Translations under genes and position numbers: made by a program
The notes under the pieces: generated by a model
Database searches by the model: none
Seen by the model: the letters and a program-made list of their open reading frames with translations, nothing else
Told to the model about the DNA's origin: nothing
Shown: positions 1 through 63,054 of the stretch, in pieces
How the letters are laid out: each line of letters begins with the position of its first letter
Numbering within the stretch: the first letter of the stretch is position 1
DNA from: Zygnema cylindricum
Lineage: Eukaryota; Streptophyta; Zygnematophyceae; Zygnematales; Zygnemataceae
Reading direction: 5' to 3'
Assembly: GCA_037447655.1 (NCBI GenBank)
Contig: JBBHKE010003336.1
Span: forward strand, 25,766 to 88,819
DNA length: 63,054 nucleotides

Positions 1-54
1 CCGTTGTTTGACGGGAGAGGGTTTCCTCCCCCTCTCCCTCTCTCCCTCTCGCAG

Positions 55-2387
55 GTCCGTGCGGTGGTGGTCCAGGGAGGGGCGGTTATAGGGGGTGGAG
101 GTAGCCCTCCTTTGGGAGAGGGCAGTTTGTTGCCACTTGGCGCTTGGGGATTGGCTTTCGCCACTCACGTTTTGGGAGGGGAGGACGTTTCCGCGGTGAC
201 AGCTGTCGGGGATCTTTCGCCAGATATGCACTCGGATACACAGGTTAGTGTACTGTAATACGGACAATAATGAACATATAATAAGGAACATTAAATAATT
301 AGTCATTAGGATTTTTCAATAATACGTGTAAATTTCAAATTGAGGGAGATGTCTAGGCATAAGGACAAGTCAGGGCCGTTGCATATGTCGAAAGAGACAT
401 TTACAACTCAGTTTGTACAGTGGTTACCAGCAGGCAAAACTCTCTCTCTCTCTCTCCCTCTCTCTCTTTTTCCCCTTTTCTCGCTTCATTAAGTTTCCTT
501 ACATTTTCGTCGCCCAATCAAAACGAGTCGTCGCTCAATACTCGTATGTTTTTGGAAGTTTGCACACTGACGTCATCTTCCTTAGATTTTGTCAATATCC
601 CATGGAGTCTTTAAGATATATCTTGTATGCCTATGTGTTGACCAAGGTTACCCAAAAATGGTCTTGTAGTACTTCATAATGTCCATATCCTAAATTTACA
701 ACTGGGGCACATAACATTGTATAGTGTTCAATAAGAGAAAATTAAGCGTTCAATTTTTCAAGTTGTAGGAGAATCCTTTGTTGCTTGTTCATCTTGAAAG
801 CGAATAAAATAATCTTATAAAATAATAATCTTGAAAGCGAATAATGTTGAACGTTGACTAGCGGCATTCTTATGGGTATTTGGGGTAAGAGGGAAGTTTT
901 TTTCATTTCGGGATATTTTCTATTATTGTTGAAGGTTTACTTTTTTCTTTTTGGGATTTGGTTTTTTTCGAGATTTGATATTTCAAAATTGGGTTCCATT
1001 TATTTGCGTTTAGGATTAAATCATTAACTGTCTGCGTGCGGAAAACTAATGTTATTTGAAACCAGAAAATGTAAAAGGTTGGATTCTAGAATATTAATTA
1101 GTTTATTTCAAATGTTTTTATTTTTTTTATCCACAAAACCACAAAATTTTACGATGTTTTTTTTCAGACATCTACTGTCCGAACATCTCAGCCAAGTGGT
1201 AGTTTTTTTTACGAAGGAAGTTTTCTTCTAAGTCTCCTTTACCTCTTCTTCTGCCTCTCACTTTTCGTCTCTCTCTCTCCCTCCGCTTCTCCCCCTTCTG
1301 GCATCCCTCTCTCTTTCCCTCCCTCCTTTTCTCTCCTCGGGCTCGCTCTTCTCTCTCTCTTCCTAAATAGGTCTTCCATTTCCCTTTTTTTTTAAACCAA
1401 TCTCCGTGGGACAGGTGGCAATGTCTCTCAGTTTTCGAGAGGGACAAATGGCGAGTATATGTTGTAGTACATCCGTGAACCTTCCTGGAAATGCCCAAAT
1501 TTACGGAACGGCAGGTTCTATCTCAGTTTCCAATCCGTTTTGGCAACCACAAAAATTTACGGTTCACAAAAATAAACGTGGACCTAATGAAAGTTCGAAT
1601 GATGTAGAACATTTTTTTCCAATGCTGGGTTTGAGACGAGGAGAAAGAGAGAAGGAATCTCCTTTTTCTCCCCTCTCCCCTCTCCGAAGAGTCGATTCTG
1701 ATTTTTTTGGGCCCGGGCAGCTCGGGCAGGTAAAAGATGTTAGCAAAATTGACGAAAATTGCAGTGAAGGAAGAGACGGAGATCAACCGTCGGGATCTTC
1801 TCCAAATTTTAGTCAAGCTTCTTCGAACTTAGAAAGGACAAATAGTGAAGAAGTTAATCAGAAAACAAATCGAGAAGCCCGGTCGGAAAACGGGCAAGAT
1901 ACATACGACGAATCTTTTTGGAAAGAGGTCGGAAATGCGAATATAATCTATTTGGGTAAAAACGAGAATATAAGTAGAACGAGTCAATCGTCCTCAAATT
2001 GGGCGAGTGAGGATGGGAGTTTGAGAGGTTGGGTTCGAGATTTTGGAGAAGTAAATTCCGGAAACTCTAATTTGGGTTCTCCGGAAGATACCGACTTAGA
2101 AAATATTACTGAGAGTGAGTCGGTAGACTTGGGAAAGGCGTTATTGGATGTATCGGGACTGGTTTTTGAGAATGGAGAGGATGGTTCTCCGATAGGAGTA
2201 GTAGGAGGAGGAGAGAGAGATCATTCGTTGTTAAGAACTTTGTCGGTTGATAGTAGTAGTATAGGGACAGTCATGGGCGGAGAGGGAGGGAGGAATCGTC
2301 CATGGGGGATTGGACATGGAGGGAGAGCCGACAGTGCCAAGTGGAGATCTGCAAAGGGAGCATATTTTTTTATGGTGCATGAGGTGT

Positions 2388-2440
<53 letters not shown>

Positions 2441-2641
2441 CTTCTCTCTGTTTTCTTTTTTTGTCAGGTAGTGCGTTGTTTGCGCGAAGGCACTCACGAA
2501 AGCCCCCGACTCCTTGCCTCGGAAAGTCTCCAGCTTTTAAAAATACTCGATTCCGTAAGAACCCATTTGGGGCTCAAATACGCGGTGGAGACGAATCACG
2601 TTCGAATCGCAAGCTTGAGCGATTGGGCCGACATGTATTGA
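55..2641 (+). CDS. Gfo/Idh/MocA-family oxidoreductase, C-terminal part (5' end outside window)
   Basis: Three exons fit: 55-243, 1415-2383 and 2468-2641, all joined in phase 0 with AG/GT borders, giving 443 residues to the stop. Exon 1 holds the GSLLPLGAWGLAFATHVLGG segment and SAVTAVGDL. Exon 2 opens with LSFREGQMASICC and AQIYGTAGSI followed by NPFWQPQKFTVHK. Exon 3 has VVRCLREGTHESP and ends at TAG/TGA-type stop after DWADMY. This order matches the C-terminal alpha/beta domain of dihydrodiol dehydrogenase-like NAD(P)-dependent oxidoreductases. The N-terminal Rossmann fold must lie upstream of the window. Oddly, about 250 Ser/Asn/Glu/Gly-rich residues (exon 2, roughly 1570-2340) sit where the family normally has a short loop. 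The substrate cannot be inferred. Exon 1 to exon 2 joins directly as DTQ-VAM, so the short open stretch near 1168 is not needed. Confidence 0.8.
244..1414 (+). other. Intron of the Gfo/Idh/MocA gene
   Basis: This 1.17-kb intron runs from GTTAGT to a pyrimidine-rich stretch ending in ACAG. It holds a short CT run at 438-470 and a long pyrimidine-rich tract at about 1230-1390, just before the 3' splice site. No other gene was seen in it. Confidence 0.7.
2384..2467 (+). repeat. 84-bp intron built around a (CT)n microsatellite
   Basis: The intron starts GTGTGC, carries about 25 CT units from 2386 to 2436 and ends TTTTTTTGTCAG. Its length is a multiple of three and it has no stop in the gene's frame, so retention would add 28 mostly Leu-Ser residues. 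Protein-family alignment (MVHE joined to VVRCLREG) supports removal. Confidence 0.75.
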
Positions 2642-3000
2642 AAACCCCTTGGTAACTGTCACGGTATTCGACAAAAATGTTTTTTTCCATCGGACAAAAT
2701 AGGTTTCAGGCAAATTCGTTTCTCGGACGAAATGACAAACGTGTTTTGCAGACACTAACATTTCGATAAATGTTTTCCGACGAAATGTTTTCCTAGGGAA
2801 TGTTTCAGACAAAATGGTTTTGGACACAAATTGTTTCGCAAAAAATGTTTCACAAGGAATTTTCGCAAAAAATGTTTGAGACAAAGTACACTTGGAGGCA
2901 ACCAAAGCGAGTCTCGCGAAAAGATTTCGTCAATGTTTTCGTCGAAATTGACGTAGACGTGACAGAAGATATCGATCGGTGAAGTTTAGAGTGTTGGTTG
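2642..3000. repeat. Degenerate short repeat downstream of the oxidoreductase gene
   Basis: The stretch repeats variants of a short word resembling AAAATGTTT with GACAAA or TCGCAAA spacers, roughly every 20-30 bases from about 2690 to 2890. It is probably 3' UTR or flanking DNA. No coding potential is visible. Confidence 0.4.
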
Positions 3001-5490
3001 AGAAAATGTGCTGTTAAAACATGGCATTTTTGTACAGTTGTTGGTAACACTGTAGCGTGTATTAGCAATATTTTTTTTACGTTTTCAAGTTTTTTTAAAT
3101 CGACCTTGAAAGAGGCGATTTCCAGAAATTGGTAGAAAACCTTTCCTCGTTAATTTGTTAGCATGTTGCTTGTGGATCAAAAGGGTGGAAAACTCCTCCA
3201 GCCTTTTGCCTGTTTTCGGGCCTTTTAGGTGTTGTTAAGGGTTTTTAGTTTTTGAAAGGAGCTTCGTTCTTTTTTCTTTTAGAGTTTGTTTAGATAGTCT
3301 TCAATTGGAGAGTAGAGGGTTGGGGGTATCCTTTGAGCTATTTGGTCACTGCAGGCTCTAAAATGCACTTTTTGTTATTTATAAATTTGATGAACGCTTT
3401 TTTTTGTATCTTAAGTTTTGTATTTTTTTGAATTATTTTTAATTTTCGAGGTTCAATCCTATATCCATGGTATATCCTATTTATATGTGATCACCGTTGG
3501 ACAAAATAATTGGATTTGATTTTGCATTAATATTTATGAAAATTGGTTAAATGTCTTTCCAAACATTGCTTATATTTCTATTCTGACCTTGCTTATACTT
3601 CTAAGTGATTGACTTGCTTATATTTCTAAGTAATTGACTGTAAAAACATGAAATAGTTTAAGTACTAAGTCTAGCTTTAGATTTAGAGTGGACCGGCAAC
3701 ACTGTCCATAAAAGAATTGAAGTTGCAACAGACAAAAAGGTATAATTAGTGATGGCCAACGACAAAGTCTGTGGACTTCAGAATTGGGAACAAAAGGAAT
3801 CGTATGGAATCGATCATGAAAAGAATCAACTAATCAACAACAAATTTGGTATATCTACATTTCCTAATACGGAAGGTTAAAAGTCAGGGAAAAGGTGAGA
3901 TGGACGAAGCGACGGTTCGCTTATCTACAAGACGAATAAGTATAATGATTACAAGGTAAGAACGGATAGTACTAAGGGTGTTCGTACACAAACAATAGTT
4001 TCCAATGGACTGATATAACACAGACGCGAATGAATAATACCGTATTGAAAATAGAGTACAAACCAAGGTACAAAGAAAAACGTAAGTTTCGCTAATTATA
4101 CAACTAAAAGTGTACTCCAACATTCCCTCTCAGTTTAGTTGTGGAAAAGGGAGAATGGTAGTGGAGAAGAAACAAATTGGGAAAGGATTGAAGGGAACAA
4201 AAGAGTCTTGAATGAACAGAAAATAAACTCTTCATAAAGCTCAAATTGGATGAAAATGAGATCCGATTAAAAAATATTATGAAAAGGGAAAAGTCGGAAA
4301 ATGTCCAATATAAAGGACAAGTGGAAAAGGATTTGTAAGAAGAAAAACTCTTTGATTGAGAGGGAGGAGGTAAAAAAAGATTTGTGTAAGAGAAATTTTT
4401 TAAGGTGGAATGAAAGATTTACAAAATGAAAGACAAACGGTGGAGAGAAAGGATGTGAAAAAAGACAAAATCAGTGTTGGGTAAGAAATGAGAGATGATA
4501 AAATTAAATCGAATGTAATGAATTAATGGACATAAATGGGATGACGAGGAAATGGAGATTAGGGGAATAAATAAAAGGGAAAAAAATGTGAAGAGGAAAG
4601 GAAAAAGTGGGAGGGAATTGAAGAGTCCCAAGAGGGAAAGGTATAGATCGGTGAGTGGAAAATGGATACCGACCTGATCCTGGCAGCCACTGACCGCACT
4701 ATCGATCCCCTGATCTGACTCCCCTCTCCCTCTCTCTCTTTCTCCCTCTCCCTCTCTCTCTATCTCCCTCTCTTCCTCCCCCATCATGGTTCCCTCTGGC
4801 CAGCCATCTTTGAATGCTTCACACGTGTGGAGTCCATAGTGGACAATTTGAACTGAATACAAAACCCTAAAAAACCCTAAAATTAAATTAAATTCATGTA
4901 TAGTATTTGATTGGAAATTATCAATAAACGAAAACTAAAATATGGAAAAACGATTTTTGACATAGTATCGCCATTTGGTGCTCGTAAGTTTAAATTGTTC
5001 GATTCTAAAATTGGTGTTGTCCCCTATGCTTGAAAAAGTACCCTAAAAAAAATAAAAGAAAAGAAACGAAAAGAAAAAGAGAAGAAAAGAAACGAAAAGA
5101 AAAAGAGAAGAAAAGAAAGGAGGAGAAAAGAGAAGAAAATAGAAGAAGATAAAACGTAAATGTTGTTGTTCTTCATGTTTGAAAAGTACCAAAAAACAGA
5201 AGAAAAGAAAAGAAAAGAGAAGAAAGAAATAAAAAAAAATTGTTGTCCTTTACATTTGGAAAAAATCGGTTAAGATTATGAGGTACAGTAGTGCAAGGAA
5301 AGAAATAAATGAAAGAAGAAAGAAAGGAAAAAAAAGACGAAAGAAAGAAAGGTAAGAAATGGGGAAGAATAGAAGAAAGTAAGAGAGAATAAGACAAAAG
5401 AAAGAACAAATAAATGAAAAGCGGGAGTAAAATAGAAAGGTATAAGGAAAAAAAAGGAATTCCATAGGAGAAAATATTTGACTGTTACAT
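3001..5490. other. Gene-free AT-rich interval with simple repeats
   Basis: No exon with family similarity was found. It contains a CT tract at about 4709-4790, two CCCTAAA-like words at 4864-4880 that are too few to be a telomeric array, and A/G-rich degenerate repeats (AAAGAAAAGA type) at 5040-5470 including two near-identical copies at about 5055-5110. Confidence 0.5.
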
Positions 5491-5491
5491 G

Positions 5492-5906
5492 TAATCATGA
5501 ACCGATTTTCGGTTGGAGACCGCTCAATCGACCGCCGATCGGAAAGTGAGAATCTTATCTTTCAATTGCAGCCGTCGGATTATATATCCGACGGCGTGTA
5601 CACGACGATTTTAATGTTTTAATTGGCGTCAAATTATCAGTACTAACAGAGAGATACACTTTATACCGTACTACACCTTATAATTTACCATGTACCGCTA
5701 CTAGTGTTAATGTTTTTTTCGCCGCTTAAACATATTTTTCCCATCCAGACGTGTCGAATTTTCGATGGGAGCCGCCAATCGGAAAATGAGAACCTGTATT
5801 TCAATCGAGACCGTCAGATTAACAATCTGACACAAGCGCACGAAAAAAATGTTTAAAGTGGCGAAAAATAGCACGAACATATAATACCCTACTCGTGTAC
5901 TATACT
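5492..5906. mobile_element. MITE-like palindromic element, family A (one half copy plus one copy)
   Basis: The part from 5691 to about 5906 opens TACCGCTACTAGTGTTAATG and carries CGCCGCTTAAA, CCGCCAATCGGAAA and, near the end, AAGTGGCGAAAAAT, which is the inverse of its start. The same words in the same order occur at 7358-7559, 14748-14968 and 27375-27590. The preceding part (5492-5690) repeats the GGAGACCGC...GATCGGAAAGTGAGAA core. No coding capacity. Confidence 0.6.
5571..5595. other. Perfect hairpin inside a family-A element
   Basis: The arms GCCGTCGGAT and ATCCGACGGC are exact inverse complements with a TATAT centre. A related hairpin, GTCAGATT/AATCTGAC, lies at 5811-5829. Confidence 0.7.
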
Positions 5907-5978
5907 ACAGAAGTGTACTGTATTTTAAGTACGCTATTTTTGATTCGGGGTTTGAGGTGTGACGAAGGTGCATAGCAT

Positions 5979-6800
5979 AGTTCAAAAGTGGGCGTTTTTA
6001 TGGTAGGCCTTTGGTCGGCGCCTTTATCGTAAGTTGTGTTATGGGCTTTTCATGTGATCTTCTTAGATCGCTACTTTGATCAGCGATCGTCCGATCGTCC
6101 AAATCTGACGGTGTAAATAAATTTTTTGGTCAGAATGTTTTAATTGGGTCCGAATAGGTCCGAATACAATATGGGACTTAAGGTCATATTGTATGTTTTG
6201 CATACAATAGGCATATTGTATGGGCCCTACTTTCACCTAATTTTGAACTATGGTGCATAGCACTGTTGTGGCGCAAGCAAAAAAGTGAGAGAGGATGTAC
6301 GGACATACTAATTAAGCTGAATGTACAGGCTGTGTACCATAGTTCAAAAGTAGGCATTTTTATGGTAGGCCTTTGGTAGGCGCACAAAACTCGCGCAGAG
6401 TAGGCATACTGTATGTGTGTGAATTTGTGCACACTCTTGTACGAACGTACGAATTTGACGTATGATCATAGTACAGCGCACGCCGCTGGACGAAATTTTA
6501 GCGAACCGACACAGCGTAGATGAGTTGTGTTATGGGCTTTTCATGTGATCTTCTTACATCGCTACTTTCATCGGAGACCGTCCGATCGTCCAAAATCTGA
6601 CGGTTTAAATAAAAAATACCTCAAAACTCACAGATTTTATTTTTTATGTCCGAATGTTTTTCAAAATTTAGACATGACGTTTTAATTCTCTATCGATCGA
6701 TGTGCAACTCAACTCTGTTACTATTTTTTTTCATTTTGCGACCAATACAATATGGGTCCTTAAGGTCATATTGTATGTTTTACAATTTACATCATAGTTG
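5979..6800. repeat. Nested direct duplication with hairpins
   Basis: Two diverged copies lie in tandem. Both contain TTTATGGTAGGCCTTTGGT (near 5998 and 6359), GTTGTGTTATGGGCTTTTCA (near 6034 and 6524), CCGTCCGATCGTCC-like text and a GGTCATATTGTATG segment (6182 and 6767). The 6187-6209 part is a perfect hairpin with arms TATTGTATG and CATACAATA. The same hairpin recurs at 7281-7303. It looks like a transposon remnant with internal duplication. Confidence 0.55.
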
Positions 6801-6889
6801 TTCACGGCGTTTAGTGCGAACGATTTAATCGCGACGAATTATATACGTAACAAACGCATTGAACCTTTTGAAAATATCGTAAAAATCGT

Positions 6890-7200
6890 TAATGAATTTT
6901 AGTCCGTACTATTCCGTACATGTAAACAAAAATAAATTTCACATATATCGCAGTTGGTACCATTTTCGTACATTTTCCGTATCTTTTCGTAATAATCCGT
7001 ACATTTTTGGTACAATTCCGTACATTTCCGTAAAATTTCTGTTCAGTTTACCGGACAGAAAGTACTACGAAGTGCAACGTATCTTATCGTCAAATTTTGT
7101 ACATTTACCGTACAAAACCGTACAGCTATCGTAAAATTTCGTACAATTTCCGTGAATTAGCCGTTCAGTTTACCGGACAGAAAGTACATCGCGTTTTTTT
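6890..7200. repeat. CCGTACA-rich degenerate repeat
   Basis: TTCCGTACA or close variants recur every 10-30 bases. The phrase GTTCAGTTTACCGGACAGAA occurs twice, near 7039 and 7162. No gene was seen; probably the interior of a decayed mobile element. Confidence 0.45.
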
Positions 7201-7357
7201 CCGATTTATTCAAAAGTCACGAATTATACGTTTTAATCGTAAAAAAGGAAAAAATCGCGCGATTTGAACAACTATGGTCATATTGTATGTTTTGCATACA
7301 ATAGGCATATTGTATGGGCCTACTTTCACCTACTTTTAACCATGCTTTGTACTATGC

Positions 7358-7559
7358 TACACCGTGTACTGCTATTAGCCTATTAGCCTATTAGTGTTAC
7401 CGTTAATAATTTTTTTGCCACTTAAAACATCTTTTCTCCGTACACACTTGTCCGATTTTCACATGGAGACCGCCAATCGGAAAGTGATGAACTTGGATTT
7501 CAATCTCAACCGTCAGATCCATAGTCTGACAAGCGTGTACTAAGAGCGATACGCGGTGT
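7358..7559. mobile_element. MITE-like element, family A
   Basis: It starts TACACCGTGTACTGCTATTA and ends with an inverse-related GCGATACGCGGTGT. The inner parts TTGCCACTTAAAACATC, GGAGACCGCCAATCGGAAAG and CCGTCAGATC match the other family-A copies in order. Confidence 0.6.
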
Positions 7560-8554
7560 GATTCGGCGTTTGAGGTGCGACGAAGGTTCATAGCCTGTGA
7601 GAGAGGATGTACAAATGTACGGATGTACTATACAAGCTGGATGTACGGACATACGGATTAAGTTTTTTGAAGTGATTTTGTTTTTCTCGAGTTTGACAAA
7701 CGGAAATTTTTTGAGGAGAGGAGGCGTCGCGCCACGTGGCGCTTTTGGCGGGAGATCAAGGTGACACGTGGAATTCTTGGAAGTACGGACTGTCAGATAT
7801 GGTGGTGCATGTATCACGTAGAGATAGAGGGATACGTGGAAGCTTGACGATTAGTCTTTTTTTTTCTCCTTTTTCGAATACTTTTTTGAGTTTTATTTTT
7901 TGGTTTTTTTTTTGGTTTTTTTTGTTTTTTTTTTTTTTTTTTCATTGGGCTACATCAAATTTCTATATTTTATTTTTTTAATAAGATGTGGCAAGGATCG
8001 ATTTTTGTCATATCTGTCATTTTTATTTCATTTATCACTTGTTTTCCTCATTTAAAATAGTTTTTTTTTTTTTTTTAAATATTTTTTTTAAAATGGAAAC
8101 AAAGAAACGAAAATAGAAAAAAAATGAAAAATAAATAAATGAATAAATCAATAAATAAGTAAACACGTTGTTGTATAGTAATTAAGTAATTTACACATTT
8201 AAGTAAATAAATAGTATAAATATATCGATAGGGAGAGGGAGAGGGAGTAAAAGGAAGGAGAAGAGGGAGAGAGAGAGTGAGAGAGGGAGAAGGATGGAGA
8301 GAGGAAGAGAACAAGAGGGAGGGAGAAGAGGGAGGGAGAGGAGTGAGGCTAGGAAGGCATTAGGAGATAGAAATAAGGCGGGGGAGAGAGAGAGGGAAGG
8401 GGGGAAAATTCCAAACTGCTAACTTGATTTTATATGTTTTTTTTTTTTTGGTCTCCTTTTTTGTTTTTTACCTCCCCCATTTTTTTTTTTTCTCTCTCTC
8501 TTTTTTTTTTTTTTTTGGCCTCCCCCCCCTTTTTTTTTGTCTGTAGTGAGAGAC
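7560..8554. other. Gene-free low-complexity interval
   Basis: It holds poly-T runs at 7855-7980 and 8040-8090, an A-rich stretch, a GA-rich block at 8230-8405, and T/C-rich DNA at 8437-8540 just before the monooxygenase gene. No exon was recognised. Confidence 0.5.
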
Positions 8555-8557
8555 ATG
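8555..8557 (+). other. Candidate start codon of the monooxygenase, out of frame with exon 1
   Basis: The ATG in GACATGGCG has a good eukaryotic context and opens MATVQNLNSLSPLSIFKF before a stop. The leader that joins the FAD motif lies in another frame whose upstream stop is at 8574-8576. Confidence 0.35.
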
Positions 8558-8615
8558 GCGACGGTCCAAAATTTGAACTCTCTCTCTCCTCTCTCAATTT
8601 TCAAATTTTAAAATT

Positions 8616-9207
8616 TTGGACAAAAATCTAAACAAAATTTTAAACACAAAAATAGAAAACCAATCAATTTCTTCTCATTCGAAAAAATTAAAACTTTGTT
8701 CCAAAAATTCGGAAAATGGAAATTTGTTGACATCAAAAAATTGCTTAAAAAATAAAAGAAATGTATCGATTCTAAATATTGTACAGAAGGGGACAAAAAT
8801 AGGAATCAAGGCATCTCAAGTTGGAGGAGGAGAGATAGGGGGAGAGGGAGTGGGAGAGGGAGTGGTGAAGGATGTGGTGATAATTGGAGCGGGAATCGCC
8901 GGTTTGGCAACAGCCGTTGCCTTACATAAGTAATATTCTCCCTCTTTCTCTTTTCCGTCTCTCTTTCTCTCACTTTTACTTTCTCTTTCTCCTCTCTTTC
9001 TTTTTCTCTCTCTCTCTTTCTCTTTCTCTCTCTATCTTTCTCTTTCCCTCTCCATCTTTCTCTCTCTCTTTGTTTCTCTTTCTCTTTCTCTCTCTCTCCC
9101 TTTCTCTCTCTCTTCCTCTCTCTCTCTATCTTTCTCTTTCCCTTTCTATCTTTCTCTCCCTCTTTCTCTCTTGCTTTCTCGCTCCCGTTATCATTCTCTG
9201 TCTCTTT

Positions 9208-9258
<51 letters not shown>

Positions 9259-10633
9259 TTCTCTCTTTCACTCACCCCCTCTCCACCTCTCTCTCTTTCT
9301 CTTTCTCCCTCTTTATCGTTCTCACTCTCTCTTTCACTCTCTCCCTCTCTTTCTCTCTCTCTATCTTTCTCTCTTTCTCTCTTTCCCTCTCTCTCTTTTC
9401 TGTCACTGTTTCTATCCCTCTTCTCTTATTCCCCTCCCTTCTCTAACTCTTCTGTCACTGTTTCTATCTCTTTCCTTCCCTCTCTCATTGTCCTCTCTGT
9501 TTTTCTCTCTCCCCTGTCACTATGTTTCTGTCTCTCTTTCATGCTTTCCTTTCTTCTCTCCGCTCTTCTCCCTTCTCTCCTCTCTCTCTCTCTCCCTCCT
9601 CCCCTCAAGAATCGGCTTCTCTCTCATTCAGTCTGGCAGTCCAAGGGAGGGTGGCTCCGCCCTCTCTTTCCCTCTCCTCTCGCCTGTTACCTTCTCTCTC
9701 TCCCTCTCCCTTTCTCTCATGTTTCTTATAATATCGTCCTCGTAACTCGAATGTCATTCCTCCTCCTCCATTTTCCAACCCTCCCCTTCCCTTTCCCTCA
9801 CCTTCTCCTCTCCCGCTCCCTCTCCTCTCCCTCTCCCTCTCTTTCCCTCTCCCTCTCTAGAATCGGCCTTTCCCCTCTGGTTCTGGAGCGGTCTGAGGGT
9901 CTGAGAGAGGGAAGCTCCGTTCTCTCCCTTTGGGGCAAAACCTTTCAAGTGGCAAAAAAATAACTCCCTCTCCCTCTCTCTCCCTCCCTCTCCCTCCCCT
10001 CTCCCTCTCCAGTATCGGCCTCTTTCCTCTGGTTCTGGGAGGTGTCCGAGGGTCTGAGAGAGGGAAGCTCCGTTCTACCCCTTTGGGGCAAAGCCTTTCA
10101 AGAGGCAAAAAAAATAATCCCCTCTCCCTCTCTCTCCCTCCCGCTCCCTTCTCAGAATCAGCCTCTCTCCTCTGGTTCTGGAGCTGTCCGAGGGTCTGAG
10201 AGAGGGAGGCTCCATTCTCTCCCTTTGGGGCAAAGCCTTTCAAGTGGTATAAAAAATAATTCCCTCTCCCTCTCTCTCCCTCCCTCTCCCTCTCCAGAAT
10301 CGGCCTCTTTCCTCTGGTTCTGGAGGGGTCCGAGGGTCTGAGGGAGGGAAGCTCCTCTCTCTCCCTTCGGGGCAATAGGTGGCAAAAAAAATAACTCCCT
10401 CCCCCTCTCTCTCCCTCTTTCTCCCTCTCCAGAATCGGCCTCTCTCCTCTGGTTCTGGAGCGGTCCGATGGTCTGAGGGAGGGAGGCTCCGCTCTCTCCC
10501 TTTGGGGCAACGCATGGAAAGCTCTCCAAAGTCTCGGAGTCGCGGAAAGTTTAAGGGAGGGATATACACCTCTCACCAGGTGACACACGGCACTCTTTCT
10601 CTGTCTCCTTCTCTCTCTGTTCCTCTCTCTCTG

Positions 10634-10682
<49 letters not shown>

Positions 10683-10926
10683 GTGTCTGTCTATCTCTCT
10701 TAAGTCGGGAGATGTGGGTTAGTTCCATTTTCATTTTATTTCCATTATTTCCATTTGTTCCATTGGGGAATCTTAATGCCAAAATTTTATTCTCATGTTT
10801 ATTTGCTTTGGTTGTTTATTTCTATCTTTATTATTCTTTTTTTCTTTTGTTTCTATATCCACCCTCCCCCCTCCCTCCCCTCCCCCTCCCCCCCTCCCCC
10901 CCCTCTCTTCTCTCCCTCCTCTCTCC

Positions 10927-10997
<71 letters not shown>

Positions 10998-11389
10998 TTT
11001 TAAGTACTTTTTTTTCTGGGTAACAGGATTGAGGTTTGTAACAAAAAAGGACGAATTCTTCGACAATTTACGATTGCCGAATGTTTGGAGGAGTGAGTGC
11101 CAATTTTCTCCTTTGTCCCTCTCCAATTCCTCTCCCTGTCCCTCTCCCTCTCCCTTTCTCCCCTTCTCTCTCTTTCTCTCCTTCTCTCTCTCTCGCCCCC
11201 CCTTCTCCCTTTCATTTTTTATTGCAGAATGTTTGGCCTCCCTTTTCCTCTCCCTCCCTCTCCTTCTCCCTCTTCCTCTCCCCTCCCCCCTCCCCCTCTC
11301 CCTCTCCCTCTCCCTCCCCCCCCTTCCCCCACCTCCCCCCCTTCCCCTCTCTCTCTTTTTCTCCTCTCTCTTCTGTCTCTCACTCTTTG

Positions 11390-11448
<59 letters not shown>

Positions 11449-13966
11449 TTTTTTTCCTTTTTGTCGTTTATTTATTAAAATGCCATTTTTTTTTTTATTT
11501 TATGTCTTGGATTTTCATTTTATTTCTCATTTATTTTTTCACTTATTTTTCCATTTATTTTTTCATTATCACAATAAATTGTAGTCACAATCACTTGTAA
11601 ATAATTCTAAAAACGTAAAAAAACTAAAAAATGTCAATTTTATTTACCACTCGTATGTGTTAGGGTTTTTAAAACCTCATGTTAATTGTAGAAATCCTAT
11701 CTTATTTTCTTACACCTTGTTTTTAATTTCCGTAATTCTTTGCCATTCTCAAATACCCATTTCTTACCTATTTTCTCTTTCTTTCCTTTTCCTTTCTTTC
11801 TTTTATATTTTCTTTTCTTTTCTATCAACTTTTCTTTTTCATTTTTTGTTTTTTTTGTCTCCTCTTTTTTTTTGTTTTTTTTTTTTTTTTTTGTTTTTTT
11901 AAGACCTCATGAAGTCCGGGGAGTGCACCGAGGAACCCTTTTGGCAGCATTAGCCCAGAAATTGCCACCTGGCAGTATTCGATTCGCTACCACTCCAATT
12001 TCGGTGAAGGGAGGAGAGAGAGAGGGAACAACTGTTGTGGAACTGGAAGGAGGAGAGATACTTACCACGAAAGTAAAAAGCCGAGACCTCGTGGTTTCCC
12101 CTGTTTTTTTTTTCGTGTTTTTTTTTGTTGGGATCACATATTTTTTCTTTTTTGTTAGTTTGTTTTTGATTCGGTGTTTGGTTTTTTGGTTTTTTTATTT
12201 TTTAGTGGATCATTTTTTTTGTCTCTTTGTGGTTTTTTTGGGTCTAATTTTGGAGTAGTGTGAGATAGGGAGAGGGAGAGGGAGAGGGAGTGGAAGAGGG
12301 AGAGGGAGAAGGAGAGTGAGAATGAGAATGAGAGTCAAAGGGACCAACAGAGACAGGTAAGTGAGATGGAGGAGAGGGAAGGAGAAGAGGTTGTGAAAAT
12401 CAGCTCTAATATGAATGTTATACAATGTCAAACATCTTGACTCTATTTCATTTTTTAACTCAATTCTCAACTTATTTCTTAACTCATTTTTTACCTTACC
12501 TTTTAACTCATTTCTCCTCTCAACTCGTTGTTATCTCATTTATTAACTCAGCGTTTCCCTCATTTCGGTTAAATCTTTCAGGTTCTTCTCGGTTGCGATG
12601 GGACCCGTTCTATGGTCGCAAATTATCTCGGTCTCAGTTCCGTTAATTATGCGGGATATGCTGCTTTTCGAGGAGTGGGAAAGTTCCCGGAAGGACACGG
12701 AATGGGAGAGACGATTAAAACGGTTTTTGGGGAGGGTGTGAGAGCCGGTTTATATGCCCTTACTGACACCGATGTTTATTGGTTTACATGTTTTAATTCT
12801 CCTCCAGGTAAGTGGAAAAACTCATATTGTATAAGATTGTAAAAGATTATAGAAGATTTTGACGTTCTATGAAGAGTTGAGGAGGTTTATTGAGAGAGTT
12901 GTTATGCCGGTCCTAGTTTGTTTTTATTGGGTGAGACGAGAAAGAATTGTCGAGGTGTTAGAAAAGTAGTGAATTGAACAATGTTACGACAGTTTTCATC
13001 CGTTTTTTAAGAGTGTGTTCTTATGTGGGAGATGAGAGAAAGTTTTGTAATGAATTTGAATTTTAGAAATAAAGAATAATGCATTGGGAGTTGAGCAATT
13101 TTAAGACATCTTTATGTGTTTTGCAAAAATAAAATTATTGATGTGTTGAAAGGACACTTAGAAGATAAGAAAATGAGAAGTCTGTCTTTGGATGGTAGAA
13201 GATGAGAATAGTGTATTAGGAATTAACCCAATTTTCAGTCAATTTTTATACGTTCTAACAGTCCTTTTTATCGTGTTGACGCAAAGAAAACCTTAACCTT
13301 TCCTCAACCTTCTTTTATTTATGGCATTTTTTTCGTTTCTTTTTTTTGACAGGTCTCAGCCGTCAAGGTGATAAAATAAGCTATAAAGAAAGTGCTTTAT
13401 CATCCATAAAAGGATGGGATTGTGGTATCCAAGAAGCCATAAATTGTACAGAAGACGATATGATTTCGAGATCGGACATTACGGATCGATGGACTTTACC
13501 TCTCCCGGGAGTGAGATGGGGAAAAGGAGGAGTTACAGTTTTAGGAGATGCGGCTCATCCTATGACTCCTAATTTAGGTCAAGGAGGATGTACCGCTTTA
13601 GAAGATGCTGTCGTTTTCGCTCGAGAACTCGCTTCTTGTTGTACAATTCAATCTCAAATCGATTCAAAATCGACATTAAATAGCGAAAATGTGGATAGTG
13701 TTTCTGAATCGGAAAGTAAATTGAGTTTAAGGAGAGTTTTGGGAGAACCGAAAGCGATTGCCGAAGCTTTGGCTCGTTTTGACGATGAAAGAATTCATCG
13801 AACGGCACCAATAACCGTTCGATCGTATGTGATTGGAGCCGCATTGCAAATACCCTTTGCCCCTTTTTGCTTTTTTCGAGATAATGTGTTGGTTCCCGTC
13901 GCGGTTAGACCGAAAAGTTTTTTGAATCATGCTGCTTATGATTGTGGCGAGTTGCCGGTTTTATGA
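8616..13966 (+). CDS. FAD-dependent monooxygenase, CTF2/MO1-like, probably plastid-targeted
   Basis: Six exons fit with AG/GT borders and consistent phases: about 8616-8929, 10433-10579, 11027-11092, 11904-12072, 12582-12807 and 13353-13966. Together they give about 511 residues. The protein shows the GAGIAGLATAVAL dinucleotide-binding motif, VLERSDGLREGGSALSLWGN, LLGCDGTRS (DG motif), YWFTCFNSPPG and GDAAHPMTPNLGQGG (GD motif). These are group-A flavoprotein monooxygenase hallmarks, in the order and spacing of plant CTF2A/MO1 proteins. The Ser/Lys/Asn-rich leader before VVIIGAG ends in GIKAS, typical of a chloroplast transit peptide. The start is unsettled: the leader frame has no ATG, while ATG 8555 (MATVQNL) is in another frame and stops near 8611. 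A missed short intron or an indel would reconcile them. The substrate is unknown. Confidence 0.85.
8930..9606 (+). repeat. Long CT-rich tract in monooxygenase intron 1
   Basis: Nearly pure pyrimidine from 8938 to about 9600, with CT, CTTT and CCTCT units and a (CT)n run at about 9211-9243. Open frames across it encode only Leu/Ser/Pro/Phe and are not genes. Confidence 0.85.
9607..10400 (+). repeat. Tandem array of decayed exon-2 copies inside monooxygenase intron 1
   Basis: Copies start after an AG at about 9610, 9861, 10013, 10156 and 10298, and the true exon starts at 10433. The spacings of the last five are 152, 143, 142 and 135 bases. Each copy has a pyrimidine tract, an AG, and the first 80-90 bases of exon 2, reading LSPLVLE...LREG and LSLWG. 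The copies diverge from the real exon after TTTGGGGCAA, into CAAGTGGCAAAAAAATAA or a variant. Copies 9861 and 10156 keep the exon frame until that TAA. Copy 10013 has a 1-base insertion and copy 9610 is the most decayed. Only the 10433 copy continues to KALQSLGVAE and a good donor (GTGACA). Confidence 0.85.
10580..11026 (+). repeat. Monooxygenase intron 2 with CT microsatellites
   Basis: It contains (CT)n runs at about 10632-10680 and 10930-10993, separated by ordinary AT-rich sequence. The intron ends GGGTAACAG before the RIEVCNKKGR exon. Confidence 0.8.
11093..11903 (+). repeat. Monooxygenase intron 3: CT tracts and a possible exon-3 fragment
   Basis: The pyrimidine-rich part spans 11105-11460 with a (CT)n run at 11393-11443, followed by T-rich DNA up to the splice acceptor. 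ATTGCAGAATGTTTGG at 11221-11236 differs at one base from the end of exon 3 at 11073-11088, so a second exon fragment may be duplicated here. Confidence 0.6.
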
Positions 13967-14747
13967 AAGGATTTTTAGTGGATGAAGTTAGAGTGAAGGA
14001 AAATCAGAAGTGATTTAAAATTACGAGGCCGTTGTTATCTTTTGTCTTGTTGTTTGTAAATCATGTCTTTAATTTTTTTTTGTTTTTTTTTCGTTGCTCG
14101 TGAACTGTGTATAAGTTTGATGATAAGGAATCTTTTTTTTGAGTACCCCATTAGTCCGATTTTCTTGAAACTATCTTTTGTGTAATGTTTAAAATCTTTT
14201 GGCACTAATTTTGGATTTGTAACTGCCTTTGCATGGTACTCATTTCGAAGTGAAAATTAATCCACAAGCGTTTGAGAACAGCAAAATTATTTTTTGTACA
14301 TATGCATGTTCATAAATACTTAGTAAGCTGGTATGTCATCTTCATTATTGGATAAATTTATAAACTAAATAGTTAATGATTTATAAAGGAATATGCATTA
14401 CCAACAGAGTTCGAAATTAGTTGCTATTAGGGTTAGTAACACTGGTTGTGCCCTTTTTTTTTTTTTTTTTTAGTTTTTGACAAAAAATAGTGTTAATAAC
14501 ATTACATATTCCATCCATAATACTAATATCAGCGGTCTGCAATAGTCCACGTCCTTCGTGCAAATGAAATTAGAACGGAGGACACAAAGAATAATGTCCA
14601 CTCTATCTCTTTCTCTAATAGCGAATCAGAGTTTCTATAATAGTGATACAGGAGTGTAGTCCACGGTAATTCTTCCTTTTTATCATTAAAACTGAATCAA
14701 AATAGAAACGTACAATGTGGTACGAACTTATTTCCGCAGCTGTGCCG
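13967..14747. other. Intergenic interval after the monooxygenase
   Basis: AT-rich with a T run at about 14453-14472. Nothing recognisable beyond the probable 3' UTR. Confidence 0.4.
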
Positions 14748-14968
14748 TACACCGTGTATCGCTACTAGTGTTAATGTTTTTTTAGTTTCTTAAAACATAT
14801 TTTCTCCGCACATACATGTCGGATTGTAGATCTGACGGTTGCGATTGAAAGGTAAAATTCTCAGCTTTCAATTGGCGGTCTCAATTTGAAAATCGAAGAA
14901 GTGTGCACGGAGAAAAGATGCTTTAAGTGGCGAAAAAATTACTAACACTAATAGCGATACACGGTGTA
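14748..14968. mobile_element. MITE-like element, family A, with clear terminal inverted repeats
   Basis: It begins TACACCGTGTATCGCTACTA and ends with the inverse complement (TAGCGATACACGGTGTA); the two ends pair over more than 20 bases with few mismatches. Inner words (CTTAAAACATATTTTCTCCG, TTTAAGTGGCGAAAAAATT) are also inverse related, so the whole 221-bp unit can fold back. TA at both outer ends may be the target-site duplication. No coding capacity. Confidence 0.75.
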
Positions 14969-14976
14969 CTGTATAG

Positions 14977-15448
14977 CAGAGGTCGCAAAAGTCAAAATTT
15001 TAGATAACCGAAACCGACCGTTTTTTTTTTTTCAAAATCTGAGTACCCGACGCCCGACCGGGTTATATCACGCTCCAAAATTGTTAACCGTTACCTGAAA
15101 CGCGTTTACGAAAATAAAAGTTAACCGAAACTCGATTTCTTGCGACTACACGTACCCGCCCGTACCCGAAAAGGTACAAAATTATAAAGAAAAAAATAAT
15201 CATGATGTCACGTACTTCCACGATACCAAGAGTATAAAGTACGATAATGTTGGATTGCATGGACAGTACAAAATTTTCATTTTTTTTCGTTTTTGCTTCC
15301 CCGAACGTAACCGGTCTTTTTTTTTCTGTGAATCAACCGCCCGAATCCGCCCGGCCCCCCAAATATGGCAACCGAATCCGTTCCGGATCCGACGCGGGCG
15401 GTCGGTTAACGGTCGGTCACGGTTTCGGTTGACCGTTTGCGACCTCTG
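14977..15448. mobile_element. Non-autonomous hAT-like element, 472 bp, flanked by an 8-bp target-site duplication
   Basis: The termini are CAGAGGTCGCAAA and its inverse complement TTTGCGACCTCTG. The 8 bases CTGTATAG stand directly outside both ends (14969-14976 and 15449-15456), as expected for hAT transposition. The interior has no transposase. It contains GGTTAAC-type words and GC-rich CCGTTCCGGATCCG. A second, reverse-oriented copy lies at 52498-53040. Confidence 0.85.
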
Positions 15449-15456
15449 CTGTATAG

Positions 15457-15889
15457 GTTTCAGAATGGCGAATAGGCTACGCAAATCAAAAATGTCACGA
15501 TTCCTCCGATATTTAATTTTATCGATACCGTTTTATCAATTTAAAAATATCGGAAACTTGCCAATATAGGCCTGAAACTCTTTCACTCTGGAGCTTGTGA
15601 AATTTGATGTTCTGGTTGCCTGGTTGACTTTTTAGGGTTGACTACTTGACCTATTAGGGTTTGAAAGCTTAATTAAAAGCTCTTGAATTTTGAAATTCTG
15701 AATTCGAATTTTTGAGTCTCTAGAGTTTCAATTTTTGAGTGAATCTTTTTCGAATATCCGTACAATCATTTTTTTTCATTTTTTAAAATGCTCAAGTTTT
15801 ATTTCTCTCACTCTCGATGTCCCTTGCTTTATTTTTTCTGAACTCTTTTCCTCGTCTGAATCCTGTGGTATCAAGTTGGTGACGTCAGC
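15457..15889. other. Region upstream of the ASCH gene
   Basis: No separate gene. TTTTTAGGGTTG-like and GAATTTTTGAG words are repeated loosely. The last 150 bases may hold promoter and 5' UTR, but no convincing TATA box was found. Confidence 0.3.
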
Positions 15890-18800
15890 ATGGAGGAGCG
15901 TTGCATTACTATGCATCAGCCATGGGCGTCTCTTCTTGTGTACGGAATAAAGCGAATAGAAGGGCGGGCATGGCCGACAGATCATCGAGGTTTCTCATTC
16001 TCAAACTGTTTTTCCTCTTTCGACTATATGTTTTTGGATTTTGTGCTTTTCAAATTTGTGCTTTTCAACTTTATGTTTCAACTTTTCAATTCTGTGTTTC
16101 AAATTTGTGATTTTCAATTTCGTGTTTTTCAGCTATGTCTTTCATGTCTGTGTTTTTTATCTTTGTGTTCTTTGACTTCGTTTTTTAACATTGTCTTTCA
16201 ACTTTGTCTTTTTTAACTTCGTGTTTTTCAACTTTGTTTCAAGTTTCTGTTTTTTATCTTTGTGTTCTTTAACATTGTCCTTCAACTTTGTTTTTCAACT
16301 TTGTGTGTTTCGACTGTGATTCAACTTCGTGTTTTCAATTTTTTATGCTCAAAATTTTATGTTTTTCAGTTTTCTGGTTTTGAACCCTGTTTTTTTGACT
16401 TTTTTTTTTTTTTTCCCTCCCTTCTCCATTTCGTGCTTTTGTTCAGCATTTCCGTCTGTCTTTGCGTTTCTGTTTTAAAATTCAGTTGATTGTACGGTTT
16501 GTGTTTAATTGATGTGTTTCTATTTCTGTTGCTTGTTTTAGTTTTCTCTCTTTTTTGCGCTTCTATGTTCCGTTTTCCATTGATTTCTGAATATATCGGG
16601 AACGTGACAATGTGTTATTGGAGGGATTTTGTCTTTCCTGCAAATTTTTTATTCTGTTTATTGTAGTGTTTTTGTCGTTTTTTGCTGCAGATCATGACTA
16701 TCTTTGTTTTTTCTTTGGTGAACCTGCTGAAATAATCTTCTTTGCAAACAGTCTTTCAGTCTCTTAGGAGATGTTAGCTATCTCAATACAGCTTTTAAAA
16801 AAAATCGAATTATTCCATTTTCCCAATTCCTGCCTTTTCCCAATTCCTCTGTAGGGAAAATTCAATGAACTCAATTTATTCTTTCCTTCCAAAACAGGTA
16901 GATTATGGATCCACGCAGCCTCAAAGATTCCGGAAAAATCGACAATCGAAGCGATGGAGAATTTCTATCGAGATATTTACGAATTGGAAGGAATCGAAAA
17001 CGTTTGTTTTCCGAGTTCTTATCCAACGTCTGTATTGCTTGGTAAGCTCCATCATTTCTTTAAAGCCCTGAAAGTATTTAGATCCTAAAAAAATCTAACA
17101 AAATTTGCAATCAGATCTTGTTAGTTCACTAAGTTTTCCTTCTTTGGTTTTTGAGGAAATGAAGCTTGTTGGGTACAACAGGTATACACCACTCACCGTA
17201 ATTAGTGTGGACTCATTTCGAGTTGTCTACATGGATTTTAGTCCACATTGTTGGTTTTGTTTTATTTTGTTAATTTTCTTTTTAAACATTTTGGTTTTAA
17301 CTAGTTTTGTAGCGGTCATATTATGGAACAGCTAAAAGTACATATACTCCTAGTTAACTAATTTGAATCTCGATGCTTACTTGTGATTAGTGAGGACTAA
17401 TTTTACTATGAACTGATTTTTAGTTGTTTTTGTTTGATTTTGATTGTTTTTGTTTTCTTATTCTGGATAAACATGCTTTTTTGTTGCTGTAAATGAAATA
17501 AACTGATTTTTTTGTTTTGATTTCTTATTACGTTTTAAGATAAACAGGCTGTGTGGATGTAATCGAGTGTTCTCGGATGGAGAATATCGCAACATGGGAT
17601 GCCCTTCCTACCTCTGTAGGCTCTTAAACCTTAAGTTTTTCCGTTAACAAGTTGACATTTGTTTGTTTTTGACAGGAATAATGTTTACGGCCCAAAAGCG
17701 ATAACTGTATCTGTGGGTTTTGCTTTTATCGGCTTTATAACATGTTGGCATTTGTTTGTTTTTGACAGGAATAGTGATTTATGCTCCAAAAATAATAACC
17801 GTATCTGTGGGTTTTGCTCTTTATCAGCTTCATAACAAGTCGATCACAGGGATAGTGATTTATGCTCTAAAAGCGATAGAAAAACGGTTTTACTTATTTC
17901 CGGCTGAAATACAATGCAGGTTTGAAGAATTTGGAAATGATGAATATGGAGTCACCTTTTTTGAGCTTGGGAATTGCTAATAAGATAAGACGAGAGACGA
18001 TAAGATAAAATCTTATTTGATGGTATCTTATTTGCAGTATCGAATTGAGGCGCTCACGAAATATTGTTGGCTATGCGAGAATCCACGTGTGAGTTCCTTT
18101 CTTCATTGGTTTTTTTATTGTTTTACGTGTGGTTTCTTTTATGGTTTCTTTTATAGTTTCCTTTGTGGTTTCTTCTATGGTTTCTTTTATGGTTTCCTCA
18201 TTGTTTCTTTAATGGTTTTCTTACGTTTCCTCATTGTTTTTTTTCATGGTTCTTTATATGGTTTCTTTTGATTGCTTCCTCATAGTTTCTTTTGTGGTTT
18301 GTTCATTTGCACTTTTATTCCTTTATGGTTCCTTCATTTTTTTTTCTTTCATTTTTATTTTATTGTTCTTCTTTTTTCTTCAGTGTTTCTTTAATTGTTT
18401 CTTCATTGTTTCTTTTCTTTTATTCTTTCCTCGTCATGTATCATTTTCCCTCTCTCCTCTTCTCCCTCCCTCTCCTGTCTTTTTTTATTGGAAAAGTAGA
18501 TCTTTGGATAACATTTGATAAATATTTTAGGGGGTTTTTAAAGGGAACAGCGACTAATAATGCCTCGAGAAATGAGAGGTCAAAAAGACATTTATTCGTT
18601 GTCTAAAGAGGTAAAGTTTTATTTTACCCAATTTTCCTTGCACTTTCGTCGTCCCTCTGTTTATCTTCATCGCCATTCCTGAATGCCCATTATTTTTTAT
18701 TGTTAATCAAATTATACCTATTTTTATTATAGTCACCGCATTCGTTATTTGAACATTTATAAACTCGAATATTTGACATTCGTATTCGAGAAGCTGAACA

Positions 18801-20668
18801 AATCATTCGCCAAAAATATTTTTGTCCGTACAAAATACTATTTTTTCTAATTTTTTGTCAGGGAAGTTCGTTAGCGTCAATCATTTAGTTCTCAAAATTT
18901 GAGAACGTCAAATTTTCATCATCGATATTCTCGGTTGTCAGAATTTAATTGGGAATGTCAACTTTTATCGAACACAAACCTTTGTATATTTGGAGTCTGT
19001 AGAGTCTTGCAGGCAAAAATTTGAAAAAAAAAAATAAAGAAAAATTGAAAAAACAATTGAAATTTGAACATAGAAAGGGAAAGTTATCTCTGCTTCAATT
19101 GCCAAAATTTTATCCATCCGAACACTCGAATATATTCAGATTATTTTAATATTTATATATATATATATATGTATGTATATATATATATTGTTTTGATCCA
19201 ACAGATCCTCATGCACCATAGTTTGAGTCGATGGGTAAGAACTAGGGGCGGGAGAGACGGGGAGAGACTGACGTTTCCATCTTCCTGCTTGCTCTCCCTC
19301 ATTCTCTCCTCCATTCACTCCTCATTCTCTTCCATTCTCTCCCTCATTCTCTTCCATTCTCTCCCTTTCCCTCTCATATGCCATCTTACGGAAAGGTTTA
19401 TTGTTTTTTTTGTCCTCTCTCTCTTTGATGCAGTTATCAAACTCTTTATTCCCAGCTTTAATTCCAGTGGCCCCAGTTTCTCAATTCACTCTCTCTCTCC
19501 CTGTTCCGAAATTTCCTTCTCGTCCACACACGGATCCTCTCTCTCCCCCTCTCCCTCCTCATCTTAGGGCATCAATTGAGAAGGCGAAAGCTTGTCAGTC
19601 TTTCAAACCTAGAATTCGATCCAATAATCTGCCTGTCCGCACAGTTTTTCCTGTCCCTTCAATCCCTCCCTCTCCTTCCTCTGGTATTTTAGGAGGAAAC
19701 ATTTCCCATCTTTCTACCCTATTTATCCCATTGGGAAATTCGCATCTTTCTACCCCATCTGGATCCTTGGGAATGGAAAATTCTTATCTTTCTACCCCAT
19801 TTACACCCTTAGGAATTGAATATTCTCAAAATTCTCATCTTTCTACCCTAGTTAAACCCTTAGGAATAGAATATCCCCAAAATTCTCAACTTTCTACGCT
19901 AATTAGACCCTCGGAATGGAAAATTCTTATCCTTCTACCCCATTTCCACCTTTGGAAATGGAATATCCCCAAAATTCTCATCTTTCTATGCTAATTAGAC
20001 CCTCTGGAATGGAAAATTCTTATCCTTCTACCCCATTTATACCCTTGGAAATGGAAAATTCTCAAAATTCTCATTTTTCTACCCCAGTTAGACCCTTGGA
20101 AATGGAAAGTTCTTATCCTTCCACCCCATTTGCACCCTTAGAAATAGAATATTCTCCAAATTCTCATGTTTCTATCCCATTTAGACCCTTAGAATTGGAA
20201 TATTCTCAAAATTCTCCTTCTTCTATCCCATTTACACCCTCAGGAAATTCTTCGTTAAATGCTTCTGCCCCAACTTTTGCTCCAAATCCTTCGACAGTTG
20301 ATATTTTGACAATGTTTAAAAACGTTTTACCACCAGAGAGACCAAAAAATCCGGAGGAAAACTCAATTTTGGAACAAAAAGAAGATTTAAATTTGGGTAA
20401 AGAAGTAAATTTATCGCAAAAGAACGATGATATAAATGTCGTTATTTTAGGAAACGAAGGTTTAAGTTTGGGTAAACAAGAAATTTCACAAAATAGTGAT
20501 GATTTAAACGAGGGTTTTTTAGAAAACGAAGATGTAAATTCAGGTTTTTTAGGAAAAAAAGAGGATTTCCCCTCTTTGGGCGGTCCAAAAAAATGTTTTG
20601 TTCCAAGAGAGTTGTCTCTAGAAGGGGCTTGGAGGACTGGAAAGTTACACATGTCACAAAATCAGTAG
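15890..20668 (+). CDS. ASCH-domain protein, ASC-1/TRIP4-like, with repeat-rich C-terminal extension (frameshifted)
   Basis: Seven exons fit: 15890-15989, 16898-17041, 17548-17615, 18038-18088, 18551-18610, 19205-19234 and 19434-20668. The ATG starts MEERCITMHQPWASLLVYG followed by IKRIEGRAW and TDHRG-RLWIHAASK, the ASCH-domain opening of ASC-1. Later exons give YPTSVLLG-CVDVIECS, YCWLCENPR and MRGQKDIYSLSKE, again as in that family. ASCH domains bind nucleic acid, and ASC-1 is a transcription coactivator/ribosome-quality-control factor in animals; the plant role is less known. The zinc-ribbon part of ASC-1 is absent here. The last exon encodes about a dozen imperfect repeats of 20-30 residues (HLSTPF, PLGMENS, IEYSQNS), then an acidic tail. 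A one-base deletion near 19910 (CCCTCGGAATGG where a sister repeat has CCCTCTGGAATGG) breaks the frame, giving a stop at 19994. The frame open from 19916 continues to 20668. Confidence 0.75.
15990..16430 (+). repeat. Degenerate repeat in ASCH intron 1
   Basis: Variants of TTTCAACTTTGTGTTTTT recur about every 20 bases from 16040 to 16390. The plain periodicity suggests a decayed minisatellite rather than coding sequence. Confidence 0.55.
17651..17885 (+). repeat. 93-95-bp tandem repeat with splice-acceptor-like ends, ASCH intron 3
   Basis: Unit 1 starts at 17651, unit 2 at 17744 and a partial unit 3 at 17839. Units 1 and 2 share CATTTGTTTGTTTTTGACAG followed by GAATA, which looks like a strong 3' splice site, and then GTATCTGTGGGTTTTGC. 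Units 2 and 3 share ATAGTGATTTATGCTC. Confidence 0.8.
18095..18425 (+). repeat. Degenerate ATGGTTTC repeat in ASCH intron 4
   Basis: TTTTATGGTTTC and variants recur at intervals of 10-20 bases. Runs to a T/C-rich stretch before the next exon. Confidence 0.55.
19154..19190. repeat. (AT)n microsatellite, ASCH intron 5
   Basis: TA units broken by two GTATG interruptions. Confidence 0.85.
19690..20240 (+). repeat. Coding tandem repeats in the last ASCH exon
   Basis: Units of about 60-75 bases alternate phrases encoding ME-NS-YPSTPF-PLE and YSQNSHLST. The frame-breaking deletion lies inside this array, where replication slippage or misassembly is plausible. Confidence 0.7.
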
Positions 20669-21635
20669 GAAAAACTCGATTTTTTTTGAGAAAATACAAA
20701 AAATTAAAAGAAAAACAAGTGGAAAATGGATAGTTCACGCGAATTTCCTTTTTCTTATTCGAAAAAAACGTGAAAATAGGGTAATATTTTTAGAATTTTT
20801 GGTAAAAGAGAAGAAGATCAATAGGGAAAACCTTAGTTTTTTTGCGAAAATGTAATAAAGGAAAAAAATGGAGTGGATATTTCACGTGAATCTTTCTCTT
20901 ATTTGAAAAAATACTTCAATAACTCAAGAGTAAACCGAAGGATTTTTCAAAACTTAAATAAAGGAGAGTAATGGGACAAGGTGTGAGGGAAAATAAGGGA
21001 TATGTGAGTTTAAGGTCGGATAGAAGGAGAGAGAGAAATGGCCAAAAAATGGGAGAGAAAGAGCGAGAGAAAAGGCATAAAGTGGGAGAGTATTTAGAGG
21101 AGAGAGAGAGAGAAAGATGACATAAGTTGGGAGAAAATATAGAGGAGAGAGAGAAGTTGCATAAAGTGGGAGACAATATAAAGGAGACATGGAAATTCAT
21201 TTGTCGAAAAAAGCTAGTTTTTCTACCTTAGAAAAAAAAAATGGATGGAATGGGAGTTAATAAGTGAGAGAGAGTGTGGGAGGGGGAAAGAGAGGAGAGA
21301 GAGAGCGAGAGAGAGAGGAGAGAGAGAGAGAGAATTTAGGTGTACAGGAAAATGGTTCCCTTATTAAAGTAGAGAGGATTTTTTTACTTTTAGAGGATAA
21401 GAGGAAGTGGTGAATATCGATCGTATTTCAAATACTGTGGATCTCAAAATTTTGGATTAAGAGTGTAAAAGTTGTTTAAAGGTTGAGGTAATATAATAAA
21501 TTATGTTTGTCTTATGTTTGTCATTTTGTCTTTTTGTCTTTATTTGTCGTTTTTGCCTTTTTGTCTTTTTGACTTTTTGTGTCTTAGTCTCTGTCATTAT
21601 TTTTTGGCTTTTTATTTCGTCTTTGTCTTTTTGCT
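20669..21635. other. Intergenic interval after the ASCH gene
   Basis: Two similar AT-rich stretches (around 20665-20770 and 20820-20900) share GAAAAC-T-GATTTTTTT and TTCACGTGAAT-like words. GA-rich DNA lies at 21020-21140 and 21260-21330. TTTTGTCTTTTTG-type repeats lie at 21500-21640. No gene. Confidence 0.4.
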
Positions 21636-23668
21636 CTCTCTCTCTCAACCCCCCCCCCCCCCCCAACTCCCCTCCTCTCAACCCTCTTTCACCCCCCGCT
21701 CCCTCTCCTAAGCTCTCGCCCCCTCTCTACCCCTCTCCCTCTCCTCCCCCCTCCTCTCTCTTCCCCCTCCCTCTTTGACCCTCTTTCTCTCCCCCTCCCC
21801 CTCTCCCCCCCTCCCCCCCCCCTCCTCCCTCCCTCCCCTTCTCCTTCCCTCGCCTTCTCCCTCTCCATCTCACGCTTCTTCCCTACCTCTCCCTCTTTCT
21901 CTCCCCCCCTCTCCCTCTCCCCCCCCTCTCCCTCTCCCCCCCTCTTCCTCCCTTTCTTTCTTTTTCTCCCTCTCTTACTCTCTCCCCCACTCTCTCCCTC
22001 TCCTTGTCCCGCCCATCTCGCTCCCCCTCCCCCCCCCTCTCCCTCTTACCTCTCGTCCTTTGCCCTCTCCCTCCCCTATCCCATGTCCTCTTCCCCCCTC
22101 CTACCTTCCCTTCCCTTCCCCTCCCCCATCCCACCTCCCCCCCTCCTACAATTCCCATATGGAACATGTGTGCATTAGAGTGAGATGATTGTGCCATTAA
22201 CAACCTCTCCTCTTTTTGCCTCACGACCTTTAAAAAGTCATCTCCTTCCACTGCCCCTCTCTCCCTCCCCTCCCTCTTTCCCTCCCCTCCTCTTCCCCTT
22301 TCCTCCATTTCTCCCCCTCCCCTCTCTCTCTTCCCCTCTCCTCTCCCACTTCTCTCCTCTCTCACTTCTCCTCCCCTCCCTCTCTTCACCTCCCCTCTCT
22401 CTCTTCACCTCTCCTCTCTCTTCCCCTCCCTTCCCTCTCTTCACCTCTCCTCTCTCTTCCCCTCCCTTCCCCCTCTTCCCCTCCCTTCCCTCTCTTCACC
22501 TCTCCTTTCTCTCTTCCCCTCCCTTCCCTCTCTTCACCTCTCCTCTCTCTCTCTTCCTCTCCCTTCCCCCTCTTCCCCTCTCCACTCTCTCTTCCTCTCC
22601 CTTTCCTCTCTTCCCTTCCCTTTCCTCTCTTCACCTCTCCTCTCTCACTTCCCCTCCCTTCCCTCTTTTCACCTCTTCTCTCTCTTCCCCTCCCTTCCCC
22701 TCCCTTCCCCCTCTTTCCCTCCCTTCCCTCTCTTCCCCTCTCCACTCTCTCTTCCCCTCCCTCCCCTCTCTTCACCTCTCCCCTCTCTCTTCCCCTCCCT
22801 TCCCCCTCTTCCCCTCTCCACTCTCTCTTCCCCTCCCCTCTCTTCACCTCTCCTCTCTCTCTTCCCCTCCCTTCCCTCTCTTCCCCTCTCCACTCTCTCT
22901 TCCTCTCCCTTTCCTCTCTTCCCCTCCCTTTCCTCTCTTCACCTCTCCTCTCTCTCTTCCCCTCCCTTTCCTCTCTTCCCCTCCCTTCCCTCTCTTCACC
23001 TCTTCTCTCTCTTCCCCTCCCTTCCCCCTCTTCCCCTCCCTTCCCCCTCTTCCCCTCCCTTCCCTCTCTTCCCCTCCCCTCTTTTCACCTCTCCTCTCTC
23101 TCTCTTCCCCTCCCTTCCCTCTCTTCCCCTCTCCACTCTCTCTTCCTCTCCCTTTCCTCTCTTCCCCTCCCTTTCCTCTCTTCCCCTCCCTTTCCTCTCT
23201 TCACCTCTCCTCTCTTTCCCCTCCCCTCGCTTCACCTCTTCTCTCTCTTCCTCTCCCTTTCCTCTCTTCCCCTCCCTTTCCTCTCTTCACCTCTCCTCTC
23301 TTTCCCCTCCCCTCTCTTCCCCCTCTTCCCCTCCCTTCCCCCTCTTCCCCTCCCTTCCCTCTCTTCCCCTTTCTTCCCCTCTCTTCCCCTCCTTTCCCTC
23401 TCTTCCCCTCCCTTCTCTCTCTTCCCCTCTCCCCTCTCTCTTCCCCTCCCTTCCCTCTCTTCACCTCTCCTCTCTCACTTCCCCTCCCTTCCCTCTCTTC
23501 ACCTCTCCTCTCTCTCTTCCCCTCCTTTCCTCTCTTCACCTCTCCTCTCTCTTCCCCTCCCTTTCCCCTCTCTCTTCCCCTCCCTTCCCCCTCTTCCCCT
23601 CCCTTCCCCCTCTTCCCCTCCCTTCCCTCTCTTCACCTCTCCTCTCTCTCTTCCCCTCCCCCCACCAG
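21636..23668. repeat. 2-kb polypyrimidine block with a short unique core
   Basis: Almost pure C/T on the plus strand, mainly CCCTCTCC, TTCCCCTCCC and TCTTCACCTC units. A non-repetitive core at about 22150-22245 is inverse-complement similar to 34255-34360 (shared phrase GAGGCAAAAAGAGGAGAGG against GTAAGGCAAAAAGAGGAGAG). It is therefore probably an inverted member of the polypurine family found downstream of the Hsp70 copies. Open frames on both strands are low-complexity artefacts. Confidence 0.75.
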
Positions 23669-23689
23669 ATCTGTCTCTTTTGAGATTCT

Positions 23690-24731
23690 GGCTGGTTATC
23701 GCACTAATGTCTTTAGTCTTCATTTATAATATTATTATAAATATAAATATAATAAATTATATGTTATAGTTATTTTATATAATCATATATTATGTTAATA
23801 TATAGAATATGGTATTGTTCTTACATTCTGTTCAATTACAGAATATATTATGTTCAGATATTATTGTTCTAAAATAATTTTAATATATATAAACATTTTA
23901 TATTCATATTATTGTTCACGTATTTATGTTGAATATATAGAATGGTATTATATTTAGATATTATTGTTCATATATTAAGCTGATATATAAATTTTAATAT
24001 TATGTTCATATATGATGTTAAATTATAAAATGTCTTATATTTAGGTATTATTGTTCATACATTAAGCTAATACATAAACTGTAATATCATGTTCATATAT
24101 TATTTTTCATATATGATGTTAAATTATGAAATGTATTATTAAGAGGTCTCAGGTTCAAGAACTGAAAGAATCGATTTTCGCACTCGATTTATAGTCCCAC
24201 ATTGAACCCTAAATTTTAAGAATCTCAATAATACGTCAATAGTTCTTGTGCAACGAGAAAAAATGTATTTCTGGAATTGAATTCATACCGTTCGTCTAAT
24301 TATTGCAAAGTAACGAATCTTTATCTTTACGAATTTTTAATGCTTTTCATCTATAACTTTGTAATCCTATAATTGTAAAATATAATTCTAAAAAACAGTA
24401 AATAACTTTGCAACGAGTCTTCGCTACTATAACTGGAATATTAGTATTGTGAGAACATTGTAGGTCTATATGTAGCCCTTCCTATGGGAGAACATTAATA
24501 ATTTTTGCAAAGGTAAGAAACAATATTGCAAAGCAATCTAACATTCATACATATAGAAACACAAATAATTTAAGCGATCCATTACATATCCTATTTATTT
24601 GATCCAATCATTAAGATTCAACAATCTTTAGAACCTGAGGTTTAGTCCATCCATGGTTCTTCACGTGGATGTCTCAATGCTGTTTTTTTTACTTTTAGAG
24701 TTGTTAGCTCCCTATTTGTAAAAGCTGAATT
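23690..24731. other. AT-rich spacer downstream of the minus-strand Hsp70
   Basis: Very AT-rich with repeated ATTATTGTTC and TTCATATAT words from 23720 to 24130, a degenerate 60-70-bp periodicity. No gene was recognised. Confidence 0.45.
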
Positions 24732-26803
24732 CTAAACTGGAAGTGTACTTTCTTGAACCACCCTATCTGTGTCATTGTACTCAATTTCACCTGCCTCAAA
24801 GTCTATTGGAATCGTTGATGCCTCTTCTCCGGATCCGAAGTTTAGTGGACGAGCCTTAACTTTAATGCTCGACTGTCCAAACCACATTGTTGTCTCTATC
24901 GTTCTCCCTGTTCCTAACTTGGTGTCGGGGATTTCCAGTGTAAAACTGCCTTCCTTGTAAACACCTGGTTCGTCAACATATTCTGGAGACTTCTTTGTTG
25001 AGCTGTATACAGAGATGTACATCTTAATTAGATCTGGCTCCACAGGATAGTAATCTTTTTTCACTTCCGAGCTCACATTAACAACATTACCAATATTGAC
25101 GAAAGTGTCAAAGACATCATTACATAAATGCTCTCCCTCGCTCGTGATGTATTTTTTACTTTTTGGGTGATGGCCAGACACAAAAGATACTGCCATGTCA
25201 GTGCCGTATGTTATCCGTGATACACGCGACAACACACAATCCGGATGAAAAACTTGTAAAACAGCCCCATGGCATATTGCAGAACCCGGGTTAGGAGGCA
25301 TCACAATATGTGTGACATTTGTCGCAAAGCGTACTTTTATACAGTGCATGAGATAAGGGGACTCGGAAAATCCCCCAACCATAAGGATGGCTTTACATGC
25401 TCCAGCGGATGATAGTTGTTGGTCGATAATGTCTAACACTTTCTCGATAGTTGGGTTGAAAATAGTTTCTAGAATGTCACGAGTAAAAACAATTTCATCA
25501 AATTCTTCCACACATTTTTCCAGCCCTTGTTTGTCGTGAGTGTGTGATGCTCGCCACGCGTTGGCAAGCTTACTTGGAAGTTCAAAAACCTTTTGATTGA
25601 ATTTTTTTCTGCAAGATACAATAACCAATTAAATAAAAACGATCATTCTATATTGCATATAAAATACTTGTCAATTACAAAGGCAAATTTTTCTTGTCCT
25701 GACACATGTACTATTATACACTTGGTTATTTGAAGTCATTCGTTCATGCATGTAGGGACATGATACAGGAAATACAAAACTAAAGAATCTAGTATAATTT
25801 CACAAAATTTAGGTTTGTTGTCTAAATATAAAAGACTCAAAAATACAACTTAAATTCACCTGAAGCATCGTTTGATTTCATCCCATTGCTTCAATAATCT
25901 GGGCGTGACCTCCGGATTTGTCTTTCAAACAACATATTTTCCCTTCCAGAAAAAGAAATGTCGCGTCGTCAAGATAAGTAGATCCAGACAAGCTTCCATC
26001 ACTCCTTGTAACCTCCTTTACTTCAGCCCCATTTCCCGCCTTTTCATGTACCACAATATCCACTGTCCCTCCTCCAGCATCGACGACCATAATTCTATCG
26101 CCAATTTTGAGGTCAATGACTTCTTTCTGATGGCAATAGGTAGATGCGGCTTCAGGCTCCAAAATAACGTGGAGAGGATTTTGAACATTTTCTTTACCAA
26201 AAACATGAGGCCGATTTGGAGTTAATCCTGCCGCCATCGCAATTTTCCTCATTTTTTGTTTCGCTTGATCTGTCCAAGTCGCCGGAACTGTCAAAGCCCA
26301 TTCTATGTCCCACATTTCGACATTATTTTTTTAAGTTGCCCGTAAGTCTTCAAGCACAAACGCAGACATCCGCCGAAGATAATCCTCGATCGCCCTCTCG
26401 ACGGAGATTCCTTTTGGAAGAGGTGTGACGTCACAGCCATCCTCAGAAAGATGTAGCTTAAAACGTGTAACCAAACAACCATATATTTTCTCTTTTTCTT
26501 TTTTTTTCTCTATCGGCAAGATGTTCGAAAAAACATGTGACGCTTGCCGAGCATGGATGGCTCCATTCTAGCGTTACAGGAACCGATAACGGCTGGCCAG
26601 CCCCATTCTTTGCACTGCCATTGGCCGCAAGAATCTTGCACGTACCAAAGACTTGTAAACGTTTTGCAATAAGGATAGGCGGCTTCTTCTTGGAGATGCC
26701 ATCCATGAACGACATAAATATCGTCGGAATGCGACTTTCGAGCGTAAGCGGCACCAGAAAAAGTGGTGCCAAAGTCGATAGCGACAATAAACCTAGAAGA
26801 CAT
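24732..26803 (-). pseudogene. HSPA12-type Hsp70, copy A (minus strand), disrupted
   Basis: Exon 1 runs from ATG 26803 down to about 25860, exon 2 from 25608 down to 24732. The start reads FIVAIDFGTTFSGAAYA and the second phosphate motif VVDAGGGTVD and ILMVGGFSESPYL are present. Exon 1 carries three lesions. A one-base deletion near 26545 turns the KRSHAF region into another frame. A TAA replaces a Tyr codon near 26335 (LRAT then stop, then NNVEMWD). A deletion near 25910 changes CLKDYMK... to CLKDKSGGH and a stop. Exon 2 is fully open. It is the only copy on the minus strand and lies head-out from GIL1-a. Its 5' flank (26815-27290) still resembles those of the plus-strand copies. Confidence 0.85.
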
Positions 26804-26814
26804 GGCCGCTAAAG

Positions 26815-27330
26815 GAAAGTAGGAGCACTGTTACTGTTAAAATCTGTAAAAAAATTATAGAAACGAAAGAAAATGCTAACGCTAATTAAACTTCCAGATG
26901 TCTGCAGTACAATTTGAAGAGTATTTGGAGAGCATTTTGGAGTATGAATTTTTAGGTATGAGACTCTCTTTGTTTGACTTTTCGTTATTCACCCTTCGCC
27001 ATTCGTTATTATCAATAAGGATTGCTAAGTATTCATGCAAAACCATCGGGTAAGATTACCACTTATATTCGTCCGGTATTCCAAGGGCTAGATTATGCTA
27101 AGATCGTCGGTGTTGTGACGGTGCATCAACGGCTGCGATGAAGTGTCGCCGAGCGCCGTACCACCGACCGTAGTAGTTTCGTTTGGTTTCTTGAAAGATA
27201 AGATCTGTGGACCAGAACGTTCCACGTCAGGTATTAATTTTTCATGCAGGGATGCAAAGGTAAATTTACAAAAGCTGACAGCAGACAATAATTATTTTTT
27301 AATTTGCTTAAAGTTTTGAGAACTAAATAT
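26815..27330 (-). promoter_or_regulatory. 5' flank of Hsp70 copy A, homologous to other Hsp70 flanks
   Basis: On the minus strand it shares ACGTGGAACGTTCTGGTCCAC, CGATCTTAGCATAATCTA and CAGACATCTGGAAG-like phrases with the DNA ahead of copies 1-3. No confident TATA box was assigned. Confidence 0.4.
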
Positions 27331-27374
27331 AAAAATATAAAAAAATCCTTCTACGAATGTTAAATTGACGTCAA

Positions 27375-27590
27375 TTGTGTTGATGTTTTTTAGCCACTTA
27401 AAATATATTTTCTCCGTGCACACATGTGGCGTTGCTAATCGGGCGGTTGCGATTGAAAGGTAACATTCTCATTCCGATTGGCGATCTTCGATCCAAAAAT
27501 TGGACAAGGGTGCACGAAGAAAAGAACTTTTAAGTGGGTGAAATAATTAAATAAATATCAACACTAATAGCGGTTCACAATGTAGTTCTC
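27375..27590. mobile_element. MITE-like element, family A, diverged ends
   Basis: Contains TAGCCACTTAAAATATATTT, TCTCCGTGCACACATGTGGC, GGTTGCGATTGAAAGGTAAC and CACTAATAGCGGTTCACAATG in the family order. It lies between Hsp70-A and GIL1-a. Confidence 0.6.
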
Positions 27591-28260
27591 AAATATAAGA
27601 ACAAGCCTAGCTCATCCATAACGCAAACCAAATCTTACTCAAAGATCTCTATTTCTGTCGTTTCGATGGTGACGTCACTATTTCGGCGTCTATACTCCAA
27701 CATCGAGCGATTCATAATCTCCGGAAATTCCAACAATTTTTTTGAAGCTGACCGTGAACCGCATGAATTGCATAAAAAAGTGACAGCTGGCCATGCAAAA
27801 AAATGAGAGACGAGACAAACAGCCAATGCATGATTACAACGCATCTTTAATTTGACAATTGACCATATCTGGCCGTAGACATTTTTTTGTTTGTTTTTGA
27901 CAGTTGGATGCGGTGCATTTTAGCAGATCTTGGAAGTTGGCGAAATTAAGACAGAAATCAAATAATTTGACTTTGGGAAAAGTTAATAATGAACAATTTC
28001 ACTTTGAAAAAAGTTGACGGCCGGTAATACAAAGCCGGCAGCTCTTTACATCAAGGAGAGAATTTCGATATTAGTAAAGCCAGTTTCTTTGAAAAACGAG
28101 AATAAGAAAATAAGAAAACGAGGTGACTTCGAGTCTCAATTCAAAGAATCAAAATTCTTTCTCAACAGGACATGAAACTTCAGCCGTTAGATTTTTGTTG
28201 ACATCATTTTCCTAAGAAGTCATCTCTCTGATCAATGTTGTATTAAGGCTCGGATCTCGC

Positions 28261-28288
28261 CACGTGGCATTTCTTGACGTGTATAAAG
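28261..28288 (+). promoter_or_regulatory. G-box and TATA box ahead of GIL1-a
   Basis: CACGTG at 28261-28266 is a plant G-box, and GTATAAAG at 28281-28288 is a TATA-like element 47 bases before the ATG. The same place ahead of GIL1-b reads CACGTA, so the G-box core is lost there. Confidence 0.5.
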
Positions 28289-28334
28289 CGCCCAAAGGCT
28301 AAAGGTTGTAAGTTAAGAGTTTGGATAAAATCAC

Positions 28335-29381
28335 ATGAAGAAGAGTTCTAGGATTTCATTTTCGGAAATAAATTCTAGACAAACATCTTATATGGAAGAA
28401 AGTCTGGAAAATCAAGAAATTAACATGTTTGATAGGCTCCTAAATCTAATTTCAGAGTTCTTTAGCTTCTTCACAAATCTAAGAAAAAGAATTGAGGTGT
28501 TGCAAGCCGAAAATCGAAATCTCCGTTCCGAGTTGAATTCTTGTCGCAGGATAAAAGAAGAAGAAATACAAAATTTGGAGCAGAAACTCACAATATTGGA
28601 GACACTGAACCAGAAAAACACCATATATAGTCTTTCTTTTTCCGTTAACGGACCTAACCCTCGCGATTTTGTAGACGGAGTTGAAGATTTGTCAAATGCC
28701 GTTAGCAATTTTTCACGATGTTTTCGACAATGTCTCGAGGAGGATGGCATTAGTGTCAGTATTTTGAAAGTCTTGCAACCGGATGCCGTTTTCGAACAAA
28801 ATAAAGATTTTGGACATGTAATTGGAAGTTTTGTGACTGAACATATATTCTTTAACTTCGAAAATGAAGAATTTGAGAGAGGAGGGTATTCCACAATTGA
28901 TGTAAAGTTTCGAGCAGAGTCATATTTCCAAGAGAGTGTATTGCTAAAAGAGATGGATCCTTGCCATTATTTCACAAATTGTCACCTGTTCAACCGTTTT
29001 ACCGAAGAAAAATGGTGGGATATCTTGAATACCTTGGAGAATCAAGAAAACACAAAAGAATTTCATGAAATTGTAAATGTGTTTTACAAGAGTTGGTCAA
29101 TAGAAAAAGAACTTGCCCGTTTTTTTTTCTCGATTACAATTGCAGCATGGCGACTTCATCGACTCGCATATTCTTTTGAGTATCCGGCAACGATTTTCCG
29201 TGTCGCAAAAGGAACTTCAGTCGACGATTGTCACGTGAAGCTCCTTCGTACCTTTGATGAGGATTGGAGTGATGAAGAAAAAAAGAATGCCTGCTCTGAG
29301 TTTATGGTAGTTCCCGGGTTAAGGTTTAGGAGTACGACAATACCGTGTCGGGTATATCCACAAATGAAAGTACTGAAGTAA
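28335..29381 (+). CDS. GIL1/IRKI-like protein (DUF641 family), copy a
   Basis: A single-exon gene of 348 residues. Residues about 45-100 form a coiled coil (LRKRIEVLQAENRNLRSEL followed by EEIQNLEQKLTILE). The rest matches the C-terminal domain of plant GIL1/IRKI proteins: FVDGVEDL...NFSRCFRQ, ILKVLQPDAVF, FVTEHIF, LLKEMDPCHYF, AAWRLHRLAYSFEYPATIF and MVVPGLRFRSTTIPCRVY. In Arabidopsis GIL1 acts in light-dependent gravitropism and IRKI interacts with a receptor kinase; the function here is inferred only at family level. It is shorter than those 550-residue proteins. The ATG has GATAAAATCAC ahead of it, and a TATA box 47 bases upstream supports this start. A near-identical copy is at 36.7 kb. 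Confidence 0.8.
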   Translation: MKKSSRISFSEINSRQTSYMEESLENQEINMFDRLLNLISEFFSFFTNLRKRIEVLQAENRNLRSELNSCRRIKEEEIQNLEQKLTILETLNQKNTIYSLSFSVNGPNPRDFVDGVEDLSNAVSNFSRCFRQCLEEDGISVSILKVLQPDAVFEQNKDFGHVIGSFVTEHIFFNFENEEFERGGYSTIDVKFRAESYFQESVLLKEMDPCHYFTNCHLFNRFTEEKWWDILNTLENQENTKEFHEIVNVFYKSWSIEKELARFFFSITIAAWRLHRLAYSFEYPATIFRVAKGTSVDDCHVKLLRTFDEDWSDEEKKNACSEFMVVPGLRFRSTTIPCRVYPQMKVLK

Positions 29382-30169
29382 ATTGTTAAGTGTTTTGTTC
29401 GACAAAAAGTTCGAAGATGATACCTTGAAGAAGGAACTAGATATTTTCTCAAACGCGAGATATCAAATTTGAATGACATGGTTGGAAATGTCTTTGTTGT
29501 TTTTTTTGTTTTTTTCCAGTTAGTTTTTTAGAAACTTTAGACGGATTGCCTTGCTTGAACAGCCGGGAAAAATATGTTTCCAAGGAGTATGGGTCTTAAT
29601 GGTTGCACTTTAAACTCGGCAATTTGAAGTGTTTCATCCATTCCATGAAGAATTAAATTTTGCAACATGTTTGTACCCTTAATACTTTGTGTTCGTTTCC
29701 TCAGTGATGTAAAGTTGGGAGTGCATTTTTTTTTTCAAACAATTTCCTCGTTTTTGAGTGCCAAAATTCGCCTTGTTACTGTTGTTGTATTCGTTATTTT
29801 CTTGTGCTCTTATGCTAAGCCTAAGAAACATTACTGGATCAAAATATGATTGACTATTGTGTAATATTGTCCTATTTTCTCAGGATAAAACAGTTCATTC
29901 CCCACCAGGATAAAAGAGTTCATTCCCCACCAAAACCGATCAAAATCTTTAAACTTCATCAAAATTATATAATTAACTTGTAGATGTAAACCTGAAAATG
30001 GTAATAATAGAAAGCCAAAAAAACTTGGGAAAAAGAAAAAAAAAATCCCCTACACTTCTTGAAATCCATTACTTTGCACTCAAATTATAGTTCTTTGTTT
30101 CAATCTTCTTAAGCTTTTTGTTGTTTCGAGTTATGATACTGTACCTTTTTTGTCTTTCAATAATCGGCG

Positions 30170-30480
30170 CTCTTTGATATGCACCGCCTAGTTTAATTTC
30201 CATAATCCAGCCTAGATGAGATTCTTTTGTCTCCAATTGTTGCTTTCATCTGCGGCCTAGTTTCTCGCTTACCTCAGCCCTTAGATTAGTTTCTAAATCT
30301 TAGCGCTCTTTGAGCGCACACCCTAATTGTATATAATTCTCTCGGCTGTGTATCTAACATCATCATGTGAAATACAAACCCTTTTACAAGATTCCTCTCT
30401 TGTTTTCGACTTCAAATTCCTCCTGGATCTTCTCCGCCCTCAAAATCACAACCTTCAAAAACACTTTTGAGTAGGGGGGC
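30170..30480. mobile_element. Possible LTR remnant, shared by both spacers
   Basis: Paired with 38790-39150. Both contain GCACCGCCTAGTTT, GCGGCCTAGTTTCTCG, GTGTATAATTCTCTCGG-like text and TGAAATACAAA. The order (TATA-like, then a transcript-end-like stretch) suggests an LTR, but no primer binding site or TG...CA ends were defined. Confidence 0.25.
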
Positions 30481-31276
30481 ATAAAATTCCTAAATTAGGC
30501 TATAGAAGGCTTCTTTCCAACATCGGAAAGGTGACGGAAAACCTTGGAAGTAAAATACACGTGGATAGATGAGATTTTCTCTAATTTGTGACAAATCTTT
30601 TCTCTCATGCTGGAAATCGTCGCATCTACCGACCGACGTAAAATACATACCATGCATACGTACGGAGTGATACATACACAACAAAAGGTGAGACCAGGAA
30701 TGGATTGTGGTTTGTGGCCCTGTGGAAATGAATTAATCGACATAACATTCTGGTCTTTGCTGGTCATGTTTTCTACATCTTTACAGTAGTTTGTATGGAT
30801 GTATGAAAGCGTGGACAATTATTTACCCAAAGTAGTTTACGCAATATCTACATGCAAACAGGAGGACCTACAGTGGGGTATTATCGTCCACTATTTGACT
30901 TTGATTATTAAAAACAATATTGCATACTTGCAAAAGAAGGGCCTGACGTGGAACGTTTTCATCGTTTTTTGAAATATTGTAAAGCAAGATCTTTCAAGAA
31001 AGCAAACGCAACTAAAGCAAATAGGGGTGTAAATTACCTACGTTGATCGCTAACACGACACGAGGATCTTAGCATAATTTATCCCTTGGAATTTCAAACT
31101 AATCTACGTCGTTGATCTACCATAGAGTTAAGAAGAGCAATTCTCGTTGATAATGATGAACGTTACAAGGTGGATAACGAACACGCACAATTCCCCGAGG
31201 CTAAAATTCAAACTTCAAAACCCTTTAAATACTCTTCTTCAGACATCTAGGAAATTCAATTCGCTTTTGTTTTTGT

Positions 31277-31284
31277 TTCTTGAA
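31277..31284 (+). promoter_or_regulatory. TTCNNGAA word ahead of Hsp70-1
   Basis: TTCTTGAA lies 52 bases before the ATG. Copy 2 has TTCTTGAA and copy 3 TTCGTGAA at the matching place. It is the core of a heat-shock element, but a full three-unit element is missing. Confidence 0.25.
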
Positions 31285-31335
31285 ACTGTTTACAAATTTC
31301 AAGAGCAATAGTGCTCCTGCTTTCCTTTGGAGGCC

Positions 31336-33451
31336 ATGTCTGCCAAGTTTGTTGTCGCCCTCGACTTCGGCACCACATTTTCTGGTGCCGCTTATGCTCG
31401 AAAGTCGCATTCGGACGACATTTCTGTCCTCCATGGGTGGCCTCTCCAACAAGAAGCCACCTATCCTTATTGCAAAACGATAACAAGTCTTTGGTACGTG
31501 CAAGATTCTCGCGGCCAATGGCAGTGCAAAGAATGGGGCTGGCCCGCCGTTATAGGTTACTGTAATGCTAGAATGGAACTGTCCACGCTCGCCAAACGTT
31601 CGCATGCTTTTTCTAACATCTGGCCGGTACAAAACAAATCAGAAAAGGAGAAACCATACGGTTGTTTGGTTACACGTTTTAAGCTACATCTTTCTGAGGA
31701 TGGTTGTGACGTCACACCTCTTCCAAACGGAATCTCAGTCGAGAGGGCAATCGAGGATTATCTTCGGGGAATGTCCACATTTGTGCTTGCAGAATTACGG
31801 AACACATTCGGAAATCATGTCGAAATGTGGGATATAGAATGGGCTTTGACAGTACCTGCAATTTGGACCGATCAAGCAAAACAAAAAATGCGGAAAATCG
31901 CGAAGGCAGCTGGATTAACCCCAAATCGGCCTTATTCGTTCAGTAAGAAAACTGTTCAGAATCATTTCCATGTTATTTTGGAGCCTGAAGCAGCATCTGC
32001 TTATTGCCATCAGAAAGAAGTCGTTGACCTCAGAATTGGAGATAGAATTATGGTCGTCGATGCGGGAGGAGGGACAGTGGACATTGTGGTACATGAAAAG
32101 GCGGGAAATGGAGCTGAAGTAAAGGAAGTTACTCGAAGTGATGGAAGTTTGTGTGGATCAACTTATCTTGATGAGGCGGCGTTCCTTTTCTTGGAAGAGA
32201 AAATAAGTTGTTTAAAAGACTACATGAAGACACATCCAGAGATCACACCCAAATTGATGAAGCAATGGGATGAAATCAAACGTTGCTTCAGGTGAATAAA
32301 GTTGTATTTTTGAGTCACTGATGCTTAAACAATAAACCTGAATTGCGTGAAATAAGACTTTATTCTCTGCTTTTGTAATTTATACATCATACACCTAATA
32401 TGATATGGTATGGTATGGTATCGCATATGGTATACATTCATTTTGCATGGACTAATGGGCTTAATATAACGGTGTATACAATAGTAAAATGTCGAGTCAA
32501 AAAAAATGTCCCTTTTAATTGACGAACTTTTCGTATTCAAGATAGAAAGTAAAGTTCTTATATGATTGGCTACCGCTAACAGCTATCTTTATTGAATCTT
32601 GCAGAAATAATTTCAAACAAAAGGTTTTTGAACTTCCACGTAAGCTTGCCAATGCGTGGCAAGAATCGCACACTCAAGACAAACGGGGGCCGAAAATATG
32701 TGCGGAAGAATTTGACGAAATTGTTTTTACTCGTGACATTCTGGAAACTATTTTCAACCCCACTATCGAGAAAGTGTTAAACCTTATTGACCAACAACTA
32801 TCTTCCGCCGGAGCATGTAAAGCCATCCTTATGGTTGGGGGATTTTCCGAGTCCCCTTATCTCATGCACCGCATAAAAGAACGCTTTGCGACAAATGTCA
32901 CACATATTGTGATGCCTCCTAGCCCGGGTTCTGCAATATGCCATGGGGCGGTTTTACAAGTTCTTCATCCAGATTGTGTGTTGTCACGTGTATCACGGAA
33001 AACATACGGCACTAATACTACGACACCTTTTGTGTCTGGCCGTCACCCAGAAAGTAAAAAGTTTATCACGAGTGAAGGAGAGGAGAGGTGCCACGGTGTC
33101 TTTTGCACTTTCGTGAGGATTGGTGACGTTATAAATGTGAGCTCAGAAGTGAAAGAATTTTTCAGTCCTGTGGAACCAGATCAAATTCAGATGCCATTTT
33201 CAATATACAGCTCAACAAAAAAGTCCCCGGAATTTGTTGACGAGCCAGGTGTTCACAAGGAAGGAAGTTTTACGCTGGAAACTCTGGACACCACGTTAGG
33301 AAGGGAGAGAAGTGTAGAAGCAACCATGTGGTTTGGACGGTCAAGTATTGAATTCAAGGCTCGTCCTGTAAACTTTGGATCCGGAGAAGAGGCATCAACT
33401 ATTCCAATAAAGTTTGAGGCAGGTGAACTTGAGTACCATGACAAGAAATAG
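31336..33451 (+). CDS. HSPA12-type Hsp70-family ATPase, copy 1 (intact)
   Basis: Two exons, 31336-32291 and 32605-33451, with a phase-2 junction (GCTTCAG/GTGAAT ... TTGCAG/AAATAA), give 600 residues. Hsp70 ATPase motifs are in place: DFGTTFSG at residues 10-17, VVDAGGGTVD near 239-248 and ILMVGGFSESPYL near 393. LEPEAASAYC and GSAICHGAVL are typical of the HSPA12 branch rather than of classical Hsp70. There is no classical substrate-binding domain or EEVD tail, as in that branch. The ATG context GGCCATGTC matches GGCCATGGC of copies 2 and 3. A polyadenylation signal, AATAAA, lies at 33460. The client or pathway is unknown; this is the only copy without a visible lesion. Confidence 0.85.
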
Positions 33452-33940
33452 GGTGGTTAAATAAAGTACACTTTCAGTTTCAAATGTTGCTTCTACAAAT
33501 AGGGTGCTAATAGCCCTAAAAGTGATGTCAAAACAGTGCTCAGATACTCACATGAAGAACCGTAGATAGAAGAACCATTTGTTTTTGAAAATTGTTGAAC
33601 TTCAATGTTTGGATCTAAGAGAGTGATGGATTCTTCAAAATTTCTTCGCATATGTAATGCATGTTCGATTAGTTTTCAATCTTGTTTTTTGGCCTTTGCA
33701 GAAAGATTATATATGCTCTTACAAGAAGAGCTACGTATGATTTAACTCTGATCTCAAAGTCTTAAAACACTATATTCTAGTTATAGATGCGAAGATTTGT
33801 TTCGGAGTTATATAAGCAACGCTTCCAAGTAAGAGTCGTTAATCCAAAAAAAAAAAAAACAGTTTCAATTGCAATTTATCTCGCTAGTCAAAATGTTCAC
33901 TGGTAAGATTTATGAAATCTAGGGGTCAATGTGGGAGAAT
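33452..33940. other. 3' flank of Hsp70-1
   Basis: It shares CACATGAAGAACCGTAGAT and AACCTT/ATTGGAT-type phrases with the flanks of copies 2 and 3. No gene. Confidence 0.45.
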
Positions 33941-34050
33941 AAAATGAGTGCGACAAAGTTGACCAGGTTTTGAGCCTGGGACCTCTGAATATGAAAACTG
34001 GTGCAGTAACGTCTGCGCCACTAGCCCAAATCTGAGAGCTGGTAGGTCTA
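33941..34050 (-). mobile_element. tRNA-like SINE head, diverged
   Basis: The flanking phrase CAATGTGGGAG-ATAA-ATGAGTG and the layout match the better copy at 42640-42720. On the minus strand it has GGTCCCAGGCTCAAAACCTG where a B box would be. Weak alone. Confidence 0.35.
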
Positions 34051-34194
34051 ATTGTTTTTAATATATCGGGAATAGTCGAAACCACATCCCAGTATTGAAT
34101 GGCACATATCTCCGATCTCAATATCGCTGATTTTAGCGCACGCACTTGTGTTTGCTGTTTGTTAATAGTTTTTTAAGCTTGTGAGGCAAAAAGA

Positions 34195-34515
34195 GAGCCA
34201 CAAAATGAGACGGAGGGGAGGGGGGGAGATGGAGGGGAGGAGGAGAGGGAAGGGGAGTGTGGGAGCATTTTAAGGTTGTAAGGCAAAAAGAGGAGAGGAT
34301 GTTCATGCCAAAATTATCCTTATATGCACATGTTGCATTTGAATTTGTAGGAGGGGTAGAGGGGGGGAGGGGGGAAGCGGGCAGGGGGATGAGAGGAGGA
34401 AGGGATGGAAGAGGTAAGGGGGAAGACAAGGAGGAGGGGGGGGGGGAGGGAGGGGGGAGAGAGGGGGAGGGCTATAGGGAGATGGAGACAGAGAGAGAGA
34501 GAGGATGAGAGAGAA
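34195..34515. repeat. Polypurine element downstream of Hsp70-1
   Basis: GGGGGAGAGG-type purine DNA on the plus strand, with a non-repetitive core at 34255-34355. The same core text, inverted, sits inside the 21.6-23.7 kb block. The following phrase CCGTTTGATGTG-AACACTAGTAAA is shared with 43885-43910. Confidence 0.7.
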
Positions 34516-34870
34516 AGAATATAACACATGGTATCGACAAAACCCGTTTGATGTGTAACACTAGTAAAAGCTAAATAATGTGACATTTACCCTGGGAAAC
34601 GAACAATAAAAATAATAATAACATCCCCACCACCACCACCGCAGCTAAATCGTTTGTCATGCTTATATGTGAACACGAAAATCAAACTTGTAAATTACGG
34701 ATTTTTTGCGGAATGCTTTATGTTTTTTTTCCAATTTTATTCCATAAAACTGAAAATACTGGGCGCAAGATGGCAAAACAAGTTTGGAAACAACTGACTA
34801 AACGATTTTATGGAGACATTTCCTCTTGGCATTATGAAGAGTGAGAAATACGATAGTTTGGAAATGGACA

Positions 34871-34902
<32 letters not shown>

Positions 34903-35430
34903 GTCTGTAAATGGGCTTCACAGTTTTTCTGAACGTCTGTACGAAATAGCGAGCAATATCGATAAGAACTAGCACATTTTTAAAACTACACTAATCAAGA
35001 ATTGCTCAAACTAATCTAATCGACATTAATTTCGAAGGTCAAATTGTACGGCCAACATAATTGGGTGTAAAATTTTGGGGTCGTTAAAAATAATCAAAGA
35101 TGACAAACCGACCCATTTTAAACTTGAATTGCGTACCTTGTACTTTCTTACCATGTCATTGTACCATAGAAATCCAGAAACAACGTTTCGAAAGGGCGTT
35201 AGGCAGAAATAGCATGGCGAAAGAGTGTTACGACATAACTTCGGGGTTTTCGGTTGGATTTTGGTGGATTCGCGTCCACTTTGTCCAAAGGTACATAACA
35301 TGTGCAACTTTTGAAAATTACGGTGGTAAGTCCACCATGAAACATATCTTTATCATCGACGTGTGGCGACTCTACAATTTCTGTAATTGACAGCGTTAGC
35401 CACCTCGAGGAGGTGGGTAGTCACTAGAAC
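34516..35430. other. Spacer after the polypurine element
   Basis: Similar to 43862-44530 over roughly 34523-34860 (CCATAAAACTGAAAATACTG against CCATAAAATTCAAAACATTG). An AT/AC dinucleotide stretch lies at 34870-34902. No coding sequence. Confidence 0.45.
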
Positions 35431-35440
35431 CGATTGAAGC

Positions 35441-35577
35441 GAACGCCTCGCGGGTGAATATCCGACGGTCGATGCGAACGCCTCGCGGGTGAATATCCGA
35501 CGGTCGATGCGAACGCCTCGCGAATGAATATCCGACGGTCGATGCGAACGCCTCGCGAATGAATATCCGACGGTCAT
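35441..35577. repeat. 35-bp minisatellite, four units
   Basis: Units begin at 35441, 35476, 35511 and 35546 with GAACGCCTCGCG and share GAATATCCGACGGTCGATGC. Units 1-2 have GGGTGAATA and units 3-4 AATGAATA. GC-rich relative to the surroundings. Confidence 0.9.
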
Positions 35578-35599
35578 TGCTACCTGCCGACCTTTGGAG

Positions 35600-36540
35600 A
35601 ATATTGGAAAGATTCTCTGTAATGTTGTTTTTCTAGTAGAGACATAATAAGCGGTACCTTATAGTACGGATAAGTACAAGTTTTTGAAAACAAACCAAAC
35701 TTTCCGATGGAGCTTCAACGTCAAACCGAACAAATAATAACGTAAAAATATTAATTATGTTTTATGTTCGAGGATCAAAATTTAGGGGCTGTGAACTAGA
35801 GTTATAAACACTAATAGAGAATCAGGTGTAATTTAATTGCACGACCTGATAGAAAATTGGTCAAAATAAAGTAATAGTGCCAGTAAATGTTGTCCGTACG
35901 AATAGAGGCCGAGTAGAGGCCTCATGACCTCGTGAAATTCCAACCAAAATTTTGCCACTCAGTGTGAACACTGTGAACAGAATATGTTAATTATGTTGCA
36001 TTCGGAATGAACAGTTGGCCATGCATGAAAATGCGACGGGAAGTAAACAGCCAATGCATAAAGAGTTTCTATTTTACCGATATCCATATCTGGCCGTCGA
36101 TGCCCTTTCCGTTTTTGACGGTCGGATGCTAGGCAGAACTTGTTTGATTAACGCAGACGTAAATAGTTTGGCTTTAGAAAAGTTGACGGCCGTTAATGCA
36201 TCTCTCTGCAAATCTCAAGATGGGGAAAGAAAAGGCCGGTGAAAACCAACTGCATGACACTTGACATTAAATAGAAAATTAATAGAACTTAGTAAATAGA
36301 ATCTCTTTGGAAAAAAAAAATAAGAAAACAAGGTGATTTAGAGTGTCAATTCTAAGAGCCGTAACTATTTCTCAGCGGGACATGCAACTCCAGCCGTTAT
36401 ATTTGCTGACGTCATTTCTTGAGATGTCATCTCTCTGACAATTTTACATAGTACAGCTCAGATCTCGCCACGTAGCATTTATTGAGGTATAAACAGGGGT
36501 AAAAGACTGAAATTCTTAAGCTAAGAGTTGCTTGATAAAA
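35600..36540 (+). promoter_or_regulatory. 5' region of GIL1-b, homologous to that of GIL1-a
   Basis: CAGTTGGCCATGCATGAAAA at 36011, AACAGCCAATGCAT, ATATCTGGCCGT and AAAGTTGACGGCCG also occur ahead of GIL1-a (27780-28025). A TATA-like GTATAAAC at 36487-36494 corresponds to the GIL1-a TATA box, while the G-box position reads CACGTA. Confidence 0.5.
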
Positions 36541-36544
36541 GCAC

Positions 36545-36658
36545 ATGAAGAGGAAGAGGAAGAGTTCCAGGCTATCACTTGCGGAAGGAAATTTTAGGCA
36601 AACATCTTATATGGAAGAAAGTCTGGAAAAAAGTCTGGAAATCAAGAAAAACATATGA
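36545..36658 (+). CDS. Short upstream frame overlapping the start of GIL1-b
   Basis: ATG 36545 matches the start of copy a (MKRKRKSSRLSLAEG against MKKSSRISF) and keeps QTSYMEESLE. An extra partial repeat of AAAGTCTGG shifts the frame, so it stops after 37 codons at TGA 36656-36658. That stop overlaps the next ATG (ATGA at 36655). It may be a frameshifted N-terminus or an upstream ORF. Confidence 0.45.
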   Translation: MKRKRKSSRLSLAEGNFRQTSYMEESLEKSLEIKKNI

Positions 36659-37617
36659 TTCACAGGCTCCGAAACTTATTTCCAGACTTCTTAAACTTTA
36701 GAAAAAACCTACAACTTAGGATTGAGGAGTTGCAAGCTGAAAACCAAAATCTCTATTCGCAGTTGGATTGTTGTCGAAGGACAAATGAAGAAGAAATTAA
36801 AATTTTGGAACATAAGTTAGCAATATTGGAGACATGGAACCAACAAAATACAACAAATAGCCTTTCCTTTTCCGTCAACGGGCCTAACCCTCGCGATTTT
36901 GTAGACGGAGTTGAAGATTTGTTAAATGCCCTTAGCAATTTTTCGCGATGTTTTCGCCAATGTCTTGACGAGGACGGCATTAGTGTCAGTATTCTACAAG
37001 TCTTACAACCGGATGCCGTGTTCGGACGAAATACGGATTTTGGACATGTGATTGGAGGTTTTGTGACTGAACATATATTCCTCGACTTCGAAAATGAAGC
37101 ATTTCAGAGAGGGGGGTATTCCACAATTGATGCAAAGTTTCGAGCAGAGTCATATTTCAAAGAGAGTATATTGCTAAAAGAGATGGATCCTTGCCATTAT
37201 TTCACGCATTGTTCCCTATTTAACGGTTTTACCGAAGAAAAATGGGCGGATATCTTGACTACCTTGGGGAATCAAGAAAACTCAAAAGAATTTCATGAAA
37301 TTGGAAATGTATTTTATAAGAGGAGGTCATTCGACGAACAACTTTCCCGTTTTTTTTTGTCGATTACGATGGCAGCATGGCGACTTCATCGACTCGCGTA
37401 TTCTTTTGAGTTTCCGGCAACGATAATCCGTGTCGCAAAAGGAACTTCAGTCGACAATTGTCACGTGAAGCTTCTTCGTGTCTTTGATGAGGATTGGAGA
37501 GATGAAGAAAAAAAGAATGCCCGGACTGAGTTTATGGTAGTTCCCGGGTTAAGGTTTAGGAGTACGACAATACCGTGTCGGGTGTATCCACAAATAAGGA
37601 GTGAAGTGAAGTGCTGA
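36655..37617 (+). CDS. GIL1/IRKI-like protein (DUF641 family), copy b
   Basis: 320 residues in one exon, closely similar to copy a throughout the DUF641-type domain: NFSRCFRQ, LQVLQPDAVF, FVTEHIFLDF, LLKEMDPCHYF, AAWRLHRLAYSFEFPATII and MVVPGLRFRS. The coiled coil is kept (LRIEELQAENQNLYSQL). The N-terminal 30-odd codons of copy a fall into another frame here, so translation would have to start at 36655 (MIHRLRN) after a short upstream frame. Most differences from copy a are conservative, so the domain appears to be under selection. It lies 2.4 kb ahead of Hsp70-2, as copy a lies 2 kb ahead of Hsp70-1. Confidence 0.75.
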   Translation: MIHRLRNLFPDFLNFRKNLQLRIEELQAENQNLYSQLDCCRRTNEEEIKILEHKLAILETWNQQNTTNSLSFSVNGPNPRDFVDGVEDLLNALSNFSRCFRQCLDEDGISVSILQVLQPDAVFGRNTDFGHVIGGFVTEHIFLDFENEAFQRGGYSTIDAKFRAESYFKESILLKEMDPCHYFTHCSLFNGFTEEKWADILTTLGNQENSKEFHEIGNVFYKRRSFDEQLSRFFLSITMAAWRLHRLAYSFEFPATIIRVAKGTSVDNCHVKLLRVFDEDWRDEEKKNARTEFMVVPGLRFRSTTIPCRVYPQIRSEVKC

Positions 37618-38404
37618 CCTTTTTGTTTGACAAAAACTTTGACGATGGAACTTTGAAAAAGGATACAGATACTTTTAAATGCAAGATATCACATTTGAAT
37701 GACAAATAGAAAATATAAATAATAAGGCTTCTGTTGTTTGTTTTGTTTTCGTTTTCTAGTTAGTTTCTTAGGACTTCAGACGCAGATTTCATACCAGATA
37801 TTTTTGTTTCAGATTTTGCCGGCAATAATGTGTTGCCAGGAAGAACAGGTCTCCAACATTGTACTTTAAACTCCGCACTGAATTACTTCATAACTTCTGA
37901 GTACGATTGACCGATTCATGGAAAACTAATTTTAGCAACATGTTTGTGTCGTTTTCTTTGTGTTCTTTTCCTCGGTTGTGTAAAACAGTGACCATAATTT
38001 TTTTACTTCTATCAAATTCCTCGTTTTTGAGAGCCAAAATAAGCCTTGTCAACTGTTTATGTACTCGTTTTTTCTTTTGTTGCTATTCTAAGCCTAAGAA
38101 ACATTACAGGACCAGAATATGATTGTCTGTTGTTAGCTCTTTGAATCATTGGTCTTTTCTACTATTACAATACGGCAGCAAGTTTCTTGACTTATCATTT
38201 TAAAAAGCGAAAAACTTAAAAATTTCAATTCAGACAGTATGATGTTCGATGCTTGCGAATGTCCAAATTATTACGTTTTAATAATTGTTATTAAACTTTA
38301 TTAGTTCTTAAATCCGTTTCAAAAAAATGGGATTAAGGTGAACATTTAAGATTTTGATTTGTGAGGGAAAAAGAGGTCACACCCCACAGAAAAAGATCAA
38401 GATC
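37618..38404. other. 3' flank of GIL1-b
   Basis: Parallels 29382-29900 (CGTTTTTGAG-GCCAAAAT and GCCTAAGAAACATTAC shared). No additional gene. Confidence 0.4.
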
Positions 38405-38584
38405 TGTCAAGTGCATCACACCCCACAAAAAAAATTCAAGGTCGTTCAAATTTAACAATGTTGCATAGATAATTTGGAGATGTAAACCGGAAAATGTCAA
38501 GTGCATCACACCCCACAAAAAAAATTCAAGGTCGTTCAAATTTAACAATATTGCATAGATAATTTGGAGATGTAAACCGGAAAA
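38405..38584. repeat. Two tandem copies of a 90-bp unit
   Basis: Units 38405-38494 and 38495-38584 are almost identical and contain GTGCATCACACCCCAC and GAGATGTAAACCGGAAAATG. Part of the motif occurs once in the matching spacer of the first unit, near 29900-30000. Confidence 0.9.
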
Positions 38585-38789
38585 TGGTAGTTACAGAAAG
38601 CCTTAAAAACCTGAGCGATGTTCTTTTTGTTTTTTGGGCAAATAATCTTCAAACACTTACTGATAGCCATTACTTCCACTCTAATTCTAGTTACTTCGTT
38701 CAATTTCTTTAGGCGCTTTCTTTTGTTGTTTCGGTTAAGTTATGATACTGTACCTCTCTTGCCTCCCTCTTGTCTCTCTTTTGTGTTTT

Positions 38790-39150
38790 CAGTAACCGGC
38801 GGTATTCGATATGCACCGCCTAGTTTCCTGTAAATACTCGGTTTACAGGTTAGATTAGGTACTTTTGTCTACAACTGTCGCTTTCTTCTGCGGCCTAGTT
38901 TCTCGATTACCTAAGCACCTAGGCAAGATCTTAAGCGCTCTTTGAATGCACACTAAATACTGTCCAATTGTGTATAATTCTCTCGGCCGTGTATCTAACA
39001 TCATCAAGTGAAATACAAATCCCTTTTACAGGAAAATCTCTCTTTGCCTTGTTTCTTGCTTCCTCTCTTCTTTCCTTGCAATGACTTCGACTTCCCCTCC
39101 TGTAGCTTGTCCTCCATCAGAATCAAAACCTTCAATAACACTTTTGAATA
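38790..39150. mobile_element. Possible LTR remnant, partner of 30170-30480
   Basis: Shares GCACCGCCTAGTTTC, TGCGGCCTAGTTTCTCG, GTGTATAATTCTCTCGGC and GTGAAATACAAA with the earlier copy in the same position between GIL1 and Hsp70. Confidence 0.25.
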
Positions 39151-39436
39151 GGGGACACCAACTATCTCAATTAAGCTATTGTGGACTTATTTCCATCATC
39201 AGAAACATTCCAGAAAACGGAAAATTTTGAAAGGTGGACAAAGGTGGATAGGTGAGAGGTTCTCTAATTTGTGACAAATCCTTTCATGCTCGAGATCGGC
39301 GATCCACAGATCAATTTATGATACATCACATGCATTCATACGGACACAAAAAAAAGGCGAGATAGGATTGGATTGTGGATTGATGGGGAAGTGGGTTATT
39401 GACAAAACGTTCCGGTCTTTGTTGCATTCTTACAAC

Positions 39437-39548
39437 AGTAGTTATAGATGTAAAGAAAGTATTGACAAAAATTTACCCAATTCAGTATAGGCAGTAGTTA
39501 TGGATGTAAAGAAAGTATTGACAAAAATTTACCCAATTCAGTATAGGC
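39437..39548. repeat. Two tandem copies of a 56-bp unit
   Basis: AGTAGTTAT-GATGTAAAGAAAG followed by TTTACCCAATTCAGTATAGG occurs at 39437-39492 and again at 39493-39548. Confidence 0.9.
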
Positions 39549-40034
39549 AGGAGTTACATGAATGCAAAAAGAGGACCGAAAGTGGTGCATTATTCTCCAC
39601 TATTTCAAAGTACTCAAATTAGTCTAGGCGGTATTTACATGCATGCAAAAATAGGAGCTAACGTGGTACGTTCTGGTCCACATTTTAAAAACCTTACCTT
39701 TCAAAAAAGCAAACGCAACTAAAGCAAGTAGGGATGCAATCTACCTACGGTCCCCATTCCCGTCATCAAACGGGCGATCTTAGCATAATATACCTCTTGG
39801 AATTTCACGAATCTACGCGGTTGATCTTAGCATACAGTATTCACAATAACTTGCAATTCTTACTGATAATGACGAACGCCACAGGTGGATGACGAACACG
39901 TTCATTTTCCCAAAGTTAAAATGCTCTCCAAAGAGACTTCAGACATCTGCAAGTTACAGTCACTTTCCCTTTTGTTTCTTGAAATCGTTTACAGATTCTA
40001 ATCGCAATAATCTTCCTCCTGCCCTTTGGAGGCC

Positions 40035-42109
40035 ATGGCTGCCAGGTTTGTTGTCGCTCTCGACTTTGGCACCACATTTTCCGGTGTCGCTTACGCTCGA
40101 AAGTCGCATTCCGACGACATTTATGTCCTTCATGGATGGCCTCTCCAACAAGAAGCCGCCTATCCATATTGCAAAACGATTACAAGTCTCTGGTACGTGC
40201 AAGATTCTCGCGGCCAATGGCAGTGCAAAGAATGGGGCTGGCCCGCCGTTATCGGTTACTGTAACGCTAGAATGGAATCGACCAATCTCACGAAGCGTTC
40301 ACATGTTTTTTCAAACATCTTGCCGATAGAAAAAAATACAGAAAAAGAGAAAACATATGATTGTTTGGTTACACGTTTTAAGCTACATCTCTCTGAGGAT
40401 GGTTGTGACATCACACCTCTTCCGAACGGAATCTCCGTCGAGAGGGCGATCGAGGATTATCTTCGGGGAATGTCCACGTTTGTGCTTGAAGACTTACGGA
40501 AAACTTACGGAAATCATGTCAAAATGTGGGACATAGAATGGGCCCTGACAGTACCTGCAATTTGTTCCGATCAAGCGAAACAAAAAATGAGGAAAATTGC
40601 AAAGGCGGCAGGATTAACTCCAAATCGGCCTTATTCGTTTGGTAAAAAAACCGTTCAGAATCCTCTCCACATTATTTTGGAGCCTGAAGCTGCATCTGCC
40701 TACTGCCATGAGAAAGAAGTCGTTGACCTCAAAGTTGGAGACAGAATTATGGTCGTCGATGCTGGAGGTGGGACAGTGGATATTGTGGTACATGAAAAGG
40801 CGGGAAATGGAGCAGAAGTAAAGGAAGTTACTCGAAGTGATGGAAGTTTGTGTGGATCGACTTATCTTGACGACGCGGCCTTTATTTTTTTGGAAGATAA
40901 AATAAGTTGTTTGAAAGAGTACATGAAGAAAAACCCGGAGATAACACCCAAATTAATGAAGCAATGGGATGACATCAAACGATGCTACAGATGAATAAAG
41001 TTGTGTTTTCTCTGAAATTTGAAACCTGAATTGGGTGAAATTAAAAATGGTACTCTGGTTTTGCATTTTCCATGTAACAAACCAAGATGTATGAATCAAT
41101 GGGCAAAAAAAAAAATCAAGTCGACAATAGTATACGTGTCAAGTAAAAAAAAAGTGTTTTTGTAACTGACAGATTTTTCGTGTGCAAGATAGAAGTAACG
41201 TTAATATGTGATTGTTTACCACTAACCAGCTAATTTATTAAATCTTGCAGAAATAATTTCAATCCGAAGGTTTTTGAACTTCCACGGAAGCTTGCCAACG
41301 CGTGGCGAGAATCGCACACTCACGACAAACGAGGGTCGAAAATATGCGCGGAAGAATTTGATGAAATTGTTTTTATTCGTGACATTCTAGAAACTATTTT
41401 CAACCCAACTATCGCGAAAGTGTTAGACCTTATCGACCAACAACTATCTTCCGCCGGAGCATGTAAAGCCATCCTTATGGTTGGGGGATTTTCCGAGTCC
41501 CCTTATCTCATGCACCGCATAAAAGAACGATTTGCGACAAATGTCACACATATTGTGATGCCTCCTAGCCCGGGTTCTGCAATATGCCATGGGGCGGTTT
41601 TACAAGTTCTTCATCCAGATTGTGTGTTGTCACGTGTGTCACGGAAAACATATGGCATCGCTATGTCGGTACCTTTTGTGTCTGGCCATCACCCAGAAAG
41701 CAAAAAAATCATCACGAGCGAGGGAGAGCATTATTGCCGTAATGTCTTTCGCACTTTTGTGAGTATTGGTGATGTGATTAACGTGAGCTCGGAAGTGAAA
41801 AAAATATTCTGTCCTGTAGAGCCAGATGACATTCAGATGTACTTCTTGGTTTACAGCACAACGAAGAAATCCCCTGAATTTGTTGACGAGCCAGGTGTTT
41901 ACAATGAAGGTAGTTTTGAGCTGGAAATACCCGACATCATGTTAGGAAGGGAGAGAAGGGTAGAGACAACCATGTGGTTTGGACGGTCAAGTATTGAAGT
42001 GAAGGCTCGTCCACTAAACTTTGGATCCGGAGAAGAGGCATCAATGGTTCCAATAAACTTTGAGGCAGGTGAAATTGAGTACCATGGCATAGGCAGGGTG
42101 GTGGAATAA
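40035..42109 (+). CDS. HSPA12-type Hsp70-family gene, copy 2, with a lost splice donor
   Basis: Exon 1 (40035-40990) and exon 2 (41251-42109) are both fully open and would join like copy 1 into about 604 residues. Motifs are intact: DFGTTFSG, VVDAGGGTVD, ILMVGGFSESPYL. However, the donor reads ACAG/ATGAAT instead of CAG/GTGAAT, so the invariant GT is gone. Without splicing, translation ends at TGA 40992-40994, giving a 319-residue N-terminal ATPase half. The acceptor TTGCAG before exon 2 is kept. The stop codon lies within an AATAAA (GGAATAAAT). It could be a young pseudogene, a half-protein gene, or use a cryptic donor. The start context is GGCCATGGC. Confidence 0.7.
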
Positions 42110-42639
42110 ATTTCACTTTCAGTTTCAGATCCAGTTTTGTACATATAGGGAGTTACAGTTTTGTACATATAGGGAGTTACAGCTCGAAAGTGAAAACAAC
42201 TCTGTCAAGATTGTCTTGAGAATCTTAGATAGAAGAAACCTTTGTTTCTAAAATTTGTTGAACCTTTAAAAGGTTGGATGGAAGAAATGAGGACGATTGA
42301 TGGATTGTTCAAAATATTTTTTGTTTGTATATGTGTGTATGTTAAATTGATTTGCAATTTTATTTCTGGTCTATGCAGAATAGTTTTAACATGCTTGGAT
42401 AGGAAGGACCACATATTAACTTACGTCGGTTTTCAAAGTCTCAAAGCACAAAATGTATACTTATATATGCGAAGATTCGTTGCAAAGTTACAGAAACAAA
42501 GCTTCCAAGTAAAGAGTCTTTCCTTCGAGATAAAGTAAGTGAACAGTTCGAATTGCAATTTATCTCCCTAGACAAACCGTACAATCTTCAGATTCACAGA
42601 ATCTAGGATTCAATGTGGGAGTATAACATGAGTGAGAAA
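42110..42639. other. 3' flank of Hsp70-2
   Basis: A 22-bp unit containing CAGTTTTGTACATATAGGGAG is repeated at 42130 and 42151. The rest parallels 33480-33940. No gene. Confidence 0.45.
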
Positions 42640-42722
42640 AGTGAGGCGGCCAGGGCTCGAACACGGACCTTTGCATGAACAAACTAGTGCCATAACCACA
42701 CTGTCACCAGCCCAAATGTCAA
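42640..42722 (-). mobile_element. tRNA-like SINE head
   Basis: On the minus strand it reads GGCTGGTGACAGTGTGGTTA, then GGCAC, and GTGTTCGAGCCCTGGCCGC, which has the layout of a tRNA-derived A box and B box (GTTCGAGCC). No full cloverleaf was verified. A sister at 51565-51645 has GGTTCGAGCCC. Confidence 0.5.
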
Positions 42723-42750
42723 GAAACGCATGTATAATTATTATATATTA

Positions 42751-42752
42751 TA

Positions 42753-42792
<40 letters not shown>

Positions 42793-42793
42793 G
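42751..42793. repeat. (TTA)n microsatellite
   Basis: About 14 ATT units directly after the tRNA-like region, where SINEs often end in simple repeats. Confidence 0.85.
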
Positions 42794-42909
42794 TTGTATA
42801 GTCGAAACCACATCCCAGCGTTGAATGGCACATATCGCCGATTTCAACACACATCGGTTGCTGTTCGCTTTTAAGTTTTTTAAGGGTGTGATATAAAATA
42901 GAAATTCAA

Positions 42910-43856
42910 AAAAAGAGGGAGGGGAGGGGTAGAGAAGGAGAGGAGAGGGAGGGTAGGCTGGGAGAGGGAGGGGGGTGATGGTGAAGAGGAGGGGAAATGG
43001 AGGAAGAAGGAGAGGGAGGGGGAGGGAAGGAAGAGGGAAGAGGAAAGGGAGAGGAAGAGGGGGCGGGGGAGGGAGAGGGGGGGGGGGAGGGAGAGACGGA
43101 GAGAGTGCGGGAAAGGGGTAGAACGGGAAAGGGGTAGAACGGGAAAGGGGTAGAACGGGAAAAGGGAAGAAGGGGGGGGATGGGGGAAGAGGAGGGGAGA
43201 GAGAGGAAGGGGAAGGGGGGAGGGGGTGAAGAGAGTGGAGGGGGAGGGGGGGGGGGAAGGTGAAAGAAGGGGGGGGGGGGGGGCAAAGGGGGAGGCAAAG
43301 GAAGGAGGGGGGGGTGGGGAGCGGGGAAGGGGGGCAAAAAGGAGGGGGAGGGGGAGGTGGAGAGTGGGAGAGAGGGGAGAGAGGGATAGGGATAGGGATA
43401 GGGGGAGGGATAAGGGGAGGGATAGGTGGGGGGAGAGGGAGGGAGAGGGAGAGAGGGGGAGAGGGGGAGAGGGGAAGGGAGAGGGGGAGGGAGAGGGAGG
43501 GGGAGAGGGAGGGGGAGTGGGAAGAAGAGAGGGAGGGAGAGAGAGAGAGGGAGAGGGACGGAAACGGGAGGGTGAGAGGGCTAGAGAGGGATCTGGAGAG
43601 GGGGAAGGAGAGAGTGGGAGAGGGGGAGAGGGGGAGGGAGAGGAAGACGGAGAGAGGGGGAATTGGGAGAGAGGGAGGGGTGGAGTGGGGGAGAGGGGGG
43701 GAGTGAGGGATAGGGATAGGGGGAGGGGGAGATAGGGAGATGGAGGGAGAGGGGGAGAGGGGAAGGGAGGGGGAGAGGAGAGAGGGAGGGATAGGGGGAG
43801 GGAGAGGGAGAGGGAGAGGGGAGGGGAGGGGGAGAGGGAGAGAGAGAGGGATAAAG
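42910..43856. repeat. Polypurine element downstream of Hsp70-2
   Basis: Almost pure G/A on the plus strand for 0.95 kb, including three GGTAGAACGGGAAAG units at 43117-43160. It is preceded by GTCGAAACCACATCCCAG and followed by CCGTTTGATGTG, as is the 34.2-kb element. Open frames on both strands are artefacts of composition. Confidence 0.8.
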
Positions 43857-43929
43857 AACATAACACATCGTATAAACGAACCCCGTTTGATGTGCAACAC
43901 TAGTAAACGCTAAATAATATAGAACTTAC

Positions 43930-44290
43930 TTAGGGAAACAAATAACAACAATAACAATAACAATCAACAATTAAAAATAACAAGTAACAACTACCGAATA
44001 CAAATACCAAATAGAAAAGACAATAACATTAACCATAGCAAGAACTATAATAATAAATAATAACAGTGGAAATTACCAATAGCAATAAACAATGAACAAA
44101 AACTGATAACCATAAAGAAATGTCAATGATAACATGTCAATGATAACTATGACCGATGACCGATAACAAATAAACAACGACAAATAACCAATATCAAATA
44201 ACGAATAACAAACAACCAATAATAAATAACCTATAGCAAATAACCAATAACAAATAACTAAAAACAAATATCAAGAACAATAATAACAAG
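43930..44290. repeat. Degenerate AATAACA repeat
   Basis: AACAAATAACCAATA and related words recur every 7-15 bases. AT-rich with no coding value. Confidence 0.7.
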
Positions 44291-44299
44291 CAACACCAC

Positions 44300-45212
44300 G
44301 TCCACTCATATTCGTTTGAGTTTGCTAATATATAAACACAAACAAAAATCGATCGGTAGACACTGCGGAATTTCTCTGAATTTTTATGGTTTTTTTTGCA
44401 TTTTCACTCCATAAAATTCAAAACATTGAACGTAAGTTTGAGAAATAGTTTTGGAAACAACCGACTATATAATTTAATGGAGATATATCCTCTAGCCATT
44501 ATTAAGATGAGAAATACTTAATCCTGAAAAATAAAGTATACACAATGCATAATATTCATACACACGGAGCGATCCGTACATAAAAAAAGGCGAGAACAGA
44601 ATTGGGTTGAGGTTAATTTAGGCATTATTTACTTGCAAGCTAAAAGAAGATCTAAAGTGGGGCATCATTGTACAAATATTTCAACATACTCGTAATAGTG
44701 TAGACAATATTACATGCATACAAAAACAGGACCTGACGTGACGAAAGCAAACGCGAACTAAAGCAAGCAACGTACGAATAAAATCTGCCTACGGCTATTG
44801 GTACAATTCTCAACGGTAGCCGTTGATCGCCGTAATCACACCGACAAGCTTGCCTACGGTCAGTGGTACGGTACTCGCCGACAATTCGTCGCAGCCGTCA
44901 ATCGCAAAACCCACACACGCCGACGAGCTTAGCATAATCTAGCTTTTGGAGTTTCAAATGAATCTACGTCGTCGATCTTACCGTAGGGGTTCTGCATGAT
45001 TATTTTGCAGTTCGCTTTAGAAATGAAGAACGCCACAGGTGAACCACGAAAATCTACAGTTCCCCAAAGAATTCAAACTTCAAAATGCTTCAAATAGCTC
45101 TTTAAATGCTACATCATACATCTTGCAAATTATGTAAGATTTTTTTTTTTGGTTTCGTGAAATTGTTCATAGATTCTAACTGTAAGTGTGCTCCTCCTTT
45201 CCATTAAAGGCC
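44300..45212. other. Deletion junction and 5' flank of Hsp70-3
   Basis: Up to about 44530 the sequence follows the DNA after the 34.2-kb element. From about 44560 it follows the DNA just ahead of Hsp70-2 (ACGGACACAAAAAAAAGGCG in that unit). The GIL1 gene expected between them is absent. Confidence 0.5.
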
Positions 45213-47293
45213 ATGGCTGCCAAGTTTGTTGTCGCTATCGACTTTGGCACCACTTTTTCAGGTGCGGCGTACGCTCAAAATCGCGTTCCGACAACATTTA
45301 CCTCATCCATGGATGGCCTCTCCAACAAGAAGCCTCCTATCCTTATTGCAAAACTACAACAAGTCTTTGGTACGTGCAAGATTCTTGCGGCCAATGGCAG
45401 TGCAAAGAATGGGGCTGGCCAGCCGTAATCGGTTACTGTAATGCTAAAAAAGAAGCGTCTATGCTTGCCAAGCGTTCACATGCTTTTTCGAACATCCTGC
45501 CGATAAGGAGAAGGATAGAAAAGGAGAAAACATATGGTTGTTCAGTTATGCGTTTCAAGGTACATCTTTCTGATGATGGCTGTGACCTCACACCTCTTCC
45601 AAACGGAATCTCCGTCGAGAGAGCGATCGAGGATTATCTTCGGGGAATGTCTACGTTTGTGCTTGAAGAATTACGGAAAACATACGGAAATCATATTGAA
45701 ATGTGGGACACAAAGTGGGCTTTTACAGTACCTGCAATTTGGACCGATCAAGTGAAATAAAAAATGAAGAAAATTGCGATGGCGGCAGGATTAACTCCAA
45801 ATCGGCCTTGTTCGCTCGGTAAAACAACTGTTCAGAATCTGCTCCACATTATTTTGGAGCCTGAAGCTGCATCTGCTTATTGCTATCAGAAAGAAGTCGT
45901 TGACTTCAAAATTGGCGATAGAATTATGTTCGTCGATGCTGGAGGAGGGACAGTGGACATTGTGGTACATGAAAAGGCGGAAAATGGAGCAGAAGTAAAG
46001 GAAGTTACTAGAAGTGATGGAAGTTTGTGTGGATCGACTTATCTTGACGATGCAGCGTTACTCTTCTTGGAAGAGAAAATAAGTTGTTTGAAAGACTTTA
46101 TGATGAAAAATCCCGAGATCACACCCAAACTGATGAAGCAATGGGATGTCATCAAACGTTGTTTCAGGTGAATAAAGCTGATTTTTTTGAGTTTCTGATG
46201 TTTTAACGGCAAACCTTAGTTGTGTGAAATTAGAATCGGGACCCTGTTTTGGTATTTTCTATATCATATGCCGACATGCATTAACCAATGGGCTTAAAAT
46301 AACTAAGTATGCAACAGTACATCCGTCAATTCAGAAAAAAAATGTGTCTTTGTAACTCACCATCTTTTCGTATGCAATATAGAAGCATAGCTCTGGGATG
46401 AATGGTTGCTACTAAAAAGCTATTTAAATTATTGAATCTTGCAGAGTTAATTTCAATCCGAAGGTTTTTGAACTTCCACCCAAGCTTGCCAATGCGTGGC
46501 GAGAATCGCACACTCGTGGCCGGAAGTTTGTGCGGAATCATTTGACGAAATTGTTTTTACTCGTGACATTTTACAAACTATTTTCAACCCAACTATTGAG
46601 AAAGTGTTAGACCTTATTGACCAACAACTATCTTCCGCCGGAGCATGTAAAGCCATCCTTATGGTTGGCGGATTTTCCGAGTCTCCTTATCTCGTACACC
46701 GTATTAAGAAACGGTTTGCGACAAAGGTCACATACATTGTGACGCCTCCTAGCCCGGGTTCTGCAATATGCCATGGGGCAGTTTTAAAAGTTCTTCATCC
46801 AGATTGTGTGTTGTCACGTGTATCATGGAAAACGAACGGTACTAATACGTCGATATCTTTTGTGTCTGGCCATCACCCAGAAAGCAAAAAATACACGACA
46901 AGCGACGGAAAGTATTATTGCCGAGATGTCTTTCACACTTTCGTGAGGATTGGTGATGTTATTAATGTGAGCTCGGAAGTGAAAAAATGTTTCTATTTTT
47001 CGGAGCCAGATTAAATTCAGATGCACCTCTCGGTATATAGCTCAACGAAGAAGTCTGTGGATTTTGTTGACGAGCCAAGCGTTCACAAGGAAGGCAGTTT
47101 GGTGCTGGAAATCCCTAACACCATGTTAGGAAGGGAGAGAAGGGTAGAGACAACAATGTGGTTTGGACGATGAAGTATTGGAGTGAAGGCTCGTCCTCTA
47201 AACTTTGGATCCGGAGAAGAGGCATCGACGGTTCAGATAAGCTTTGAGGCAGGTGAACTTGACTACCATGACATCGATAGGGTGTGTGAATAA
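45213..47293 (+). pseudogene. HSPA12-type Hsp70, copy 3, heavily disrupted
   Basis: Exon 1 (45213-46167) and exon 2 (46445-47293) align with copy 1 from GGCCATGGC onward. A one-base deletion near 45277 shifts the frame just after FGTTFSGAAYAQ. A CAA-to-TAA change creates a stop at 45758-45760 (DQVK then stop). A deletion in exon 2 near 46520 shifts the frame again. In-frame stops follow SEPD (47014) and WFGR (near 47173). The exon 1 donor GTGAAT and the acceptor TTGCAG remain. It is the most decayed member and lacks a GIL1 neighbour. Confidence 0.9.
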
Positions 47294-48380
47294 AGTACAG
47301 TTTCAGTTTCGAATCCAGCCTTTACAAATTGGACGCTAATCGCACTAAAAATAAAAATAGCAAAACAGTGTTGAGGTACTCACATGAAGAACCGTAGATG
47401 GAATAAACCTTTGTTTCTAAAAAATGTTGAACCTTAATGATTGGATCAAAGAAATGAGGATGAGTGATGGATCCTTCAAAATATGTTTTGTTCGCATATA
47501 TATATATGCATGTTAGGTAGATTTTAAATCTTGCTTCTAGCCTTTGCAGAAAGGTTTAAAAGTTCTCTAATAGGAAGGGCTACATGTACACCTACCTCAG
47601 TTCTCAAAGTCTCATCGCTTTGATAATCTTAGCTATAGAATCGAAGGTTAATTTTTGATTTATAGAAGCAGATCTTCCAAGTAAGTGTCGTTACTTCTCG
47701 ATAAGATAAATAAGCAGTTTATGTTGTTCTTTGGTCTAAAATAGACCGCAGAAGCGACCCAAACTATCATGCAAAAAGCTAAGCCAAAAATAGGTCGACG
47801 AACAATCATTTGAAATGCATCCTCCATTTAACATACAACAACATTTAGGGTTTCATGGAATAATCAACATAAATAAACCCTATGACAACATCTAAGGTTT
47901 GATGGAATAATCGACATAAACAACCCTAGGACAAATGCATAAACAATGCATATCAAACATATATAAAAACATAAATAAATAATAACACACAAATGCATCA
48001 CACATAAACAAGAGTATAATCAAAGTATAATCATTATATCATTCAAAGTGCATGACCTAATCGGCAACCCTAAAATACTACATCTTCGGTCCCCACTTTA
48101 CTAACCAGCATTGATGATTAAATTCCTAACAAAGCTCATTCCTATATATACACTTGTGAGCTGTCAATGAATCACTAAGTGTCAAAATTACCAAAGTAAA
48201 TTACATAACTGTCACTAAATCAAACTAATCGTAAGCGTACACCTGAGAGTCAAGCAATCGTAAGCGTACACTTGTCTACAAGTATGATATTGTACACACA
48301 CAAATTAAACTATCAAAACCCTAATTGATCACTTAAATATAAACATCATAATCAACACTAATTTATAATAACGCAAAAGA
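47294..48380. other. 3' flank of Hsp70-3 and unassigned AT-rich DNA
   Basis: The first 400 bases parallel the other Hsp70 3' flanks. Further on, GTTTCATGGAATAATCAACA and GTTTGATGGAATAATCGACA (47860, 47907) form a 47-bp direct repeat. CAATCGTAAGCGTACAC lies twice near 48230 and 48250. No gene was recognised. Confidence 0.4.
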
Positions 48381-49214
48381 CAAAACAATGTTACTCCAAA
48401 TATTTACACCGACGCATCCACATATCCGCGTCATAAGTGACAACTTGCTTAGTCACTCGTAGATAAATCCACATAGTGAACCGACATCGTATATGTACGG
48501 TCCACCTAATTAACACGTCATCAAACAATATGATCCCTTGGAAATATCGGCGGACGCCATCCGCCTTCCACGTGTACCACGAATCACTTGTCAAACAATC
48601 CGGAACGTCCAAAAATAAATATCGTGTGATTGACGCGATTTCGCGTCACCACTACATAAAAATCTCGGCGGCCTATATCCGCCGTCCGTCGCTCTTAATC
48701 GGCACCTTTGATGTCGCGCCGCGTGGTCATAAAAATCCACTTGTCGAAACCTCGTACAATCGAAATCATTTTCGTACCGCAAGCGCGTCCCTTGTAATAA
48801 ATGCGCTTGTCGCATTTTGTTTCGTACGCCATGCGTACATTTTCACACTTCGAAAATTTCAAATCGGATCGCTTCGCGATCCGCCGTCCATTTACATTGC
48901 GCATTAGGTACGATCTCATTTTGCCTTTTATTCTGAGCGCAGTTTTACGTGCGTTCGCGATCATTTTAATCCATCATTTTCGCGATCATTTTTGTACTTT
49001 ATTACTTCACAAAGTACCATTTTGTACGGACTGTCACGTTCCGTACACCACTCTATTCAAGATGACCATAAACTAGAGCTACTAACGCTAATTAACCAGT
49101 ACCTTAATTAACATAAAAAAACAATTAGTGTTATTAATTCTATTTAAGGTTTTAGGGTCAAAATTTGGGGGCGTCTAATTAGCATTAATAACACAAATAG
49201 CAATTCAAGGTGTA
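48381..49214. mobile_element. Degenerate foldback/TIR element related to family B
   Basis: Contains TTTGTACTTTATTACTTCAC, TTTTGTACGGACTGTCACG and CCGTACACCACTCTATT, matching the interior of the family-B element at 53749-54289, and ends near a degraded GGTGTA at 49209. The GC-richer left part (48400-48900) has open frames on both strands that resemble no family known to me. Confidence 0.4.
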
Positions 49215-49359
49215 CTTCTTAAAATTAACGTCCTAGCTAAATCTGTACTTTATTCTTTGTTTCTGTTTAATGCACCATACTATTTTCGTCCATCCACACT
49301 ATTGACAAATCCATACAAACAATGGCGACCAATAGGATTATGAAGTACAGATGTTCGAA

Positions 49360-49660
49360 ATAAATTTAGGAGAGGGAGGAGAGGGTGGAGAGGGAGGAGA
49401 GCGGGAGGACAGAGAGGAGTGGAGGAGAAGAGGGGCGGAGGTGAGAGTAGAGAGAGAGTGGAAGGAGAGGAAGGGAGAAAAGGACGCGAATGAGACAATA
49501 AGGGAAAGGAAGGGAAAGAGAGAGGGAAACGGAGAATCAACAAAGGATGACCCTTATATTCCAGAGGGACTGGGAGGAGGGAGACAGCGGAAAGAAAATA
49601 GAAGGGAAAACATGGAGGAAAAAGTGGGGGACAGAGGGAGTACGAAAAGAAGAGAGTGAG
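49360..49660. repeat. GA-rich tract
   Basis: GGAGAGGGAGG-type purine repeat on the plus strand. An open frame over it has low-complexity composition. Similar tracts occur at 49940-50010, 50413-50515 and 50677-50790. Confidence 0.7.
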
Positions 49661-51000
49661 AGAGAGGAAAAGTTATGACAAAGGACTGTCCTTCACTGTG
49701 CTTTCAAAAGAAAAGAACTAAGAGACACCTATCCCTCTACTCCTATTATTTCGTCCCATATAGGATCACAAATGCAAGAAAGACTATCATTTCCAAATGC
49801 TATTTCCGACCTCACACTTCCCTGTCCCTCTCTCTCCCTACCTTCATCTCTTTATGCCTCCCTCTGTCTCTGTCTCTGTCCCTCCCTCTCCTTCCCTCCC
49901 TCCCTCTCACTCAGGAGAGCTGCCACAGACGGATAGAGTAACAAAGAGGAGGATGAGAGGAGAGCAATAGAGAGGGGGGGAGAGAGAGAGGGAGAAAGAG
50001 AAAGCCTCTTATTTTACTTCCAAACAAGCTTCAAAAACCTTAAAAACAGTAAAAAAACCCTTTTCGTTAACCTACCTAAAAACCCTAAAAGTTCCCGCAA
50101 CTAAGAGTCCCATAAAAATCACGACAAGAACCTCAAGAACACAAGATCCCAATAAATATAAAAAAAGAAAAACCCTACACCGCCCCCTATTGTACTTTGC
50201 CACGTGGCTCGTAGTGGACCACTTACATAACCAGTATTATCACCACAAATTTATGATTTTGAGTAAATAGTCAACAGTCACTCGAATGGGAACGATCAAC
50301 ACTAAAAGCGGTGGTTGATGAATACATCGCTACAAGTGTTATTAAAAAATTAATACCAGTTATTAGTATTAGTCACTAGCAATCAATTAGTTATTAGTAA
50401 TTAACTATTAGTTATTGCTAATTAACATGGGAGAGGGAGGAGAGGGAAAAGAGGGAGGGGCGAGGAGGAGAGAGGAGGGAGGAGGAGGGAGAAGGGGAGG
50501 GGGAGGGGGAAGGATTAAAATTGAGTGTTCTTAAATCAAAGTCCAAAATAGTGAAGGAATATGAACCATTTAAAATATGATTTTGACCTTTGTCTAACCG
50601 CATAGCATTCAACAACTTATGAAAATAAGTCAGCATTATAGTATCAAGCAAATAAGAAAAACACGTCCATACGTTTGTGGGAAAGGATACTAGAGGTGTA
50701 AGGGGGAAAGGGATGGAGAGGGGGAGCGAGGAGGGAGGAGGAGGGATCAAGGGAGAGGGAGAAGGATTGGGTGAGGGTGATGGAAAAGGGAAAAGGATGT
50801 TGGTTTTGTGCGATATTTGCAATCCATTTGTACCGGCGGACTTTACCGAAATCGCATTTTGTGACGTGACGTGACGCGACGAATCGAAGTGAACGGATCT
50901 GACGGCAACTCTGCCAACCTCGATTCCGCCAACCTTTATTTTGTACGGAGCGGCACATTTTGGTGGAAACGACAAATGGCAATATATCATTGCACCACTT
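49661..51000. other. Gene-free interval with CT and GA tracts
   Basis: CT tract at 49820-49915, GA tracts as listed above, and GTGACGTGACGTGACGCGACG-like short repeats near 50860-50880. No exon was supported. Confidence 0.4.
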
Positions 51001-51420
51001 ACTTAGTCATTTCATTACAGGATGACACACAAGAAGGTATAAAGTGCATCAGAGCACTTAAGAAAATTATCTTGCAAATCAGCACATGCAAATCACTCTC
51101 TCAGACTATCTCAGATCATCACAGAGCATCATAAGCATCATCAACATCACAGAAGCATCAACAGAAGCATCAACTTTATTGATCAGAAGTTTCATTGTAC
51201 ATTCTTCTTTAGGATCTTATCATAGAACATTAGGAAGGAGATTGCAGCTTTATTATGAATAGTTCTAGGAACAATTGTAATACAATCGGGGCTCATTCGT
51301 GACCCCTTGACTATAAATACATTTCTTAAGCTGCTCAAACCTATCTACTTTATTGATATGTTTCTATGCTTCTCCCATTGCTTTCTACTTAGTGGTTGTC
51401 ACAGGCTAAGTTTCGTTGTG
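51001..51420. mobile_element. Possible solo LTR fragment
   Basis: GACTATAAATAC at 51309 is a strong TATA-like element, followed by a transcript-end-like CT-rich stretch. CATCA-rich degenerate repeats (AGCATCA, ACAGAAGCATCAAC) lie at 51120-51175. No primer-binding site was found, so this is tentative. Confidence 0.2.
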
Positions 51421-51554
51421 TTAGACTACATGTGTTTATAATTTGGGTGCGCATTGGCTTATATGACCCTGTAAATTTATCAAAGGAGACGGAGGGTGAT
51501 AGACGGAGGGGGAGAGGTGTTAGATTTCCTAAAAATCCGGGATTTGGCATATCC

Positions 51555-51650
51555 CACACTTGGGAAATTTGAGCCGGCAAGGGCTCGAACCTAGGACCTT
51601 TCACTTCAGCTGCGAACGCACTACCAGTGTGCCACCAGCTGGCACACCTC
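51555..51650 (-). mobile_element. tRNA-like SINE head
   Basis: The minus strand reads GCTGGTGGCACACTGGTAGT, then GCGTTCGC, and later CCTAGGTTCGAGCCCTTGCC. The first resembles an A box and GGTTCGAGCCC is a close B box. It is followed by a GA-rich tract at 51788-51845, like the copies near 34 and 42.6 kb. Confidence 0.5.
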
Positions 51651-51849
51651 GATGTAGAGACTCCACTCGGCCTGCTCAGCTCGATGTAGAGACTGGCGGG
51701 TCCGTACCCATTTATTACGGGCGGCTTCGAGTATGGATATTCCATATTTTACCCCGTATTGGACCGGCTTCACGTGCCAATCCAACAAGAGGGAGGGGTG
51801 AGGGAGAGGAGAGGGAGAAGGGGGGGGGATAGGGAGAGGGAGCAAAATG

Positions 51850-52040
51850 TACCTCATCGTAAAGCAACATTTCGGAGTATGTCCTGGACAGTTGTTAGTT
51901 TGCCATTTTTTTAGTGTTCTTTTATTCCCACTTTTCTTGTTTTTTGTATGTTAAAAAAAAAGAAAAAACAACAATTCATCATCACAAGTGTTTAAAAATT
52001 TGTTATTTATGTAAAACAATAAAATAACAAGTACCTATAT
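51850..52040. other. Unassigned AT-rich DNA
   Basis: Nothing recognised. Confidence 0.3.
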
Positions 52041-52195
52041 TACTGTTAGCATATTTGCGACCGACATTTGTTTTTTTCAAAGACCCAAATTATAATTATT
52101 AACCAATTAGAATGTATGTTTTTTTTCAAAATTTTCAAATTCTTAATTAGCGTAAACCACGATAATTATTCCTATAAATAGCGATTGGCGGTGTA
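52041..52195 (-). mobile_element. Fragment of a family-B TIR element
   Basis: Its right end GCGATTGGCGGTGTA matches the family-B terminus. Its body (GCATATTTGCGACCGACATT) is the inverse of 53880-53925 in the fuller copy. Confidence 0.6.
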
Positions 52196-52497
52196 CTGTA
52201 TTGAACCTTGAATTTTTTGCGCTACGGACAACGGTGTGGGACTTTTAAGGCAACGTCCCACATTCATTTCGTTTTACGACGTGCGGCGCCGCGCGGACGT
52301 CGTGTGTATAAATATGTTTAGGGTTTTTTTCTCATTTGTGTTTTTTTATAAAAAAAAATGCAACCAGTAAAAAACCTTAAACATATAAGCCTAAAAATGT
52401 AAGGTACCCGGGCAGTACTGTACTGTATTGTTGTGTATTAGGTACAAAAATATCGCTATAAAATCGATATTAAATATATCGAAAATCGAACGGTGGG

Positions 52498-53040
52498 TAG
52501 AGGTCGCAAACGTTCAACCGAAACCCTGACCAACCGTTAACCGACAGCCCGCGCCGGATCCGGAACGGATTCGACTGCCAAATTTTGGGGGCAGGGCGGT
52601 CGCGGTCGGTTGATTCACCAAAAGAAAAAAGAAAGTCGGTTACGGTCAATCAAGCGAAAAACGAAAAAAATGGAAATTTTGTATTGTCCATACAATCCAA
52701 CATTATTGTACTTTGTACTTTGTACTTTTTGGTATCATGGAAGTACGTGACATCATGATTAGCGTCGCAAATCTGACACGGTAGTAACACTTCATTTCGA
52801 AAATCTCATACATCGTGAAAAACTAAGATTTTTTTTTTGTACTTTTTCGGTTACGGGCGGGTTCGATTAGTCGCGAGAAATCGAGTTCCGGTTAACTTTT
52901 ATTTTCGTAAACGCCTGTCGGTTAACGGTTAACAATTTTGGAGCGTGACATAACCCGTTCGAGAGTCGGTTACTTAGATTTTGAAAAAATAAAAACGGTC
53001 GATATCGATTATGTAAAATTTTGACTTTTGCGACATCTGA
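52498..53040. mobile_element. hAT-like element, second copy, inverted relative to the first
   Basis: Termini TAGAGGTCGCAAAC and TTTTGCGACATCTGA are mutated forms of the 14977-15448 termini. The interior, inverted, shares TTGGATTGTATGGACA-type text, GTACGTGACATCATGATTA and GTTAACAATTTTGGAGCGTG with it. No matching 8-bp duplication remains. It has an extra stretch near 52780-52840. Confidence 0.75.
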
Positions 53041-53240
53041 CGCCGTGTATACTATGAGTGTTAAAGTGTCAACACTACTAGCGATACAACAGTGTACTAT
53101 ATCTATTCAGAAATTCGACTCATATATAGCATTGGTGAATCGAATTGGGTGCCACTTGACACTTGTCACGTGATATGCATCTAATCTTCACATCAAGACA
53201 TTGGCGCAACCGATTTTCAATGAGGCTCGATACAGTAAAG

Positions 53241-53745
53241 TACACCGCGCATCGTAATTAGAGTAATGAAAAAATTAGAGTAAAAAAAGAGAAAAAAATA
53301 ATTAGAGTAATTTACTCTATTTTATGTGATAGAACTGTTTAAAAAAGGAATTTACTCTAATTTATGCGGTGTACTCTGATTTGGCAAGCTAATATCCTCT
53401 ACTGTAAATAAGGTATTCGTACAGAATCTGACAAAACGTACAGTTTATCGTCACTATGACGTTTGCACTACGCGGTTTGCTAAAACGCAGCTACATGATA
53501 ATGGCCTGTATTAAATCATTATTTGTACTTTTTTACTTATAAAAGTACAATTTTGCATGGTCGGGCGTCGTCCGTACTCCACACTATTTAAAACGAACAT
53601 ATATTAGAATAAAAAACGCTAATTAAACCTTACCTTAAATAGCATAATGAAAAAAATAGAATCATTTACTCTATTTGATGTGATAGAGTCGAAATTTCGA
53701 GCGACCTAATTAGAGTAATTTACTCTAATTACGATTCGCGGTGTA
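53241..53745. mobile_element. TIR element, family B variant
   Basis: Opens TACACCGCGCATCGTAATTA and closes with the inverse TAATTACGATTCGCGGTGTA. GAGTAATTTACTCTA is repeated inside both arms. 505 bp without coding capacity. Confidence 0.75.
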
Positions 53746-53748
53746 CAG

Positions 53749-54289
53749 TACACCGCCAATCGTTATTAGCGTGTAAGTTTTTTTAGCGTATAAAAATAAT
53801 TACCGTGGTGTACGCTATTTAAGAATTTGAAAATTTTGGAAAAAATCATACATTCTAATTGTTTGATTATGGTAATTTGGATCTTTGAAATAAAAAATGT
53901 CGGTCGCAAACATGCTTACACTAATATAGGTCTCCGTACAAAATCTGACAAATCGTACACAAATCGTACATTCACACGGTCGAAACGCGGCTGTCGACGA
54001 GTACGTGCGAACGGGATATTTTACGACCTGGTTTTGTTTCCTTTTTAGAACGCACATTCGCATGCGTCCGCGGTTACTAAAACTTATTTATTGTTCCTTT
54101 TTGACTTAAAAAGGTACATTTATGTACGAACTGACACTGACCGTACACCACTCTATTTAAGAGTAAGCGTACTGAATATAACCCTAAATAGAATAACGAA
54201 AAAAATAGAATGAACTACACTAATGGAGAATTAAAAAAAAAAGCGGGACGGAATTAGCGTACACAACGCTAATAACGATTGGCGGTGTA
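53749..54289. mobile_element. TIR element, family B, with perfect terminal repeats
   Basis: Begins TACACCGCCAATCGTTATTA and ends with its exact inverse complement TAATAACGATTGGCGGTGTA. The match extends a few bases further in. TA at both ends would fit a TA target site as in Tc1/mariner-like MITEs. It lies three bases from the previous element. No transposase frame is seen. Confidence 0.8.
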
Positions 54290-54554
54290 CTGTACTTTTG
54301 TTAATTGGGGGTGGATGTTCCGATACCGGACGTTTTCGCATTCCCAATTACCGTATCGCCAAAAGCTGTCGTACCGAAAACCTTTGCGATTCATCATCCA
54401 AGACTCGCATCAAGCCATCGTACTTTTCCCCACCATCAAAAAACTCAAAACAGTGAAACACATTCTCTGCATGTTTGCCAGCATCCAAGTAATGAAAAGA
54501 AACCTCGCGTTCCTTGTCAAACTGCGCTCCTTGTGAGCTATCTGTTAGTGTACG

Positions 54555-57500
54555 ATGCCACGCGGCAAAAAGGACACGTCTGGCGTCGGCTACACGCTGC
54601 TGAAGCGGCAGCAGAAGAAGCCCGACCCTAAGAGCGTCGTCGCAGCGCCGTCGTCGCATCTGGAGTCGTCCGTTGAACGCAGCGACTTGGAGGAGCTTCT
54701 GAGCACCGCTATTCTGGCTGACAGAGACTTTACTGCAGAGAGAGGATTGCCTCAGGTGGTTCTTAACAGGTGAGGAGATAGTTTTTATAGATTTTGTTAT
54801 GTGCAAGGGTGGGAGGAATAGAGGTTATTTCTGATTGATTCTGTTTTTATTTAACGGAAACCTTAGAGAAACCTAAAACAGAGGTTTTAGGAAAGTGGAA
54901 TGTTTTATAAAACCTGGAAAAATGTTTATAAACAGTTGAATTGGATGGATATGTGCTGGGAGCTTGTTAAAAACCCTGAAAAACTTAAGAAAATTAAAAT
55001 TCGCTGGATATTTACTGGAAATTTGTTGAAAACCGTAAAGAAACTTTGAAAACCAATCAAAATTTGCTGGATGCTTGCTGGAAACCGTGATAAAAATCCC
55101 AAAAAGCAACTGGAAAATCTTTCGGGGAGGTATTTTCTGAAAAATTGTGCAAAACCACGAAAATCCCTTTCGATGCAACCGAAATTTACTGAACTTTTGC
55201 TGCAAATTTGTCGAAAACCTTGAAAAAACTTAGAAAACCTTAGAAATACCCTAGAAAACTCTATCAAACCTTGAAAACCTTAAAAACCTTTAAAAACCCT
55301 GAAAAAACCGTAGAAAAATCCTAAGAATACCCTATATTTTAATTGAGGTTGTCGGTTTTTGGGTCCACTGCAAATTTGTGGTGCAGTGAAGTGCCGGGGT
55401 TGGGGTCGAAGGAGAGGAGGGAGGAGCAAAAGGCGGAGGAGCATCTGCATCGCAGTCAGTTGACGATTCCAAGGAGGTCCTGAACCTAATTCTTTATTTC
55501 AAAATGAGATGAATTGATTTTGTTTATTTTTTTTTACTTTGGTTAAATTTTGGTTTTGATGTTGTTTAATTTTGGTATAGTTTTGATATAATTTTGGTTT
55601 AGTTTGGTTTAATTTGGTCTAACTCTGGTTTAATTTAGTCTATTTTGGTCTAATTCGGTTTAATTTAAATGAGATGAGGTAATCTGGTTTAGTTTGAATG
55701 AGAAAAGTAATTTGGTTTTGTTTTGCTCGTAGGAGTTAAGAGTGTCCTTCATTTGAATCGTACTTGTTAACTTGTTTGCATGTAAGTTGAATGACTGACT
55801 GTATGCACTGAGGTTTCTGAAGTTCTTTATTATTATTTTTTTCTTTACTTAAAGTTTTGAATGCCCTTTTTTTTTGAACTGGCCGATGACTTTTGGATTG
55901 CAAAATTTTGGAGTAGGCCTGATAGTACAAATCACGTCCTTGTTTTTGGCCCCCTTAACAGAGAATAGCGTTGTTAATACTAATTGCTTTTTTTTCTTAG
56001 CTAATTCTTTTTGCGTTCAGAACCGTCCACGTCATTTGGACCAGAAATAGAATTATCAACGCTTATAAAGTCCTCATACTTGTTACTTTATAACACGAAA
56101 ATAGTCCACATCATTTTTAACTCTAAATCAGTCCTCGTACAAAACATTTCTTAACGCTAAAACGGTTCTCATACTAATTGGTTTTTAACGCCAAAACAGT
56201 CCTCATATGAATTATTTCTTATCGCTAATAGCAATTCACGGTGAAGCAAGTCGTTGGGATGAAATGAGTGGCTGGACAGGCCACCATGGCACTCTCGTAT
56301 GACGGCAGAGGAGGTGGACTCACAAGAGCGTAAGGCATTTTTGGAGTGGAGGAGAGGTCTTGCCAGGTGAGCCTCTATTAACGGACACTTCAAGAAGGGA
56401 GGGGGGACCCACATACCCGTTGGTTGCACAGTAGTGAGTGTCATTAGTTATGTACTAATAGTGTACCAATAATAGCATGTCATGATTATGTGTTAATTAT
56501 GTACGAAGAATGTGCTATTGATAATTTGTACTGACTATACTTAGTTAATGTAAATCGTCGCCCTTCTTAGTGTTCTGCGTGCTCTTGGGCTGAGTGGGAG
56601 AAATGGGGGAAATGGGGGACAGGTTGGAAGATAATGAGAAGTTGGTATTGACGCCATTTGAAAAAAATCTCGACATCTGGCGTCAGCTGTGGCGAGTTTT
56701 GGAACGAAGTCATGTGGTACGTTGTGAGGAGAAAACTTGTTTTTTTTATAATCTAGGATGTTATTATGTCTTAAATGCATTTGTGAAGATATAACCGATA
56801 AGAATTGGTAAACTATTTGAATCACACAACAGAGACGCTGGAAAATTGGAAGTTTGTGCTAGAATGAACTCGTAAACTACGTTGGTGTTAAGATTTATCA
56901 ATAGTAGTATGGACTATTGCAGTTTTATGTGCATGTGCCACTGAGGGAAATATTATCCATACTAAGTTATTTTATCAGTACTAAGAGGGAGACATGGAAA
57001 TGCATCCATGTATGTTTGGCCTTTATACCGAACTATGCGTTAAAAATGTTATTAATGAGGTGCATTATATGGGAATGACCTTGATGCATGGTGATTTGGT
57101 GTAAGTTCCAGAAAGAGTTAGTACTATCACAACTAAGTCTCTACGATGTTTAGGCTGGATCTTATCATATACATATTTTACTTTTGTTACTGTTTTGGTG
57201 GAGAATAAGACCCGATTGCGACAAAATGTTCACTTTTGGATCATGGAATAGAGTTTTTGTCTCATGTGAAAACGTGAGCGAGACCGTTGCATACAATTTT
57301 TAATCTAAGTCTCTGTTTAAACGCGGTTGAAAGGTAAGAGCAAGGTTTAGAGAACCATAGTGATGGCAGTTTTGCGTTTCTTAGGCAGTTATTGAAAATA
57401 AGCATCTGATTCTCAATGTCACTCGAGATCATGATTGATATGTAGAAGAAACCTGAAAACGCAGAAAAAAATATCCTTCCTGTGTTAACCTTTCCTCCCC

Positions 57501-58442
57501 CTTGTTGGCCATGTTGTTGGCTTGCGTGAAACCCAATAATGCCTGCTTTTGAACCCAATAATGTTGAATTGTTTAACAGGTAGTAACGGTTGTGGATGCG
57601 AGAAATCCTTTGTTCTATCGCTGTCCAGACTTAGAGGTGAGTTTTTTTTCCATTTAAATATGACTCTGGTTGTTTTATGGATTGAAGGACTAAACTTTTT
57701 TGTGTGGAATAAATCTGCCTGTTGCTTCCACTTCATACTTAATATTCTGTGGTAGCTTACTGAACATAGTTCTGATTATTATTTTTTTGTCAAGCTGCTG
57801 ATTTAAAGAAGCGTTGAGACAATTAAGATGAAAGCTGGAAAATGGGAGCAAATACCCTGATTTTTGAGGCAAAGTCGTCGCATAAATTTATACCGAGTGA
57901 CAGACTTGAAACACTTTTTGGTCTAGTGTTTTCTGCTCGTGAGTGTTTAAAGGGTTTTTTTACGGTGATGAACATGTTAGAGCTATTTATGGGAGGAATT
58001 TCCTTCTTAGTGCGTGTTATTGAAAGATGTTGTACCTACCTGGTTTTAATCTTTTTGTCCATGAGAGAGTAGCATCACCTGCTTCACCTTGTTTCTTCTC
58101 TGTTTTCTCCTTCTTCTTCCTTCTTCTCAATCTCCTTCATTCTTTTCCTTCTCCTTCCTTCTTCTCTTTCTTCCGCTTCTTCTCCTTCTTCCCTCTTCCT
58201 CTTCTTCCTCTTCCTCTCCCTCTCCCTCTTCCTTCCTCCTCTTCCTCTTCCTCTTCCTCGTCCTTCCTCTTCCTCTTCCTCCTCATCCTCCTCCTTTTCC
58301 TCTTCCTCCTCCTCCTCCTCCTCCTCTTCCTCCTCCTCCTCCTCCTCTTCCTCTTCCTCTTCCTCTTCCTTCCGCTTCCTCTTCCTCTTCCTCTTCCTCT
58401 TCCTCCTCCTCTTCCTCCTTTACCTCTTCCTCCTCCTCTTCC

Positions 58443-58501
<59 letters not shown>

Positions 58502-58637
58502 CTCCTCCTCCTCCTCCTCCTCTTCCTCCTCTTCCTCCTCTTCCTCCTCCCCCTCCTCATCTTCCTTCTCCTCCGCTTTCTCCTCCTCCTCCTCCTCCTC
58601 TTCCTCTTCCTTTTCCTCCTCCTCTTCCTCTCCCTCT

Positions 58638-58669
<32 letters not shown>

Positions 58670-61040
58670 GTCTTCCTCTTACGCTTCAGGCAAGATGCCT
58701 TGCTTCCCTCTTGGACTGCACCCCTACCACCTGCTGACTTGTCTTTTAGGGCTGACTGCAGGCGAGTGTCTCTGAATTGGACCCTGACAAGCGCTCCATG
58801 CTGCTGCTCAACAAAGCGGATCTTTTGCCACTCAGTGCCAGGTGAGCTGACAACTTCGTAGATTTCAACACTACAGCCGCAGGTCGTTCTTTTCTGTGAT
58901 TTTTGCTAGGAGGGTGGAGTCTAAAACTTGTTTTCGCACTTGTGTTTCTTCTCTCCCTTCTCCCCTCCTCCCCCTTGTCCCCCCCCTCTCCTGTCTCCCC
59001 TTTCCCACCCTCCCCCTCCCTTCCCTCTCCCCCCTCCCTCCCTCCCTCCCTCCCTCCCTCCCTCCCTCCCTCCCTCCCTCCCTCCCTCCCTCCCTCCCTC
59101 CCTCCCTCCCTCCCTCCCTCCCTCCCTCCCTCCCTCCCTCCCTCCCTCCCTCCCTCCCTCCCTCCCTCTCCCTCCCTCCCTCCCTCCCTCCCTCCCTCCC
59201 TCCCTCCCTCCCTCCCCTCCCTCCCTCCCTCCCTCCCTCCCTCCCTCCCCCCTCCCCCCCCCCCCCCCCCCCTCCCCCCTCCCTCCCGTGCCCCCGCGCC
59301 CGCTCTTTCTGAAAAACCAAACTGGGCAGAAACTGGAAATAGAAAAGTAAAACAGAAAGCACAACATGGAAAACTAAAGCTGGAAACAGGAAATTGAAAC
59401 CTAGGCAGAAAACTGAAAAGTAAAAGCAGAAAACTGAAAACAGTTTGATTGAAAACAGATAACTAAATCAACTCGAACAGGAAACTGAAAGTAGAAATCT
59501 AAAACTGAAAACAGATTTTTGAATACTGGACAGAAAGCCGAAAACCAAAACAGAAAACAACAAACTGATAAAAGTAAACACAAAACAGTAACCAAAAAGT
59601 AAAAGCAGAAAACAAAATCTATACCTTGGTTGTTTTGTGTTTCACAGGCAGCAGTGGGCAGCTTACTTTAAAAAACAAGGTGTAGGCTGTCTCTTCTGGT
59701 CAGCAGTAGAGGCTACGGCTCTTCTAGAGGGAAAGACAACGGAGCAACAGTTTCCAATTCCGTTGGACTCTACACTTGAGGCAAATGAAGGAGAGACGGA
59801 TGAAACAAGAGTGTTGGGACGCGAGGAGCTTCTTGAGAGACTAGAAGCAGAAGCCCTGGCTGTCGTGAAAGAAAAGAAAGGGAGAGAAAAGAAGGCTTCT
59901 GGTGGTGAAGACAGTGGTGGTCCCACAGTATCTGAGTCTACTGAGTCTGTTTCGGTGCCCAATGGACAGGGAAGGCAAATGGCGGTTGTTGGGTTTGTAG
60001 GATACCCAAACGTCGGAAAGAGCTCCACTATTAATGCTCTCGTGGGACAGAAAAAGACGGGAGTCACGTCAACTCCCGGGAAAACGAAACACTTTCAAAC
60101 ACTTCTCATTAGCGATTCTCTCATGCTTTGCGATTGCCCTGGTCTTGTGTTTCCGTCTTTCACAAGTGCGAGGTCTGAAATGGTCGCGGCCGGAGTCCTT
60201 CCTATCGACCGTATCACCGACCATAGAGGTCCAATTCAACTTGTCGCAGATAGAGTTCCCCGTAAAGTTTTCGAAGAAATTTATGGGATTGTTCTTCCAA
60301 AACCGGCCCCACATGAACCACCGAATCGACCTCCCACGGCTTTTGAAGTTCTTCGAGCCTACGCTCGATCTCGAGGCTATGTGGCGTCGAGTGGATTGCC
60401 GGATGAAACAAGGGCGTCGAGGCAAATACTAAGGGATTATTTGAGTGGACGATTGCGAGATTATCATCTTCCTCCATCAGAAAAGGATGTGGTGGGATCG
60501 TCTTCCTCAAATACCCCTGTCATCGAAGAAGGTACAAGGGAGGGGGAGAGGGAAGAAGAGGGAGAGGGCAGTGAAAGTGAATGGGAGGAGATGGATGAGG
60601 AGCAAGATGTGAGTGGTGGAGAAGATGAGCCTCATATTGCAGATGATGGGAGAACGGTAAATGAGAGAAATGTGGACAATAGTGAACAATTACAAGAGTT
60701 GGGGAGTGAATTAGTCGAGGGTGTTTCAGCCGGTAGAGACGAGGAAAAGGATTTGAGTGATGGTGATATGAATTCTACTGTAACAGAAGATTGGGACTCC
60801 CTAAGTTTGATGGGAGATAGTAATATCGTTCCGGGCCAAAGGAAACAGCCGTCACGAGCTCCTCATAAAATGCACAAAAAAGGGGCAAGAAAGAAAGACA
60901 GGACTTGGAGAGTAGGTCACGGTGGGAAGGATGACAGTGATGGAATGCCGATTGTTCAAGGCATTCAGAAGCCCCTTAGTCACGGTGCGGCTAGGTTTGC
61001 TACAGTGTTGCCAAAGGATCGACATATCGTTGGTCTTTGA
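54555..61040 (+). CDS. LSG1: LSG1-like circularly permuted GTPase (60S subunit maturation)
   Basis: Seven exons keep one frame and give 671 residues: 54555-54769, 55387-55476, 56280-56366, 56623-56716, 57580-57636, 58762-58841 and 59648-61040. LSG1 releases the export adaptor NMD3 from cytoplasmic pre-60S ribosomal subunits. The order is that of a permuted GTPase: LEDNEKLVLTPFEKNLDIWR, VVDARNPLFYRCPDLE, LLLNKADLLP (G4), FWSAVEATALLEG (G5), GYPNVGKSSTINALVGQKKT (G1), TSTPGKTKHFQT (G2) and DCPGLVFPSF (G3). RGYVASSGLPDETRASRQIL follows, then an acidic tail (EEGEGSESEWEEMDEE) and a basic RKKDRTWRVG end. The start MPRGKKDTSG at 54555 opens a short N-terminal exon. The donor after exon 2 (AGGAG/GTCCTG) is poor, but the phase and the RPPW junction support it. 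Close to plant LSG1 proteins. Confidence 0.92.
54880..55330 (+). repeat. Degenerate AAACCTTGAAAA repeat, LSG1 intron 1
   Basis: GAAAACCTTGAAAA-like words recur every 10-25 bases, densest at 55200-55310. A longer TTGCTGGA-GGAAA period of about 60 bases can be traced at 54940-55080. Confidence 0.6.
55530..55720 (+). repeat. Degenerate GGTTTAATTT repeat, LSG1 intron 2
   Basis: TTTTGGTTTAATTTGGTCTA and variants recur about every 15-20 bases. Confidence 0.6.
57650..58080 (+). other. First part of LSG1 intron 5
   Basis: Ordinary AT-rich intron sequence. Nothing recognised before the pyrimidine array. Confidence 0.5.
58085..58690 (+). repeat. TCC/TTC trinucleotide-rich array, LSG1 intron 5
   Basis: About 600 bases of CTCCTCCTCTTCC-type units on the sense strand ending 70 bases before the exon at 58762. 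Open frames encode pure Ser or Pro/Leu runs and are not genes. Confidence 0.9.
58960..59290 (+). repeat. (CCCT)n array, LSG1 intron 6
   Basis: A near-perfect CCCT tetranucleotide repeat from about 59030 to 59250, with a C run at 59253-59272. Sense strand is pyrimidine. Confidence 0.95.
59310..59620 (+). repeat. Degenerate GAAAACTGAAAACAG repeat, LSG1 intron 6
   Basis: CAGAAAACTGAAAA-like words recur every 10-20 bases between the CCCT array and the last exon. Confidence 0.7.
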
Positions 61041-61330
61041 GGGCCCTTGTTTGTCTTTAAGGCGGGTCTTTGTTGGTATCCGAGGATCGTTGTTAGTCTC
61101 TAAGGTTGATCTTCGAAGATCGTTGGTCTTTAAAGGTTGCCGGTCTTTGAGGATTCAATGTTGTTTGGAATAAAGCAAAGGAAGGAGGGAGTTGAAATGA
61201 ACGGAGCCTTCTTGAGGTTGCGACAGTATTGCGAAAGGGTCGCCATGTTGGTGGCCTTGGAGGACTGTTGTTGGTGTTCGTCTTCAAGTATTTTCGGTCT
61301 TTGAGGAATCAATCATGATAGGAATAAGAA
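61041..61330 (+). repeat. GGTCTTTGAGG degenerate repeat in the LSG1 3' region
   Basis: GTTGGTCTTTGAGG and variants recur from 61029 to 61150 and again near 61290, probably within the 3' UTR. The LSG1 stop lies in the first unit. Confidence 0.5.
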
Positions 61331-63054
61331 AGGGAGGAGGAAATTGAAAAAGACCTGGGATTGTGAATCAGCGTCCATCAGCTTCGATATGTCTTTCACG
61401 TTAGTATAGAAAGACTATTGAAGTTTTCGTATGCATGTACAGTCGAGTTTCTTTAACAACTTTGTGGTGTTCAACTCATAGCACCTCAAGGATCAATCAT
61501 TGGAATCTGTGTTTTGTCATGTGTTTTTTTTTTGCTGTTGGATTTGAGGCATTTTGTAAACCATGTAGACCTGTGTGCAACATTTTGGCACCGTCTCTGC
61601 TACACTGAGTTATTATTATCGCAAAGAACACTAAATTGGTGTGTTCAGGTTGGCCTCTGGCACGAAATAGCGTTAACGCCACTAATTATTTTTTTAATAT
61701 TGGTAACTATTTTGATGGTTTTAAATCAATCTATAGTTTGTACGCAAACTGGTTTACCCATAAAAGCCACTCTGGCGAAACTTAAAATTTGTTCAATAAT
61801 CACTTTCAATTATATTGTAAATTGACTGTGAACCCAGCTTATATCGTAAGCGTCGATCGCCAAATTGACTTATAGCAGTGTAAAACTCCATCAAATAAGA
61901 GAGCCCTTGTTTTCTTGCAAAAGTTAAGTGACCCGAGGGCACGTTTCCTCCCAATCGAAAATTCGATTAAGTTATTTTATTTGTGCGTGTGGCCGTTATC
62001 ACATTCGACATTGAAATGGGTTGTTTTCTGTTTCAATGGAGTTTTACCCGTAGTTGAACTGGTGTGACGACTATGGAGATGATCCTTAGCCTATCAGGGA
62101 CGGAAGAATCAGAAACCAATATCGTGCATATCGGATCGGTTCAACCGTTGGAATGTAATCTAACAGCGTTGAATTTTGATATAGCTAAAAAACTACCACT
62201 GAAAGCGACTCCTTAAATCGACTAGGACCGACGGAGCATGTTGAGGGAGTTTCGAAACACATCAATGACCCATAACAGAAATAGCATATCGAAGGAGACT
62301 AGAAGCTTGCACTCATTGCAAAGCCATTGATGAACCAATATGATAAAAAAAGTAAGGACCGAGCGCCACAAGTTCGCAACATTTTTTTGTCCAGGATCTT
62401 GGCATAATCAAAAATTAGTAACTATTTGGACTGTATGAGGTGCCTTGCCAAGCATCTACATTTATCTCTTTTACTGGCATTTCCCACTGATGGCCAGCAT
62501 ATATTAACATCTATATTATTCAGAATGCCATATTTCATCCGTCATTTTTCTTGAACATCATCTCACTGAAAGTATCAACACTATTTCCAAAATCTATAGA
62601 TATTTTATCCACTGTTTTTAAATAGTAGGGAGTTACAAAATAATGTTCTATTTGCATTTAAAGACTAGTTCTGCATTAGACGCTGAGAAAAGTTTTTGAT
62701 CCCCACCAGAGTTCAGCCCATCACAAACCACCTATGAGGAAAGTGATATTTACACTATAAGATCTAATATTGAAAATAAGATACTGTGATTTGTACTGAG
62801 GGAAATTTATAATAAGAGTTTAGCAAAAGAATCAGCTACCAAAATTATAAGAGTACCTGCACGATTTACTAGCCTAATATTCCTGAACCAGAGGATCATC
62901 TGGGCTTCAGATCGAAAGAACAAATTCACCAAATTGTGGCTGACAAGACGTAATGCAGACAGCGCTAGTTTGGACAAGAAAAATGAAATGCAAATGATTA
63001 ATACAATTCGCCATATACAACGACATCTCTACAGGAAGATCCACAAGTCTCGGT
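61331..63054. other. Terminal interval, nothing recognised
   Basis: No exon with a known family, no clear inverted-repeat element and no long simple repeat was seen. The short open frames lack a recognisable motif. Confidence 0.4.

Follow-up and report, generated by a model that had tools for sequence, protein, structure and literature searches.

Tandem copies of an intron–exon boundary within the first intron of a Zygnema cylindricum monooxygenase gene

Intron 1 of a Zygnema cylindricum monooxygenase gene (positions 8930-10432 of the window, by which we mean the whole 63,054-nucleotide stretch of DNA that was analysed) contains four clear copies and one degenerate copy of its own 3′ splice site together with the first ~77 nt of exon 2. 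We consider it probable, at roughly 0.82, that this array is the product of neutral tandem duplication across the intron–exon boundary. An earlier sequence-only reading had reported copies of the exon 2 start, each with its own pyrimidine tract and AG, and pyrimidine counts (19-20 of 20), alignments and Tandem Repeats Finder all bear this out. That reading had offered two explanations, and the analysis of the array and the frequency of local duplication in this genome support the second, a repeat expansion that captured an exon edge; for the first, a decoy or poison-exon array that tunes splicing, no positive evidence emerged from coding constraint, broken conserved residues, the predicted hairpin or the duplication background.

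The gene lies on the plus strand and encodes an FAD monooxygenase of the plant and green-algal type (PF01494, E 8.3e-22). Its six exons join in phase into a single open protein of 449 residues, counted from 8802, in which the PF01494 match begins at residue 24. Among the matches listed, the closest homologue is a transcriptome sequence, P0001 (52% identical), with which the window sequence also groups in a quick tree (support 0.996); Klebsormidium nitens (47%) is among the next named homologues in the same list, and another, at 48%, has an entry name that we take to be Spirogloea. When the protein was searched against its own genome (352,776,454 bases in 2689 contigs), nine matches were obtained, of which eight fall at the window locus, where all six exons are recovered, and one lies elsewhere at 48% identity. 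The 5′ end of the model is less simple: within 8555-8929 the exon 1 frame has no ATG downstream of its upstream stop, and a MATVQNLNSLSPLSIFKF start at 8555 is in a different frame from exon 1, so that an additional splice or another gene model is required to reach the true start. The introns also differ in composition, introns 1-3 (8930-11903) being 79-82% pyrimidine on the coding strand and introns 4 and 5 being 53% and 47%. The features of the gene and the array, with the copies labelled c0 to c4 and identities given relative to the functional exon, are as follows.

8801..8929, plus strand: exon 1, 3′ part; donor GTAATA at 8930; open frame VVKDVVIIGAGIAGLATAVALHK in phase with exon 2
8930..9607, plus strand: 5′ part of intron 1, pyrimidine-rich, with 0 AG dinucleotides in 678 nt
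9610..9672 (end approximate), plus strand: c0, degenerate, AAG acceptor; from alignment and shuffle test
9861..9963, plus strand: c1, copy of the exon 2 start, TAG acceptor at 9858-9860; 70/77 aligned positions identical; in frame to TAA at 9961-9963
9949..10012, plus strand: spacer between c1 and c2, 64 nt, reading as a candidate mini-intron (GTGGCA ... TAAC ... pyrimidine tract ... CAG)
10013..10117, plus strand: c2, frameshifted, without GT where the other copies carry one; 67/77 aligned positions identical, one gap
10156..10252, plus strand: c3, copy of the exon 2 start; 71/77 aligned positions identical; in frame to TAA at 10250-10252
10244..10297, plus strand: spacer between c3 and c4, 54 nt, reading as a candidate mini-intron (GTGGTA ... 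TAAT ... tract ... CAG)
10298..10394, plus strand: c4, copy of the exon 2 start; 71/77 aligned positions identical; in frame to TAA at 10392-10394
10379..10432, plus strand: spacer between c4 and the functional exon, 54 nt, reading as a candidate mini-intron; candidate branch point of the functional acceptor, A at 10394
10433..10579, plus strand: functional exon 2, 147 nt; donor GTGACA at 10580; open frame in phase; compared with 118 homologues (of the best 120 of 1324)
11027-11092, plus strand: exon 3, from the joined open frame
11904-12072, plus strand: exon 4, from the joined open frame
12582-12807, plus strand: exon 5, from the joined open frame
13353-13966, plus strand: exon 6, from the joined open frame, with stop TGA

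Tandem Repeats Finder scored the array at 910, with a period of 142 nt and 4.8 copies. Exon-2-like sequence follows each of the AGs ending at 9609, 9860, 10012, 10155, 10297 and 10432, and the 20 nt before each of these six hold 19-20 pyrimidines, in the copies as in the functional acceptor; similarity to exon 2, which is 147 nt long, then breaks off at about 77 nt. Although five copies had been counted, only four are clear (67-71 of 77 positions identical to the functional exon); the fifth, at 9610, is degenerate, with 49 of 62 aligned positions identical and 24 gap positions, and its best ungapped piece (21/23) outscores all 1000 shuffles of 8930-9800. Likewise, the reported spacing of about 140 bp fits the last four AG-to-AG intervals (152, 143, 142 and 135 nt) but not the first, which is 251 nt. 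The number of copies said to keep the exon frame up to a TAA, two, was too low: three clear ones, beginning at 9861, 10156 and 10298 (c1, c3 and c4), are open for 34, 32 and 32 residues, respectively, and c0 is open as well, until a TAA at 9743-9745, whereas c2 is thrown out of frame by one inserted base. Compared with each other, the clear copies differ at 7-9 of 77 positions, c2 having the one-base gap in addition. A history in which a dimer unit was duplicated, with a 277-nt period, was considered and set aside, as the c1-c3 (70/77) and c2-c4 (69/77) pairs are barely closer than other pairs (68-69/77).

A TAAC or TAAT motif, which we presume to be a candidate branch point, stands 38 nt upstream of the AGs of c3, c4 and the functional exon and 49 nt upstream of that of c2, so that from c2 onwards the natural reading of the unit begins with the branch point, followed by tract, AG and exon start. 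The 60 nt preceding the AGs of c0 and c1 contained no such motif, and since the A-rich branch-point segment of the unit is missing upstream of c1, the history of the array is not fully reconstructed. The direct repeats contain the 3′ end of the intron together with the 5′ start of the exon, and the unit occurs in tandem at the window locus; when the c2 unit was used as a query against the 352.8-Mb genome, in a search that scored the best candidates and skipped common words, all five matches (5/5) fell at this locus.

Under neutral tandem duplication, the segment duplicated locally would have extended from the branch-point region of intron 1, across the pyrimidine tract and AG, over the first ~80 nt of exon 2. 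Further rounds, for which the pyrimidine-rich tracts presumably gave the opportunity through slippage or unequal exchange, would have produced the four clear copies, with c0 perhaps an older or separate copy. We infer the order of duplication, its mechanism and the splicing behaviour of the array. Exon recognition favours a full exon with a downstream donor (exon definition), and the last, complete unit would have remained the functional exon because it alone has both; the remaining copies would then be intronic and decay at the neutral rate. Nevertheless, the acceptors of c1-c4 equal the functional one in pyrimidine content, which makes their use by the spliceosome plausible; occasional splicing into a copy, also plausible, would yield a truncated transcript.

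We evaluated how commonly local duplication arises in this genome, using 18 stretches of 10 kb (L029, which overlaps L025/L026, and L033, the window, were excluded). Local direct duplications formed 29 clusters covering 11,319 of 180,000 nt (6.3%) in 13 of the 18 stretches, a sample in which 17 of 18 are contig starts, some on short contigs, and which may not be representative of gene introns. Exons matching PF01494 were found at 12 places in the genome, including the window's own, and a pair scan of all 12 loci revealed five repeat pairs in four of them (L026, L034, L035 twice and L036). In two of the 11 matches outside the window (L035 and L036), the following intron contains a second copy, about 92% identical, of the 3′ edge of the exon with its donor.

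L036, 1634-1819 and 1981-2166: repeated exon 3′ edge with donor, exon ends placed by eye
L035, 1587-1624 and 1705-1742: repeated exon 3′ edge with donor, exon ends placed by eye

At the background rate, 1.3-1.5 duplicated edges would be expected for 20-24 edges, compared with the 2 observed, an approximation in which every match is counted as an exon with two edges. Because duplicated edges thus occur near the background rate, the duplication of exon edges in this genome needs no special cause.

Two further loci were assessed as possible parallels and rejected. In the stretch L023 (G000:C2300:1-10000), tandem units of ~50-60 bp with TTTGCAG/GAAAAATGTGT lie at ~6749-7150 on the minus strand, where seven unit copies (<=2 mismatches) stand upstream of an exon-like open frame that starts with identical letters; the tract before the AG is purine-rich. 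The predicted protein at L023 had no homologue at E up to 10 and no Pfam match above the cut-off, and the open frame extends upstream beyond the supposed acceptor; for these reasons an exon edge there is unproven, and the locus was not retained as a second acceptor array. Within the window, 17645-17888 carries ~93-bp units with acceptor-like ends, TTTTTGACAG, in what is presumably a gene for an ASCH-domain protein; exons placed by eye put the repeats at 17645-17840 inside an intron, and they were not kept as a second exon-edge case.

Other repeats are also present in the window. A ~215-bp element at 14749-14966 has near-identical inverted ends, ACACCGTGTATCGCTA[CT]TAGTGTTA, and resembles what we take to be a small DNA transposon (MITE); similar pieces are dispersed near 5687-5868, 7388-7531 and 27377-27584. 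Four related blocks of ~2.7 kb (24399-27173, 31054-33865, 39760-42548 and 44854-47720) are 78-81% identical, one of them inverted, and encode fragments that by eye appear to be of an Hsp70-like ATPase.

We then considered whether the copies bear signs of selection on their coding potential. Simulations of neutral change, confined to c1, c3 and c4 given the gaps in c0 and the frameshift in c2, gave no sign of coding constraint: the codon differences of these three copies comprise 13 nonsynonymous and 5 synonymous changes, a nonsynonymous fraction of 0.72 against a neutral mean of 0.69 (5000 simulations). In none of the three does a stop interrupt the exon-like part, which also holds for about 63% of the neutral simulations. 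Conserved residues were scored in the 118 homologues (the best 120 of 1324 hits, less two shorter than 331 residues). The glycines at positions 19 (117/118) and 3 (110/118) are both retained by the functional copy, while c1 and c4 have serine at 19 and c3 has serine at 3; as only the functional copy keeps both, the functional exon appears to preserve the original state, from which the copies seem to have decayed. A21, alanine in 94 of these 118 homologues, is replaced by V in c1, by I in c3 and by S in c4, the serine occurring in 18 of the 118, and E10 (117/118) is retained by all three. Each frame-intact copy therefore breaks a conserved residue, and the copies look like decaying remnants of local duplication and not like a tuned device.

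The results from RNA structure bear on an alternative scenario, one we regard as improbable, in which the array is a functional decoy or poison device: the competing 3′ splice sites would engage the exon 1 donor or U2AF and lower productive splicing, and transcripts would be fed, perhaps conditionally, into nonsense-mediated decay. Five extra AGs, each preceded by 19-20 pyrimidines in 20 nt, are what such a device would present, as are the phased TAAC/TAAT motifs of c2, c3, c4 and the functional exon, the acceptor-like AG of all five copies, and the in-frame stop in c1, c3 and c4 and after c0. However, in c1 and c4 the TAA belongs to the next unit's candidate branch point, and in c3 it precedes that motif by seven bases, so this stop needs no selection. 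Units c2-c4 fold more stably than shuffles (z -2.27, -4.24 and -3.66; functional unit -1.47), with a predicted hairpin that spans the splice site in c1-c4 and in the functional unit. The functional hairpin, at -20.0 kcal/mol, is reached by 3.75% of synonymous randomisations, in a single post hoc test. Compared with neutral mutants, in a test covering c1, c3 and c4 (c2 was excluded because of its indel, and c0 was not among the folded units), at least equal stability was reached by 26% for c1, 65% for c3 and 1.4% for c4; c1 and c3 thus resemble neutral mutants and only c4 stands out, and we did not adopt the hairpin as a function. Predicted local accessibility neither favours the functional acceptor nor separates it from those of the copies (AG unpaired 0.075 for the functional site, 0.094-0.188 for c1-c4 and 0.453 for c0; window 120), which also speaks against a decoy. 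The AG-free stretch 8930..9607 was rejected as a sign of selection: 0.84 AGs would be expected in its 678 nt, and with 42% of 5000 shuffles likewise AG-free, it is not significant. With the c4 hairpin excepted, nothing within the array exceeds neutral expectation; the lack of coding constraint, the frameshift in c2 and the high background of local duplication weigh further against a decoy. Taken together, none of the tests of coding, polarity, structure and AG depletion consistently supports selection on the array, and low-level use is compatible with them.

One may postulate instead that the array is a chain of nascent exon–intron units, each duplication having brought a full 3′ splice module, with the spacers acting as introns of 54-64 nt and the copies, above all the 81-nt start of c4, includable as small exons. 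The spacers at 9949-10012, 10244-10297 and 10379-10432 each carry GT, TAAC/TAAT, tract and CAG, the readings after c1, c3 and c4 each opening with the GT of CAAGTGG or TAGGTGG and closing with the CAG that comes next, so that motifs for donor, branch site, tract and acceptor occur in three of the four spacers that follow c1-c4. The most concrete candidate for use of a copy is c4: with the GT at 10379 as donor, its initial 81 nt (10298-10378) could be spliced as an in-frame cassette of 27 residues. This donor, TAG/GTGGCA, shares all but two of its nine positions with the real exon 2 donor, CAG/GTGACA, and by a crude score it rates 5/9, the same as the real exon 1 donor. A duplication in potato similarly inherited branch site, tract and AG (PMC4974935). 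Against these points, the spacer donors are weak on the crude score, the four remaining real donors of the gene (6, 6, 7 and 9) outscore that of c4, c2 has no GT at the corresponding place, the 88-nt cassettes from c1 and c3 would shift the frame, and the c4 cassette would probably leave the protein with a conserved FAD-domain segment twice, once in degraded form. We therefore view this scenario, too, as unlikely. A mis-assembly of a single unit into several is very improbable: low-complexity tracts do lie between the units, but 7-9 differences in 77 positions plus the c2 gap are much for sequencing error, and searches of the genome found no second allele or paralogue of the unit elsewhere.

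The array can also be set beside known systems. Known poison and decoy exons typically have demonstrated use or conservation; the array resembles them in that its intronic segments are exon-like, carry acceptor signals and would introduce a stop if included, but its constraint tests are negative and it is known from the genomic sequence. Mutually exclusive exon arrays, which arise by exon duplication, likewise have tandem exon starts with an acceptor on each, yet the copies here are partial and have neither the second half of the exon nor its donor. Complete, phase-matched alternative exons under coding constraint were not found in the array, where similarity ends at ~77 of 147 nt and substitutions fit neutrality.

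A closer parallel is the potato RdRp gene, in which a tandem duplication spanning the intron 1/exon 2 boundary brought along branch site, tract and AG and gave rise to a new intron whose splicing is supported by RNA-seq reads (PMC4974935). The Zygnema locus is the same kind of duplication with more copies: it too spans the boundary between intron 1 and exon 2 and carries branch site, tract, AG and exon 2 start. The differences are that potato has one extra copy and an RNA-seq-supported intron, whereas the Zygnema array has four clear copies and one degenerate copy, seen in DNA, of which one is frameshifted and has no GT in its spacer. A literature search, judged by titles and the starts of abstracts, turned up nothing closer.

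The array thus displays, in several copies, the duplication step from which one published route of intron gain starts, and it does so in a host genome where local duplications are common and some cross exon edges. Such a natural series makes it possible to ask under what conditions a duplicated splice module is passed over, serves as a decoy or becomes a new intron. Should the ordinary reading alone be correct, the array is a caution against labelling repeated acceptor-like sites as regulatory; if the units are indeed nascent introns and exons, repeated stepwise birth of introns by tandem duplication would be directly testable at this locus.
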